Below are positions 1-64,000 of a stretch of DNA of 64,000 nucleotides, piece after piece. Where the stretch lies: positions 372,001-436,000 of the forward strand of contig JAFKAC010000044.1 of NCBI GenBank assembly GCA_025766275.1, read 5' to 3'. Source of the DNA: Lactarius indigo. Lineage: Eukaryota > Basidiomycota > Agaricomycetes > Russulales > Russulaceae. The notes under the pieces are model-generated. The model was not told the origin of the DNA and searched no databases. It worked only from the letters and a program-made list of their open reading frames with translations. Each line of letters begins with the position of its first letter. The stretch's first letter is position 1. The position numbers and the translations under genes were made by a program.

Positions 1-2711
1 CCATCAATTGACTCTTTACAGGGGATAAACAATGTTCCCTTGGTGCAATCGTGATCAGTGATTGTTAGAATGGAGTCGAACCCATGGGAAAGGGGAAGTT
101 TAGTAATGAAGTCCATTGTTACTGTTTCGAATGGTCGCGCCACAGGATCGGTAGTGATGGGGAAGGGTGGGGGTCGGGGTCGATGGGAGACAACTTTATT
201 TGCCTGACAGGCAGCACACCCTTTAACATAGGCTATAATGGTGTTTCGCATTCCTGGCCACCAGTAGTCGCGTGTAATAAGGGCGTGTGTATTGGCAATT
301 CCTGGGTGACCAGCACTAGGAGAGTCGTGATAGAGGGAAATTACCCCCCTCCTAAGACTGGGGTCTTCCACGACCACAAGGCGGCCGTCATACCACCAGG
401 AATTGTCAGAAAGGGATAGATGGTAAGTGGCATTCCAACGCAGAATCGTGGGGAGATGCAACAATTGGAGGGCGCGAACATCCCGCTCAAGAGAGGAGGG
501 CTGAGTAGCGCGGGCGAACAGTTGCGTGGGGAGGACGGTGACGTCCTGGTTATCAGTGGAACCATCATCGTGGTCAGGTCGCCGAGAGAGAGCATCAGCG
601 CGGTTAGTGGCACCAGGTTTGTGGACGAGTTTGAGATCGTATTCCCCAAGCAAGGGGATATAGCGGGCAACACGCCGGTTGATCTTGTGGGGCTGTTTGT
701 AGTACTGGAGGTTCGCGTGATCGGTATAGATAGTGACAGGGTGTGGGGAGCCGAGGAGGAAGTGGCACCACTCCTTAAGGGCAGTGATAACTGCAAGGAG
801 TTCGCGGTCATGGATATCATAGTTGCGCTCTGCCTCATTGAATGTTTTGGAGTGATAGGCGACTGGGCGGAGTTTATGGTTGTCGTCTCGCTGATATAGG
901 ATGCCGCCAGTGGCAAAGGCAGAAGCATCAACTTCAACCTCAAAGGGAGCGCTCAGGTCGGGTTGCCAGAGAACTGGAGTGCTGGTGAGGATGGTAACAA
1001 GTTTATCAATGGCGGCCGTGCATTCAGGTGTCCAGATAAAAGGGCAGTCCTTCTTTAGGAGATTAGTAAGTGGGCGAGCAATGTTGGCGAAGCCTGGGAT
1101 GAAGGGTCGCTGGTAGCCAAAGACGCCTAGGGTACTGCGCACTTGTTTAACTGTTTTAAGGGTGCAAGGCCAGTCTCTGAGTCCAGCAAGTTTTGTAGGG
1201 TCAGCTTCGATTTTGTCGCCTTCAAGGATGAGCCCCAGATACTCCACTCGTCGTGCTTCAAAGGTGCACTTTTCTGGTTTGAGGAAGAGGCTCTCGTGTT
1301 CCAGGATGTCAAGTACTTCATGGACGATAGTACGGTGGAGGGAGAGGTCATCTGGGGTAGCAATAAGAATGTCGTCCATGTAATCGAAGACATAGCGGCG
1401 GCTTTCTGCTTTTAACTGGGTACGCAGGATGGTGTCCATCATGGCTTGGAAGGTCGAGGGTGAATTGGTTAGCCCAAAGAACATGACACGCGGTTCGAAC
1501 AGTCCTTCCTCTGTTTTAAAGGCTGCTTTCCATTCGTCGCCTTCCTTAATTCGCACGTTATTATATCCCCACCTGATGTCAAATTTGGTGTAGAGGCGGC
1601 TGCCTCTGAGGCCTTCTGTGAGGGTTTTGATGAGGGGAAGAGGGTACGTGTTGCGAATGGTGTGTTGGTTTAGGCGTCGATAGTCTTGGACTGGCCGTAG
1701 TTTTCCGTCCTTTTTCTTAATAAAGAAAAAGGGGCTGGCATAGGGGGAGTGCGATGGGCAGATGTACTGCTTTGCCAAATGTTCATCTAAGAATTTTCGC
1801 AGTGCCCCACGTTCATCCTTGGTTAGGGGATACACCTTACAGTCAAGGGTGGTAGGCGCATTCGGGGCGAGCTCAATTGCATGATCCCAGTCACGTGATG
1901 GTGGGAAGCGTTGGGATTCCGCTTCGGAAAATACCTTGATGTGGCGGCGGTATTCGGCAGGGATCGAATCTTCAGTTAACTTTGCCTTGTCTTTATTCGC
2001 CTCTATAGCCCACTGTTGGGCTATGTTTGCTCCTCGGACCGCCTCCTCTTCTGGTATTCTGATGTGTAACTCATCTCCAGCTTCCCAGGGGTCGATGGCG
2101 TCTACAAGCGACTGCCATTTGTTAAAAGCGGCCGCCCTTACGACCAGGTAGGGGGATAGCGTCTGGTGTTGACTCTTTCCTGCTGCAGGGTTCGTTCTCT
2201 GTGCCTGATCGTTGATCGGGTTTGTTTCTGGGCTGCAGGGGTCGTCCTGGACCACGAATGCGTCTCCCCCGTCGGGGGCTTCGACTTGGATCGTGGTGGA
2301 TCGACGCGTTGTGGGTACGAGGAGGGTGGAGAGGTGGAGGGGTTCTGGGGTGAGTATTCCTTGTTTCCAGTCGATTGTTGGTTCGAATTGCTGAAGCCAT
2401 GGGTACCCTAACAGGATGTCATCGTTCCCTAGGTCGGTAATGTAGAAACGCTGAGTCGCGTGTCGATTTCCGAGCTGTGCCTTCAATGCGATATATTTGT
2501 CGATTCGTCCTGCTCGATTCTCGGTGCCATCGACGTTCCGAATCGTTCGAGGTGTGGTAAGTCGTCGTGTAGGGAGTTTTAGTCGTTGAGCAACTCGGGA
2601 GTGGATGAAATTTTCGGTTGCACCGCTGTCAACAAGCGCGATTTCGGCCGTTTCGCAAGTAGTTTGGAAAATGACTGATATTTGCAGGCTATTCCGTCGG
2701 CATACGTACAT
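1..2711 (-). CDS. pol: Element 1 pol polyprotein (protease-RT-RNase H-integrase), partial
   Basis: Read on the minus strand this frame is open from the end of gag to base 1. The first ATG is at 2711, but the frame is already open through the gag stop. An aspartic protease motif DSGATENFIH lies near 2602-2632. The reverse transcriptase has a FFFIKKKDGKLRPVQDY block near 1683-1739 and the catalytic YMDD near 1371-1386. RNase H shows DASAFATGG and YDIHDREL segments near 820-905. The integrase zinc finger (H-H-C-C, ending CAACQANK) lies around 195-330, followed by the start of the integrase core with TMDFITKLP. The end of integrase and any chromodomain are beyond the window. Pol lies in the -1 frame relative to gag, so it is probably made as a Gag-Pol fusion by frameshifting. 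Confidence 0.92.
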   Translation of the reverse strand, partial: MYVCRRNSLQISVIFQTTCETAEIALVDSGATENFIHSRVAQRLKLPTRRLTTPRTIRNVDGTENRAGRIDKYIALKAQLGNRHATQRFYITDLGNDDILLGYPWLQQFEPTIDWKQGILTPEPLHLSTLLVPTTRRSTTIQVEAPDGGDAFVVQDDPCSPETNPINDQAQRTNPAAGKSQHQTLSPYLVVRAAAFNKWQSLVDAIDPWEAGDELHIRIPEEEAVRGANIAQQWAIEANKDKAKLTEDSIPAEYRRHIKVFSEAESQRFPPSRDWDHAIELAPNAPTTLDCKVYPLTKDERGALRKFLDEHLAKQYICPSHSPYASPFFFIKKKDGKLRPVQDYRRLNQHTIRNTYPLPLIKTLTEGLRGSRLYTKFDIRWGYNNVRIKEGDEWKAAFKTEEGLFEPRVMFFGLTNSPSTFQAMMDTILRTQLKAESRRYVFDYMDDILIATPDDLSLHRTIVHEVLDILEHESLFLKPEKCTFEARRVEYLGLILEGDKIEADPTKLAGLRDWPCTLKTVKQVRSTLGVFGYQRPFIPGFANIARPLTNLLKKDCPFIWTPECTAAIDKLVTILTSTPVLWQPDLSAPFEVEVDASAFATGGILYQRDDNHKLRPVAYHSKTFNEAERNYDIHDRELLAVITALKEWCHFLLGSPHPVTIYTDHANLQYYKQPHKINRRVARYIPLLGEYDLKLVHKPGATNRADALSRRPDHDDGSTDNQDVTVLPTQLFARATQPSSLERDVRALQLLHLPTILRWNATYHLSLSDNSWWYDGRLVVVEDPSLRRGVISLYHDSPSAGHPGIANTHALITRDYWWPGMRNTIIAYVKGCAACQANKVVSHRPRPPPFPITTDPVARPFETVTMDFITKLPLSHGFDSILTITDHDCTKGTLFIPCKESID

Positions 2712-2758
2712 GCTGTCTACTTGGAAGGCTTGAACCCAGGCCGTGGGATTCGAGCTGG

Positions 2759-4441
2759 CTAAAAATCCTCGTCCGTGAAGAGGGCGTCGAGGATGGCCTC
2801 CTTCTCATCGTTTTTCATGGCGCGGACTTGGGCGGCGAAACTGTTGCCATCCTTTTTGGGTTGGGTCGGCGCAGTGGTGCTGGGAGCGGGTGCTACTGGT
2901 GCTGAGGTTGGTTCGATTTCGGCAATGCGTGCAGAAGTCGTATTTCCGCGACGGTTGTCGTTTTGGCGGATCGTTGTTGTTCCACCGCTAGTCTGGCTAG
3001 TTGATCGCTTCGGGCAGTCGCGTGAAAGGTGGCCCTTCCCGAAGCAACGGAAACAACGGCCTTCTGAGCGGCAACGTTGCATTTCTTCGTCGGTCAGCGC
3101 GATGCGAGCGCGATCAACATCCATCGCATCGGGATCGCGGGCTGGCATCGTGGTCTGCTGACTGGGTTGGTTATTGGTACGTCGTCCTCCTCCGTGGTTG
3201 CCACTCGAATTGAGCAGTTGAAACCATTCCTGTTTAGTTTTTCCGCCAATCTTTTTGCCCCCATCGTTGAGGCCTACACGAGCGCGAAGCATCGCGTACT
3301 TCCGTTGTTCTTTTTGGGCTGATTCGACCCATTGGGTAAAGGTTTCAGGTACGGTATCGCGTTTCAAGATGGCCGATAAGAGACCACGCGGCAATCCTCC
3401 CGAATAGAGGTCGACCGTGGCTGCGGCGTCGAGAGCATATCCTGCTTTCGCGGCAAGATTCTGGAATGTCGCTGTATACGTGTCAAGGTCCGATCCCTTC
3501 ATTTGGAGTGCTTTTAAAAGCTGGTAAGCGTCCTGTTTTTCCGTGACGTTGGTGTATGCTGATTTAAAGCTAGTGACGAAGTCGTTCCATAGCGACTCAT
3601 CGGTTTTTGGGATAGCGGCTGTTGTCGTCGTACCACTAACTTTTGCTCGAAGTCCCTCGAGCTGGGTGTCGACCCAATCGTCGACATTGGGTCCTCGGAT
3701 GAACGATAGCGCAAGGAACACGCGTTGATAGGGTGATCTGATAACTGACGAGTCTTCGTTCATGCCACGATACAGGTCGAATTCTCGAAGGAACTTCTTT
3801 GACTTATCGCGGGAACCATCGAATATGGCCGGGGCATTCCCGCTGAGTTTCCCTCCAGAAGAGGCGTTAGCTGCGGATCCGGAAGACATCGGGGGAGCTG
3901 ATGGGGTGAGAACGGGTGGTGCTGTGACGGCCAGGAGAGGTGGAAACACGGGTGAGACCGGTGTAGATGCTGTCGCGATCTGATGCCAAAAGTCGGGAGC
4001 GTCGACTGGTACAGTTTCGAGTGCTGTGGTGAGTTCGTCTGCTGATGTTTCGTCAGGTACTTCTGTGACGGGTGAATCTACACGTTCGGGCGCAGTTGGT
4101 TCTGGAAAGGATTCGGGGTTATCAAGATGATATCGTTCGGGGTTCTCGTTGTCCTCTGGGTTCCACCAACCGAGACCGACGTCGTTGTTGCGAGGGATGG
4201 CGAGGGATGATTTAGTGAAGAACTCGGTACCGTGTTTTTCGAGGACGTGCCACCGGTGATTTATAAAGTCGAGATTGTAAATTCGTCCGTTAAGGAGAGC
4301 TCGGTAGCCTCCTCGTCTGTCAACGTGCGATGAGTTCCAATAGGCACACCCAAGTACATGTGTCGGTAAGTCGTCTTGCCAGCGGCGGAATACCTCGGTC
4401 CACTGGTCGTCGGGTAAGAGATCGAGTTCGATGCTAGCCAC
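2759..4441 (-). CDS. gag: Element 1 gag, capsid/nucleocapsid
   Basis: This 560-codon frame encodes a retrotransposon Gag. A central capsid-like region (about residues 200-390) precedes one CCHC zinc knuckle near the C-terminus (CFRCFGKGHLSRDCP). The N-terminal 200 residues share order and motifs with element 2 Gag (DDQW/REQW, NHRW/DHRW), so they are genuinely coding. The frame starts at GTG, not ATG. A TGA lies upstream at the LTR edge, and no in-frame ATG occurs for roughly 220 codons. The GTG sits in a perfect Kozak-type context (GCCACC before it, G after). The stop TAG follows a run of T; slippage of one base on TTT before TAG would enter pol. Confidence 0.88.
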   Translation of the reverse strand: MASIELDLLPDDQWTEVFRRWQDDLPTHVLGCAYWNSSHVDRRGGYRALLNGRIYNLDFINHRWHVLEKHGTEFFTKSSLAIPRNNDVGLGWWNPEDNENPERYHLDNPESFPEPTAPERVDSPVTEVPDETSADELTTALETVPVDAPDFWHQIATASTPVSPVFPPLLAVTAPPVLTPSAPPMSSGSAANASSGGKLSGNAPAIFDGSRDKSKKFLREFDLYRGMNEDSSVIRSPYQRVFLALSFIRGPNVDDWVDTQLEGLRAKVSGTTTTAAIPKTDESLWNDFVTSFKSAYTNVTEKQDAYQLLKALQMKGSDLDTYTATFQNLAAKAGYALDAAATVDLYSGGLPRGLLSAILKRDTVPETFTQWVESAQKEQRKYAMLRARVGLNDGGKKIGGKTKQEWFQLLNSSGNHGGGRRTNNQPSQQTTMPARDPDAMDVDRARIALTDEEMQRCRSEGRCFRCFGKGHLSRDCPKRSTSQTSGGTTTIRQNDNRRGNTTSARIAEIEPTSAPVAPAPSTTAPTQPKKDGNSFAAQVRAMKNDEKEAILDALFTDEDF

Positions 4442-4462
4442 GGTGGCTAGTTCTGAGGTCGG

Positions 4463-4474
4463 TAGCTTTGGCTT
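4463..4474 (-). other. Element 1 primer-binding site (self-priming)
   Basis: The minus strand reads AAGCCAAAGCTA, one base after the LTR end. No TGG start, as expected for a tRNA-primed site, is present. The site complements the LTR sequence at 4683-4694. Confidence 0.75.
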
Positions 4475-4682
4475 ATGTCACGCCACTGCTGGGGCGTGCG
4501 TCGGGTCAGTCTGTAACAGGTCCTGCCTTAGGCAAAGGATACTGAGTTGGTCCGCTGCTGAGCAGAACGGCACCTAAGTCTGTGGGTGTTCCTTGATATA
4601 GCTCAAGGCAACAAGGCTTCAGAGAAGAGGACCGTGGTAGAGAAGAGAGGACTATGCTGAGGGACAAGACAGTAGATTGACG

Positions 4683-4694
4683 AAGCCAAAGCTA
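4683..4694 (-). other. Element 1 self-primer (predicted 5' end of RNA)
   Basis: The minus strand reads TAGCTTTGGCTT at the predicted start of the transcript. It is exactly complementary over 12 nt to the primer-binding site at 4463-4474. This matches the Tf1/sushi type of reverse transcription, where the RNA 5' end folds back and primes instead of a tRNA. Confidence 0.75.
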
Positions 4695-4719
4695 AGGAAA
4701 TACAGGGTGTACTACGGGG

Positions 4720-4727
4720 TTTATATA
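4720..4727 (-). promoter_or_regulatory. Element 1 TATA box
   Basis: The minus strand reads TATATAAA. The proposed transcript start, which is the first base of the self-primer at about 4694, lies 33 nt downstream, a normal TATA-to-start distance. Confidence 0.75.
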
Positions 4728-4736
4728 GCTAGTGTC

Positions 4737-4846
4737 CAGGAGTGCCAGCGAGGCAGTACAATGCCAGCAAGGTTAATGCCAGCAAAGCGGATGCCAGCAA
4801 AGCAAAGAAGTGAGGTAGATGCCAGCGAAGCAGATGCCTGCGAAGT
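4737..4846 (-). repeat. Short GCCAGC-type repeats upstream of element 1 TATA box
   Basis: The plus strand shows about seven spaced copies of ATGCCAGCRAAGC-like sequence. On the minus strand these read GCTGGCAT and lie immediately upstream of the TATA box. This is the usual place for LTR enhancer repeats. That they bind a regulator is inference. Confidence 0.6.
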
Positions 4847-4901
4847 AACAAAGGGACAATGGAAGGGAAGAAGAGAGGAAAAATATGGGGCGTTCATGAC
4901 A

Positions 4902-5138
4902 CGATAGCTCGATTTCTCGAGAATTTCCCACTCTACTGAACTATGAACCCCGCTCTTGAGTTTGGATGTCCGGCTGTGTGCTAAAAAATGAATCGGCAAC
5001 TGTTATGAAAACTGCAATAACGGGCCATGTGATGAACAGCAAGATGGAACCTATACTCACAGTGGGACAAAGTACTGTGGTGAGATAGAGGTAGCAACTG
5101 GTAAGCAGCAGAGGGGAAGTCTTGCAAGTGAAGCAGAA
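4902..5138. other. Sequence between the two retrotransposons, no gene seen
   Basis: These 237 bp separate the LTR of element 1 from that of element 2. No conserved coding frame was found. The last five bases (CAGAA) are the left target duplication of element 2. Confidence 0.7.
5134..5138. repeat. Target-site duplication of element 2, left copy
   Basis: CAGAA directly precedes the left LTR; the same five bases at 12859-12863 follow the right LTR. Confidence 0.93.
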
Positions 5139-5356
5139 TGTTACGTTTCTCATCTCGGACCCCTTACTGTACCGGTTGTGGCTACGGCGGTAAGGTAAAT
5201 TAGTCACGGACTCGGAGTTTACGACGGAGGTAGGAGTTTACGAATGACTCGATCCTAGTACAGGTAGTAGTAGTACTAGGATTGCGGTACTTACGCGATA
5301 CGTCGGACGCTATACTACAGTGACTCATAGCAGCGCTTGAAAGCCTGCTTTTCTTG

Positions 5357-5363
5357 TATTTAA
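5357..5363 (+). promoter_or_regulatory. Element 2 TATA box
   Basis: TATTTAA lies 31 nt before the predicted transcript start at 5388. The same sequence recurs in the right LTR. Confidence 0.7.
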
Positions 5364-5387
5364 GGAAGCTGCAGAAGACCAAGGATC

Positions 5388-5401
5388 GCTATCTTGGTCT
5401 T
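5388..5401 (+). other. Element 2 self-primer (predicted 5' end of RNA)
   Basis: GCTATCTTGGTCTT is the exact 14-nt complement of the primer-binding site at 5621-5634 and sits where the TATA box predicts the transcript start. Known Tf1/sushi elements use this arrangement for self-priming. Confidence 0.82.
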
Positions 5402-5620
5402 CTTCAATCGTCACGTCTTGTCTCTTTCTTCTCTTCACTTTCGTCTTTACTTTCGTCTTCGCTTTGTCGAGCCTCTGTCACAAAGAGTGCTGTCGGAACC
5501 CTAGTGTCTGCGAACATCTAGAACCTGCCTTCGCGCCATACGTCCTACGACGTGATTAGCTAAGTCGAACGGTCGCCTTATCCAGCTCAAGTCGAGCTAA
5601 CGTCGTGACGGCGTTACATT

Positions 5621-5634
5621 AAGACCAAGATAGC
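5621..5634 (+). other. Element 2 primer-binding site (self-priming)
   Basis: AAGACCAAGATAGC lies two bases after the LTR and pairs with 5388-5401. It does not begin with the TGG of tRNA-primed sites. The gag frame's GTG codon follows four bases later. Confidence 0.82.
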
Positions 5635-5638
5635 CATT

Positions 5639-7633
5639 GTGGCGACCACCATCAATACCAGAGAACAGTGGACGAGATTCCGTCCCTATCATCTAGAACG
5701 AAGAGGAGATCGTAACGTACCGACCCGATTCTTAGGAGCGGCCAGGTGGAGAGATCGAGGAGACGAAACTGGGTATTTCGTGGAATTCGACGGACCTACG
5801 AGGTTTAGACCTGTTGAGTTCAATTTCGACCACCTGTGCTGGGTGGAAATTACTTGGAATCCTATAGACCATCGCTGGGACGTCATTAGGCCAGCAGGAA
5901 GACAATACCAGTGCGACATTGACGCACGCGAACTCAATTCGCGAGCAGACTGGGGACCCATCGACGGTCAACTACGAGAACATTCTACCGGAGAAGCGGT
6001 CAGCGAAGAAACTGAAGAGGAAGAACAAAGCGAGGGAGGGCAACCCGCGAGTGTCGGACCTATTGAACAGTATACCATCCAACAAGCTGAGTCCCTGCAT
6101 ATCTCGGACCAGCCAGAAGTCATTCACGTACGATCGCCAGCAGCAGAAATGGCAACCACCACCATGACGACCGAAGAAGTCATGACCCTCAGAGAACAAG
6201 CGGCGCGAGAAGCGGCCGAAGCAATCAGACGAGAATCACAGCAAAACCTTATGCCCATCAATCCTGAAACCGGACACCGCATGACTGCAGACGACGCAGC
6301 AATCTTCCGAGCCATTGGGCCTGATCAAGGAGACCCCCCATCAGGAGAAGGAGGAAGACGAGGAATGCCATTAGACCCTCCGCCAGGATGGGGAGGGCCA
6401 CCCGGAGATGACTTCCCTCGACGCTCCGGAAGAGGAGGAAACCCGCCTGACCTCCCAAACAACCCGCCAGAAGGGGGACCCCCAGGAGGAGGTGGGGGCG
6501 GCGGTGGTGGGGGGGCAGGAGGAGGAGGACATGGATACGAGAAATTAACCGGTGAACCACCCACAATTTTTGACGGAGACCGCACTAAAGTAGACTCATT
6601 CCTCACGCAATGGCACGTGTACTGGGGGATGAATCTCGACACCCCCGTCATGCGCAACGACTATCGACGATGTCTGCTCTTCCTATCCTACATCAAGGGG
6701 GTATCCGTCAGCGAATGGGTACTCTCCTATCTCAAATGGCTTAATCGACAAATACAACGAGGAATAGATCAACATACGCGGGAACTGTGGAATGCAGTGG
6801 CGGAAGGGTTTAACCAAAGGTTCGTCAATACCCTTGAACGAGAACAGGCTCAAGCCCTCCTGAGGAAAGGCCTCAAGATGACCGATGGGGACATCGATAA
6901 ATACGTCAACGAATTCGAGGAGGCGACCAGAAAAGCAGGCTATCGCCTCAATGACCCACAAACCATCGACCTATTCACAAAAGGACTCCCCAAGAAATTA
7001 TACGAGAAGACTTACGACCTGGACGAACCGGAGACCTTCGACGAATGGAAACGGGCAGCGCTTCGTCGTCAGAAAAACTATATCCATATCAGGGCCAGGG
7101 TGGATGAGTACAAGGACAACAAACCAAAGAAGACGGGCAACGCCGGATGGAGTGTCCCGCAGAATCTCGCCAATCCTTGGGCGATGGACACATCTGCTGA
7201 TCGAACAAGGGCAAGACTAGCGGGTTCAGAAGAGATCGATTACGGCAAACCGCCGTATACCACTTTACCCCCATTTCCGCCGCGCGGCGGCCCCGGGGCT
7301 AGAGGACGCGGAAGAGGAGGAATGCGACGAGATCTCAGGACAGTCCTGTGTTACAACTGTAATGCGCCAGGACATCTCTCACGAAATTGCCCCCATCCAC
7401 GACAGCCGCGACAATGGCGACCGCAAGAACCCGGGCCGTCTACCGTCCGAATGACGGAGACCGACTACTACGCGCAGGAGACGCCACCTGCCCAAATACA
7501 AGCTGCTTCGACCAGCAAAACGGCGGAGGAACGAGCCAAGGAATGGCTCACGGGGGTAGCTAACGCCCCTGACGAAGTAAAGGACTTGATACTACAGGAT
7601 TTGTGGGGGAAAGAGGGTTTTCGGAGCGCCTGA
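5639..7633 (+). CDS. gag: Element 2 gag, capsid/nucleocapsid
   Basis: This frame of 664 codons encodes Gag. A disordered acidic stretch (about residues 115-160) and a Pro/Gly-rich segment (about 225-300, including a long glycine run) precede a capsid-like helical region (about 300-510). One CCHC knuckle (CYNCNAPGHLSRNCP) follows near residue 570. The frame starts at GTG at 5639. No in-frame ATG exists between the TGA at the LTR edge and about residue 170, yet the N-terminal part matches element 1 Gag. Initiation is therefore probably at a non-AUG codon, or on an RNA form not evident here. The 3' end overlaps pol, which is in the -1 frame. Confidence 0.9.
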   Translation: MATTINTREQWTRFRPYHLERRGDRNVPTRFLGAARWRDRGDETGYFVEFDGPTRFRPVEFNFDHLCWVEITWNPIDHRWDVIRPAGRQYQCDIDARELNSRADWGPIDGQLREHSTGEAVSEETEEEEQSEGGQPASVGPIEQYTIQQAESLHISDQPEVIHVRSPAAEMATTTMTTEEVMTLREQAAREAAEAIRRESQQNLMPINPETGHRMTADDAAIFRAIGPDQGDPPSGEGGRRGMPLDPPPGWGGPPGDDFPRRSGRGGNPPDLPNNPPEGGPPGGGGGGGGGGAGGGGHGYEKLTGEPPTIFDGDRTKVDSFLTQWHVYWGMNLDTPVMRNDYRRCLLFLSYIKGVSVSEWVLSYLKWLNRQIQRGIDQHTRELWNAVAEGFNQRFVNTLEREQAQALLRKGLKMTDGDIDKYVNEFEEATRKAGYRLNDPQTIDLFTKGLPKKLYEKTYDLDEPETFDEWKRAALRRQKNYIHIRARVDEYKDNKPKKTGNAGWSVPQNLANPWAMDTSADRTRARLAGSEEIDYGKPPYTTLPPFPPRGGPGARGRGRGGMRRDLRTVLCYNCNAPGHLSRNCPHPRQPRQWRPQEPGPSTVRMTETDYYAQETPPAQIQAASTSKTAEERAKEWLTGVANAPDEVKDLILQDLWGKEGFRSA

Positions 7634-10600
7634 ACCCATCGGCCTGGGTGAGGGCTTTAAATTGTAATTCTGTAATCATGACGCGCTTTCGTTCTCTTCG
7701 AATTCCAGTCTCGATTCGCACAAATTACCGAATGGCCGACATCAAAGCATTGGTTGACTCGGGGGCAACCGACAACTTCATCCACCCGAACTTCGTCAAA
7801 AAATTAGGCATCGGACTACAACTCCTGCCACAACCACGCAAAATCTGGAATATAGACAACACAGAAAACAAAGCTGGGTCTATCACCCACTTCACCGACC
7901 TTAACGTATACGCTAAGGGGTACCATAGAACCATGAGATTTCTCATAACCGACCTTGGTGGTGAGGACATCGTGCTAGGATACCCCTGGCTAGCCACCTA
8001 TGAACCTACCATCAACTGGCGAGATGCCGTAATACACGAGGAGGTCATGCCGGTCGTGATCAGCACACAGGACAGTCCCAGTCGTCGTACCATCATCGCG
8101 GCCACACTCACTGACGACGAAAAGGAGGCCATCGTTCTCGATATGGACGAAGAAAATACGTATTTGCGGGCAACTACGTCTACGGAGCTAGCAATCCGTG
8201 CCAAGGGGGAAGAAAACCCCGTAAAACTGCCAGCAGCATACAAAACCTTCGAAAGACTTTTCAGTGAGGAAGCGTCTCAGCGATTTCCTCCAGCAAGGCC
8301 CTGGGATCACGCGATAGACTTCAAGCCAGACACCCCTTCCGCAATCGACTGCAAGATATACCCATTAACACAAGAAGAGGAAGGGAAACTCAAGGAATTC
8401 CTGGATGAAAAACTCCAGCAAGGATACCTGCGACCTTCCATCTCCCCGTACGCGTCCTCATTCTTCTTTGTTAAAAAGAAAGACGGAAAACTACGCCCGG
8501 TGCAGGACTACCGGGTCATCAACTCGCATACTATACGCAATCAATATCCACTCCCCCTTATCCAAGACCTCATTTACGACCTCAGCAACGCCCATATCTA
8601 TACAAAACTCGACATTCGCTGGGGATACAACAACGTCCGCATACGAGACGGAGATCAAGAGAAGGCGGCCTTTAAGACCAAATTCGGGCTCTTCGAGCCA
8701 ACGGTCATGTTCTTTGGCCTTACGAACTCACCGGCCACCTTTCAGACCATGATGAACCACATCTATCGCGACACCATTGCTAAGCATGAACTGAAAGGGA
8801 CGGTTATCCGGGTTTACATGGACGATATCGGGATCGCTACCCGTGAGGGCTCTACGATGGCTGACCATGTTGCTGCAGTAACGGACGTTCTCCGCGTCGC
8901 CCAAGACCACGACCTCTATTTCAAACTCGAAAAATGCCTATTTCATCAACCGCGGATGGATTACCTGGGGGTAATCCTTGAAAGGGGGGTAACACGTATG
9001 GACCCGGTAAAAGTTCGCGGTATTAGAGACTGGCCAACTCCGACCAAGGTCAGGGACGTACGATCTTTTCTGGGTTTTTGTAACTTTTACCGACTTTTCA
9101 TCCGCGGTTTCGCTACCCACGCACGCCCCTTAAACCGACTTACGAGGAAGGACGCAGAATGGAAGTGGACAGAAGACGAAGAACGCGCATTCGAAACCCT
9201 CAAACGCCTCGTCACCGAAGAACCGGTGTTAGCACACCCCAATCTACAGGATCAATTCGAATTGGAGGTCGACGCGTCAGGATTCGCAGTAGGTGCTGTA
9301 CTTCTACAAAAGAAAAGTGACGGTCGCAAGCACCCGATAGGGTATTATTCAGCCACGCTGAACGAAGCCGAACGCAATTACGACATTTACGACTTGGAAC
9401 TCTTGGCCATCGTCAAGGCGCTCAGACACTGGAGACCCCTGTTGGCAGGATCCCCGCACAAAATCAAGATATTCTCAGACCACCTCAACCTACAGTATTG
9501 GAAAACCCCGCAAAAGATCAGCCGACGGGTGGCCCGAGAGGTACTAGAACTAATGGAATATGATTTTGAGATCCATCACATCAAGGGGAAGAACAACGGA
9601 AGAGCGGATGCCCTGTCCAGACGACCAGATTACAACCAGGGAGAGGGAGACAACGAAGGTGTGGTAGTCTTACCTCCCGAAATATTCGTACGAGCCGCTA
9701 ACACTGCCCGTACGCTGGAAATACATCCGCTATTGCAAACGCCGAGACGACGGCAAGATCCAAGAAGTATCCAGACATGGGTCGACGCCCACCAACTCAA
9801 GGAGATAGACGGAGAGTGGTATAAAGACGGACGCTTGGTGATCACCGGGCCCATGTCCGCGTATAGGGCGATAATACACGACCATCACGACCTCCCCGTT
9901 CATGGACACCCGGGCATCAGCAGGACCCAACGAATAGTGGAGCGGCATTACTGGTGGCCGAGACTTCGCCGAGACGTGTACGAATATGTTACCGGATGTG
10001 CCGACTGTCAACGAAACAAGGTCAACACAAGACCAACGCACGCGCCATTGCACCCCATCACTGCAATAACGGACGCTCCCCCTTTCCACACCATCGCGTT
10101 GGACTTTATTACTAAATTACCCGTATCCCAGTCCTATGACAGTATTCTCACCGTAACAGATCACGATTGCAGCAAGGCGTCGATATTCATCCCGTGCAAC
10201 GAAGAAATTACGGCGGAAGAGACGGCTACCCTGTACATCCTTCACGTGTTCAGACGGTTCGGACTACCGCGCAAAATCATTAGCGATCGCGACCCGCGGT
10301 TCACGTCAAAGTTCACCAAAGAAGTCTGTCGAATCCTAGGCATCAAGCAGAATATCTCCACGGCGTATCATCCACGAACAGATGGACAGTCGGAGCGGAC
10401 CAATCAATGGCTAGAGCAATATCTGCGATTCTGGGCCAACGAGCGTCAAGATAACTGGGCGGCGTATCTCCCCATAGCAGAATTCGCTCACAACAATTGG
10501 CCCCATGAGCATACGAAGCAATCCCCTTTTATGCTGCTTATGGGTTACAACCCGATAGCGGATTGGACTGATAAGCCATCCCCTATTCCGCATGTCATCA

Positions 10601-12348
10601 CCAGACTCACACAGCTCAAAGAAGCACGGCAGTTGGCCCAGACTCTTATCAAGAAAGCCCAGGATAGCTGGGTGAAACACCGGAATACCCCGAAGTACCA
10701 GATCGGCGACCAAGTATGGTTAGAAGGAAAGCACCTTCGAACCAATCAGCCAACGGCAAAACTTGCGGCGCGACGCCACGGCCCCTTTAAGATAGTTCAG
10801 GTGATGTCCCCATACAATTATCGCCTCGAGCTTCCCACGCAGTGGAGCATCCACCCGGTGTTTCACATAGATCTTCTCACGCCGTACAAAAATACGACCA
10901 TGCACGGTGAAAATTTCCCCCGACCGCCACCGGATCTCGTGGATGGAGAGGAAGAATACGAAGTCGAGGCTGTCCTGGACTCACGGCATTTCGGCCGCCG
11001 TAAGAAACTCCAATACCTCATCAAATGGAAAGGATATCCGGACTCGGAGAACCAGTGGGTCGATAAGAATGACGTCTTCGCCCCGGAAGCAGTAGAAGCG
11101 TATCAAGCGGCCCGAACAGCCACACGAAGACTTAAAAGCGAGACCGTGGAGGGTCAAGGAGAGTATCACTCCTACCTACGGTCCACTTCTACGTCTATGC
11201 CCACCTCTCCTCTCAGACATGTCACCACGGCGATCCTCCTCGACCAAGTCGCACAAGACGCCGCCGCCATCATCCAAGACGACGAAGAAACCGTGGTTCC
11301 AGCGGTCCAACTCACTCCGTACACACCTGCAGACATGCGAACGGGGCATATCACCGCTCAAGAATGGGCTGGCATCCTACAGAGGTTCCCAGACCCCACG
11401 CGCCAGCCCAGCGACGAGCAGCATGCCGTCGCTCACATCTTCCGAGACGACAGCGGGGCCCGCGAACCCGTCGCGATCATCCCCCCAGACGACGCTCTTA
11501 TCGGTACTAGGGGAGTTTTCCCGGCCGATCGATCTAACGAGGGACCAGGAGGAGCTGGAGGCGGAGGAGGCCTGGCGGAAGACGGCTCAGGAGTGGGCCA
11601 GAGAACAGTTGAGGTTAGCGCAGGAGAAATTGAGCGAGTTGCGGCGGCGCAGGCAGCGATGCCGGACCAAGCTGACCTTGACGACGGAGATTACTACCCG
11701 GTCAGCCACCCCCTCCTTCGAACGAACCGCGACTCTGCTGATCCCGGAATCACTCCGTGGCTCTTGCACACCGACGGAACCCCCATGTCTCGAGGACGTG
11801 TGCGACTGCCCGGCGTCGCATTACACACCCCCATCACGCGAGACGACGACCCGGCGCAGGTCCTTGCGCCTGAAGGGTTCCGGGCGAATCGACAGCCCCA
11901 TCACATTCACTTCCCCATCACCGGGCCGGACGGAGTAGAGCTGCAGGCCAGTCACGTACAGGTTGTCGGAGGTGCGAACCCTTTCGTCCTGGGAGTAATC
12001 CCGGGATCCCCTTACCTCTACGGCAAACCCCTCTATGCTACCCCCCGTCTCTCGGCTGCGAATCGCGCCTTCATCGCTCACGAGGATCTTGTGATTCTCG
12101 CCGCCGACAAACTCACGGACCGCGCACTTAACCGCATAGGGGATGAGTCCCTGGTTGCGGAGGTGACGCGGTATCGCGCTGCAGCCCACGAGGAGTCGCG
12201 CCTACAAGCGCGTATCCGCCAACTTCGTGGGATGGTGCTCGCCGCCCGGGAAGACAAGATGGACTGTGTGTACCGCTTGGAGCGGGCGGACGTATTCCGA
12301 CGTATTGAAGACGAACAGCATGAGTGGATCGCGAGGGACTTCCAGTGA
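7603..12348 (+). CDS. pol: Element 2 pol polyprotein with chromodomain and long C-terminal extension
   Basis: The frame is open for 1,581 codons. An aspartic protease motif DSGATDNF is near residue 52. The reverse transcriptase has YMDD near residue 406. RNase H shows DASGFAVGAVL and YDIYDLEL near 560-600. The integrase zinc finger (H-H-C-C) lies near 755-810, followed by the D-D-E core (LDFITK, SDRDPRF, DGQSERTN) near 830-935, a GPY/F-type segment (ARRHGPFKIV), and a chromodomain (EYEVEAVLDSR to YLIKWKGYP) near 1110-1165. About 410 further residues with no recognised domain follow. The frame opens before the gag stop in the -1 register, so expression as Gag-Pol by frameshifting is likely. 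The first ATG is at 7678. No disabling change is seen. Confidence 0.96.
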   Translation: MGERGFSERLNPSAWVRALNCNSVIMTRFRSLRIPVSIRTNYRMADIKALVDSGATDNFIHPNFVKKLGIGLQLLPQPRKIWNIDNTENKAGSITHFTDLNVYAKGYHRTMRFLITDLGGEDIVLGYPWLATYEPTINWRDAVIHEEVMPVVISTQDSPSRRTIIAATLTDDEKEAIVLDMDEENTYLRATTSTELAIRAKGEENPVKLPAAYKTFERLFSEEASQRFPPARPWDHAIDFKPDTPSAIDCKIYPLTQEEEGKLKEFLDEKLQQGYLRPSISPYASSFFFVKKKDGKLRPVQDYRVINSHTIRNQYPLPLIQDLIYDLSNAHIYTKLDIRWGYNNVRIRDGDQEKAAFKTKFGLFEPTVMFFGLTNSPATFQTMMNHIYRDTIAKHELKGTVIRVYMDDIGIATREGSTMADHVAAVTDVLRVAQDHDLYFKLEKCLFHQPRMDYLGVILERGVTRMDPVKVRGIRDWPTPTKVRDVRSFLGFCNFYRLFIRGFATHARPLNRLTRKDAEWKWTEDEERAFETLKRLVTEEPVLAHPNLQDQFELEVDASGFAVGAVLLQKKSDGRKHPIGYYSATLNEAERNYDIYDLELLAIVKALRHWRPLLAGSPHKIKIFSDHLNLQYWKTPQKISRRVAREVLELMEYDFEIHHIKGKNNGRADALSRRPDYNQGEGDNEGVVVLPPEIFVRAANTARTLEIHPLLQTPRRRQDPRSIQTWVDAHQLKEIDGEWYKDGRLVITGPMSAYRAIIHDHHDLPVHGHPGISRTQRIVERHYWWPRLRRDVYEYVTGCADCQRNKVNTRPTHAPLHPITAITDAPPFHTIALDFITKLPVSQSYDSILTVTDHDCSKASIFIPCNEEITAEETATLYILHVFRRFGLPRKIISDRDPRFTSKFTKEVCRILGIKQNISTAYHPRTDGQSERTNQWLEQYLRFWANERQDNWAAYLPIAEFAHNNWPHEHTKQSPFMLLMGYNPIADWTDKPSPIPHVITRLTQLKEARQLAQTLIKKAQDSWVKHRNTPKYQIGDQVWLEGKHLRTNQPTAKLAARRHGPFKIVQVMSPYNYRLELPTQWSIHPVFHIDLLTPYKNTTMHGENFPRPPPDLVDGEEEYEVEAVLDSRHFGRRKKLQYLIKWKGYPDSENQWVDKNDVFAPEAVEAYQAARTATRRLKSETVEGQGEYHSYLRSTSTSMPTSPLRHVTTAILLDQVAQDAAAIIQDDEETVVPAVQLTPYTPADMRTGHITAQEWAGILQRFPDPTRQPSDEQHAVAHIFRDDSGAREPVAIIPPDDALIGTRGVFPADRSNEGPGGAGGGGGLAEDGSGVGQRTVEVSAGEIERVAAAQAAMPDQADLDDGDYYPVSHPLLRTNRDSADPGITPWLLHTDGTPMSRGRVRLPGVALHTPITRDDDPAQVLAPEGFRANRQPHHIHFPITGPDGVELQASHVQVVGGANPFVLGVIPGSPYLYGKPLYATPRLSAANRAFIAHEDLVILAADKLTDRALNRIGDESLVAEVTRYRAAAHEESRLQARIRQLRGMVLAAREDKMDCVYRLERADVFRRIEDEQHEWIARDFQ
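7615..7621 (+). promoter_or_regulatory. Putative -1 frameshift heptamer between gag and pol
   Basis: In the gag frame the bases read G GGT TTT, which fits the X XXY YYZ slippery consensus. It lies four codons before the gag stop. Slippage by -1 moves ribosomes from gag directly into the pol frame. No downstream pseudoknot was tested. Confidence 0.6.
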
Positions 12349-12378
12349 GCCTGGAGTCTCACGCTACGAAGAGGGTGA

Positions 12379-12858
12379 TGTTACGTTTCTCATCTCGGAC
12401 CCCTTACTGTACCAGTTGTGGCTACGGCGGTAAGGTAAATTAGTCACGGACTCGGAGTTTACGACGGAGGTAGGAGTTTACGAATGACTCGATCCTAGTA
12501 CAGGTAGTAGTAGTACTAGGATTGCGGTACTTACGCGATACGTCGGACGCTATACTACAGTGACTCATAGCAGCGCTTGAAAGCCTGCTTTTCTTGTATT
12601 TAAGGAAGCTGCAGAAGACCAAGGATCGCTATCTTGGTCTTCTTCAATCGTCACGTCTTGTCTCTTTCTTCTCTTCACTTTCGTCTTTACTTTCGTCTTC
12701 GCTTTGTCGAGCCTCTGTCACAAAGAGTGCTGTCGGAACCCTAGTGTCTGCGAACATCTAGAACCTGCCTTCGCGCCATACGTCCTACGACGTGATTAGC
12801 TAAGTCGAACGGTCGCCTTATCCAGCTCAAGTCGAGCTAACGTCGTGACGGCGTTACA
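12379..12858 (+). repeat. Element 2 3' LTR
   Basis: Identical to the left LTR apart from one base at 12414. A purine-rich stretch (GAAGAGGG, 12368-12375) directly upstream is the likely plus-strand primer. Confidence 0.97.
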
Positions 12859-12863
12859 CAGAA
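12859..12863. repeat. Target-site duplication of element 2, right copy
   Basis: CAGAA, matching 5134-5138. Confidence 0.93.
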
Positions 12864-13480
12864 GTAAAGTCTGGCACACAGCAGTGAGAGAACTGATAAT
12901 GGTATTACAGAGGAGAGGACATACCTGGCACACAGCAGTGAGAGAACTGATGTGGACCAGGGCATACAAGCAGTCTACTTATACTGTACAGAGGTGTGAC
13001 AGTAATACAAGGGAAGTAACTACAGGTCACAGAATACAAGGAGCGCATTGTTCTACAACAGGACAAAGGAGTGTGCATATGGAGAACAAAGCGTATAGAA
13101 CAAAAAGAGTCCAGACTAAGATGATATCATAATGACATCACAATAAAGATATATCTAAAGGAAGAACAAAGACGTAGTACAATGACAAGTCCAGAGGAGT
13201 CCGCATGATGTCATAGTACATGATGTCATAGGTGACGCAATGATAAGTAATAGATTGTACAGATCAAAACAGTATCTAATCTACAAGTCCTATATCTAAT
13301 CTAAAGCAGTCCATGCTGCAAGTCCGGTCCGTACGAGCCGCTAAGTGCGCAAGGGTCACTTATCAACACCATGTTTGTGTCTCACTCCACTGACGAGCCT
13401 ATGAATGGCCCCTGATGGTCGTCCTCAACCTTAGTATTTGACAAGGTCTGCAAAACATGGCTCCCCTGCTGCAGAAATCA
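12864..13480. other. Non-coding flank with a short direct repeat
   Basis: No gene was recognised. A 26-bp direct repeat (TGGCACACAGCAGTGAGAGA and six more bases) occurs at 12872-12897 and 12926-12951. ATGATGTCATA and TATCTAATCTA motifs each recur between 13180 and 13310. This may be remnant repeat DNA. Confidence 0.6.
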
Positions 13481-13493
13481 AGCGTGGTTCGTC

Positions 13494-14930
13494 GTGGCCG
13501 TCCTATATGCCAGATCCCTGACACATTCCCCTAGGTACAGATCCACAACTCTCAACGGACAAGAACAACAGCGTGCTCAGGAACTGAATACCGCTCTCTC
13601 CCAAAAGGCTCTCAAGCGCAAACTTGCCGTCGGAGAGGCCACCCGCGTACAGCTCGAAACTCGTCTCCTCCCCGAGCACAATGCGACTGTTGAACGCCTC
13701 GAAGCCGATCGTCAGTGGCTTTCCAAACGCGAAAAAGAAGAGCGAGTGGGAAAAGAGCACATCTCAAAGGAACATGAGTGTGAAAAGGTACGTAGCCAAA
13801 ATAGAGTGCTGCAAGTTGAGACTAACGACTTGAAGACAAAAGCAGTTTAGGACGTCCTTTCCCTGTGCTCGGAGCTGTTCAAAGAGGACTACACAGACAT
13901 CCAAATTACACTTGACGCGCTCTCGTACTCCACATCCCTGAAGCTCGCCGCGCAAGCCGCGGAGCTCACCTCCTGCGAGCGTCAAGTAGGCTCCCTCTCC
14001 GCAGGGCTCCGCGTCTTGCACGACCAGTGGTTGCACACGGTGCCGAGGCCCTGCGCCTGCAGTTCGCTCCCGACCCCAGGCGGCCGTGCAGGCGGACTTC
14101 GCGCGGCACGACGCAGAAGAGGGCAGCTGGTCTGTACTGCATGGCGAGCTCACGCGCCAAGCGGAACACTGGTGATAGCTGGAGGTGGCACATACTCTCG
14201 CGATGGCAGAGCTGGGCTCCCTTCGCGCGCGCCACGCGGACTTCGAGGTGTTGCCCGAGCTGAACCACGCACTCGAGTGGTGGGCAGCGGGCGCGGACGA
14301 CCTGTGCGAGACAGTGATGCGCCCCTCTAGGCGGAGGTGCAGGCGAGCGGTGCGTGCTGAGTGCAATGCGTGGTGCGTCCCCATCCACTACTATTTCTGT
14401 ACTTTCTGATGTAGATTAGGGCCGCGCACACTGTCGCTCCAGAGATGCCCGCCGCGACGCCAGTATTCATCACGCAAAACCTGCCTGCGCTGCGTCTCAG
14501 GTACAGGCTCCTCCTCCAGAAGCACAGCGCTGACCATGCGGCGCTGCACCAGCGCGAGGTAGAAGTGCGGGCGCCAGAGGTCCATGCGCGAACGACGGTC
14601 CATGCGCTGCTACAGGAGACGCGGGCGGCAGATGACCGCGAGACGAGATCGGGTCCCTACGGCACTTGTCCACAGTGGCCATCTCTCATCCTTTGATTCG
14701 CGCACCAACTACTTGATACACGAGCTACACGAGCGAGGAGGCCGCGCAGGTCACTGGTCATGTTGATAAGACAAAAGGCCAGCACGTCAGGGATCTTGAG
14801 GCTCTGGTCGGTGAGTACAAGGCGCGTGTGCATGCGCTCGAAGCTGAGATCCAAGAATTTGCGAAGCGGCCCGCGCTGGTCTTACAAGCCCTGCGTGACG
14901 CAACTGGCCAGTCAAAGAGGACGTGTGTGG
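13494..14930 (+). pseudogene. Decayed coiled-coil protein gene
   Basis: Reading frames are rich in Glu, Leu, Arg and Ala with coiled-coil spacing (for example LETRLLPEHNATVERLEADR near 13650-13710). The same frame continues after a TAG at 13848 with LCSELFKEDYTDIQITLDAL. Frame changes near 14040 and 14085 and a TGA-TAG pair near 14172 interrupt it. Helical segments continue (LGSLRARHADFEVLPELNHA, about 14210-14270) past a probable intron around 14350-14410, then further pieces to 14930 (LEALVGEYKARVHALEAEIQ). Several independent breaks show it is a relic. The family is not recognised. Confidence 0.65.
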
Positions 14931-15242
14931 GCACGAGGCGGATGGAAAACAGTTCGGTTCTGGCTCAACAAGATTGGTACGTGCCTTTCATCCCCATGTC
15001 AGTGCATCCTTTCCCTCTCGAATTCTGAATGCCACGCGAGATCCATATACCTGTCTGAAGCTCCTCGGCTCCATGACCCTGACGTTATGCTCCCGCTCCC
15101 CAAACCAGTAGCAGCGCACTCCGCTTTTACATGGTATATGGGCCGAGCAGAGGCGCAGACAGTCGCATTATATCAACGGTATCCGTTGTCACTGTTCGAA
15201 CTGATTCCGATGGACGGCGGCCAAGTCGATCAGGTTGGGTAA
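14890..15242 (+). pseudogene. Fragment of the cpGTPase-relic repeat family
   Basis: The stretch around 14905-14985 resembles 27310-27375 and 40030-40095, copies of a degenerate segment that in better-kept copies encodes the FVLNKI motif of nucleolar GTPases. Here only the distal part remains, joined directly to the coiled-coil relic. About 15240-15680 matches the non-coding sequence that also follows the copies at 27.7, 31.8 and 40.4 kb. Confidence 0.5.
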
Positions 15243-15955
15243 AAAGTATTTTCGGTGCAATGTAGCAACGTCTCAATGGTCTGATCTATCTCCCACCATC
15301 ATAACAAACATCAGTATGTGGGTATGTACCATTTTCTGATACCTAATCGCTACAAGACCTTGTCATGAATTATACTGGACTTGGTCACTATTGTCGGACA
15401 GAAGAGGAGCGGAACGCGCAATTCGGGACGTTTTTTTTCGGCGAGTTTATGAGTTGCTGAGTACATGTCGTGTGTCATGTACACGATGGGAGTAACGGGA
15501 TGTATATGAGCTTTACGAACGAACTATAAACAACTATAATGCGAGGATATCTGGTAGCAATCGTGCAGGATCAACGAAAAGGAATGGCTGCCTGGATGGT
15601 GACTCAAACCCTTCTCTCCATAGAAAAAAGGTGAAGTTGTAATGAGTGTGGCGATTGCATGAGAGACATGCACGCAAAGAAAACATCCAAAAAGAAGAAA
15701 AAGAAGCATGTATGAGTTCAGTTCACGCGTACCCATTCCCCATGCACGGGCTCCCAATGGGCCCACGATAGAAAGACGATGCAGCGCAATGCCGACCCAA
15801 GTGGGGCCCGTGTCCACAGCGCGAGGCGTGGCGGGCCTTATTCCGCCTTGGCAGCTTCGGTTATCAGCGTAACCAGGAGGAACGTACGAAGCGCCTGAAC
15901 GTTATGCAATAGCGACCTTGCTTGTACAACGCTTTGAAACGAGACCTAGTACTGG
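15243..15955. repeat. Non-coding segment of the local duplicated block
   Basis: No gene seen. The sequence is a diverged copy of 27660-28200, 31810-32500 and 40380-40920 and lies between the GTPase relic and the F-box/LRR-like relic in each case. Confidence 0.6.
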
Positions 15956-15959
15956 TCAG

Positions 15960-16900
15960 TCAGAAATAGCCAAGGGGGTAGATGATACGCAGACTCAGCT
16001 CGAGCAGCTCGAGCCCAATGCCGGTATTTCCCAGCGCGCCTAATAAAGGCCCGCGCGTGTGCATGCCCACATCAAGCGCAAGCACGAGCACGGGCTCCTT
16101 CAGTGCGCCCCCGAGCGTGCCAAAAAGCGCCGCGGGGCGCAAGCCACCGTACAGTATACTAGCGATGCGCAGCTCCGCGGACGGCCAGAAGCGAGCGTGA
16201 CCACGAGGTCAGGATTGCTATCGAGCACTTCAAGGCGCGGTGCGGCAGCGGAGGGCATATCCTGCGCTGCACATGGCACGCTAACGAAATTGGGCAGCGC
16301 GAGGTGAGTAAGACGCACAAGCGCGGGCGCAGAGTGTCTACTAACCACGAGAAGCATGCGTCGACGGGTAAATTGAGCATGCGGTAGAGCGCAAGCAGCG
16401 CTGAATCTCTTCGAGACGCGGGCTAGGACGGGCAGCCGCAAGCGCAGGATAGGAGGGCTCTGGGGCGCCTACTGTTGGGCGAGCCATGGGCTTCGCGGCT
16501 CGAACGTCTGGGCGGTGGTCATTGTGATGTGCTGAGGTACCGGTGCAGGTGGTGTATGCACGGACTCATTGAGAGAGTACCGGAATGCGAGTGAGCTGAG
16601 TATGCTGGCGCAGGCGAGGCACGTTGAGAAGAATGATTGAGCTCTGGGAGGGATGCTGTGAGTTGGTACGCTTGTGAATATCTCGGAAATGTGCGGGAAA
16701 GAAGGCGAGACGGGCGAATCGGTGAAGGCCACATCCGGCTCGGAAATAATGCTGGCATGTCGCCCGAGGCCGCGGGGAGGACAGATATCCGGAGAAGGCA
16801 ACGGCGAGCGGCTAGGAGAACAGGGCTACGGGTCACTGAGACGGGAAATGACATCCGCGGAGGAGCGTCCCTGTTCCCTGCGGCAGTGTAACAAGGCATG
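15960..16900 (-). pseudogene. Decayed F-box/LRR-like gene, copy A
   Basis: The minus strand encodes pieces matching copies B and D (RPAALFGTLGGALKE, GALGNTGIGLE). The frame is broken by stops and shifts, and the 5' half (16470-16900) is scattered over several frames. The LTHLALPHF-type phrases in the better copies resemble leucine-rich repeat segments of agaricomycete F-box proteins. That family assignment is tentative. Confidence 0.5.
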
Positions 16901-17750
16901 GTGCGAGGAAGAGGGAGTCGCAGGGAAAGGGGACCTGACTGGAAGCAAGGTCACCCAAGTGGAGTGTGAATGGCGTTTCTCTGCAATTTCAATGGTAAAT
17001 AATGGGACTGTCCACTGTATCACACACTCTTTGTAGGACGGATGTTCTTCTTCTTTCTGTGTTTGCCCTTTTGTAAGATGGACTCGGAACTTGATCTAAC
17101 TTGATCTTTGGAATTCGACAACGGTTGTTGCGTTGCGACAGAAGCAAGAGTCGTTGATCAATTCGATTGATGGTTCACACGGTTCACCTTTATTTATATC
17201 GCCACTCGACCGCCACCGCGCCACCAGTCGTGACTGAACCAAGGACTGAAGTACTGAACGATTGTTCAACCAATTTCAATCAACTCGCTCGTATCAATGC
17301 ATGTCGACACCTTGTTCTATCATCAAATGTATTAGCAACATTCAAAGCGAATTACCAGCATAACTCCTAACTAGGTCAGTATAGAAACCGTGTGCTTTTC
17401 CTCGGGGTTACCGGTTACCTGTATGCACGTGTGAAAATAGGTGGTATCGGACCGGACCGCCTCAGGTCGACGCGACTTAGAAGCGTGAGTCGCGTGAGCT
17501 GGTGCTTGGCCTGGGGTCTGTTCCTCCACAGCTTATCATTTATGACGACGTCTTGGCACCACCAACTCACACCTCTTACCCTCAACAGCCTCAACACTCG
17601 ATGACATTGGATAGTCGACTACGCCGTTTGGTTCGGCCACTCGCGTTTCTCTCAAATATCTCCAGCGCCACTCCATCTTTTCTCATATCCCTCTCGTTTA
17701 CACTAATTCACCACAGGACGAAACAACCAGCTCGACAGCATCCAACCCTG
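16901..17750. other. Intergenic sequence, no gene seen
   Basis: About 850 bp without a conserved frame. From about 17590 it matches 48105-48240, a preamble shared by the GTPase-relic copies. Confidence 0.5.
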
Positions 17751-17789
17751 TAATCCTTTTCATATGCACCTGATTTTCGTCGCGCAGAA

Positions 17790-18800
17790 CGACGTAACTA
17801 ACTACGTACTGGCGCAGAACTCAAAAAGGATCCAGGCCCGGCGCAGATACCTCATCACGGAGTCCGTAACATAAATGTTCCATACGTCCATTCCCGTCCA
17901 ACTCAATCGTCGGCTTGTCACCAATCCGTTCCGCCCAGTCTCGGCCGCCCGACCCACGGCACGAAGACGTAATGATGATTTCTGACCTCACGCTTTCGTC
18001 ACTTGCGTGGCTAACAGCGTCTGGCGTCATTCACGACATCCCATCTACTGTGTCGGAGCAAGCCTCTGTCGGGAGCGGCAAGATGAAAGGACACCACATC
18101 CGTGCGCTGCGCAAGGTCGCCGACGAGGCCGACCTGTACTGCTCGTGTACGACACGACCAGGGCCCCAGCAAGTTGGTCGAGGAGCAAGTGCGAGGTGGA
18201 GGACAAACTCGTGTTCGTGCTCAACAAGATTAGTGCGTAGCCGTCTGTCTCCATCCCTTTACACTCCTATTTCTCTAGATAGACCGGTCCCGAGCGAGAA
18301 TTCGCTGGGAGCCCCACATCATGACCCCAATGATACCCTTCCCCACTGTAGACCCAGACCAACCTCTTCTTTGGTACTGCACTAGCAATTTCCTTCGCCC
18401 TTTCGAGACGTACAAGACCAGCGGGTCACAGCAATTCATTGTTGGGAATCGTCAGCCTCCCGAACGTCTGCGATGCAGCACCCTCAAGCGTATAAGGTGG
18501 GCCACTTTTTTTTTCGTGCCCGCTTGATGGTGAATGTACTCAAGACACGCGTGAAAGTACTTTCTGTGGCGTCCCAGTTGATGGGACGTACAGAACATGT
18601 CCTGCGGATAGTCGCCCTCCCAATTGCGTCATTGTTAAAGGCGAGGGAATACCAGAACAAAAGTGGTCAAAGCGGAAGATCTTGATGGCCCCACCTCCAA
18701 CTATGCGTTCTGTGTCCTTCTTCCTATCTTGTCTCCGCTCCTCCAACACTCTTCCACCGCACGTCGCGGAGATCCTCCTACACATGTTAGCTGAAGTGCT
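17790..18800 (+). pseudogene. Decayed circularly permuted nucleolar GTPase (NUG1/GNL3-like), copy 1
   Basis: Pieces in several frames match the permuted GTPase order. First comes an ALRKVADEADLY segment, then EVEDKLVFVLNKIS, the G4 NKxD region (about 18095-18235). The G1 region is represented by degenerate sequence near 18420-18500, and RTEHVLRIV corresponds to the later LERGLRIVDSPG block (about 18590-18620). Frameshifts and stops break it. The better copy at 48.3-49.4 kb supports the identification. In living cells this family assembles large ribosomal subunits. Confidence 0.6.
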
Positions 18801-18960
18801 GATGAAGGCTTACAATCACTCCAAATTCAACACGACGTCCGAGTTTACCAAGGTGCTCGTACTCATCTCCTCACATTGTGGGTCTCCTTCCAGTCCTACG
18901 CTTCGTTCCCTGTTAGCCTACTCTCGCCTATTCATAATGTCTTCGGTGGTTGGATATTGG

Positions 18961-19248
18961 TTATCCCCAATCAAGCCACCTTGTATATGCGGGCGTAGAG
19001 GAGACTGGGCGATAATGTTGACATAGAGCCGCAGGCCTGAAAGTGGAGGCGGCATCAACGTTAATGGATTCGTGCAAACATAGGATCTTGTGTGTAAATG
19101 GCATCATCAGTGCATATTCGTGGTCCCGAGAGCGTGCTAAGTAGGTCGAGATAGAGGAAACGGTATAGCGGAAGTGGGAAACAAGATCAAACGCATGACC
19201 AAAGAGACGTGATGGTGAAGCACGAGGGTTAGGAGACATAACAATCAA
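18961..19248 (-). CDS. Unidentified small open frame
   Basis: A 95-codon frame with no recognised domain. No second copy was found near the duplicated gene at 34.8 kb, so it may be chance or a relic exon. Confidence 0.2.
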   Translation of the reverse strand: MIVMSPNPRASPSRLFGHAFDLVSHFRYTVSSISTYLARSRDHEYALMMPFTHKILCLHESINVDAASTFRPAALCQHYRPVSSTPAYTRWLDWG

Positions 19249-19550
19249 TGTGTATCGGTAAGCACAAAGAAGTCGACAATATGGAGGGTAACGGACAAGG
19301 CTGTATTGTACGGGGACCGGACAAATGATTGGGGGTAGACACAGTCCAGGACATCAAGTTCGATTGTATACATCATACATGGCAAAACTAGTACACAATT
19401 CCTGGACAATTCAATAATAGATCTACATATCTTCCATGCTGTGTTCCCCGACTCCAAGAATTAGATAAGCTTGCATGGGAATACCGATTGCCAAAATGGG
19501 GGGAACCAATGATCACGTCTATGTGCTTTCAATCAAAAACTGAGACTGTA

Positions 19551-22500
19551 CTAAAGGTTTGAGGAGATAATGTCTTGAAAGATTAAAAAATGAACGAACC
19601 AATCAGTGGACATAATAAAGGCTGTAAATGACTCATCGGAGTGCTCTTGAGAAGGTGCACTAAGGTGTTGTCGAATCTTTGAGTCAACATTTGCCTCCCG
19701 ATAGTCAGCCTCTGCGTGGATTAAAGCTGATTCAGGTAACATGGCTCGAAAACGTAAGAAAGTGGCATGCTTCAAGATGAGGATAACAGCTTGGACAAAA
19801 GTTAAATAGGCGCTAAAAATAATAAACGTGAAATACCAAAGATCAAATGATAACCGGCGCCAAGACCAGTCGAAATAAGCTAAAGAGATAAAAAATCATC
19901 AGCCAAGGATAGAAGAGTGTAATACGAAAAGAACACATTTTGAATGGTGGGAAGTGACATAATCTGCACTGCCTGATGGAAACGTGAGATTAGGTTCGGT
20001 GAAAATACAGAAAGCACTTACAAACTGGAGAACTAGCGGTGAACCCCAATAGTGAGCTAGAAAGAGAGCAGTCACACACATGCTAGTTGATCAGTGATGA
20101 ATAGGATCAACGAAGAGTCAAAGAAAAATATGGTTAACAGGTAAAAAAGCGCAGAAAGGTATACAACAACACACATCCTGAAAATTTGACGGCAGGGGTC
20201 ATCAGCAGGCTCGAAAAACAGCGACATATGGCAGACATTCACCAACTGGATAGCCGTGGATAGCTGTCATCAACAGACCTGAAAAACAGCGAAAAACGGT
20301 AGCCACTCACAGACTGGAGCCAAAGACAGCCATCGTCAGCAGGCTCGAAACACAGCGAGCCATGACAGCCACTCACTCCCTGGAAATCCGAGAACAGGCA
20401 TCATCAGCAGGCTCACAACCAGCGAGCCATGGCAGCTACTCACTTCCTGGAGAGCCGAGGATAGCCCTCATCAACAGTACCGAAACAAAGCGAACCGTGG
20501 CAGCCACTCACTATCTGAAAAGCAGAGGACAGCAGTTGTCAGCAGGCTCGAAACACAGAGAACCACAGCAGCTGCTCACTCTCTGGAGAGCCGAGAGCAG
20601 GCGTCATCAGCAGGCTCGCAACCAGCGAGCTATGGCAGACACTCACTTCCTGGAGAGCCGAGGATAACCATCGTCAGCAGACCCGAAACACAGTGAATCA
20701 TGACAGCCACTCACGAACTGGAGAGCGGAGGATAGTCTTCATCAGCAGACCCGAAACACACCGAACCACGACAGCAACTCACTGTCTGGAGAGCCGAGGA
20801 GAGCCGTCGTCAGCAGGCTCGAAAAACAGAGAACCATGGCAGCCACTCACTCTCTGGAGAGACGAGAACAGGCGTAATCATCAGGCTCGAAACCAGGGGG
20901 CCATGGCAGCCACTCACTTCCTGGAGAACCAAGGATAGCTGTCAGCAGCAGACCGGAAACAAAGCAAACCATGGCAGCCACTCACTCGCTAGAGAGCCGA
21001 GGACAGCCATCGTCAGCAGGCGCGAAACCAGCGAACTACGGCAGACACTCACATACTGGACAGCCAAGGACAGCCGTCGTCAGCAGGCTCGAAACAGTGA
21101 GCCATGGCAGCCACTCACATCCTGGACAGCCAAGGATGGCCATCGTCAGCAGACCCGAAACACAGTGAATCATGACAGCCACTCACTTGCTAGAGAGCCA
21201 AAGACAGCCATCGTCAGCAGGCCTGAAACCAGCGAACCACAGCAGCCACTCACTTCCTGGAGAGCCCGGGACCACCGTCATAAGCAGGCTGGAAACAGTG
21301 AGCCACAGGCAGCCACTCACACCCTGGCATGCCGAGGACAGCCGTCGTCAGCAGACGCGAAACACAGCGAACCGTGGCAGCCACTCACTCTCTGGAGAGC
21401 CAAGGACTGCCATCGTCAGCACGCTCGAAACCAACGAACCATGGCAGCCACCCACTCCCTGGAAAGCCGAAGACAGCCGTCGTCAGCAGGCTCGAAACCA
21501 GTGAGCCACGGCAGCAACTCACGAACTGGAGAGCCGAGGACAGTCATCGTCAGCAGGCTCGAAATATAGCGAGCCAGAGCAGCCACTCACGAACTGGAGA
21601 GCCCAGGACAGACGTTGTCAGCAGGCTCGAGACCAGCGAACCACGGTAGCCACTCACTTCCTGGAGAGCCGAGGATAGCCGTCGTCGGCCGACCCAAAAC
21701 AGGCAAACAATGGCAGCCACTCACTTGCTAGAGAGCCAAGGACAGCCGTCATCAGCAGGCTTGAAACCAGCGAACCATGGCAGCCACTCACATACTGGAC
21801 AGCCGAGGACAGCCATCGTCAGCAGGCTGGAAACAGTGAGCCACGGCAGCCACTCACTCTCTGGAGAGTAAAAGACAGCCGACTTCAGCATGCTGGAAAC
21901 TAGTGAGCCACGGCAGCCACTCACGAACTGGAGAGCCCAGGACAGCCGTCATCAGCAAGCTTGAAACCCAGAGAACCATCGCAGCCACTCACGAACTGGA
22001 GTGCCCAGGAAAGCTGTCATCAGCAGGCTCAAAACCAGCGAGCCACGGTAGCCACTAACATCCTGGACAGTCGAGGACAGCCGCCGTCAACAGACCCTCA
22101 ACACACCAAATCATGGCAGCCACTCACTGCCTAGAGAGCCAAGGACAGCCGTCGTCAGTGGGCCCGAAACCAGCGAACAACGGCAGACACTCACATACTG
22201 GACAGCCAAGGACAGCCGTCGTCAGCAGGCTGAAAAAAGTGAGCCACGGCAGCCACTCACTCTCTGGACAACCGAGGACAGCCATTGTCAGTAGACCCAA
22301 AACACAGCAAACCATGGCAGCCACTCACTCTCTGGAGAGCCAAGGAGAGCCGTCGTCAGCAGGCTCAGAACACAGCGACACATGGCAGTCACTCACTCCC
22401 TGGACAGCCGAAGACAACCGTCGTCAGCACGCTCGAACCAGCGAGCCGTGGTAACCACTCACGTCCTGGACAGCCGAGGATAACTGTCGTCAGCAGGTTC

Positions 22501-25500
22501 GAAACACAGCGAGAAATAGCAGCCACTCACTTCCTGGAGAGCCAAGGACAGTCTTCGTCAGCAGTCTCGAAACACAGCGAACCACCGCAGTCACTCACTC
22601 TCTGAACAGCCGAGAGGACAGCCGTCGTCAGCATGCTGGAAACAGTGAGCCACGGCATCCACTCACTCTCTGGAGAGCCGAGGACAGCTGCCATCAGCAG
22701 GCTGGAAACAGTAAGCCACGGCAGCCACTCACCAACTGGAGAGCAAGGACAGCCATCGTCAGCAGGCTCTAAACACAGCGACACACGGCCGTCACTCACT
22801 CTCTGAAGAGCCGAAGACAGCCGTCATCAGCAGGCTCGAAACAGTGAGTCACAGCAGCCACCCACTCCCTAGAGAGCCGAGGACAGCTGTCGTCAGCAGA
22901 CCCGAAACACAGCAAACCTTGGCAGCCACTCACGAACTTGAGAGCAGAGGACAGCCATCATCAGCAGGCTCAAAATACAGCGACACATGGCAGTCACTCA
23001 CGAACTGGAAAGCCAAAGACAGTCGTCATCAGCACGCTCGAAACCAGCGAGCCAAGGCAGCCACTCACTTCCTGGAGAGCCCAGGACAGCCGTCGTTAGC
23101 AGACTCAAAACCAGCAAGTCGCGATAACTGCTCACATCCTGGACAGCCGAGAATAGCTATCGTCAGCAGGCCCGAAACACAACAACACACGGCAGCCACT
23201 TACACACTGGCATGTCGAGGAGAGCCATCTTTAGCAGGCTCGAAACACAGCGATACACGGTAGCCACTCACATCCTGGCATGCCAAGGACAGCCGTCGTC
23301 AGCAGGCTTAAAATTAGCGAGCCACGGCAGCTCACAAACTGGAGAGCCGAGCACAGGCGCCGTAAGCAGGCTAGACATCAGCGAGCAACGGCAACCACTC
23401 ACTGTCTGGAGAGCCAAGGACAGCCATCGTCAGCAGACCCAAAATACAGCGAACCATGGCAGCCACTTACGAACTGGAGGGCCAACGACAGCCATCGTCA
23501 GCAGGCTTGAAACACAGCGACACATGGCATTCACTCACGAACTGGACAGCCAACGACATCCGTTGTCAGCAGAGCCGAAACACAGCGAACCATGGAAGCC
23601 ACTCACTCCCTGGAGAGCCAAGGACAGCCGTCGTCAGCAGGCTCGAAACAAACGAACCACGGCAGCCACTCACCAACTGGAGAGCCGAGGACAACTGTTG
23701 TCAGCAGGTTCGAGACACAGCGACACACGACAGCCACTCACATCCTGGCATGCCGAGAACCATCTTCAGCAGGCTCGAAACACAGCGATACACGGCAGCC
23801 ACTCACATCCTGGCGTGCCCAGGACAGCCGCCGTCAGCACGCTCGAAACCAGCGAGCTACGGCAGCCACTCACGAACTGGAGAGCCGAGGACAGCTGTCA
23901 TCAGCAGACCCGAAACACAGCAAACCACGGCAGCCACTTACCAACTGAAGGGCCAAGGACAGCCGTGGTCAGCACGCTCGAAACGCAGCGATACACGGCA
24001 GCCACTCACGAACTGGAGAGCCAAAGACAGCCGTCGTCAGCACGCTCGAAACCAGCGAGCCACGGCAGCCACTCACGAGCTGGACAGCCGAGGACAGCCG
24101 TCGTCAGCAGGCCCGAAACCAGCAAGCCGCGGTAACCACTCACATCCTGGACAGCCAAGGATAGCTATCGTCAGCAGGCTCGAACAACAGCAACACACGG
24201 CAGCCACTCACATCCTGACATGCCGAGGAGAGCCATCTTCAGCAAGCTCGAAATACAGCGATACACGGTAGCCACTCACATCCTGGCGTGCCGAGGACAG
24301 TCGTCATCAGCACGCTCGAAACCAGTTAGCCACGGCACCCACTCACCAACTGGAGAGCCGAGGACAGCTGTCGTCAGCACGCTCAAAATACAGCGACACA
24401 TGGCAGTCACTCACAGTCTGGACAGCCGAGGACAGCCGTCGTCAGCACGCTCGAAACACAGCACCACATGGCAGCCACTCACCCTCTGGAGAGTTGAGGA
24501 CAGCTATCGTCGACAGGCTCGAAACACAGAGAGCCATAGCAACTACTCACAATCTGCAGTCCAGTGCACAAACATGGTCAGGTTGGTAGATCTCGAAACT
24601 GTGAGTAAGAGCTCACACTCACCAACTAGTAGTTACGCGGTATCAAGGATTATGAATTCTGGGCCACAATTTGCTGTAACACTTTATCGATACTTACCCA
24701 GATGTACGGAAACGGTAAAAGACATTCCCGGACTATTTCTTTGATCCCCACGTCATCATGGGAACGGGTACTGCAATGCTCCTTGTCATCGTCGCTCACG
24801 TTGCCCTTCCATTGGCATACTCACCGCTTCAAAGCTGCTGTAACACTCAATTCTAAGTTACCTCTTTGCACGGTCAACAGCATCAATCCGATGATGTCAT
24901 CATTCAAAGCTGCAGCTGTCGTCTCAATAAGCTTATCGCAGCCCATACTTTGCTTGTGCATTTCTGCCCAAAACCGTTAGCACGTAACTCGCTATTTGCC
25001 TCTCAACTCACTTTCTAATCGCACGAATCTAACATTATCATCAAGGGCACATAGGTAGTGCTCCTGGAATTGTTTCTCCGCCACATCAGGCACATTGTCA
25101 TCTGGGCTTCCGAAATCCTCCACATAGATTTGGACATTTCGTAGGAATTGATCATACTTTGTAAACAAGACGACAACAGGCACTGAAAACTTTCTTAATA
25201 CAGTCACGAACGTCAGTAATGACGCACCATTCCCATCAGGACAGATGTCCTTGAAAAACCTCAGATCGAGCTCCGGTCGTTGGTTGTCCATTGGGACGCA
25301 GTACCTCAAAATAGTATGACTGTCAGTTGGCGCAATTGTGAACACTCGAGAGTCCAAACCATATCGCATGCAATCTGTCTCGAAGTCGGGTTTCTCCACA
25401 CTTGCGTCGAATAAATTCGTTCAAAATGCCGAGTTCCTCTCTACTACCCGACTCAATACCGCAAGAGTCGTGGAAAACGTAGCCCTTATGATTGGAAAAC

Positions 25501-26525
25501 ACGAGTTCATCGTCGATCGTGTGCTCGCCTCGCTAACTCCATGTTTAGAGGCAACCAAAGAGAAGCACTATTATCACTAACATCCATGGACGGGTCGAGT
25601 CTAACCTGATCGGAAGTGAGATCACATTCACCGACGAAAAGGTTGAGCCACGTACCTCCTCGCTTCCTCGGTAAATGGCGGGGCTCTCTGTCGTATCACA
25701 TATTCTCTGCAGGATCGAAGTCTTTCCCGCATTTGCCCTTCCTATAATAAGCACCCGGAACTGGACTGTTGGAATTTGACGACGATATTGCGGGATGATG
25801 GTATTTGAGAAGGTGGGCCGAGGGCCAAGAACGCGAGTGACGCTTGCCAACTATAGGAGGAATTAAACAGCTTCCTGGCGCCAGGTAACAACCAAAGACC
25901 CACGGGTTTAGGTTTCTCGTACACAAAAGTCACGGCAACGCGCCGGTTGATATCTGTGAAGCCTCTCAGCATGAAGCGGACGGTACTAGGAGCAAGACAT
26001 CACCACCTTCAAGACAGACAACATTGTCGTCTCCAGACTTGTCTGGCTTAAACTTGACCGAAATGTCGGCAGCCATTATTTTGAAACCCGCTCGCTGGAT
26101 GGTCAACGTAGCACTGGTGTGGGTCCTAACATGGCTGTCCGATAGAAATTAGTATTCGATGGTAAGGTAAAACACGGCCAATGAAACGAACATGTCGGGT
26201 TTCCATAGAACAGGGGCATCGTTCTTGAATTTTTTAGACATGTATTTGACACCGGCATCGTCCTTGAAAACGAGCTCTAGGTCGGATGTAGGATATTTCT
26301 CGATAAAATCGATAGATATTTCTACGCGAAAATCAACCCTGCTCATAAGAAATGGTAGGTCTCATATACCTTTCAAATAAATATATCTGTACGCGAACAG
26401 GTCAGCCTATGCTTACGTGGAAGCTGTTCGACTAACTGAGCTTGGTCGCCCATATCAGTTGCAGATCGCGAACTCGATCCCATCCCAAAATATGATAAAT
26501 TTGGCTTTCTAGGCCTTGGTGCCAT
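19551..26525 (-). CDS. P-loop GTPase gene with an array of one-codon microexons (gene 1)
   Basis: Exons (minus strand) for the GTPase are: P-loop exon ending 25656 (FRVLIIGRANAGKTS); 25605-25582; 25532-25360 (G3, FHDSCG); 25304-25228; 25182-25012 (G4, FTKYDQF); 24963-24825; 24770-24698, which ends in phase 0 on FPYIW. Every junction has GT-AG and keeps frame, and the same junctions fit gene 2 and the gene at 59.6 kb. Then come 67 three-base exons (24625 to 20175) and a TTT exon (20024-20022). A phase-0 exon follows (AVQIMSLPTIQN, about 19950), then a C-terminal frame ending at 19551 with a possible membrane segment. N-terminal exons, possibly from ATG 26525, encode beta-rich segments (TVRFMLRGFTDINRR); their joining is uncertain. 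The GTPase core is confident, the ends less so. Confidence 0.75.
20022..24700 (-). repeat. Microexon-intron tandem array 1: 67 units of about 68 bp plus terminal unit
   Basis: Each unit on the minus strand reads acceptor YAG, three bases, then donor GTGAGT (variants GTAAGT, GTGGGT, GTTAGT, GTGAAT, GTGTGT). A GCTGAC or yTRAy-like branch site follows, about 24 nt before the next AG. The three exonic bases run through 20-odd different codons, mostly GAT, TTC, AGA, GAA, TTG and GGA, and never a stop. Spacers vary (about 64-66 nt) while the exon is always 3 nt. The codon before the array (TGG, 24700-24698) ends a phase-0 exon. Confidence 0.8.
24992..25850 (-). other. GTPase domain of gene 1
   Basis: This is the core of the GTP-binding domain of gene 1. 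It shows G1 GRANAGKTS, a G3-type DSCG in the phrase YVFHDSCGIESG, and G4 TKYD in VVLFTKYDQFLRN. Family members of this type occur in large numbers in Rhizoctonia-like fungi as uncharacterised G-domain proteins. The nearest known families are AIG1/HSR1-like and Toc-like GTPases; membership in one of them is not certain. Confidence 0.85.
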
Positions 26526-26539
26526 GTGAAGAACTTTGA

Positions 26540-26884
26540 TGAAGCAAAGATTGATGTAGGAGCGACTCGGATGGATGGAAGTAGACAGACGCAAGAAAGC
26601 CGTGAGACTCGGACATGCGCACGTGGGAAATAGTGCATTGAGGAAGCGCCCGCCGTTCTATTCCCACTTTCTCGTCCATGACACGGATGACGACCCAACA
26701 ACCTGCCTGAAACCGTCAAGCCTCCGAAGACGCAGGGTGGTCGTAGCCGTTGGGGTTTCTTTTTATATCAAACATTTTTCATTACTTTCGTTCGCGCTAA
26801 TTTGTCAGAAACAGTCAGCTCGACAATACATCCCTTAATTAACCTTGTGACCCCCTCAATGACCCACGCAAAACTTCAACAAGG
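26540..26884. other. Likely promoter region of gene 1, no gene seen
   Basis: Upstream of the proposed ATG at 26525 the duplicated copy (39270-39560) is homologous but diverged. No clear TATA box was identified. Confidence 0.35.
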
Positions 26885-26929
26885 CAAACCAAGCCTACTC
26901 TTAAATGGCGTAAGTACCCAATATAAGAT

Positions 26930-27680
26930 ATCCGTCTGGCTCAAAACTCGAAAAGGATCTAGGTGCCCCCCTCCCCCCCCTTGCCTGCCGATCTCAGGGT
27001 AAGCAATGCAGAGAAATCACCATCCCCTCTATCTTGCTCGCCAACCCGGACACTGATTACCTTTTCCCAGTCTCTACCGCGTAACACATGTCGTGAAGAC
27101 GCAACGACCTCAAGCCCAGATTCTTGTCGCTCGTGTAGCCAGCGGCTTTCCCCTCCATGCGCAATGCCCTATCTGTTGCATCGGAGCTAGGACCTCCCAG
27201 GAGCGCCAACACGAAGGAATACTGTAGTTGTGGTAGCCATTCTACACCCATGAGCTCGCCACGGGATTTCTCGTGCCTGACGCCCACGGTCCGATTGGGT
27301 TTCGCAGCTGGCCAGTCGAAGATGTCCGGGCACGAGGCGGAGGGAAAGCGGTTCGGTTCGGGCTTGATTGGTACGTGCTTTGCGCCTCTCATCAGCCCTT
27401 CTCTCTCGAATTCTCGGATAGACCTGGTGCCGTGTGAGAAATCACATACCCGATTGGAGCTCCTCCGCCCCATGACCCTAACGTTACGCCCCCGCTTCCC
27501 GACCCGATACCAGCACACGAATTTCCCTTGGCACTGCACCAGCGCACTCCTCCGCCTTTCCATGGTATACAGGCCAAGCGGGGGCACGTTCGAACTGGTT
27601 CCGGTGGACAGCGATCAAGCCGATCAGATTGGGCGAAATTTGTTTTCGGCGCAATACAGTAATTTCTCGATGATCTGATC
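26930..27680 (+). pseudogene. Decayed nucleolar-GTPase-family fragment, copy 2
   Basis: It begins with a CTCAAAACTCGAAAAGGATC phrase shared with the copies at 17.8, 31.0 and 48.3 kb. It has the GGCACGAGGCGGAGGGAAAG segment that in other copies leads into LNKI. A 173-codon open frame (27157-27678) is present, but no GTPase motif survives in one frame. Confidence 0.45.
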
Positions 27681-28223
27681 CGATCTATCTCCCACCAGCA
27701 TCAGCATGTGCTTATGTGTGTTATTTATTGACACTTACTTGCTACAAGACCCTATCGCAGTCATTATACCGTACTTAGCAACTATTTTCAGGTAGAAGAG
27801 TGAAGCACACGATTCAGGACAGTTTAGACCAGGTAATGAATTGCTGAGTACGTGTCATGTGTTATGTACACGGTGGGAGTAACGTGATGTACTGTATTTA
27901 CGACGGAACTAGATATTATGCGAGGATATCGGGTAGCGATCATGCAGCGATCAAATAAAGAGAGACTGTCTGGATGGAGACCCGTGCCCATCTCTTCCAA
28001 GAAAAAATGGTCAAGTTGTAATGAGCGTGGTTATCGAATGAGGGGGATATACACGCAAGAAAACAATGAACATACATAAGCTTAGTTCACGCGTACCCTC
28101 CAACTTGGCAGCCCCGGCCGCCAAAGTGGCCCGGAGGCGGAGCGTACGAAGTGAATGCCCGTTCGGCAATAGCGAGGCGACTTGCCTTGTATAGCGCTTG
28201 CAGCGAGACCTAGTACCGATCAG

Positions 28224-29480
28224 TCAGAGACAGGTGGTATAGAGAAGGGCAGCAAACGCGTACCTCATCTGAAGCGCCATCCAGGCCCAGTTCATCTCAA
28301 GCCCCACGCCTGTATTTCCCAACGCGCCCAATAACCGCCCGCGCATATGCACGTCCACGTCGGGCGCAAGAACGAGCACGAGCTCCTTCAGTGCGCCGCA
28401 GAGCGCGCCAAACAGCGCCGCGGGGCGAAGGCCGTCGTACAGCGTGCTCGCCATGAGCAGCGTCACGCGGAGGAGCGGTCGGCCAGGAGCGACTGCCAAG
28501 GCGAGGCCAGGACTGCTGTTGAGTACGGCAAGGCGTGGCACGGCGGCGGGTGGAACTTCGTGCGCTGCAGGGGGCACACCGACGAAATGAGGCAGCGCGA
28601 GGTGGGTAATACGCGCACGCGCGGGTGCGGCGAGTAAGTCGTCGAAGAACGCGTAGGGAAGCGTGTCGGTGAGCGGCGAGTAAGCGTGCCTGGTGTCGCG
28701 GAGAGAAACTCCGCGTCGAAGGCCAGCAGGGTCAGCGCCGAGAACGCGCGCATGGCGCAGAGCGTCAGGGCTAGCGCAAGCACGAAGGACGGGCCATGCG
28801 CGGGCGGGTAAGCGCGCAGCGCGAACCTCATCACGAGCGCCGCGAGATGTGGCCCGCCCGCTAGCCGCGCGACGCACGCGTCAGCGTCGTCAGCGGATAG
28901 CTCGAGCGTACGGTAAAGCTCCCGCTGCGCGGCGGCGCTGAAGCGTTTCGAGACCCGGGCGAGGACGGGCAGCCGAGATCACGGGATGTGAGCCAAGACG
29001 AATGAGAGTGGAACTGGAGTGCTCTGGTGCACCTGCTATTGGGCAAGCCGTGAGCTGCGTGGCTCGAATACCTATGGGGTGGACACTATGATACGCTGGG
29101 ACGGTGGTGGTGAAGATGCGGGCATGAACTCAGTCGGGGAGTGCAGGAATGCGGGTGAGCTGAGTGTGTGGGTACGAGCGAGGTGCGTTTGAAAGGAGGA
29201 CCGGACGCTGGCCAGGATGATGTTTGTTGGTACGCTCAGGAATATCTCGACATGCATGGGAAGGAAGGCGAGACGAGCGAATCGGTTTAGGCCATGTCGA
29301 GCTCGGAGATAATGCTGGCGCGTCGCCCAAGGCTGCTGAGAAGACAGATATCTGGAGATAGGGGCGATGGCGAGCGGCTAGGAGAACAGGGCCACGGGGC
29401 ACTTGAGATGGCCTTGGAAGAGGAGCGCCCCTTTCCCCTGTGGAAATCCAATATGGAAGTAATGGTCGTTATCCGGGACA
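28224..29480 (-). pseudogene. F-box/LRR-like gene, copy B, mostly decayed
   Basis: A 217-codon frame (28877-28224) contains ITHLALPHFVGVPPAAHEV, LLMASTLYDGLRPAALFGAL and KELVLVLAPDVDV. These repeated Leu-rich phrases resemble leucine-rich repeats of agaricomycete F-box proteins. Upstream (28880-29480) the reading is scattered among frames with stops. Copy D at 41 kb is nearly identical, with a changed 5' part. Whether the 217-codon part is still expressed is unknown. Confidence 0.5.
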
Positions 29481-29709
29481 TCGAGATGGAGGATTGGGAC
29501 GTCGGTTGACGAGATCATAGATGGTGAGTGCATGAGACTGGGCGTGTTACACATTCTTCAACGGTTTATACAGTACTCCAAGGTCGACATATAGACTCGG
29601 AGCTATGTCTATTCTTCTCCCGGAACGGACATATTAGATAATTGTTATATTACATGACTACTGTTTCTATGAATAATATTGAGGAGATAGGACCAACACC
29701 GGATGACAT

Positions 29710-30815
29710 ATATAGAGTGTACGTCCGGTCGGTCGCTGGGCCTGGTGACGGCGCTGGTGACGGGCGGTCACGTCATCGGGGGGTCACCACCGCGGGACCC
29801 CTAAGATACGCGCACCCAAGCCTTTGCTTACGATAGCATGCTCAGCACTTAGCGTCCTTAGGACGTTTCGAACGTTTTCCATTTTCGTCCTGACTGTCCT
29901 TAGCGCCCTTAGGGCTCTTTGCACATTTCGACTTTTTAACGTTCCCCCTCGCGTTCCCCGGTTTCCCCAGCGTGCCGCACCCACGCGCGGCCTTACCGAC
30001 TCTAGCGCGACCCATCAAAGACCGAGGAGGCTATCTCCGCGAAGTTTCGCGTCCCGCGGAAGCGTGCATGACCATTTCCGATCACTATTGACCATGGCCC
30101 ACTGTTCATATTCCCGATCTCGCCACACTTGCGCGCGGCCTTAGGAAATTGCGCATGACGCGTCTACGATCAAGGCACCCACGTCTGTGAAGTCTTGCAT
30201 TGTGCGGAAGCATGCACGACTGTTTCTGATCACCTGCAACCACCCAATCCAGCGGGGCTCCATGTAGCTCACCATTCCCTTTACCGACCCTGCAGCACTC
30301 GTGTGCGGGCTTAGATATTCAACACGGGCGCGGCCACAACTGCCACGGACCTACATACGACATCTCTTGCCCCGCGGAAGCCTGCGCGCCCACTTGCGCC
30401 GCATCACGCCTGGGCACTTGCAACATCTTAGACGTGTTCTCTGATGATCAAGGATGGTTAATGGTATCAGTGTATTGGATTTTTTTACACTTTCAAGTCT
30501 ATTGACGGGTTTTGTGGGTACAGTGAGACTGATTTTGGACCAAGGGCTGATGTCCGCACACCATACATGGTGTACTCCACCCAGAGGTGGCGTCACCACG
30601 CGTGTATTTACACTTGCGTATGGTGGGTCACGACATTACCAGTCACGGGCACCCAGATCACCCTGGTGATCACCACGACGCAGGGACATAGCGGTATGGC
30701 ACCACCCGAGCTGTTGTACCGTCCCTCCATAATAACATGCCTGGAACCGCCAACTCCCACTGACATGTCCTGTCTTACTTGTCTCCCAGGGGCTGACGCC
30801 GCGATTGCGCTCTAA
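29710..30815. other. Unique 1.1-kb segment inside a duplicated block
   Basis: Between 29709 and about 30815 the sequence matches none of the other copies of the local block, which resumes afterwards. No open frame resembles a known protein. GGTCAC and GTGACC motifs recur near both sides. It may be an inserted non-autonomous element. Confidence 0.4.
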
Positions 30816-30959
30816 CCTTTCTCATTCTCTTTCATTTATCATGGGAACAAGCATGGGAAGAGACAGTCAGCTCGACAACGTCACCCTCAATTCTCCTGTG
30901 GCCTCTCAACAGATGTAAAAAAAACTTACCCTTTAAATGAAGTACGCACTCAATTATCG

Positions 30960-31450
30960 TCGCTCAGGAAAATGCAGCTAACATCGGTCTGGTTCAGGAC
31001 TCAAAAGGGTACAGATGCCGGCCTCAAGGTGAGTGGCCCTTCCATCTTTCCCGCCGACATGGCCATTGATCTGTTCCGCTCTACGTCACCTGCGTCACGA
31101 AGACGCGACGATGACGTCTTAGCCCAGACTTTCATCATTCTCGTAGCTAGCGGCTTCCGTCGCCACTCGCGACGTCCCATCCACGGCATTGGAGCAGGCA
31201 CCTGCCAAGAAAAGGGACATCCATAGCGACTCTACAACCAGTGGGCTTGCCACCGTATTGCTCGTGCTTGGTGCGCACGAACCGATTGAGTGTCATAGTC
31301 GGCTAGACGATGAGGACGGGCGTGGGCGCGAAGCGGAGGGAAAGCGGCCCTTGGGGGTTCGTGTTCGTGCTCAACAAGAATCGGTACGTACCTTCCGTCT
31401 CCATACCCCTTTCTTCCTGGGTTGACCTGGTGCCGCGTAAACACGCCTAC
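30960..31450 (+). pseudogene. Decayed nucleolar-GTPase-family fragment, copy 3
   Basis: Mixed frames give TVLLVLGAHEPIE (compare LDARDP-type sequence of permuted GTPases) and then an LNKNR-like G4 remnant next to a GTACGTACC donor (about 31240-31395). Stops and frame changes show decay. Confidence 0.5.
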
Positions 31451-32590
31451 ACATAGCTGAAGCACCTCCGTCCTATGCGTTACGCTCCCGCTCTCCGGTC
31501 TAGTACAAGCGCACGGACACGAATCACCTTTGCTATTGCACAGGCGCTCTCCTCTACCTTCCCAGGGTGTACAATCAAATAGGGGTGCGCAGAAGGTTGG
31601 CTTACATCTCTGTAGCATTAGGTCTACATCTTAGGTTCAACCGCATATATTAGTGACTTGAACCGCTCGAAGTGTGACGTCGTCCGGCGAGTAGTGTAGC
31701 ATGACGTGGTTTCTTACCCCGTTATGCGGTTCAACTGGAACGTATATATCTATTACTACTGTTCGGGCTGGTTCCGAGGGACAACTTGATCTGGTTGGCT
31801 AAAACCCGTTTACAGTGCAGTGCAGTAACGTCTCTCCATGCGACATATCTCCAACACTATCTCCCACAATCACCTGAAACATCACTTTGTATATATGTAT
31901 TTTGTTCTCTGATACCGTTCTCTGATACTTAAGCTACTCGCTGCGAGATCTGGGCCAGTAGTATGATTCGAACAGAAGAAAATTATTCACGCGATTCGGG
32001 AGAGTAGACGAGTTTGTGAGCTGCTAAGTACGTGCGTAATGTACACGGTGGGAGGATCGGGATGTAAACGAGCTTTACGACAGCACCAGGTAACTGTCAT
32101 TCGAGGGTGTCAGGTAGCGATCGTGCAGGGATCAATAAGAAATGGGGAGAATCGGGATGAAAGTAGTATGGGGAGGCCCACACCAAAAAAAAAACTGGAG
32201 GTCAAGTAATAATGAGTGTGGCAATCAAACAAGAACGATTTGCACGCAAAGAAAGTATTCAAAAACGAAGAAAAGTGAGCATACGCAAATTTAGTTCACG
32301 GTACCCACTTCCCCGCTCGAGTTCACTGTGAGCATCATGAGGAGACTCAATGCCGGTCCTGGCAGAGGAGGTCGTGTCCACAGCGTGACAGCGCGAGACG
32401 CAACGGGCCTCTTTCCGCCTTGGCAACCTCGATCACTGGCGTGCTCCGCAGGCGGAAGTTGCGAAGCGCCTGCACGTTGGGCAACAGTAAGTCAGCGTGC
32501 TTGAATGGCACATGAAGCGAGGCCTAGAGTGCCGGTCAGTCAGAGTCATAGCCGAGGGAGGCAGCTGACGCGTTCCTCATCTGAAGTGCC
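31451..32590. repeat. Non-coding part of the local block, third copy
   Basis: No gene. It is homologous, but clearly diverged, to 15240-15960, 27680-28220 and 40400-40940. Confidence 0.5.
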
Positions 32591-32860
32591 CTCGAGGGTC
32601 AGCTAGGGAAGCTCGGGCCCCGCGCCCGGATTTCCCTCTGCGCGCCTAACAACTGCCCGCGCGTGAGCACGTCTACATCGAGCGCGAGCTCTTTCAGCGC
32701 GCCGCCAAGCATGCCAAACAGCGCTGAGGGGTGAAGGCCATCGTACAGTGTGCTGGCGATTTGTGGCGTTACCGGTGTAGTACGATGTGCGTGAGATGCG
32801 CTGCAACGAGAAAGTCGTCGAAGAAACAACATGGGACACGTGACCGTGCCCGGCGATCAC
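32590..32860 (-). pseudogene. F-box/LRR-like fragment, copy C
   Basis: The minus strand encodes IASTLYDGLHPSALFGMLGG and KELALDVDVLTRG, matching copies A, B and D. The remainder of the gene is missing. Confidence 0.55.
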
Positions 32861-33104
32861 GATCGCAAGTTAAGCTAGCTCTACGTCGATGGCAAGCTGC
32901 GTCAGAGAAAGCGCACATTGAGCGGAGCAACGGCTGCCACCGACCTCAAAATAGATCTCACCTTCAAATTAGATCTGTGAACCGCAATGTGAACTAGCAA
33001 GGGTGTTCGGAACAAGGATTGAGAGCTCGGATACCATAACTGGTGGCTTGACGGTAGTAAGTATGTGTTCAGTGACACCATCGAAAAACGAGGGGATGAC
33101 AAAC

Positions 33105-33480
33105 TCACACTAGGAATCGAGGTTTTAGTGCCTTCGTTGCCCTAGAAGGGTTTTGTGACGGCTGGAGTAGTACGGGAACGAGCACTCGTGACAGAGATAG
33201 GATGTCACCGACCTTGATAAGGATCATACACAGATTCTTCTTACACTCGCAGCTAGCCCTGAGTTGTATCTTGCTCCATTTTTTTTCTCGTGCGATCAAG
33301 TCACACAGCCCGACGACGGTGAGGCACACCACCAACTGACGCTTGAAGTTTCTGAAACCATAAGGATCCACTCCGAGCGATGATTCGGAGTTGGCGAGAA
33401 ACTTTGACTGGGTGACATTTGCGATTTGGTGGTAGTGGAACTCCAGGTCGACGAAACTGGATGCTTTTTGGCTGGGGAAG
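33105..33480 (-). CDS. Unidentified open frame
   Basis: An 88-codon frame (33371-33105) extends upstream in a consistent reading to about 33450 (QSKFLANSESSLGVDPYG). No domain is recognised. It may be a gene fragment. Confidence 0.25.
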
Positions 33481-34080
33481 GAGTGTTCAGGTGGTTAGGC
33501 TAAATGCAGCTAAGCGAGCGAGGCCCACGCACGAAAGCCCTTATGACACGCGTTCTGGAGTGGGATGGACTCGAAGCTGTGGGGATTAAGTTAAGGGCGA
33601 TGGCGCAGTGCACTTCAGTACCCGCAGGCAGAATTTCAAAGACGACGGGAGTTCTGTGCCCTTCCCATGATGCGTAAGAAGGTATCGACGGCAGCGAGTT
33701 GTTGACGCGAAAAAAGGTGTTTTGGATAAGACTGACTCATTGAGAATCGTAGACATTCTCATGTTGACTTGTCACTCAGAGATGCAGTTGTGACACGTCG
33801 AAGATACAATGGGGATTCAGTGGAAATTAGCACCGTCACAGTAGCGCTTCCCACGATCCTCCACTGGTGTCGCATGGAGGTCAGGGGGAGGATTCGGTGC
33901 AGAAAAATACGGACTAGTGGCGCGGTCGACCTTCCGCGCTTCCGCCCCCACGCATTTCTTTAGACTTGTTTGGGCAGAGAAAGGTGTCCCAGTGGTGTCC
34001 ATGATCGTCTTCGGCCTCAATGTTTACCGGTTACCACAGATCAGCGAAACAGATTGAGAATTGGCTTTATAAACGCTTGT
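33481..34080. other. Intergenic sequence, no gene seen
   Basis: About 600 bp with only short open frames on both strands. I see no repeats or conserved motif here. Confidence 0.4.
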
Positions 34081-34084
34081 GAGC

Positions 34085-34745
34085 GGTTCGAGCCAGGCCG
34101 CCTCTGTCCACCAGGACAACGACTTCGACTGGTCCCTCAGAGCCACCTATGGTACTCACTCTGTCATTTGTCCCCTCATACAACCTATCTCTCACTCGCC
34201 TATGCAGACTTACAACATAGTGGCGTAGAGTTTGACTCACTACCCAGCCCAGTGGACTGCACCTCATTGAGCAGGACATCGTGTACGTCTCCGCTGCTCA
34301 CTTTTTTCTGCGATCCGTCACCTTTTTGGGTCAGGTGCTTTGCAGAGGATGGCCTGCACAACTCGTGTGTCTTTACCAGGCGCTAGACACCCAAGCATGG
34401 CCAGGGCAGCTTCCGTCTCTCCTCCCTCGGCATCCTCCTCGCGCGTTGCTTGCGCCCTCGCCTTTAGTACCATGTTCGTACCCTCAAAACCCTTGTGCGC
34501 GATCTCCACCCAGATCCTTCTGTTTCTCAGGGCGATAGCAGCCAGGATGTCTGGGTGCCCGCACGGAAGTTTTTCGAGCTGCGCAAGGCCCGTCTCGCAG
34601 ATCTCGGTGGCGCTGGCACGTGAAATAGGTGGAGCCTCATGAGGAAGTCGAATTCGATATGGACAATGGCAGGGTCGAGGATGGTGGTGATGGGTACGAG
34701 GTGAGTCGCCACGCTTAGGAGAGTTTTCGTCCAACTTATTCATGA
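34085..34745. pseudogene. Unidentified relic also present at 61.9-62.3 kb
   Basis: Both sites contain GACTGCACCTC, GGACATCGTGTACGTCT and a conserved run ending CTCAAAACCCTTGTGC, at the same order and spacing. A 141-codon minus frame (34743-34318) shares phrases such as HKGFE and REEDAEGG with minus-frame pieces at 62.05-62.25 kb. The function is not recognised. Confidence 0.4.
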
Positions 34746-34997
34746 TAACCCTTTATGCCCCCAGGTTAAGGGCGAGCGGACAAATGAATGGGGAAAACAC
34801 AATCTGGGAACTCGAGTTTCATCGTACACATCATACATGACCCAACTACTAGACATGATGCGTGGACCATTTGATAATATATCTATTTATCATTCCTTGC
34901 GGTGTTCCTTCGACCCCAGTATGAAGACCAATGACCTTGTCTACGCAAATGTGGTTTCGACCGAAGACTGAGACTGCACTAAAGGCTTGACCAGGTA

Positions 34998-37900
34998 TTA
35001 TCTTAACAAATATAAGAACAAACAAACCAAATCAGTGGCCATAATAAAGGCTGCAAACGACTCGTCGGAATGCTCTTGAGAAGGTGCAGTAAGGTGTTGT
35101 CGAATCTTCAAATCAACATTTGCCTTGCAATATTCAGTGCCCACGTCAGTTAAAGCTGATTCAGGTGACGTGTTTGAGAGACATAAGAAAGTCGCGTGCT
35201 TCAAGATAAGGATAACCGCTATTACAAAAAGTTAAATAGGCGCTAAAAATAATAATGCGAAATACCGAGGATCAAATGATAACCTGCGCCAAGACCAGTG
35301 GCAGTAAGCTAGAAAGATAAAAAATCGTAAGCCAGGGGTAGATGAGTGTCATACAAAGAGAACACGTTTTGAATGGCGGGAAGTGACATAATTCGCACCA
35401 CCTGACGGACAGGTGAGATTTTTGATTGAGGGAACACACAGAGAGCACGTACAAACTGGAGAACTAAAGGTGAACGCCGTTAGCAGGCCGGAATGGGGAA
35501 CATGCACGCACGTGCTAGTTGATCAGGGACGAGGATGATGAATGGCAGAGCCCGAGTCAAAGACAGGAATGATCAACTTGCAAAATATGCAGAAAGGCAA
35601 ACAGAAACTCACGTCCTGAGGATCCGAGGGCGAGAGTCGTCAGCAGGTGCGATACACAGCGACATATGACAGCCACTCACTCTCTGGAGAGCCGAGGAGA
35701 ACTGTCATCAGCAGGCTCGAAACATCGGGAGCCATGGCAGCCACTCACAAACTGGACAGCCGAGGACAGCCGTCGTCAGCAGGCTCGAAGAACAGCGAAC
35801 CATGGCAGCCACTCACATCCTGGAGAGCCGAGGACAGCCGTAGTCAGCAAGCTCGAAGAACAGTGAACCACAGCGGCCACTCACATCCTGGAGAGCCGGG
35901 GACAGCCATCGTCAGCAGGCTCAAAGAACAGCAACACAAAGCAGCCACTCACTGCCTGGACAGCCGAGGACAGCAATCATCAGCAGGCTTGAAACACAGC
36001 GACACACAGCAGCCACTCACTTGCTAGAAAGCCAAGGACAGCCGTCGTCAGCAGGCTCGAAACACAGCGACACATATCAGCTACTCACCAGCTGGAGAGT
36101 AGAGGGCTGCCATTGTCAGCAGACTCGAAATACAGCGACAGACAGCAGCCACGCACTTCCTGGACAGCCGAGAACAGCCATCGTCAGCAGGCTCTAAACA
36201 CAACGATACACATCAGCTACTGACCGGCTGGAGAGCCGAGGGCAACCATCGTCAGCAGGCTTGAAATACAGGGACACACACCAGCCACTTACCCACTGGA
36301 GAGCCGAGGATACCCATCGTCAGCAGGCTCGAAACACAGCGACACACACCAGCCACTTACCCACTGGAGAGCCAAGGACAGGCATCGTCAGCAGGCCCGA
36401 AACACAGAGACACACAACAGCCACTCACTCCCTGAAGAGCCAAGGACAGCTGTAGTCAGCAGGCTCGAAACATAGGGAGCCATGGCAGCCACTCACAAAC
36501 TGGAGACCCCAGGATGGCCATCGTCAGCAGGTTCGAAACGCAGTGAGCCATGGCAGACACTTACAAACTGGAGAACCGAGGACAGGCATAGTCAGCAGGC
36601 TCAAAACACAGCGACACACAGCAGCCACTCACCACCTGGACAGCCGAGGACAGCTGTCGTCAGCAGGCTCAAAACACAGCGATACATAGCAGCCACTTAC
36701 TTCCTGGACAGCCGAGGACAGCCATTGTCAGCAGGCTCGAAACACAGTGAACCACGGTGGCCACTTACATCCTGGAGAGCCAAGGACAGCCGTCGTCAGA
36801 AGGCTCGAAATACAGTGAACCACAGTAGCCACTCACATCCTAAAGAGTCAAGGACAGCCGTCGTCAGCAGGCTCGAAACACAGCGACACAAAGCAGCCAC
36901 TCACCAACTGGAGAGCCGAGGACAACTGTCGTCAGCAGGCTCGAAACACAGCGACATACAGTAGCACTCACATCCTGGACAGCCGAGGACAGGCACCGTC
37001 AGCAGGCTCGAAACACAGCGAGCCACGGCAGCCACTTACCAACTGGAGAGCCGAGGACAAGCATCGTCAGCAGACTCGAAACACAGCGACACACAGCGGC
37101 CACTCACATCCTGGAGAGCCGAGGACAGCCGTCGTCAGCAGGCTCAAAACACAGCGACACATAGCAACCACTCACATCCTGGACAGCCGAGTACAGCCGT
37201 TGTCAGCAGGCTCAAAACACAATGAGCCACGGCAGCCACTTACCAACTGGAGAGCCGAGGACAGGCATTGTCAGCAAGCTCGACACATAGCGACACACAG
37301 CACACACTCACTTGCTGGAGAGCCGAGGACGGGTGTCATCAGCACGCTCAAAACTGTGGGTAAGGGCTAACACTCACCCACTAGTAGTTAAGTGGCGTCA
37401 AAGATCATGAATCCTTCACCACAAGTTATAATATTATTAATACTTACCCAGATGCGTGGAAACGACCTAAGACATTCCCGAATTACATCTTCGACTTTGG
37501 TGCTATTGTACGAACGGACACTGTAATGCTTGTTATTATCGACGTTCACTTTGCTCCTTCATTTGGCACACTCACCGCTTCAAAGCTGATTTAACACTCA
37601 ATTCTAAGTTACCCCTTTGCACCGCCAAAAGCATCAATCCGACGATGTCATCATTCAATGCTGCAGCTGTCGTCTCAATAAGCTTATCGCAGCCTATATT
37701 TTGCTTGTGCATTTCTTCCCAAAAGCGTTAGCACTGATTCCATATTTGCATTCAACTCACTTTCTAATCGCACGAATCTAACACCATCATCGAGGGCGCG
37801 CAGGTAGTGCTCTTCAAATTGTTTCTTCGCCACATCAGATATATTGTCATCCGGGCTTCCGAAATCCTCCACATGAATTTGGACATTTCGTAGGAATTGA

Positions 37901-39096
37901 TCATATTTTGTAAATACAGCAATGACAGGGACTGAAAACGATTTTATTCATAGTCACGAACATCCGTAATGACGCACCATTTCCGTCAGGACAGATGTTC
38001 TTGAAAAACTTCAGATCGAGTTGTGGTCGTTGGTTGTCCATTGGGACACAGTACCTTAAAATAATATGATCGTCAGTTGGCGTAGTCGTGAACACTCGAG
38101 AGTTCAAACCATATTGCATGCAATCTGTTTCGCAGTCGCCTTTCTCCACACTTGCGTCGAATGAACTCTTGCAGGACCATGAGTTCCTCGCCGCTACCAG
38201 ACTCAATACCGCAAGAGTCATGGAAAACGTAGCCCTTATGATTGGAGAACACGAGTTCGTCATCAATCCTGTGCTCGCCTCGCTAACTCCATGTTTAGAG
38301 GCAACCAAAGAGAAGCACTATTATCACTAACATCCATGGACGGGTCGAGTCTAACCTAATCGGAAGTGAGATCGCATTCACAGACGAAAAGGTTGGACTA
38401 CGTACCTCCTCCCTTCCTCGATAAATGACAGGGCTCTCTGTGGTTTCACATATTCTCTGAAGAATGGATGTCTTCCCCGCATTTGCCCTTCCTATAATAA
38501 GTACTCGGAACTGGACTTCTGGAATTCGACGACGGTGTTGCTTGATGACGGTGTTTGAGAAGGTGGGCCAAGGGCCAAGAACGCGAGTGGCCCCTGCCAA
38601 CTATAGGAAGAGTTCAACGGCTTTCTGGCACCAGGGAATAACCAAATACACACGGGTTCAGGTTTCCCGTACACAAAAGTTACGGTAACGCGACGGTTGC
38701 TACTATCTGTGAAGCCTCTCAGTATGAGGTGGAGTGTACTAGGAACAAGAGATCCCCACCTTCCAGACTGGCGACCTCTGAGTCTCCGAGTATGTATGGC
38801 TCAAACTCAACCGAAATCTCAGCAACTTTTTTTTTGGAAAGCGCTCGCTGGATTATCAACGTAGCACTGGTGTAGGTCCTGACATGGCTGTGCAGAAAAA
38901 ATTAGCATTTGATGGTGAGGGAAAATACAACGAACATCATGGGCTTCCAGCAAACACGAGTGTCGTTCTTGAATTTGTTAGACTTGTATTTGACACCGGC
39001 ATTGTCCTTGAAAACGAGTTCGAGGTCGGATGTAGGACGTGTCCCGATAAAACCGATAGATATTTCTACGCAAATATCAATTTTGCTCAGGAACAA
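34998..39096 (-). CDS. P-loop GTPase gene with microexon array (gene 2), probably impaired at the 5' end
   Basis: This is a paralogue of gene 1 with the same exon pattern. The P-loop exon ends at 38406 (GRANAGKTS). The G3 exon is 38282-38110 and the G4 exon starts at 37931 (FTKYDQF). The last large exon ends at 37448 on FPRIW, phase 0. The microexon array follows (27 units), then TTT (35455-35453), and a phase-0 exon with IMSLPAIQN (about 35385). The C-terminal frame ends at 34998 (compare gene 1: KIRQHLTAPSQEHSDESF). Compared with gene 1, the sequence around the proposed ATG is deleted and the first donor GTAAGC is changed to TTAAGA. One extra T near 35240 shifts the C-terminal frame. It may be a pseudogene, or may start elsewhere. 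Confidence 0.65.
35453..37450 (-). repeat. Microexon-intron tandem array 2: 27 units plus terminal unit
   Basis: Same unit design as array 1. All 27 exonic triplets are sense codons (GAT and GAC 8, TTG 3, TTT 3, TGG 3, GAA 2, CAA 2, and single AGA, GCA, CTG, CCG, GGA, GTG). Donors include GTGAGT, GTAAGT, GTGCGT and GTCAGT; every unit keeps GT and AG. The order of codons does not match array 1. Confidence 0.8.
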
Positions 39097-39109
39097 TGAT
39101 GGAACCTAT

Positions 39110-39600
39110 ATACCTTTCAAATTAATATATCTGTACGTGAACCGGTCAGCTTATTCTTAAGTGGACGCTGTTCGACTAACTGATCTTGATCGTCCATATC
39201 AGTTAAAGATCGTGAATTCGATTCCATCCCAAGATATAACGAATTTGATTTTCCAATCTTGATGAAGTGAAGATGGGCGTAGGAGCGACGGATGGAAGTA
39301 GACAGACAGAAGAAAGTCGTGAGATACACGTACGTGTGAAAACAGCGCCACTGAAGCGCCCGCAGTTCTATTCCCACTTTCTCGTCCGTGAGATCGCGTG
39401 AGAACCCGCCAAACTGCCTGGAACCGTCAACTCTCCGACGACACAGGGTAGTCGACTACGCCTATTGGATATACTTGTTGGACGTCGGGGTTCCTTTTTA
39501 ATATCTTTCTCATTACTCTCGTTTGCACAAATTCGTCAGAGACAGTCAGTTCAACAAATCGACCTTGTCACCCTCAACAGCCCGGGAAAAACTCCAAAAG
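39110..39600. other. Upstream region of gene 2, no separate gene
   Basis: Homologous to 26380-26884. The gene 1 start region is altered here by a deletion and a lost splice donor. Confidence 0.45.
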
Positions 39601-39649
39601 ACAAACCAAGCCTACCTCTTAAATGGCGTAAGTACCCAATTATAAGATA

Positions 39650-40400
39650 TCCGTCTGGCTCAAAACTCGAAAAGGATCTAGGTGCCCCCCTCCCCCCCCC
39701 TTGCCTGCCGATCTCAGGGTAAGCAATGCAGAGAAATCACCATCCCCTCTATCTTGCTCGCCGACCCGGACACTGATCACTTTTTCCCAGTCTCCACCGC
39801 GTAACCTGCGTCGTGAAGACGCAACGACCTCAAGCCCAGATTCTTGTCGCTCGTGTAGCTAGCGGCTTTCCCCTCCATGCGCAATGCCCTATCTGTTGCG
39901 TCGGAGCTAGGACCTCCCAGGAGCGCCAACACGAAGGAATACTGTAGTTGTGGTAGCCATTCTACATCCATGAGCTCGCCACGGGATTTCTCGTGCCTGA
40001 CGCCCACGGTCCGATTGGATTTCGCAGCTGGCCAGTCGAAGATGTCCGGGCACGAGGTGGAGGGAAAGCGGTTCGGTTCGGGCTTGATTGGTACGTGCTT
40101 TGCGCCTCCAATCAGCCCTTCTCTCTCGAATTCTCGGATAGACCTGGTGCCGCGTGAGAAATCACATACCCGATTGGAGCTCCTCCGCCCCATGACCCTA
40201 ACGTTACGCCCCCGCTTCCCGACCCGATACCAGCACACGAATTTCCCTTGGCACTGCACCAGCGCACTCCTCCGCCTTTCCATGGTATACAGGCCAAGCG
40301 GGGGCACGTTCGAACTGGTTCCGGTGGACAGCGATCAAGCCGATCAGATTGGGCGAAATTTGTTTTCGGCGCAATACAGTAATTTCTCAATGATCTGATC
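39650..40400 (+). pseudogene. Decayed nucleolar-GTPase-family fragment, copy 4
   Basis: Near-identical to the copy at 26930-27680, including a 173-codon frame at 39877-40398. No intact GTPase motif is visible. Confidence 0.45.
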
Positions 40401-40943
40401 CGATCTATCTCCCACCAGCATCAGCATGTGCTTATGTGTGTTATTTATTGACACTTACTTGCTACAAGACCCTATCGCAGTCATTATACCGTACTTAGCA
40501 ACTATTTTCAGGTAGAAGAGTGAAGCACACGATTCAGGACAGTTTAGACCAGGTAATGAATTGCTGAGTACGTGTCATGTGTTATGTACACGGTGGGAGT
40601 AACGTGATGTACTGTATTTACGACGGAACTAGATATTATGCGAGGATATCGGGTAGCGATCATGCAGCGATCAAATAAAGAGAGACTGTCTGGATGGAGA
40701 CCCGTGCCCATCTCTTCCAAGAAAAAATGGTCAAGTTGTAATGAGCGTGGTTATCGAATGAGGGGGATATACACGCAAGAAAACGATGAACATACATGAG
40801 CTTAGTTCACGCGTACCCTCCAACTTGGCAGCCCCGGTCGCCAAAGTGGCCCGGAGGCGGAGCGTACGAAGTGAATGCCCGTTCGGCAATAGCGAGGCGA
40901 CTTGCCTTGTATAGCACTTGCAGCGAGACCTAGTACCGATCAG

Positions 40944-42230
40944 TCAGAGACAAGTGGTATAGAGAAGGGCAGCAAACGCGTACCTCATCTGAAGCGCCAT
41001 CCAGGCCCAGTTCATCTCAAGCCCCACGCCTGTATTTCCCAACGCGCCCAATAACCGCCCGCGCATATGCACGTCCACGTCGGGCGCAAGAACGAGCACG
41101 AGCTCCTTCAGTGCGCCGCAGAGCGCGCCAAACAGCGCCGCGGGGCGAAGGCCGTCGTACAGCGTGCTCGCCATGAGCAGCGTCACGCGGAGGAGCGGTC
41201 GGCCAGGAGCGACTGCCAAGGCGAGGCCAGGACTGCTGTTGAGTACGGCAAGGCGTGGCACGGCGGCGGGTGGAACTTCGTGCGCTGCAGGGGGCACACC
41301 GACGAAATGAGGCAGCGCGAGGTGGGTAATACGCGCACGCGCGGGTGCGGTGAGAAAGTCGTCGTCATCGAACGCGTAGGGAAGCGTACCGGTGAGGAGC
41401 GTAAGACGTGTAAGCGTGCCTGGCGTCGCGGAGAGTAACTCCGCGTCGAAGGCCGGCAGGGTCAGCGCCGAGAACGCGCGCATGGCGCAGAGCGCCAGGG
41501 CTAGCACAAGCACGAAGGACAGGCCATGCGCGGGCGGGTAAGCGCGCGAACCTCATCACGAGCGCCGCGAGGTGTGGCCCGCCCGCTAGCCGCGCGACGC
41601 ACGCGTCAGCGTCGTCAGCGGATAGCTCCAGCTGCGCGGCAGCGCTGAAGCGTTTCGAGACCCGGTCGAGGACGGGCAGCCGAGATCGCGGGACGTGAGT
41701 CAAGACGAATGAGAGTGGAACTGGAGGGTTCTGGTGCACCTGCTGTTGGGCAAGCCGTGGGCTGCGTGGCTAGAATACCTATGGGGTAGACACTATGATA
41801 CACTGGGACGGTGGTGGTGAAGATGCGGGCATGAACTCAGTCGGGGAGTGCAGGGATGCGGGTGAGCTGAGTGTGTGGGTACGGGCGAGGTGCGTTTGGA
41901 AGGAGGACCAGGCGCCGGGCAGGACGGTGTGTGTTGGTACGCTCAGGAATATCTCGACATGCGTGGGAAGGAAGGCGAGACGAGCGAATCGGTTCAGGCC
42001 ATGTCGAGCTCGGAAATAATGCTGGCGCGTCGCCGAAGGCTGCTGAGAAGACGGATATCTGGAGATGGGGGCAATGGCAAGCGGCTAGGAGAACGGGGCC
42101 ACGGGACACTGGAGGTGGCCTTGGAAGAGGGGCGTCCCCTTCCCCTGCGGAAATGCAATATGGAAGTAATGGTCGTCATCCGGGATATCGAGATGGAGGA
42201 TTGGGATGTCGGTCGACGAGATTGTAGATG
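40944..42230 (-). pseudogene. F-box/LRR-like gene, copy D
   Basis: A 189-codon frame (41513-40944) matches copy B but has an in-frame difference near 41340-41410, where the reading runs on through LTLLTGTLPYAFDDDDFL rather than shifting. The upstream half is decayed. This is the best-preserved copy of the Leu-rich region. Confidence 0.5.
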
Positions 42231-42396
42231 GTGAGTGCATGAGACTGTGCGTGTCACGCATTCTTCAACGGTTTATACAGTACTCCAAGGTCGACATATA
42301 GACTCGGAGCTGCTGTCTCGGAATAGACATATTTGATAATTGTTATATTACATGATTACTGTATTTATGAATAATATCGAGGAGGTAGGACCAACA

Positions 42397-42405
42397 CCCG
42401 ATGAC
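42397..42405. repeat. Target-site duplication of the Mutator-like element, left
   Basis: CCCGATGAC, repeated at 48087-48095. Nine bases is the usual length for Mutator-type insertions. Confidence 0.92.
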
Positions 42406-42641
42406 AGCAGTCCTAGCTCACCCCCCCCCCTAACACGTCACATGACATCACGTGACTCATCGCGCGCACAAACTCGGACCTTAACTTGCCATATAACATT
42501 TTGGGAAATTAATTATGTAATTAAGTCACGTGACCAGTACATGAAAAGTAGTACACAATGTACACGACGCGATTTGAATCCCCGATTCCCCAAATGCCCC
42601 CCACCTCAAATGACGACTTTGCCCCCCTGCCCGAGAGCCAG
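42406..42641 (+). repeat. MULE left terminal inverted repeat
   Basis: Inverted match of 47851-48086. It contains a C10 run and its own ATG (42558) reading MYTTRFESPIPQMPP, the same peptide that starts the transposase in the right repeat. Here the frame stops soon after the repeat ends. Confidence 0.93.
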
Positions 42642-43023
42642 CCACTTGGCCTGATTGATTGATTAAGGTGTCCTTGTGCGCTTTATGAATTTAATTTTTT
42701 TGTTTTGTTTTTTTTGGAAAGCAGTGGGGTGAGTTCGTATCGGGCCGGGCCGCAGCGCGGCGAAATGCTAAGTCGATAGATAATTATGGAGCTTGGCCCC
42801 TTCATGTTCGCCCCACGCATTCGCCTTGCTGCTGCCTCGCTCTCTTGCCTCTCACCGACCCCCACCGCCCTCTCACTCCCTCAACAATTCTGTGGTGATT
42901 AAATTAGAGCAGTGACGAGGCTGAGAAGTGGAGAGAGAGAAGCAGCAGGTGAGTAAGATCTCTGCCCTGGTTTCGGTGTCTGACTACGTCTTGTATTCTT
43001 CCAACGCACGTCAACGAGCCACG

Positions 43024-43310
43024 TTCACTACGACTTCGCTGGCCCAGGTCCATATCCCACCGTTGTTCTCTCATGACTCACCGCTGTTGCTGCACTGTCG
43101 CATTCACTACGAGTTCGCTGGCCCAGGTCCATACCCCACCGTTGTTCTCTCATGACTTACCTCTGTCACTGCACTGTCGCGTTCGCCACGACTTCGCTGG
43201 CCCAGGTCCATACCCCACCATTGTTCTCTCACGACTCACCGCTGCCGCTGCACTGTCGCGTTCACTACGAGTTCGCTGGCCCAGGTCCATACCCCACCGT
43301 TGTTCTCCCA
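43024..43310 (+). repeat. Tandem repeat of about 78 bp, four copies, within the MULE
   Basis: Four copies of a unit containing TTCGCTGGCCCAGGTCCATA and CACCGTTGTTCTC. No protein is recognised. Confidence 0.8.
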
Positions 43311-43536
43311 CGGGCTACCGCTGCAATATTCTTACCCGGTGCGGATATCAGTAAGTCCCTTTGCGTCCCTCTTCTGAGTGACGCTCCTGTCGTTCTCACC
43401 CCGCCCATCAAATGCCCTTCCTCGCCCCTCGATAGTCGATACCTCGCCGGCATTGTCTATCTCAAACCCCTCCCGGTGCTGTCGCCCCCTCGGCCGTTCT
43501 CCTTCTCAGTCCAAAGGCCGCTCACGGTCAATTTGC

Positions 43537-43890
43537 GTACGTGACACATTGCCTGGCAATCACGTACTTTTTAATCATCTCTTTCTAGTCTCTTTCGTTG
43601 CTCGTTCGATTCCCCTTCGAACCAGAGACCGCTCATGGTCATTTTACGTATGTGATACGCTGCCTGGTAATCACGTACTCTTTAATTATCTTTTCCTTTT
43701 CTTTTCTAGTCTCTTTCGTCGTTTGCTGGACTCCCCTTCAAACCAAAGACCGCTCATGGTCAATTTGCGTACGTGACACGCTGCCTGGTAATCACGTACT
43801 CTCTAATTATCTCTTTCTCTTTCTTTTCTAGTCTCTTTTGTCGTTCGCTGGACTCCCCTTCAAACCAAAGACCGCTCACGGTCAATTTGC
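43537..43890 (+). repeat. Exon-intron tandem repeat within the MULE (three introns, 59-nt exons)
   Basis: Introns at 43537-43588 (52 nt), 43648-43709 (62 nt) and 43769-43831 (63 nt) each have GTACGTG or GTATGTG donors, a TTTAATYAT or CTCTAATTAT branch site and a TTTCTAG acceptor. The exons between and after them (43589-43647, 43710-43768, 43832-43890) are all exactly 59 nt and near-identical. After the last exon the donor is changed to ATCCGTG. No coding frame is recognised. Confidence 0.7.
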
Positions 43891-44217
43891 ATCCGTGACA
43901 CTTATATTACTTTACTCTTCGAGAGTTCATAGGACTTGGCGTACTATTGTTTATTCCATTATCTTTTCTTTTCTTTTTTCTTTGTGGGCTCACGGGACTT
44001 AGCGTACTATTGTTTATTCATGGGGAGCAGGGTCTTGTCGCATTATGCCCACGCTTGTCTCATCCCGTACAAGTAACTTACGTGTCGTTCACCGTGTGCC
44101 GTGTTATGAGTCAAGTAATTTCAGCCGCGGGTATATTTATGACTAAAAATATGTCGGAGAACATCCGGCACATAAGGAAGTATACTGTATTACTTAAAAT
44201 TTGAGCCATGTGTTGTA

Positions 44218-47200
44218 TCAGGTGTCGCGATCACGGCATGGACGTGATCGATAAAATAGTGCACTCGCGGTTGACCTTTCCCATGTCAACGGGGAGGCAA
44301 CCCGACTTGAATTCAAACGTCTTTCTCGACTAAGACAGTTTTGCGCGAGCTTGAGGAACCCGGCACCCTCCTTTTCCAGCGTCCTCAAAAACCGGTGGTC
44401 TTGAAACTTGACTTGGTATTCGAGGCCGTCGCAGAATTCTCGGATGATGTGTATGTAATTTTCCATTTCTTCTTTAACTGTCTTTTTCTCAATGTTGCCT
44501 CCAGTATCGATCAGTGCGTCGTCGTCGTCGTCGTCGGACTGAGGACCCGAGTCGTCCACTTCGTTTCCGGCTGTGTTCAGTCGAGTATATACCTTATCGT
44601 CGCCATCGCCATCACTGGTCGTTGAACGATCTTCCTCGATTCTCGCTGCGGCCGTTGCAAGGGGCTTGAGGGAGGGATGGGACCAAAAAGGTGAGGTCCG
44701 GTTTCGTGTTACTTCGAGGAAAAACCGAGGGTCGACCGGGTGGAATTGCTGAACTAAATGCTTGCATATCAGGAATCGACTCACGATGAAGTGTGGGCAC
44801 GTGCAAACAAATCGTTTGACGTCCGGTCGGTATCTCTCGTTTAATGGCATTGTAATTGGTGTTCTCATGGCTTTTTTCCACTCAGCCTTGAAGTCCTTTC
44901 TCCACTTAGGCAGTTCGCGAAAGCGGCCAATGTCGTTGAATACGACTTCGATTTTTCGGTAGTATGTCGGCGCGAGTTTCGTAAGCAAGACCCACGCGAG
45001 TAAGTCGAGGCGGGGCAGACTGAAATGGCTGAGATAGTCTTCCTTCACGCGCCGCCAACTACACAAGATTCGAAAGGTGAGTAACACATTCTTGCTATCA
45101 AATAGAGGGTTGCTCATTACTCACTGTGCCTCGACAAACATTGTCGTTTTTAGGCATGGTATCTCCCTTGGGTCTGCGCTCCGTGCCCACAGCTCCCACC
45201 TCCCGCGCCGATACCAGTTTTCCCACAGGTAGGCCCATAAGTTCGGCAAGTCGTGGAAAACACAAAACTGATATGTTTGCTTCACAGCCCATGCCTTAAT
45301 CCCTTCGGGGGTCGGAGCCGAATACCCCGGGATAAGCGGGTGCACACAGAAATGGCGCTCCATCATATCGACAATGGCTGCGCGTTGTTCGACCGGGCAA
45401 AAGGTGCGTTGTCCGGTCGCTGTCTCTTCGTCAGGGCCTGACTCAACTTCGACGATCGGACCAGGTTTACGAATCATCGAAGCGGCGGGGATTCGGATTG
45501 TAAGTTTCTTATTTTCTTTTTCTTTTGTTTCCGCGACCTGAACCCCACCATCCCAAGCAGGACCGCGAGCCCGTGGACTGGGACAACCGCCAGCAAGTGT
45601 GGGCGCGCCTGCGTTATCCCCTACACCCACGGCATGACGCAAAAGGACTTCCGACGACACAAAGCGGCTGCTTGTAGGTGTGTCAGCTCCTGGCTTTTCT
45701 CCCACATCCGTGAGTGAACGCGCAGGAACCGGCAGCGATTCAGGGCGACCACATGCAAGTGGTCCATTCGCGCTTCCTCCTGGGCCCATGATTGAGTGTG
45801 CAATGGTGTTCAGCAGCGCGAGGCAGGCGTCGGTAAGTATTGGCCCACTCAGGTTCCCCTCCGCGTCCGTGTCTGATCGGGCATGTCTTTCTAGCAACTC
45901 GGGGCGGATGACGACAAGCGTCGACTTACCAGGGTTTCCTCCCATGCTCAAGATCGATCGTGCAAGGTTTTCCAGCACTGTTAGGTGAGTGACAGCAAGT
46001 GTCGGCTTGCCTGCGTTCCCTTCCACATCTGTATCTGAGTGTGCACATTTTTCAGCAGTTCGGGATGAGCGACGGCAAGTGTCGGCTCACCTGCTTTCCC
46101 TCCCACACCCTCAACCAAACGAGCAAGGTTCTCTGGTGATCCACGGCAACTGTTCGCGTTCTGAACACCTTGGCTACCCTCTAGGTTTCGACTGCTCTGG
46201 CTTAGGGCGGGAATGCGAAGCTTAATAGAATTAGGACCTCCACTGGTCAGTGCTGTGTTCGCGTTCTTGCTTTGTACATCTCGCTCATGGATCTCTCCGG
46301 GAACACTTCCTTCACAGTCATTTGGATCCACGCGGCCGTAGGGTTTGAAGGTGAGGTCGATGAATGGGTATTCGCGTGCAGCCCGATGACCATTATATGG
46401 TGAGGTGGGTAGGTTTCCTTTAAGCCGCCTTTTGATTGCTTCACGCTGATGCCACCAACAGAGTTGGTGTTTTGCCTCTGGCCAAACACGTTGACTCGCA
46501 CCAATTTCGGCCATGTCTTTGTCTGTGTGGACAAACTTCGGGAACACGCCGTATTCATCACGCAAGATTGTTGCCCAAGCCTCTAGTGCCCTGGTACGTT
46601 TTTGGTCTTCTACTGAGGTAGCCGTCGTCAAGAGACAATATGACAGTGGGAATCCAGCATTGTCATACTCTCCGAGGATGGTATATAGCTCGAGGTGTTT
46701 AGAATTCGTATTGTCTATTTTTTTTTTGTTAGCGCATCTATATCTGACGCTTGATGTGTTTCTTACAGGTAGCATCCATTCCGATTTCGACAATTGTTCC
46801 GCGAAGTGCCATCATTATCTTCGTCATCACCCATGCGACTTGCTCAACACCTTCCATTGCTGGAAGATTAAGGATGGCCGCGTCGTCTTTGAGCTCTTCT
46901 AGAAGGGTTCTTACTGAAGGTAATTGTTGTGTACCTCGTTTCCAGAGTGTCTCGCTCATTGTTGTCCAGGCCGCGTGAACCTGATTAGTGGTTATCGACG
47001 GGTACGTGAATTGAACCTTTTTTGAGATTTCATTTGGGCATGACCACTCTATGTTTTCTCGTATCAGTGCAGCAGCTTCGGGGGGTAGTGCGACATCATA
47101 GTATGGTGTGTGTCCCATGTGGTGTTCAAGCCAGATGGTAATTGTGTGTGTATTTTCTTCGCTTTTCGGATTTGTGCGACATGATATATTCAACTTGCTT

Positions 47201-47934
47201 TTGCAGCTGTAGCGGTGCATGCCCACAGTGTCTCTGTGTTTTGCTCCTTCCTTCTGACTCGGTCGGGCCACCTGCTTTCCGTGTTTATCCTGGCAACACC
47301 AGTGTCGTGTTTTATGGCCATTTTTCAGTGATTGGTTATCTTTGACGCTATTCGGGTATGTTATTCTTTTTCTTTTAGCATTCGGAACTTCTCTCACGTG
47401 AAGCGGTAGCCAGTGGCCTTCCATATCTCATACGCAGTTGCTTGAACTTGGGCCCTATTGGAGATCAATGGATCTGCGGGTAAGTCACAACTTCCATGAA
47501 AAAAAATCCAGTCAGTTGACTTGAATACGCTTTTTAGCTTCTTTAAGATTGCATCCTTGTCCTTAAACTGGACAGGGACATTTTCCTAGGTAATTTGACG
47601 GGTAAGAGTCCTTTTAAAACACAGATAAGTTTCTACTCACTTTACTTGGCTCTGTATCACTTCCGACATAGATGTATTCAATGGGGTTACTGCTGCCTGG
47701 AGCTACAGCTGGTGAGCGGTGTAGACCTTCATCTGCTTTCTCTCGTTTCCGCTTCTTTTGCATGCTAAGTTTGCTGATGCCTCGGCATTTCTCACAGGTC
47801 TTGTATTGGTAGCCAATTGGAAGGGCAGCCTTGCACTTTGATTGGGTACACTGGCTCTCGGGCAGGGGGGCGAAGTCGTCATTTGAGGTGGGGGGCATTT
47901 GGGGAATCGGGGATTCAAATCGTGTCGCGTACAT
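44218..47934 (-). CDS. MULE transposase (DDE, SWIM zinc finger), with a frame break
   Basis: The gene starts at ATG 47934, inside the right inverted repeat. Exon 1 has a zinc-binding C-X-C cluster (ALPIGYQYKTCEKC). Exon 2 includes DLPADPLISNRAQVQATAYE. Exon 3 has HMGHTPYYDVALPPEAAALI and ends at the first catalytic Asp (EIGMDAT). After an intron near 46735-46775 it continues with SKHLELYTILGEYDNAGFPL and the second Asp (FVHTDKDMAEIGAS), then KHQLCWWHQREAIKRRL. A low-complexity linker follows, then VKRFVCTCPHFIVSRFLICK with H (SWIM finger, about 44760-44820), and an acidic C-terminus ending at 44218. Introns with GT-AG fit at about 47587-47641, 47345-47395 and 45066-45122. One base is out of register near 46035, in the linker. 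Confidence 0.85.
45640..46170 (-). repeat. Degenerate repeat in the transposase linker
   Basis: About five units of 33-35 codons resembling GNPGKSTLVVIRPELLERHA. The frame differs on the two sides of about 46035, so either a base was lost in the repeats or a splice removes it. Confidence 0.6.
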
Positions 47935-48086
47935 TGTGTACTACTTTTCATGTACTGGTCACGTGACTTAATTACATAATTAATTTCCCAAAATGTTATA
48001 TGGCAAGTTAAGGTCCGAGTTTGTGCGCGCGATGAGTCACGTGATGTCATGTGACGTGTTAGGGGGGGGGGTGAGCTGGGACAGCT
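47851..48086 (-). repeat. MULE right terminal inverted repeat
   Basis: Inverted match of 42406-42641; contains the transposase start codon and presumably its promoter. Confidence 0.93.
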
Positions 48087-48095
48087 CCCGATGAC
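48087..48095. repeat. Target-site duplication of the MULE, right
   Basis: CCCGATGAC, as at 42397-42405. Confidence 0.92.
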
Positions 48096-48289
48096 AGAGG
48101 TATTCTACTACGCTGTTTGGTTCTACTCGTGGCCACTCGCGTTTCTCAAATATCCCAGTGCCGATGCTCCGACCCTTCTTCCACCCCTCTCGTTTATACT
48201 TCGTCATAGGACGAAACAGCCAGCTCGACAGCATTCAGCCTCTCAAAAGAAACCAAACCTGCTCCTCAAGTAATACAGTATGTGCCCGG

Positions 48290-49420
48290 TTTTCATCGCT
48301 CAGGACAATGTGGCTAACCTCGCGCTGGTGCGGAACTCAAAAAGGATCCAGCTGCGGCGCACAACAAAGTCCCCTACTGTAGCGCAGATGCTCTGTGCGT
48401 CCATCCGAGTCCAGCTTACACGCAGACCTAGCTACCGATTCGTTCCTCCCAGTCTCCTCCGCGCGGCCCACGGCACGAAGTTGCAATGGTGACGCCTGCG
48501 CTGATGATTTTGTCGCTTGCGTGGCTAACAGCGTCTGCCACCAGCGTCTGCCACCACGCACGACATACCGCTCGCTGTATAGGAACGAGTCTCTGTCGGG
48601 AGCGGCAACGTGAAAGGGCACCACATCCGCACTTGTGCAAGGTCACCAACAAGGCAGGCATTGTGCTGCTCGTGCTTGATCCGCACGACACGACCGGGGC
48701 TGCAGCAAGCAGGTCGAGGTGCAGGTTTGAGGTGAAGGACAAGCGGCTCATGTTTGTGCTCAACAAGATTGGTGCGTAGCCATTGTCACCATCCCTCCAC
48801 TTTCCTATATTCTTGGATAGACCCACTGCCGCGCGAGAACGCTCAGGGATTCGCTGAAGGACCTTAGCCCTGTGACCCCTCCAATGCCTTCCCCCCTGGG
48901 CCCGGACCAACCTCTGCTTTGGCACTGCACCGGCGATCTCCTTCGCCTTTTCGAGGCGTCCAGAACAAGACCAGCGGGACATGGCGCTACATTGTCGGGT
49001 GTCGTCGGCCTCCGAACATCGGCAAGGCAGACTAATCCACGCCCTCAAGCGCGTAAGGTGGGCCACCTTATTTATTTTTTTGTGCCCACTCAATGGTGGA
49101 TATTGTTAAGACTCGCGCATGGAAGTGGGTTCCGTGGCGTCCCAGCTGGAGGGACATGCAAAGGAGTACTCTGTTTGGCTCGAGCGCGTCTTGCGAATAG
49201 TTGACTCTTCCGATAGCATCATTGACAGCGACAAGGGGACACAGGGACGAAAAGCGGTTTTCTGTGCTTCTGCGCAACATTGTCAAATCGGAAGATCTCA
49301 ACGACCCAACCTCCGATGATGCGTTCTGTCGTTCTGTGCTCTTCCTCCCATCTCGGCTCCGCTCTAATGCTTCTCTACCGGATGTCGCGGAGATACTCGC
49401 ACGCATACAAGCCTCTACGG
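48290..49420 (+). pseudogene. Decayed circularly permuted nucleolar GTPase (NUG1/GNL3-like), best copy
   Basis: In order on the plus strand, in shifting frames, are IVLLVLDPHD (compare VLDARDP, about 48655-48690), EVKDKRLMFVLNKIG (G4, about 48730-48775), a GVVGLPNIGK-like G1 remnant (about 48990-49025), SVASQLEGHAKEYSVWLERV with LRIVDSS (about 49130-49210), and a LLRNIVKSEDLNDPT segment (about 49265-49315). The order G4 before G1 is the hallmark of permuted GTPases. Introns are still visible (GTGCGTAGCC at 48774). Frame changes and the missing S after GK mark a pseudogene. Confidence 0.72.
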
Positions 49421-49479
49421 CCAGCATCCTAATGTGCCCAGGATCCTGGAGAGAACTGTTCTTCAAGTGCTAAGGTTTG

Positions 49480-50125
49480 TTTGGAAACCGGCATCGTCAC
49501 GCATCACCAGTGTCGTTGATACTGTCGTATCTGTGATTCTCGTTCGGAGACACAGAAGGGCGGTGAATAGCCACCCCATCAAGTCTATCCCTAGGGTAAG
49601 GGCCGACGCATGCTTTGTGAAACGTATTTCCATCATTGCGATTATGCTATCTCTTCAGAGACGGCAATTTGTGGATGCTAGCTCAGTCTCCCCTCGAGCG
49701 AGCGACGGTCCCTTTTACTTCTTTTGGGTGTACTGTATATTGCGATACTTGCTATTTCCCTCATTTGTCAATTCGACCCTGTCAATTCGTCATCTAACTA
49801 TCTATCTAATAGAATGCCTATCCCTAGATTCCTGTTCTGGTCTGAACGTACAGTGTTGGAGGAAATGAAAGAAATTGGGCCTGCCTATCATGCTGTGGAC
49901 TCTTGATACTATGACGTGGATCTTTTCTATAATCTCCCTTCTGACAAGTACGATTGTTGGAGGGGCAGATGCTAGGATTACGACTCTGCCCGGGGACATG
50001 ATGGACATTGATTCGGCGACCGTTGCGTATCCGTACCGCGGACCGTACGGATTGATTGTAGCAATGGCGTAGGGGAACTAATAGCAAGATTTCGATGCGA
50101 GTGAGTCGCACTAGAATTAATAAAG
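49480..50125. other. Intergenic sequence, no gene seen
   Basis: Several short frames, none with a recognisable domain or a duplicate elsewhere in the window. Confidence 0.4.
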
Positions 50126-50129
50126 CCAC

Positions 50130-51593
50130 ATGACTTCGTCAACGAAGCGCATTTCATCATCTAAGTCATCCGAGTCTAAGTCGTCTGCTGTCTGCCAATA
50201 GTCGTGGACTATTGGTGCCCCAATCATATCGACGAAGAGTCGATGACTCACAATTTACATCCCGGGCTGGGTTGTGCAAGTTTTCAACACACGTCAGACT
50301 ATTGTGGACTTGGGCTGATTGTCGCCCCACGCCTTTCATTTCCTGGTCATCCGACGATAGGACTCGGATGGGAGACCGTCGCCGAATTCTCTTGATAACC
50401 ATTGCGACTTCTCTCCAGCGTAGCCAGTCGCTATTGTGTAATACCGTGACCGATGGGCGCTAATTTGATAAAGCTGTTGATCTTCACCGTCAAGGTCTCC
50501 GTCGCAAGCGATTCGGAGGTGTTGACCCAGGTGCAGTATTCAGCCCTCTCTCCCTCAACTATCATGCAATCCGCGACTATTATCGAAAATGTCAAGACAG
50601 ATAGGAAGTCGGTACCATTTAGAAGCTGAGTTGTTGTTTCTACTCACCCACGCGATCATACTACAGATTTCGTATCTTGGCAGTTGGTCGGGTTAGTCAC
50701 TTTCCGTCGTCTTCTTCCATCGTCGCACCCACACATATCTACTTTCAGTCCGGCGTTGGAAAGTCATCCCTGATCAATCGTATACTCGGTATCGACACAG
50801 CGGTAGGAAGTTATTATTCCGGGTTAACGACGACCAATCGCCCTACCACAGCCTGTTTCCCACCTCGTAGTCGGCCAATCGGATATCAGGCGAGAATATG
50901 TCTCACCAAGAAACACGAAATTCGTTCTACACGATTCTGAAGGCTTCGAACCCGGAGATCTCACGAAGTTCGATATTGTGTGTGATTTTATTTTGGAACG
51001 ATCAAAAATGGAAAATCCAGAGGACCGAGTCCATGGTATATGGTGCGCATATCCACCTTGTACCTTACGGGTCATATCTCACCATCATCAGGCTCTGCAC
51101 AGAGACACCCCCTGCCGGAGGTCGTGTGTTTGAGAGAGGAGACGAGTTGTTAGTGAAATTTGCCCATGAGAACCAAGGTACGTTTCGACCTTCCGTCTTC
51201 TTACAACCATACACTTCGATCGATCAGTGATTATCAACCAGTCCCCCTTGTGATTGTGTTCACTCAGTACGACCGACTAGTACGAACAAAGAAAGCCGAG
51301 ATAGAAGAGGACGAGGGGATAAAAGACCCTGACCCTGTCCGGTACGAGGAAGATGCCCGGAGAGCGTATGAGAAATGTCTGTACCTCGTCAAGAGGACAA
51401 TTGAGGGGTACCTCAAGGTTCCAATGCCGTATTATGCCAAAGTCTCAGGTATATTATTATATTCGTTCCGTAGTGCTATCTGGTTATTGACTGTTCGCTA
51501 GTTCGTCCGAGATACCCTGCGGAAGTCACAGATCTCGTCAGGGCTACAGTTGATGTTATTAATGATAGAATGATTCAAACGCGTGGTCATTGA
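50130..51593 (+). CDS. P-loop GTPase gene (gene 3), N-terminus degenerate
   Basis: Core exons: 50667-50691 (FRILAVGR), 50749-50802 (SGVGKSSLINRILGIDTA, G1), an exon ending 51042 (KFVLHDSEGFEPGD, G3), 51092-51177, 51242-51448 (VPLVIVFTQYDRLVRTKK, G4) and 51502-51593, ending at TGA. All have GT-AG junctions and continuous frame except the junction entering the G3 exon, which I could not resolve. An ATG at 50130 begins a Ser/Lys-rich frame, but the segment before the P-loop contains stops where gene 4 has ENTIDDILKAVERSV. It also lacks the C-terminal helical domain of gene 4. It may be a truncated gene or pseudogene with an intact G domain. Confidence 0.65.
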
Positions 51594-51735
51594 ATAACGT
51601 GGGTGATTACCCAACCGGAAAATTTCCCGGTCAACATCGACGCTCACACCTCTGGCACGCAGGCTCAATTCACACTTTTGGAATATCATTCACGTATATT
51701 CTCCTCTGTAAAGCAAGGGCATGGGTTGTATGTAT

Positions 51736-52312
51736 CTCAGTGTTCCGCAGCAATGTAGAGTAGTTTGATACCAAGCGCATCGTCCTGGAAAAGCAAACGC
51801 GAGTGCAGATATTTGGTAACGGCATCAGGCTCGACCCTCCGAATATCTATTTTTGGTAAGAAAACAATCGTCATTGTTGACGGCTGGGGTAGGAAAAAGT
51901 GGAAAGGTTTTGATTTGCTGAAGATCCCTGCGCCTGCAAGGACAGCTGGGGTTTGACCAAGTTATCCTGCTTTTCGAATCCGTCTTGATAAACTCGCTCC
52001 TTTTTTTTTTGTCCCATAGTGCTTCACTGCCTGCACTCATATCTGGTGATAATCGGATCGCGTCCATTACTATAGTAGTATATAGGAACGAGTACCCGCA
52101 CCTTTTACACATAGTACCTAGTACCGGTATTGGTAACCAAGTTGGTAACCATATTCTCGACCTCTGGTACTAGTAACTTGGGATATACCATGAAAGCGCC
52201 ATGCTTCTTCGAGACCGATCACCGTGACCGTGTTGTTCACTAGCACTGGGTCATATGGACCGAATGAAACCAAAGACATGGCCCTCAAATGTGAGGCTGT
52301 GCAGGCTCTCAT
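51736..52312 (-). CDS. Hypothetical protein gene, unrecognised
   Basis: A likely first exon starts at ATG 52312 (SFGPYDPVLVNNTVTVIGLE) with a GTATATCC donor. A terminal frame ends near 51737 (KYLHSRLLFQDDALGIKLLY, stop TGA). The ending resembles, loosely, the FKDDAGVKY segment in the N-terminal exons of gene 1. Intermediate exons are not resolved and the function is unknown. Confidence 0.4.
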
Positions 52313-52618
52313 ACCATGTGCATTTTGGTGGCAATTGCTCTTTCGTGTATAGCGTAGCGTTGACTGTGCGAGGTAACGCTTGGCGTGGGAAATTGGGAAA
52401 CGAACTCAGTGATAGTCACGTGCATAGGCTATGAGCCCTATATGGCGCCTGGGCCGAAAAAGGCTATGAAAAGCGGTTTGTATGCAGTGAGTTGCAGTGG
52501 ACACCGCGGAATACAAGTGTTGGGTTTGAACCACACGACTCGGAGGCGTGGCACCACGTCTTGACCTTCCTTCGAATCCTCCCCTCTGCCCTCTTATCCA
52601 CGTTCTTCTCAACTTATA

Positions 52619-55600
52619 ATGCCTAGGAGATCCAGGAGAAAAAATAACTCTCGAAGTGTTGACTCGGATGTTGAGGCTCAGCATCGGGCAGAAGGTGTGC
52701 ATTACAACTTTCCTTGTGCTCTCCACTCACTGTTCTTTACAAAGGGTCTACATCGGGAGGAGTTCACGAAATGAGCACCCTCACGTCCGGACGCAATGGT
52801 ACGGCCTCGGGGGCATCTGGAAGCAATCCACCCGTGAGGCAAGCGGACCGCAAAGATTGGTCTGGCTCGTCAACTCAATCGCAGGTCCAGGCTCAAAAAG
52901 GTGGACCCTCCAATTCTGGTGAAATCTCTAGCATCCTACTGGCTTTGGGTTTTTAGTAACACATTGCAAATAGGCGATGACCATCAACCCGGCGACAGTA
53001 GTACTCAGGCTCCCGATGACACCACCGAGCCTCGCGTGATTGGAGATTTCGACGACAGCGCCAACGCCCTGTGGTCTCTTCACAAGAAGGAAGCAAAGAG
53101 TCATGACGAAGCTCGAATTCAATCCCTAAAAGACAATATGGACGGTGTCCTCATATTTGTGTGTATCTACATTTGGCATTTTCTAGCCGAGCTGATGCGC
53201 CGTCGCCCAGGCCGGTTTATTCTCTGCTGCTCTCGTTTCCTTTATCACCGATAAGATTCACGATCTTCAAGTCGACCCTGCCCAGCAACTGGTCTATTAT
53301 CAGCAACAGAATGTTGCGCTACTCGCCCAGATCTCCAACAATGTCTCCTCTATCGCCAGTGCTATCGCCCCACGAGCGTCCACCCAGTCCACTCCACCTT
53401 CATCCTATCCCCCTTTCGCTCCAACCGCATCTGATGTCCGGATCAGCACCTTCTGGTTCATGAGCCTCGTGTTCAGCCTTTCCGCCGCGCTTCTCGCAAC
53501 GCTTGTCCAACAATGGGTGCGAGACTACATGCACGTGTTTCAGCGGTATAGCAATCCTCTGAAGAGCGCTCGACTGCGTCAATATCTATACGAAGGTGCA
53601 GAGGGATGGTATATGCCAGTGGTGGCGGAATCTGTGCCAGGCCTTGTCCACGTTTCCCTCTTCCTATTCTTCTTGGGTCTCGGTGACTCGCTCCTTAATC
53701 TAAACAGGACCGTTGGAGTCACCATCATCGTTCTGATTACCATTTGTGGGTTTCTTTACGCGCTGAGCACGTTTACTCCAATCGCGAACCCCCAATCTCC
53801 ATATCAAAACCCCTTCTCCCGCATGATCTGGTATCTGAAGCAGAAGGTCCACCCGCGACGTTTTTTCGATCGGAATGGTGCTCTTAAGATTGTGAGCTCG
53901 AACATGTCCGATGGGCGGGCGCAACTGGCGATGGAAGAGAACGAAGAACGCCAAGGTCGTGATGTTCAGGCAGTTCAATGGTTGATCGATAATAGCACAG
54001 AGGACGACGAGATGGAATCCTTTGTCATGGCTATACCCGGCACTTTTACCTCGAAACGGGGCATCAAAGTATGGAGCGATATTTCGAAAGTAAAGCGATA
54101 CGAAGACACGATCCCTAGGTCGAGTGGTCCGCACCTCACAGTCGGACCGCACCGCAATTCTCCACTTCCACAACACGCCGATCCTCGTAACTTCCTCCAT
54201 CACTTTAGACGTAATCTTGCCGCGAATGGCACCTCCCACTACCGCATGACGATGGCCCAGTCACCTAACGACCCTCATACAGCCATGTACGATCTTTGCA
54301 GACGAGTGCAGCACCTAGTCGATACGTGCAACAATCGCAGCCAATTTGCGAACGATGAATTGTGGCGCAAGCGCTCACGTGGCTGTGTTGAAACGGTGGC
54401 GTCACTCGTGTTCTATACTGATGTCGAGCTAGAACTGTTCGGGGACCTTGGAAGCTTGCTCAGTGAACTAGGCGAATTCGAGAAGACTCATGTACTATCA
54501 GCAACTCGATACAATGAGTCGTTTGTCACGCGCTGGACATACCTATCCCTTCTCGTCGTCACTCGAGGTATTTCAAATCACGGTACTATAGAAGGAAATG
54601 CGCGCGAAGCTATCGATCGCCTTTCACGGCTCCAAGTGGAAGACGACAGCGAGCAAACAAACCATGGTGACACTGATGAAAACGCCCTCGAGAATGCCCG
54701 AAGGATCGACAATCATTTCGAGACCGCGAGCCAATTTTTCACGCGTAAACTGTATGGTGCAATCAGACCGGGGGAGAGAGGGCTGGATGCGGTGAGGAAG
54801 GCCCTAGAAGATCACAAGGCCAGCATTTCCATGCTCGAACGCATTACCCGTGCGGCGCACCAGATGGAGTGGTTTGATACGTCCCTTTCTGAAGTCAGCA
54901 GTATCATCCGTTCCGTTGACCATGGTTTGAATGTAAACCTTCCTGGTGTAACTTTCGACGAGTTCAAAGAGACCGGACTTATCCAACCAACCCGATTCTT
55001 CAATCTTTCGGACGACGGACGGCAAGGATTCACACCCCAGTTCATATTCCTCTGTCAGCGCCTTCAACTTTTATGTTCCTACGCCCACGCATTCCGCGAC
55101 ATCCTCGACGAAAGAACCGATACCGTCCACGATAAGATCCTTGGCAGTCTGCATACCCTGTGGGACAACGCTAATCGTGGGCGATCAATTGTTCATCAAC
55201 AACACCTGATGGAACGGCAACTATGGCGCCTGCAAGATCTCCGTGACGGCCGTGGCTTCGGATTTTCGGTCGAACTTTTCTTCCTTGTTCTCCCGCAACT
55301 GTTATCCGCGGCATCGTCCCGGGACACCCACTCTGCCCTTTACATCAGAACGTTCAGAGACATCACATCCGACTGGAGGAACAAAGATTCTATCGGAACG
55401 CAGCGTGTCATTCTCAACCTCGTTTGCGACATAGCTACCCCTCGCCGTGGCATCTTTTCTAATCGCGATTACCCAGAATACATCACCAACGAGCTCCTGG
55501 TACTGTTGCAGAACACGGTGAATGGGCAGTTCGGTTCACATATTGACGATGCGATGTCGGACCTAGGGCGGCCCGATGTAGACAAGCCGTTTGCGGACAA

Positions 55601-55640
55601 GGCAAAGGCGGTTATCTCCCACTCACGCGCCCCCTCATAG
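52619..55640 (+). CDS. DUF6535 membrane protein, intact
   Basis: Four exons (52619-52694, 52745-52918, 52974-53158, 53211-55640) join in frame across three GT-AG introns of 50-55 nt. The N-terminus is basic then Ser/Gly-rich and disordered. The DUF6535 domain spans the end of exon 3 and start of exon 4: LWSLHKKEAKSHDEARI, then membrane segments AGLFSAALVSFITDK, FWFMSLVFSLSAALLATLV followed by QQWVRDYMHVFQRY, and two more hydrophobic stretches (VHVSLFLFFLGLGDSLL; VTIIVLITICGFLYAL). A long soluble C-terminal region of about 600 residues follows. DUF6535 proteins are abundant in agaricomycetes and their function is unknown. Confidence 0.92.
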
Positions 55641-56378
55641 TGTCTCGCAATGGCGGCCAGTACTGGTACCAATAGTTTTGCTTTCAGAACCAGAGACTCG
55701 CAATATATATACCCTGATCGATGATCCCTAACCTGTCGTATTAACGAGACTCAGAGAAATCATCCAAACTTATTCTAAAAGACATTGCTCACGCTATCCT
55801 AACGCGCGGATATAACAAGTAATAAAACGAAAGACATAAAGAAAAACCACAGGTCATATACGCAATGCTCGTGCTGCTAGGATATCAATTAAGTTAGTTA
55901 TTGATCTGATCTGAAAGAGATGGTTCGTCACAAGTGGTAAGATAAATAACAAACGCAAAGCAAAATATGGGGCCCGGGCAACTCGCGCCCTCTATCATAG
56001 CAATGCGGCAGGATATCGAGGTGTCTAGTATGCCAATAAAGCTACTGCCGATATCCAACAGGAGAGTATGCGCCTCCGCCCGCTACAGAGCACCATGCAC
56101 TCATCCCATTTCTCCTGCAACACGCGCCCACTCTGTCGGCGATGCGAGACGCGACCAGGAACCGCATCGTAGACATTGCTTGATAAGGCTTGCGGCGCGC
56201 GCTCTCCAGTTTGCGTACAGTTCTGCTACAGTACGTCGGCGCGATTATTGTAGAATTTTCAATTGGTCGCATCCCTTGAAAAACTTATCATACAGATAAC
56301 TAACGACAAGTAATCCCAACAGTTATGAAGCAAAGCCATAAGGCAAGCTACTTCTAAAGAGACATCTCGATCTCACAA
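55641..56378. other. Intergenic region between convergent genes
   Basis: No coding frame supported. It holds the 3' flanks of the DUF6535 gene and of gene 4, which face each other. Confidence 0.55.
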
Positions 56379-59360
56379 CTATCCCGACAGCAATTCACGG
56401 ACCATCCTGCTAATATCGTCGACAGTCATTTGTTGGCCATGCGTCGTGTTGGAATATATGCTATTGTGGATGCGTTGACGAGAGTAGGATCGTTCATAAG
56501 ACTCAAAGGCTACTTGGAGCTCCTTCCAAGTCGTCGTGAGAGCCAAGTCAGGCCTGAGAGTTATGTCAAACAACTCTCTCAAAACGCCAACGAGATCCAC
56601 GGTGTAAGCGATTAGGAGTCGTTGGACCGAGGGTCTACTCATTGTCAATAAAGTGAGAACGAATGGATGGACGGCAATGCGTACATGCTGCTTTCGAGCT
56701 GGGTTGTTGAGAGCCATTTCACAAAGACGTATGACAAGCCTAGGATAGCGACAGGTGGCGCAATAGGAGCGGGGGCAACAGTGACGAGGTCCACAAATTG
56801 GGAAATTATATCAACATTCGGAAGACTGAGAGAAATGTCAAAACTCCTCAGGTAGTACGCGTCGACACATACACTGAGACATTGGGTTTGGTATGGACGT
56901 CTTGAACAAGACATAACATCAGTTGTCGAAATTCGGGACTGTTGAGAACCTAATGACGGGCGCATGAGCCATACCAATGTAACCTGAATTTCAGTGATTT
57001 AGTACCTCGCCCTTGAAGTTCCAACAAGTTATAATATCTTTGTGGACCGCCTCGACGCAATCGCGAAGTAACATTTGTCCCGATTTAGGCACGCCACGCC
57101 GGTGAACCATGAGGGACTGTCTGTAATCTGAAATACCGTTATTTAAGCACGCGTGGTCGGACACTCGAAGTACATACAACTGATGCCCTTGCTTTCCAGA
57201 GATGAATAGACGTGAATAAGGTTGATGAATCCAAAAGCTTAGCCGAAACCCACGTGACGCAAGCATCAATTTTAACCGGGAGGCTTGTTCGTTGTGCTAT
57301 TGCCCACAGCACCCAAGCGTCGCCTTCGACTCGCTTCCTGACAACATCCCTAGTGACTTCAACAAGGGATGAAACATCCTCCTGATGACCCGGACGAACT
57401 AACAAGCGGTCAATACTAGAAATAGTACAATGGCGCAAATATACCTGAAACCGTGGCATAGGGCGGCATCGGGATCCCGAGGCGGTCCATCGTACGCTGG
57501 AGTGATTTCAGACAATCTTCAAACGCCTTCTGAGCCTCCTCCACGCCACGATCATGCAGACGAGTAGGGTCCATATGTGGGTGATCCTCTCGCAACTCAG
57601 CCTCTTTCGTCCTTACTAGTCGGTCGTACTGAGTGAACACGATCACAATGGGAACTGATTGATAATCACTGGTCGATTGAAGAGTAAAAGGACAGGGAGT
57701 CGAAAACGCACCTTGGTCCTTATGTGCAAATTGGAGCAGTTTCTCGTCCCCCGTCTCAAATACACGACCCCCAGCTGTCGGTGTCTCTGTGCAGAGCCTG
57801 ATGGCGGTGAAAGAGACATCGGTGGATTACAAAGGAGATTATCATACCATAATCCATGGATTCTTTCACCTAAGGGTAGTTGCTGTCGTGACCGTTGCTG
57901 AACAAATTTGCGTACAGTCTCGAAATTGGAGAGGTCTCCTGGTTCGAAGCCTTTAGAGTCGTGTAGAACGAAAAATTGGTTTTCCGGTGACACGAATTCT
58001 TGTTGGATATCTGCTTCTCCGGGTTTATTGTCCTCAACATGCTACAACAGAGGGCGATCAGTCGTCGTTAGCTGGAGACGACAAGATCTTACTGCGGCGT
58101 CGATACCGAATACACGGTTAATCAGAGATGACTTGCCAACACCAGACTAAAGATAAATTAGCGTTGACGGAACGAGTCTCAAGAGAAACAACAGAGGACA
58201 ACTGACCCGACCAACTGATAAAATACGAAATCTAAATGACTCAGGTGAGTAATAACAACTCGGCTTCCGACCAGTGTACCGACCGCTCAACAGCCTTGAG
58301 GATATCATCGATAGTGTTTTCGCGCTCGGTGGCGATTGAGGTAGAGGGGCCTGACTGGTGTGCTCTAGTCTTTGTAACTTCATCGGGGTTACGAGCCTTC
58401 TCGGTAAGTGATGCCTCTACACGAGCACCCGCTGGTGGTGGCGGTGACATTGAAGCGTTAGTTTTGACGGGAATGTGACTCGTCAGATGTGACCGAGGCA
58501 CGGCGGAGGTGGCAACGTCTACAGTTTCTGTGTCCTGGGCAAGGCCTCGGGCCTTATAGGGGTCAGCGGGATTTTCAGTAGGAGGGTTATCAACTTCGGA
58601 GACGCGGATCGTGGGATCGGTGGGTAGGCCTGGAGAGGGTGACGTGTTCCCCGACACAGTGACCTTTAGGTGGACTTTGACCGGCTGCGTCGACTGTCCA
58701 GCTTGTTTATTATTGCCCTTGCTAAGGTCAAAAGAAAGATCTGTTTGAGACGAGAGATGTTCAGCTCATCGAATGAGCGAGAATTCCGGTAAAGTACGGA
58801 CCACTTGTGGGCCCGAGAGGTAGTAGTATCTCATGTGTTCCAATAAGGATATCGTGATGTAAGAACCGCTTCGCATGAAGATGTAGCTTAAGGCGTGAAG
58901 GCGGCTGTACAAAACTGAGCAGACTTCTCAGCCGAAAAATAGTATTAAGAAAGGATGTCTTACAAGGCATCAAGTTTCTGGTTCCATGACACCGTCTCCC
59001 CGTCAATCTTAACGCTTGCTGACTTGACCGTTGTCTCCTGACAGGTCACAGTGACGAAAACCCGCCTCTTCATGCCCAGCCATCTCTTAACATGAGGGAG
59101 GTTGTGCGCTCTGAGAACTAAGAAAGAGATCGAATGAAGTCAAAAAGCTAGGATATGTGCGCGTACTAGTCACTTCAACACGTAGCCTGGACGGACTTCC
59201 ATGCGTTTCGGTGGTCTGAGCGCTGTCCGAGGATGGTTTTGAATCGAATGTCGCTACAAAAAGAAAGATCGACGCACGTCGAGGGACCCGGGCTGGAGTA
59301 ATGAATCAGCAATGGGAAAGTTACTGGTCAGTGACCCTTACGCACGGGCGTGCCATGATA
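56379..59360 (-). CDS. C2-GTPase-helical protein (gene 4)
   Basis: The minus-strand exons encode, in order: a C2-like domain (RLRVEV, then LRAHNLPHVKRWLGMKRRVF, SASVKIDGETVSWNQKLDAL, and after a short intron SRLKLHLHAKRFLHHDILIG; 59215-58780). A Pro/Thr-rich linker follows, ending ENTIDDILKAVERSV (58657-58250). The P-loop is SGVGKSSLINRVFGIDAA (near 58090-58145), G3 is FFVLHDSKGFEPGD (near 57945-57985) and G4 is VIVFTQYDRLVRTKE (near 57600-57645). A C-terminal helical region of several exons ends at 56379 (VHKDIITCWNFKGEVLN; VDLVGVLRELFDITLRPDLA). GT-AG introns of about 45-60 nt fit throughout. The first exon is uncertain; an ATG near 59355 is a candidate. It looks intact. Confidence 0.75.
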
Positions 59361-59634
59361 TCTCGTGCCAGGACGTAAGCGGGTATAAAGGAACTCGAAT
59401 ATTGTTCTGACGGTTAGAGGGTGGCGGGCGTTGAGCTCAGCTTGACGCGCTTTCCGAGGTGAAGTTGGTACGGTTGGAAGGAGAGAATGACATATACGCG
59501 TGTGGTTCAAATGATTGAAATAATTGTCACTACAGAGGAGGGAAAGTGGCGATAGAAGACCACCACCAAAAAAGGAAGCTGGCGGTCGATGGGATCAATC
59601 AACCGGCGACTCTCACTTCTCAAACCCAACAAAC

Positions 59635-60725
59635 ATGGGAAACAAATACTCTAAGCCCCACCATCGGCTGCCTAAGGTCAACGTCCAGTCGGATGAGATC
59701 ACTTCGATCAGTGAATCTTCCCGTCCAAACGCAGGTTCCCCGATGGACGCAAATAAATCTCATCGTCAACTCCCAAAGATCAAATTCCGGATCCTCATTA
59801 TAGGACGTGCAGATGCTGGCAAAACCTCCATTTTGCAGAGAGTGTGCGATACTACGGACAGTCCAGCTGTTTTCCGGGGAAACGAGGAAGTACGCAGTCC
59901 AATCCTTTTTTAACCTTACTTGCCTGGTCTAACTGCTCCCATAGGTTCAACTTGACCCGTCTACGGACGTTGGTGACACTCGCACTTCGTTCCTTGTCGG
60001 TGCCTGATTCTTGAGCTAGCGTGGCGAGCACGGTATCGAAGATGAACTTGTGTTCTCCAATCATGACAATTACATTTTTCACGATTCCTGTGGAATAGAG
60101 GCTGGTAGCAACGAAGAACTGACAGTCGTACAGGAATTCATCCGACAAAGGTCTGGACAAAGTCGGTTGCAAGACAGATTGCATGCAATATGGTTTACAC
60201 TCTCAACTGTTCGCCGTTATACGAATGCTGATGGTCATAATTTAAAGGTTCTGCATCCCAATGGACAACCAACGACCAGAGCTGGATCTGAAATACTTCA
60301 AGGACATTTGCCCTGACAGGAATGGTACGTTTTCGTGAACATTCGTGACGGTGTTTAATGTATCAATCCCAAGTCCCTGTCATTGCGGTATTCACCAAGT
60401 ACGACCAATTTCTGCGTAACGTGAAAATGCATTTGGAGGATTATGGAAACACAGAAAACGTATCTGATGCGGCCGAGAGACAATTTAAAGAGCACTACCT
60501 GCGTCACCTTGACGATGGCGTGAGGTTCGTGCGATTGGAAAGTCCGGTCAGCACCAAATGTGGAGGCCGCGTGCTAACCTTCTTATAAAAGGGATGCACA
60601 AGCCAGAAACGCGCTGCGATGCTCTTCTCGAAAAGACAGTCGAAGTGTTGAATGAGGATGTCGGCGCCTTGATGCTCTCGGCTGTGCAGAGGGATTTGGA
60701 ACCCAGCATTAATGTGGCGCCTTGA
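59635..60725 (+). CDS. P-loop GTPase with N-myristoylation signal (gene 5)
   Basis: Exons 59635-59889, 59945-59968, 60020-60192, 60248-60324, 60374-60541 and 60592-60725 join in frame; the internal boundaries match gene 1. The product begins MGNKYSK, a strong N-myristoylation pattern (Gly2, Ser6, Lys7). G1 is GRADAGKTS, G3 is FHDSCG and G4 is FTKYDQF. The C-terminal exon encodes RCDALLEKTVEVLNEDVGAL and stops at TGA where genes 1 and 2 run on into the exon before their arrays. The protein would be about 277 residues. I see no microexon array after it. The TGA could be a later nonsense change that shortened an ancestral longer gene. Confidence 0.82.
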
Positions 60726-61870
60726 GGGGAATACTCGCGGTATGTTTTGAACATGGCCAGGTTGGCTTCAATGACAGTGATGTCCACGACATCAATGGCC
60801 TTTTTATTTCCTAAGTCAAACAATATATAGGTAAATTTCGCCATCTAAAATTTCCCGATTCTCGGCTTGTCTAATGTGTTCGTACAGGTCTGGGAAGAGC
60901 ACATAAACAAGAACAGTGAGTAAATTCCTTTTGCCTATCTTTCATATGCGACACACGAACAACCCTACAGAGATGAAGGTGTCATAGAAGCTCTGGTTAA
61001 CACTGTACAAGGCCAATTAGACCACCATTAGAGATAGAGGCATACCAGACGCCGGCAACCGGTCTAGCATAGAAGACGTTCAATTAGGGTCCTCCGGAAC
61101 TAACTTTACTGTTAGGAGGCAGGAGTTCGGTGATGTTTTTGTATATTTCTGTATTTCTGTAAATGTGACAGGCGCGGATGTGTGGCTGTGAAAACGCAAT
61201 TGGCCGTAGGGCGTGACGACGCTAGCCTGAGCAAAGCAAAGGAATGCAAAAGACGATAGTCGTACCAGGCGAACAAACCGCGACTCCGAGTCGATGAGCA
61301 TTCGAGTCAATCGATGAACGTCGAAGAACCGTGGCAAACGCTTTGTTGGTATGTTCTTTCCTCATCTCCAAAACCTGCCGTTCAACTCGACGTCATCGCC
61401 CGATTTCACAACGCACAGGGGAGCTACAGGCACATGGCAGAAGCGCAAACAAGGCTCGCGCCCATGTCGCGCCTCGTCGACCATATCGTTCTGCTCGCCA
61501 TTCCGTTGGCGTGCACCTCCTGCCTGTCACAAGCGTCGAGTGTGAGTTCCTTCTTCTGCACAAGACGATACGGACATGATCTTGAGCGCGCTACTACAGG
61601 TCTGCATCGCCAAAGTCTATTTTGCGGACGAGACAAGCGCGACACGACACGTGACGCAGGTTGCTGGTGAATGTATTCTCGGTTGTTGCCAACAGCCACT
61701 GACAACAGTGATCGCATCGTGCCGTGGCCTTCGCGACGAGGAACCTAGGCCCTTGTGCTTGTGCGCTGGACCACGGAGTCAAGAGTTGTTGATCGCTTTA
61801 CAATAATCCCGTTCTTGATCGTGATTCACACGATCGATGGGTTCTGATCGAAGCTTACAGTATAATATTT
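60726..61870. other. Region without a supported gene
   Basis: Downstream of gene 5 there are splice-like sequences (for example ACAGTGAGTAAAT near 60915) that may be remnants of the lost 3' exons. Short frames on both strands near 61080-61720 show no known domain. Confidence 0.4.
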
Positions 61871-61879
61871 CCGTAATCG

Positions 61880-62460
61880 GCGACTTTCGCACAACTGTTT
61901 TCCTTCGTCTCTTGCCCGGCCGACTGCACCTCGCAGGAGAGGACATCGTGTACGTCTATATTCCCCACCTTTCTTTGCACTTGCTCCACCTCTTTTGGCC
62001 AGGAACTTCATGGGGGATACCTCACGCGCCGTATGCATCTTCAGCTGGCCATGGATACCCAGGAACCAGCGCGTCTTCCATCTCCTCCCTTGGCATCCTC
62101 CTTGCGCCGTGGTGGACCTTGCACCCGCGCCCTTGGCACCACATCCATGCACTCAAAACCCTTGTGCATAAGCCTAGACGTATGGGAGCCTGCGTCGCGG
62201 TTCTTCGAGCTACGTAAGGCACATTTCACAGCAGATCTGGGTGGTGCCAGCACGTGGCGTAGGCGGTGTGAGGGACTCGATTTACGATGGCGGGGCCGTG
62301 CGCAGCAACGACGGGTACTAGGTGAGTTTCATTCTTTCTATTCACGAGAGTTTCTAACCAATTCGCGATACGACACGACAGCACCATATATCCAGCTCCC
62401 TGGTGCTGCACCTCCCCAACGCTCTACTCGTGCTGGGACCATCGTCGCTTACGGTAACCA
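61880..62460. pseudogene. Second copy of the unidentified relic at 34.1-34.7 kb
   Basis: Shares GGCCGACTGCACCTC, GGACATCGTGTACGTCT, ACTCAAAACCCTTGTGC and a TTCGAGCT box in the same order as 34.1-34.6 kb. Frames are broken in both copies, so the parent gene cannot be named. Confidence 0.4.
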
Positions 62461-63660
62461 GTGAATACTCAAATACCCGTGGCGACACAGTACTGGTGCG
62501 CAGCCTTAGCAGCCTCGATGCGCGCTTCGTCGAGTGACTCGCGGAGGAGTATGCTGGTGGCGTACGCGTGTCCGTGCGCCGTGGGTGGCGGGTCGTCGCC
62601 GTCGTGGTCGTGGTCGTGTCACTTATGAATGTACTCCCTGTATCTTTCATTTTCTACAGTGCATTGTATAGACGGACGACTCCTGGTACCACGCGGACTG
62701 GACGGTGAAATGCCATACATATCCCTTTGTCTCTTTCTCTTGAACTGTCTTTTCTCTCTGTTGTAGTCTTCTATCTAAAATACGCCGTGCATGGAGCTCC
62801 CAGTCTGATATTTGGAGGATGTGTAAAGCCTGGAGTACTACAATTAGGTCATGCGCTCTGCAAGCAATGCGGGCATGTAGGCGAAAATCGCGGGGCGGCG
62901 TTATAGTAGGGCGTTTAGCGCGTCCGAGCCTAGTCTCCGAGTCTTGGCCACGGCCGTGCGGGACCCGCGAATGGCTCGAGAAGGCGGTGTACTGTAGTTA
63001 GCACGCAATAGATCGGCGGACTGAGAGAGCAAACACTACGACTTGCGATGTCAGTCACTGGGCAGTACAGTACTTTGGTTTGACCACCCGGGCCTATCCC
63101 TGTCAAATCCATCTTGGCTACTGTAATCTGTAGGGCTCGTCACATATCGCTCTAGATATATTCCTTGACAATAAACTACTCGGGATGTAATAGTGTGAGC
63201 GCCGGTACTGTAACTGTAGCAGGATGAGAAAGGACAGCTTCGTGATCTAGTCAGGCTAATCCGGGCTTTTTTGGAGACCGGTATATTGACTCGGACGCAC
63301 CATCACCCATGGGATTCCTGCGTTAGGCTTCCGAGGCCATATCTTTTGTTCTCTGGCCTGGCCAGGACCTTCAAGAGCTCCAGGACTAGAGCGGAATTTT
63401 CACTGTGTTTGTTTCAGTTTTCCGCGGAGTTGGTCACTACAGTAAGGCAGTTCTTTCGGAGCCAAGACAACACAAATGACAAATGGCATTTCCCACCCTC
63501 TCACCAACTCATACAATCTTCTTTTGCTACTGATGACGGCTTTAGAGTCCCGGAGGAAACCTAGCGGTTTTCTCGGCTCGATCCTTCTGTGAGAGGAGGC
63601 GATTTGCGGTGACAATGCACCGATTGGCTTCGAGGCTGTGGGTACTAATGCCACATGCCG
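62461..63660. other. Region without a supported gene
   Basis: Contains a GTCGTGGTCGTGGTCGTG simple repeat near 62600-62617 and short frames on both strands (one of 97 codons at 63271-63564) with no recognised domain. Confidence 0.4.
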
Positions 63661-63668
63661 GCTTTGAT

Positions 63669-63977
63669 CTAGTTTAGAGTGAGTATGTGCAAAGCCTTGT
63701 TGCGAAACTCATATCGACATGGGCAGTCGATGTTGTAGTAGCCTCGGTCCTGCTCGAACCGGATCATGCATTCGCCGATGGAGGCATGCCCTACTAGTAC
63801 TGCGGGGTGGCTGCTGTAAATGACGTTGAAGGGCTCGATGCACCGATGAGCGCAGATCCGTGACTCGGTGTTGCCCTTGTTTTCAACTGGAGCAGTGCCT
63901 CCGCTGGCAGTTGGAAATACACCGCGCTTTTGTCTCGATCTTATCTTCTCTTCCCCATCCTTATGCATTACCTTCAC
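63669..63977 (-). CDS. Unidentified Cys/His-containing open frame at the right edge
   Basis: A 102-codon frame with ICAHRCIEPFNVIYSSHPAV and IDCPCRYEFRNKAL. The even distribution of Cys and His suggests a real, perhaps metal-binding, protein or terminal exon whose 5' part lies beyond 64000. No family is recognised. Confidence 0.35.
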   Translation of the reverse strand: MKVMHKDGEEKIRSRQKRGVFPTASGGTAPVENKGNTESRICAHRCIEPFNVIYSSHPAVLVGHASIGECMIRFEQDRGYYNIDCPCRYEFRNKALHILTLN

Positions 63978-64000
63978 TCCTCTCGCACAGGACGGCTGTC

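Follow-up and report, generated by a model that had tools for sequence, protein, structure and literature searches.

The locus considered here raises the question of whether a tandem repeat can be read by the splicing machinery as a long series of exons, each one codon in length. In the window, i.e., the whole stretch of 64,000 nt of Lactarius indigo DNA that was analyzed, a GTPase gene on the minus strand contains 68 in-phase units of 3 nt between its exons 24770-24698 and 19972-19937. The array is very probably spliced as 68 consecutive one-codon exons, which would add a hypervariable peptide of 68 residues between the GTPase domain and the conserved C-terminus; the same layout recurs in no fewer than 31 other arrays of this genome.

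Organization of the Host Gene

The upstream part of the gene (24698..26346, minus strand) was established by exact matches to the deposited protein P0001 and by an open spliced model. It comprises exons 1–5 (26346-26192, 26134-26007, 25953-25904, 25850-25656 and 25605-25582) and exons 6–10 (25532-25360, 25304-25228, 25182-25012, 24963-24825 and 24770-24698). Translation likely starts at an in-frame ATG; the deposited model P0001 begins further upstream. The acceptor of exon 10, ending at 24771, agrees with deposited P0002 and keeps the frame open, and the exon ends with ...FPYIW at 24698 in phase 0.

This part encodes an N-terminal beta-rich region and a GTPase domain. In a Pfam search of the GTPase part (259 aa), the top match was MMR_HSR1 (PF01926; 23.2 bits against a cut-off of 21.9, E=7.9e-5), and neither NACHT nor ANK was listed. 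The Walker A P-loop (GRANAGKT) and the above-cut-off profile match are those of MMR_HSR1-like P-loop GTPases of the TRAFAC class. Fold matches of the GTPase part (model pLDDT 66) were weak and pointed to G-alpha and Ras-like folds.

The array of predicted one-codon exons (20022..24625, minus strand; predicted peptide LIRTLDDDLFLFDDLGFFTFDCDEFFGRLRREDGRRYADFFRYQEFFGRGEQDYRERTFERIEGSLDF) is composed of AG-NNN-GT units, the first slot being TTG (24625-24623) and the last TTT (20024-20022). Its small introns are mostly 65 nt long; exceptions are the intron leading into the first unit (72 nt) and that leading into the last predicted exon, TTT (20022..20024, minus strand), which is 150 nt long and resembles the repeat only loosely. 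The sequence-only reading had described an array of one-codon microexons after a GTPase domain; the array stands, and its count of 67 is corrected to 68. Phase 0 on both sides, also claimed there, was found at the end of exon 10 and in the post-array exon, which reads GCA GTG CAG ATT ATG from 19972.

The downstream part (19532..19972, minus strand) follows from the spliced model, from the presence of its C-terminal exon at 49 genomic places and from the similar C-termini of the deposited Lactarius proteins P0087, P0121 and P0122. It includes exons 19972-19937 (AVQIMSLPTIQN) and 19879-19837, the conserved C-terminal exon ILKHATFL...FIMSTD (19789-19600) and a last exon (19550-19532) with the stop directly after it, which is the least certain of the exons. 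The full spliced model has 82 exons with AG/GT at all junctions, is open for 559 codons and connects the GTPase domain with the C-terminal exon that paralogues keep. Introns of the gene other than those of the array are 45-57 nt long.

Array Family in the Genome

The genome of L. indigo carries at least 32 arrays of such units, with 15-75 units per array. If all of them are spliced, these 32 arrays would together give about 1,475 exons of 3 nt. GTPase pieces lie upstream of each array, and the conserved C-terminal exon lies on the same strand, 227-390 nt past the array, in 32/32 cases. In eight GTPase paralogues that were fetched and lack array units (L037, L039-L045), the stretch read contained no C-terminal exon belonging to the gene itself. 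A slot equivalent to the last TTT slot is located 150-157 nt past the repeat in 24 of the 32 arrays.

One more array is located inside the window, in a second paralogous GTPase gene on the minus strand. The upstream part of this gene (37448..39090) was placed by tblastn pieces relative to the array and by a genome search. The array itself (35453..37380) extends from the first slot, TGG at 37380, to the last slot, TTT at 35455, and includes 26 profile units (37314-35615; QLDDLDLDDEVFFGWWPELQADDFRD). The conserved C-terminal exon is found at 35031..35219 (contig C231:407031-407219).

Splice Signals and Coding Constraint

With a unit profile derived from 46 AG- and GT-bearing seed units, 1,154 matches were obtained, of which 1,137 above the inclusion threshold were aligned and 17 were left unaligned; AG or GT was not additionally required at the alignment stage. 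The acceptor AG and a slot of exactly 3 nt are present in 1,137/1,137 aligned units, the donor G in all of them and the donor T in 99.8%, as the sequence-only reading had proposed from the window array. Conservation elsewhere in the intron goes down to 51%, and variability is highest in the three columns of the slot. The branch site that it placed about 24 nt before the AG also recurs in the profile as a branch-like CTGAC, with the A at 24 nt before the acceptor G. In the 90.3-Mb genome, a strict pattern of the unit was found 806 times and its reversed form 0 times; a chance origin of the pattern is excluded. One possible slot of 6 nt was noted, in L053; the other slots are 3 nt.

In the units read, the slots are free of stop codons. 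All 68 window units are open, in agreement with the earlier claim that every triplet is a sense codon, and among 1,486 slots, chosen by AG-NNN-G[T/C] with unconstrained slot content, 0 stops were observed against 173 expected. After the 32 arrays had been collapsed to 23 dissimilar clusters, the result was 0/1,061 against 113.6 expected; 5,000 within-array shuffles of this set gave 86-139 stops, figures that overstate the sample because the units are related to each other. Slot codons are strongly biased toward GAA, AGA, GAT, TTG and TTC. Residue order in the array peptides is random-like, with no clear periodicity (strongest |z| 2.2 among 30 tests).

Judged by spacing, 0 broken units occur inside the 32 live arrays. 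Internal gaps of more than 80 nt are only two, both on contig C1: one is a long intron, and the other is an intact slot (CAA) overlooked by the profile. Acceptors were lost in the dead gene copies L036, L055 and L056 (2, 1 and 1 units, respectively), which are duplicates of each other; L057 is dead as well but retains its acceptors.

Slot Evolution and Probable Recombination

In nearest-neighbour units, the difference per site is 40% in the slot versus 1.8% in the intron. In six close array pairs, 10/12 single-base slot changes are synonymous versus 30.5% expected (p=2.4e-4), a fragile excess, since events in a trio are partly double-counted, the multi-base changes TCT/GAA and AAA/TCG are excluded and a further nonsynonymous change (CAA/CGA) was removed by the filter. 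When all 12 pairs are counted, including distant ones, 10 single-base slot changes are synonymous and 29 are not (p=0.78); over the long run, therefore, the residues themselves are not conserved.

For codons swapped between L018 and L019, 10/16 look-ups matched another unit that has the codon in question between identical flanks; in the other 6/16, the matching unit deviates at a single site out of 58 in the flanks. Short-range recombination is enough for these swaps, because same-codon donors with identical or nearly identical flanks exist, and hypermutation of the slots was rejected on the same grounds. The codons look as if they were shuffled by recombination between similar introns, every exchange being in frame.

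Deposited Proteins and RNA-Like Contigs

GTPase relatives among deposited proteins were examined as the best 120 of 800. The protein P0077 comes from a contig of 1,107 nt; it runs across every GTPase intron, continues for 11 array-like residues (LFEEEGDTFIE) and then enters a unit intron (VSGCNGLI). A genomic copy spanning this content would need an estimated length of more than 1,700 nt. P0069 (1,124 nt) has 4 array residues followed by one whole unit intron, 15/22 residues of which are like the L. indigo intron read-through. From their short length, we infer that both contigs of these relatives are RNA; they appear to show 11 and 4 joined units, respectively, and then a retained intron. P0049 reads through into the first intron, and P0091 is at odds with a simple joined series. 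The apparent joining in relatives therefore covers 11 and 4 units rather than a full array, and these contigs hint at partial splicing.

A protein of L. quietus, P0110, has an array-like stretch of 32 residues at the same place, although it may have been predicted ab initio. The nine deposited models examined for L. indigo end before the array, at or in the first array intron, or after one unit (P0080), so the annotation gives no support for array splicing. Searches via the C-termini for further proteins with spliced arrays returned 2 and 6 matches, including the queries, and no further clear case; no relatives of P0077 were found in the viral collection.

Weighing of the Explanations

Tandem repeats are common in introns, and the array could be a 68-bp minisatellite within one ordinary long intron, removed in one step, its splice-like motifs being incidental. 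The deposited L. tabidus model P0087, in which hardly anything separates FPYIW from the downstream SLPAIQ exon, would agree with this, as would the window gene, which remains open when the whole array is skipped. However, a neutral minisatellite, with no coding constraint on any part, would be expected to accumulate slot stops and length changes; the slots are stop-free and of fixed length, acceptor loss is confined to dead copies, the slot columns are the most variable while AG and GT are nearly invariant, and P0077 and P0069 look spliced. The minisatellite is accordingly highly improbable. Still harder to credit is a role of the units as recursive (ratchet) splice sites that aid the removal of a very long intron, with the 3 bases as a noncoding spacer. 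An acceptor does adjoin a donor in every unit, but known recursive sites have AG and GT abutting, without a spacer, and a spacer needs neither sense codons nor hypervariability. Both explanations were rejected on slot statistics. Splicing of one-codon exons explains the fixed 3-nt slot, the lack of stops, the near-invariant AG/GT and phase 0 on both sides, as well as the strict link to the downstream exon and the loss of signals only in dead copies, none of which a neutral minisatellite within a single large intron would account for. The splicing proposed by the sequence-only reading is thus supported as a prediction for L. indigo, and we strongly infer that the units are spliced and translated into a peptide.

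It is a separate matter whether the peptide is useful. The units could be spliced and translated into a tolerated linker, selected only for frame and absence of stops, with no role in recognition or diversity. The random-like residue order and the loss of identity between older array pairs speak for such a linker; the strong bias toward few codons, the mostly synonymous single-base changes in close duplicates (a fragile count) and the 32 live arrays without a broken unit speak against it, and it is considered rather unlikely.

Proposed Mechanism

Splicing of the one-codon exons would probably proceed by intron definition, with the small introns removed one after another, because an intron of about 4.7 kb would be exceptional in a fungus, while 65 nt is close to the length of the other introns of the gene. 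The array introns could act as homology adaptors for unequal crossing-over or conversion between units, so that each exchange would swap, add or delete exactly one codon without a frame shift; a unit skipped in splicing would likewise keep the frame. The array may thus serve as an inexpensive source of peptide variants attached to a nucleotide switch. The most likely use of these variants would be recognition (self/nonself or of a partner), in line with what is proposed for truffle NACHT-ANK genes with 3-bp microexons in the accessible parts of the cited papers (PMC3689799, PMC4986451, PMC10197012).

More tentatively, the system could be regarded as a genomic codon shuffler, where near-identical 65-nt introns are homology handles and a receptor-like peptide is rearranged codon by codon in frame. 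Optional exon skipping could multiply the variants, and this would be an antibody-like diversity system in fungi, evolved apart from the truffle NLR case.

Comparison with Known Systems

If spliced, such one-codon exon arrays test how small an exon can be. The L. indigo case suggests that gene annotation misses array-encoded peptides, and such arrays could offer a way for introns to let recombination shuffle single codons without frameshifts. In the open-licence literature, a search for long arrays of one-codon exons in basidiomycetes, Lactarius included, or in a GTPase family found no precedent.

Tiny symmetric exons make up much of the protein part also in the micro-exon genes (MEGs) of Schistosoma, the proteins of which are thought to vary through alternative splicing, according to the portion of the source available (PMC5825161). 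Those exons are 6-36 bp, whereas the L. indigo slots are 3 nt, save the possible exception in L053, and the introns form a tandem repeat. Trichoderma Xlr2 is likewise a microexon case in a filamentous fungus; as far as the available text goes, it has a single regulated microexon (PMC11121469) instead of an array.

A truffle gene with tens of 3-bp exons was reportedly described by Iotti in 2012. The sequence-only reading knew of no gene with dozens of consecutive 3-nt exons, a claim that does not hold, since tens of 3-bp microexons and their alternative splicing are reported for truffle NACHT-ANK (nank) genes in the accessible sections of three papers (PMC3689799, PMC4986451, PMC10197012). As far as these sections describe it, the truffle system shares with L. 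indigo tens of 3-bp exons, a nucleotide-binding domain, an expanded gene family and an ectomycorrhizal way of life; consecutive 3-bp exons between conserved coding parts are predicted by sequence here as well (68 units; 32 arrays). The truffle proteins are ascomycete NLRs with ankyrin repeats, whereas the L. indigo protein is not of the NACHT-ANK (NLR) type but an MMR_HSR1-like GTPase of a basidiomycete, with a C-terminus of its own. For truffle, the microexons are reported to be alternatively spliced, whereas the L. indigo arrays are known here from the genome. Both gene family and phylum differ from the truffle case. Taken with the truffle report, to the extent that its text was available, it suggests that two distant ectomycorrhizal lineages reached the same device on nucleotide-binding switch proteins.

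Array Genes of the Window

On the minus strand, 68 units lie between an exon ending in FPYIW at 24698 and an exon starting at 19972. Each unit consists of an AG acceptor, a slot of three bases (a predicted one-codon exon), a GT donor (GTGAGT or a near variant) and an intron, usually 65 nt long. This tandem layout bears out the sequence-only reading, which had counted 67 units. The host gene model (26346–19532) comprises 82 exons, has AG/GT at each junction and stays open over 559 codons. P0001, the deposited protein model of this gene, stops one base past exon 9, ahead of the array. The host protein matches MMR_HSR1 of Pfam slightly above the cut-off, and the AlphaFold model of P0001 (pLDDT 66, medium confidence) weakly resembles G-alpha and Ras-like GTPases. 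A sequence search against solved structures returned no more than marginal GTPase matches.

A second array of the same unit (37380–35453, minus strand; 28 slots with end units) is located in a paralogous gene, and the gene block around both array genes seems to have been duplicated as a unit. A further GTPase paralogue (L040; 59782–60549, plus strand) lacks array units and shows no C-terminal exon over the stretch read.

Near-identical ORFs are situated at 27057–27614 and 39777–40334, one upstream of each array gene; Pfam gave no match for the ORF at 27057–27614. The window also carries a Ty3-type retroelement (5609–12348) with a gag-like ORF and an ORF matching RT, RNase H, integrase and chromodomain, a second gag-like ORF (2759–4477), ORFs with a MULE transposase domain (45981–46811) and a DUF6535 domain (53196–55640), and tandem repeats of 79 and 121 bp (43022–43307 and 43582–43901).

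Arrays across the Genome

The strict unit pattern gave 806 matches in the 90.3-Mb genome versus none for the reversed pattern. Forty-seven genome stretches (about 250 kb) were taken, 44 of which, together with the window, are covered by the profile counts. The profile search yielded 1,502 non-redundant matches, 1,486 of them with an AG-NNN-G[T/C] junction. These units group into 37 clusters, and the 32 clusters with at least 10 units (range 15–75) are arrays holding 1,475 units together. Thirty matches were listed as nonstandard. In nine of them the junction is intact and the donor context shortened or different; 14 are truncated or on the opposite strand, and one is a chance match. The remaining six are GC donors in L014 and L015, a possible slot of 6 nt in L053, an altered donor in L051 and two acceptors lost from the dead copy L036. 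The L051 array (contig C1:1970900–1976500) is very divergent: from one unit to another, its introns differ at about 25 of 58 sites. It has a cysteine-rich codon run, and its slots are still of 3 nt and free of stops.

GTPase pieces are found upstream of each array, and a C-terminal exon of one and the same type lies 227–390 nt downstream of all 32. This exon occurs at 49 genomic places (the 32 arrays, four dead copies and 13 places outside the stretches read). For eight GTPase paralogues that lack array units (L037, L039–L045), the sequence read past the GTPase, about 1 to 4 kb only, contains no C-terminal exon belonging to the gene itself; a match within L042 lies on the opposite strand and is part of the neighbouring array gene.

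The dead copies of the array gene are useful natural controls. In L036, L055 and L056 a stop interrupts the C-terminal exon, acceptors are lost in two, one and one units, respectively, and no GTPase was found in the stretches concerned. Since they are copies of one another, only about two independent acceptor losses are represented. L057, a dead copy with premature stops, has kept its acceptors.

Coding Constraint on the Slots

All 1,137 units of the profile alignment (17 further matches fell under the inclusion threshold) have a 3-nt slot and an invariant AG, and the donor T is present in 99.8%; variability within the unit is greatest in the slot columns. Stops are absent from all 1,486 slots versus 173 expected from base frequencies. 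After similar arrays were collapsed (23 clusters, 1,061 units), there were still none versus 113.6 expected, and the minimum in 5,000 within-array shuffles was 86. A harsher count, limited to single-base steps from the nearest relative, gave 0 versus 7.7–13.1 expected.

Six close array pairs show 12 single-base changes in their slots, 10 of them synonymous versus 30.5% expected (p = 2.4e-4), a count in which some trio events were entered twice, two multi-base changes were excluded and a nonsynonymous CAA/CGA change was removed by the intron-similarity filter. When six more distant pairs are added, the balance is 10 synonymous to 29 nonsynonymous (p = 0.78), owing to the replacement of whole codons in the distant pairs. 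The anatomy, constraint and recurrence of the arrays are direct observations; on the slot statistics and the dead copies together, the units are very probably coding, spliced and translated.

Proposed Exchange of Codons between Units

Among the array pairs of L018, L019, L021 and L023, introns are little changed and many whole codons are swapped. The introns of L019 and L018 differ by 0.28% per site; 8 of their 43 aligned slots differ, none synonymously and five by two or three bases. Other units with the swapped codon and identical flanks were found in 10 of 16 look-ups, the remainder being nearly identical, and these matching units are nearly always within L018 and L019 themselves. Such swaps fit short conversion or unequal exchange between units. 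The introns could thereby mediate codon shuffling, each exchange keeping the frame because there is one codon per unit. Residues inside the array peptides follow one another in nearly random order, a property more in keeping with a variable surface than with a fixed fold. Codon shuffling via introns and a recognition role of the peptide are both suggested.

RNA-Like Records and Other Species

P0077, a deposited protein of 291 aa from a contig of 1,107 nt, is unbroken across the positions of six L. indigo introns and then reads FPHIW, LFEEEGDTFIE and VSGCNGLI. The last of these resembles the start of a unit intron (six of eight residues agree with an L. indigo unit). A genomic copy would not fit on this contig, since the stretch from the P-loop to the first slot alone takes about 1,130–1,260 nt in genomic copies; the contig is most likely RNA-derived. 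The array-like composition of the 11-residue LFEEEGDTFIE is equalled by 0.125% of random family windows. In P0069 (1,124-nt contig), FFFN (equalled by 0.56%) is followed by one entire unit intron read through, with 15 of 22 residues alike. The L. quietus model P0110 has 32 array-like residues, a composition equalled by 1 in 20,000 windows of a sample that may contain P0110 itself. P0049 runs into the first intron, and P0091 does not fit any simple series of joined units.

Translated unit introns (VSGCDASLRFEPADDACPRLSS and similar) are present in models deposited for L. hatsudake, L. sanguifluus, L. vividus and L. tabidus, at least four further species; therefore, arrays of the L. indigo unit are probably widespread across much of the genus Lactarius.

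Comparison with Known Systems

The earlier view that no gene with dozens of 3-nt exons had been described does not hold: Tuber melanosporum NACHT-ANK genes are reported to contain tens of codon-sized 3-bp microexons, alternatively spliced (PMC3689799, PMC4986451, PMC10197012). On these reports, codon-sized microexon arrays are a known kind. The L. indigo arrays differ from them in phylum and in protein family. They differ also from schistosome MEGs, whose exons are reported to be of 6–36 bp, whereas the L. indigo slots are of 3 nt.
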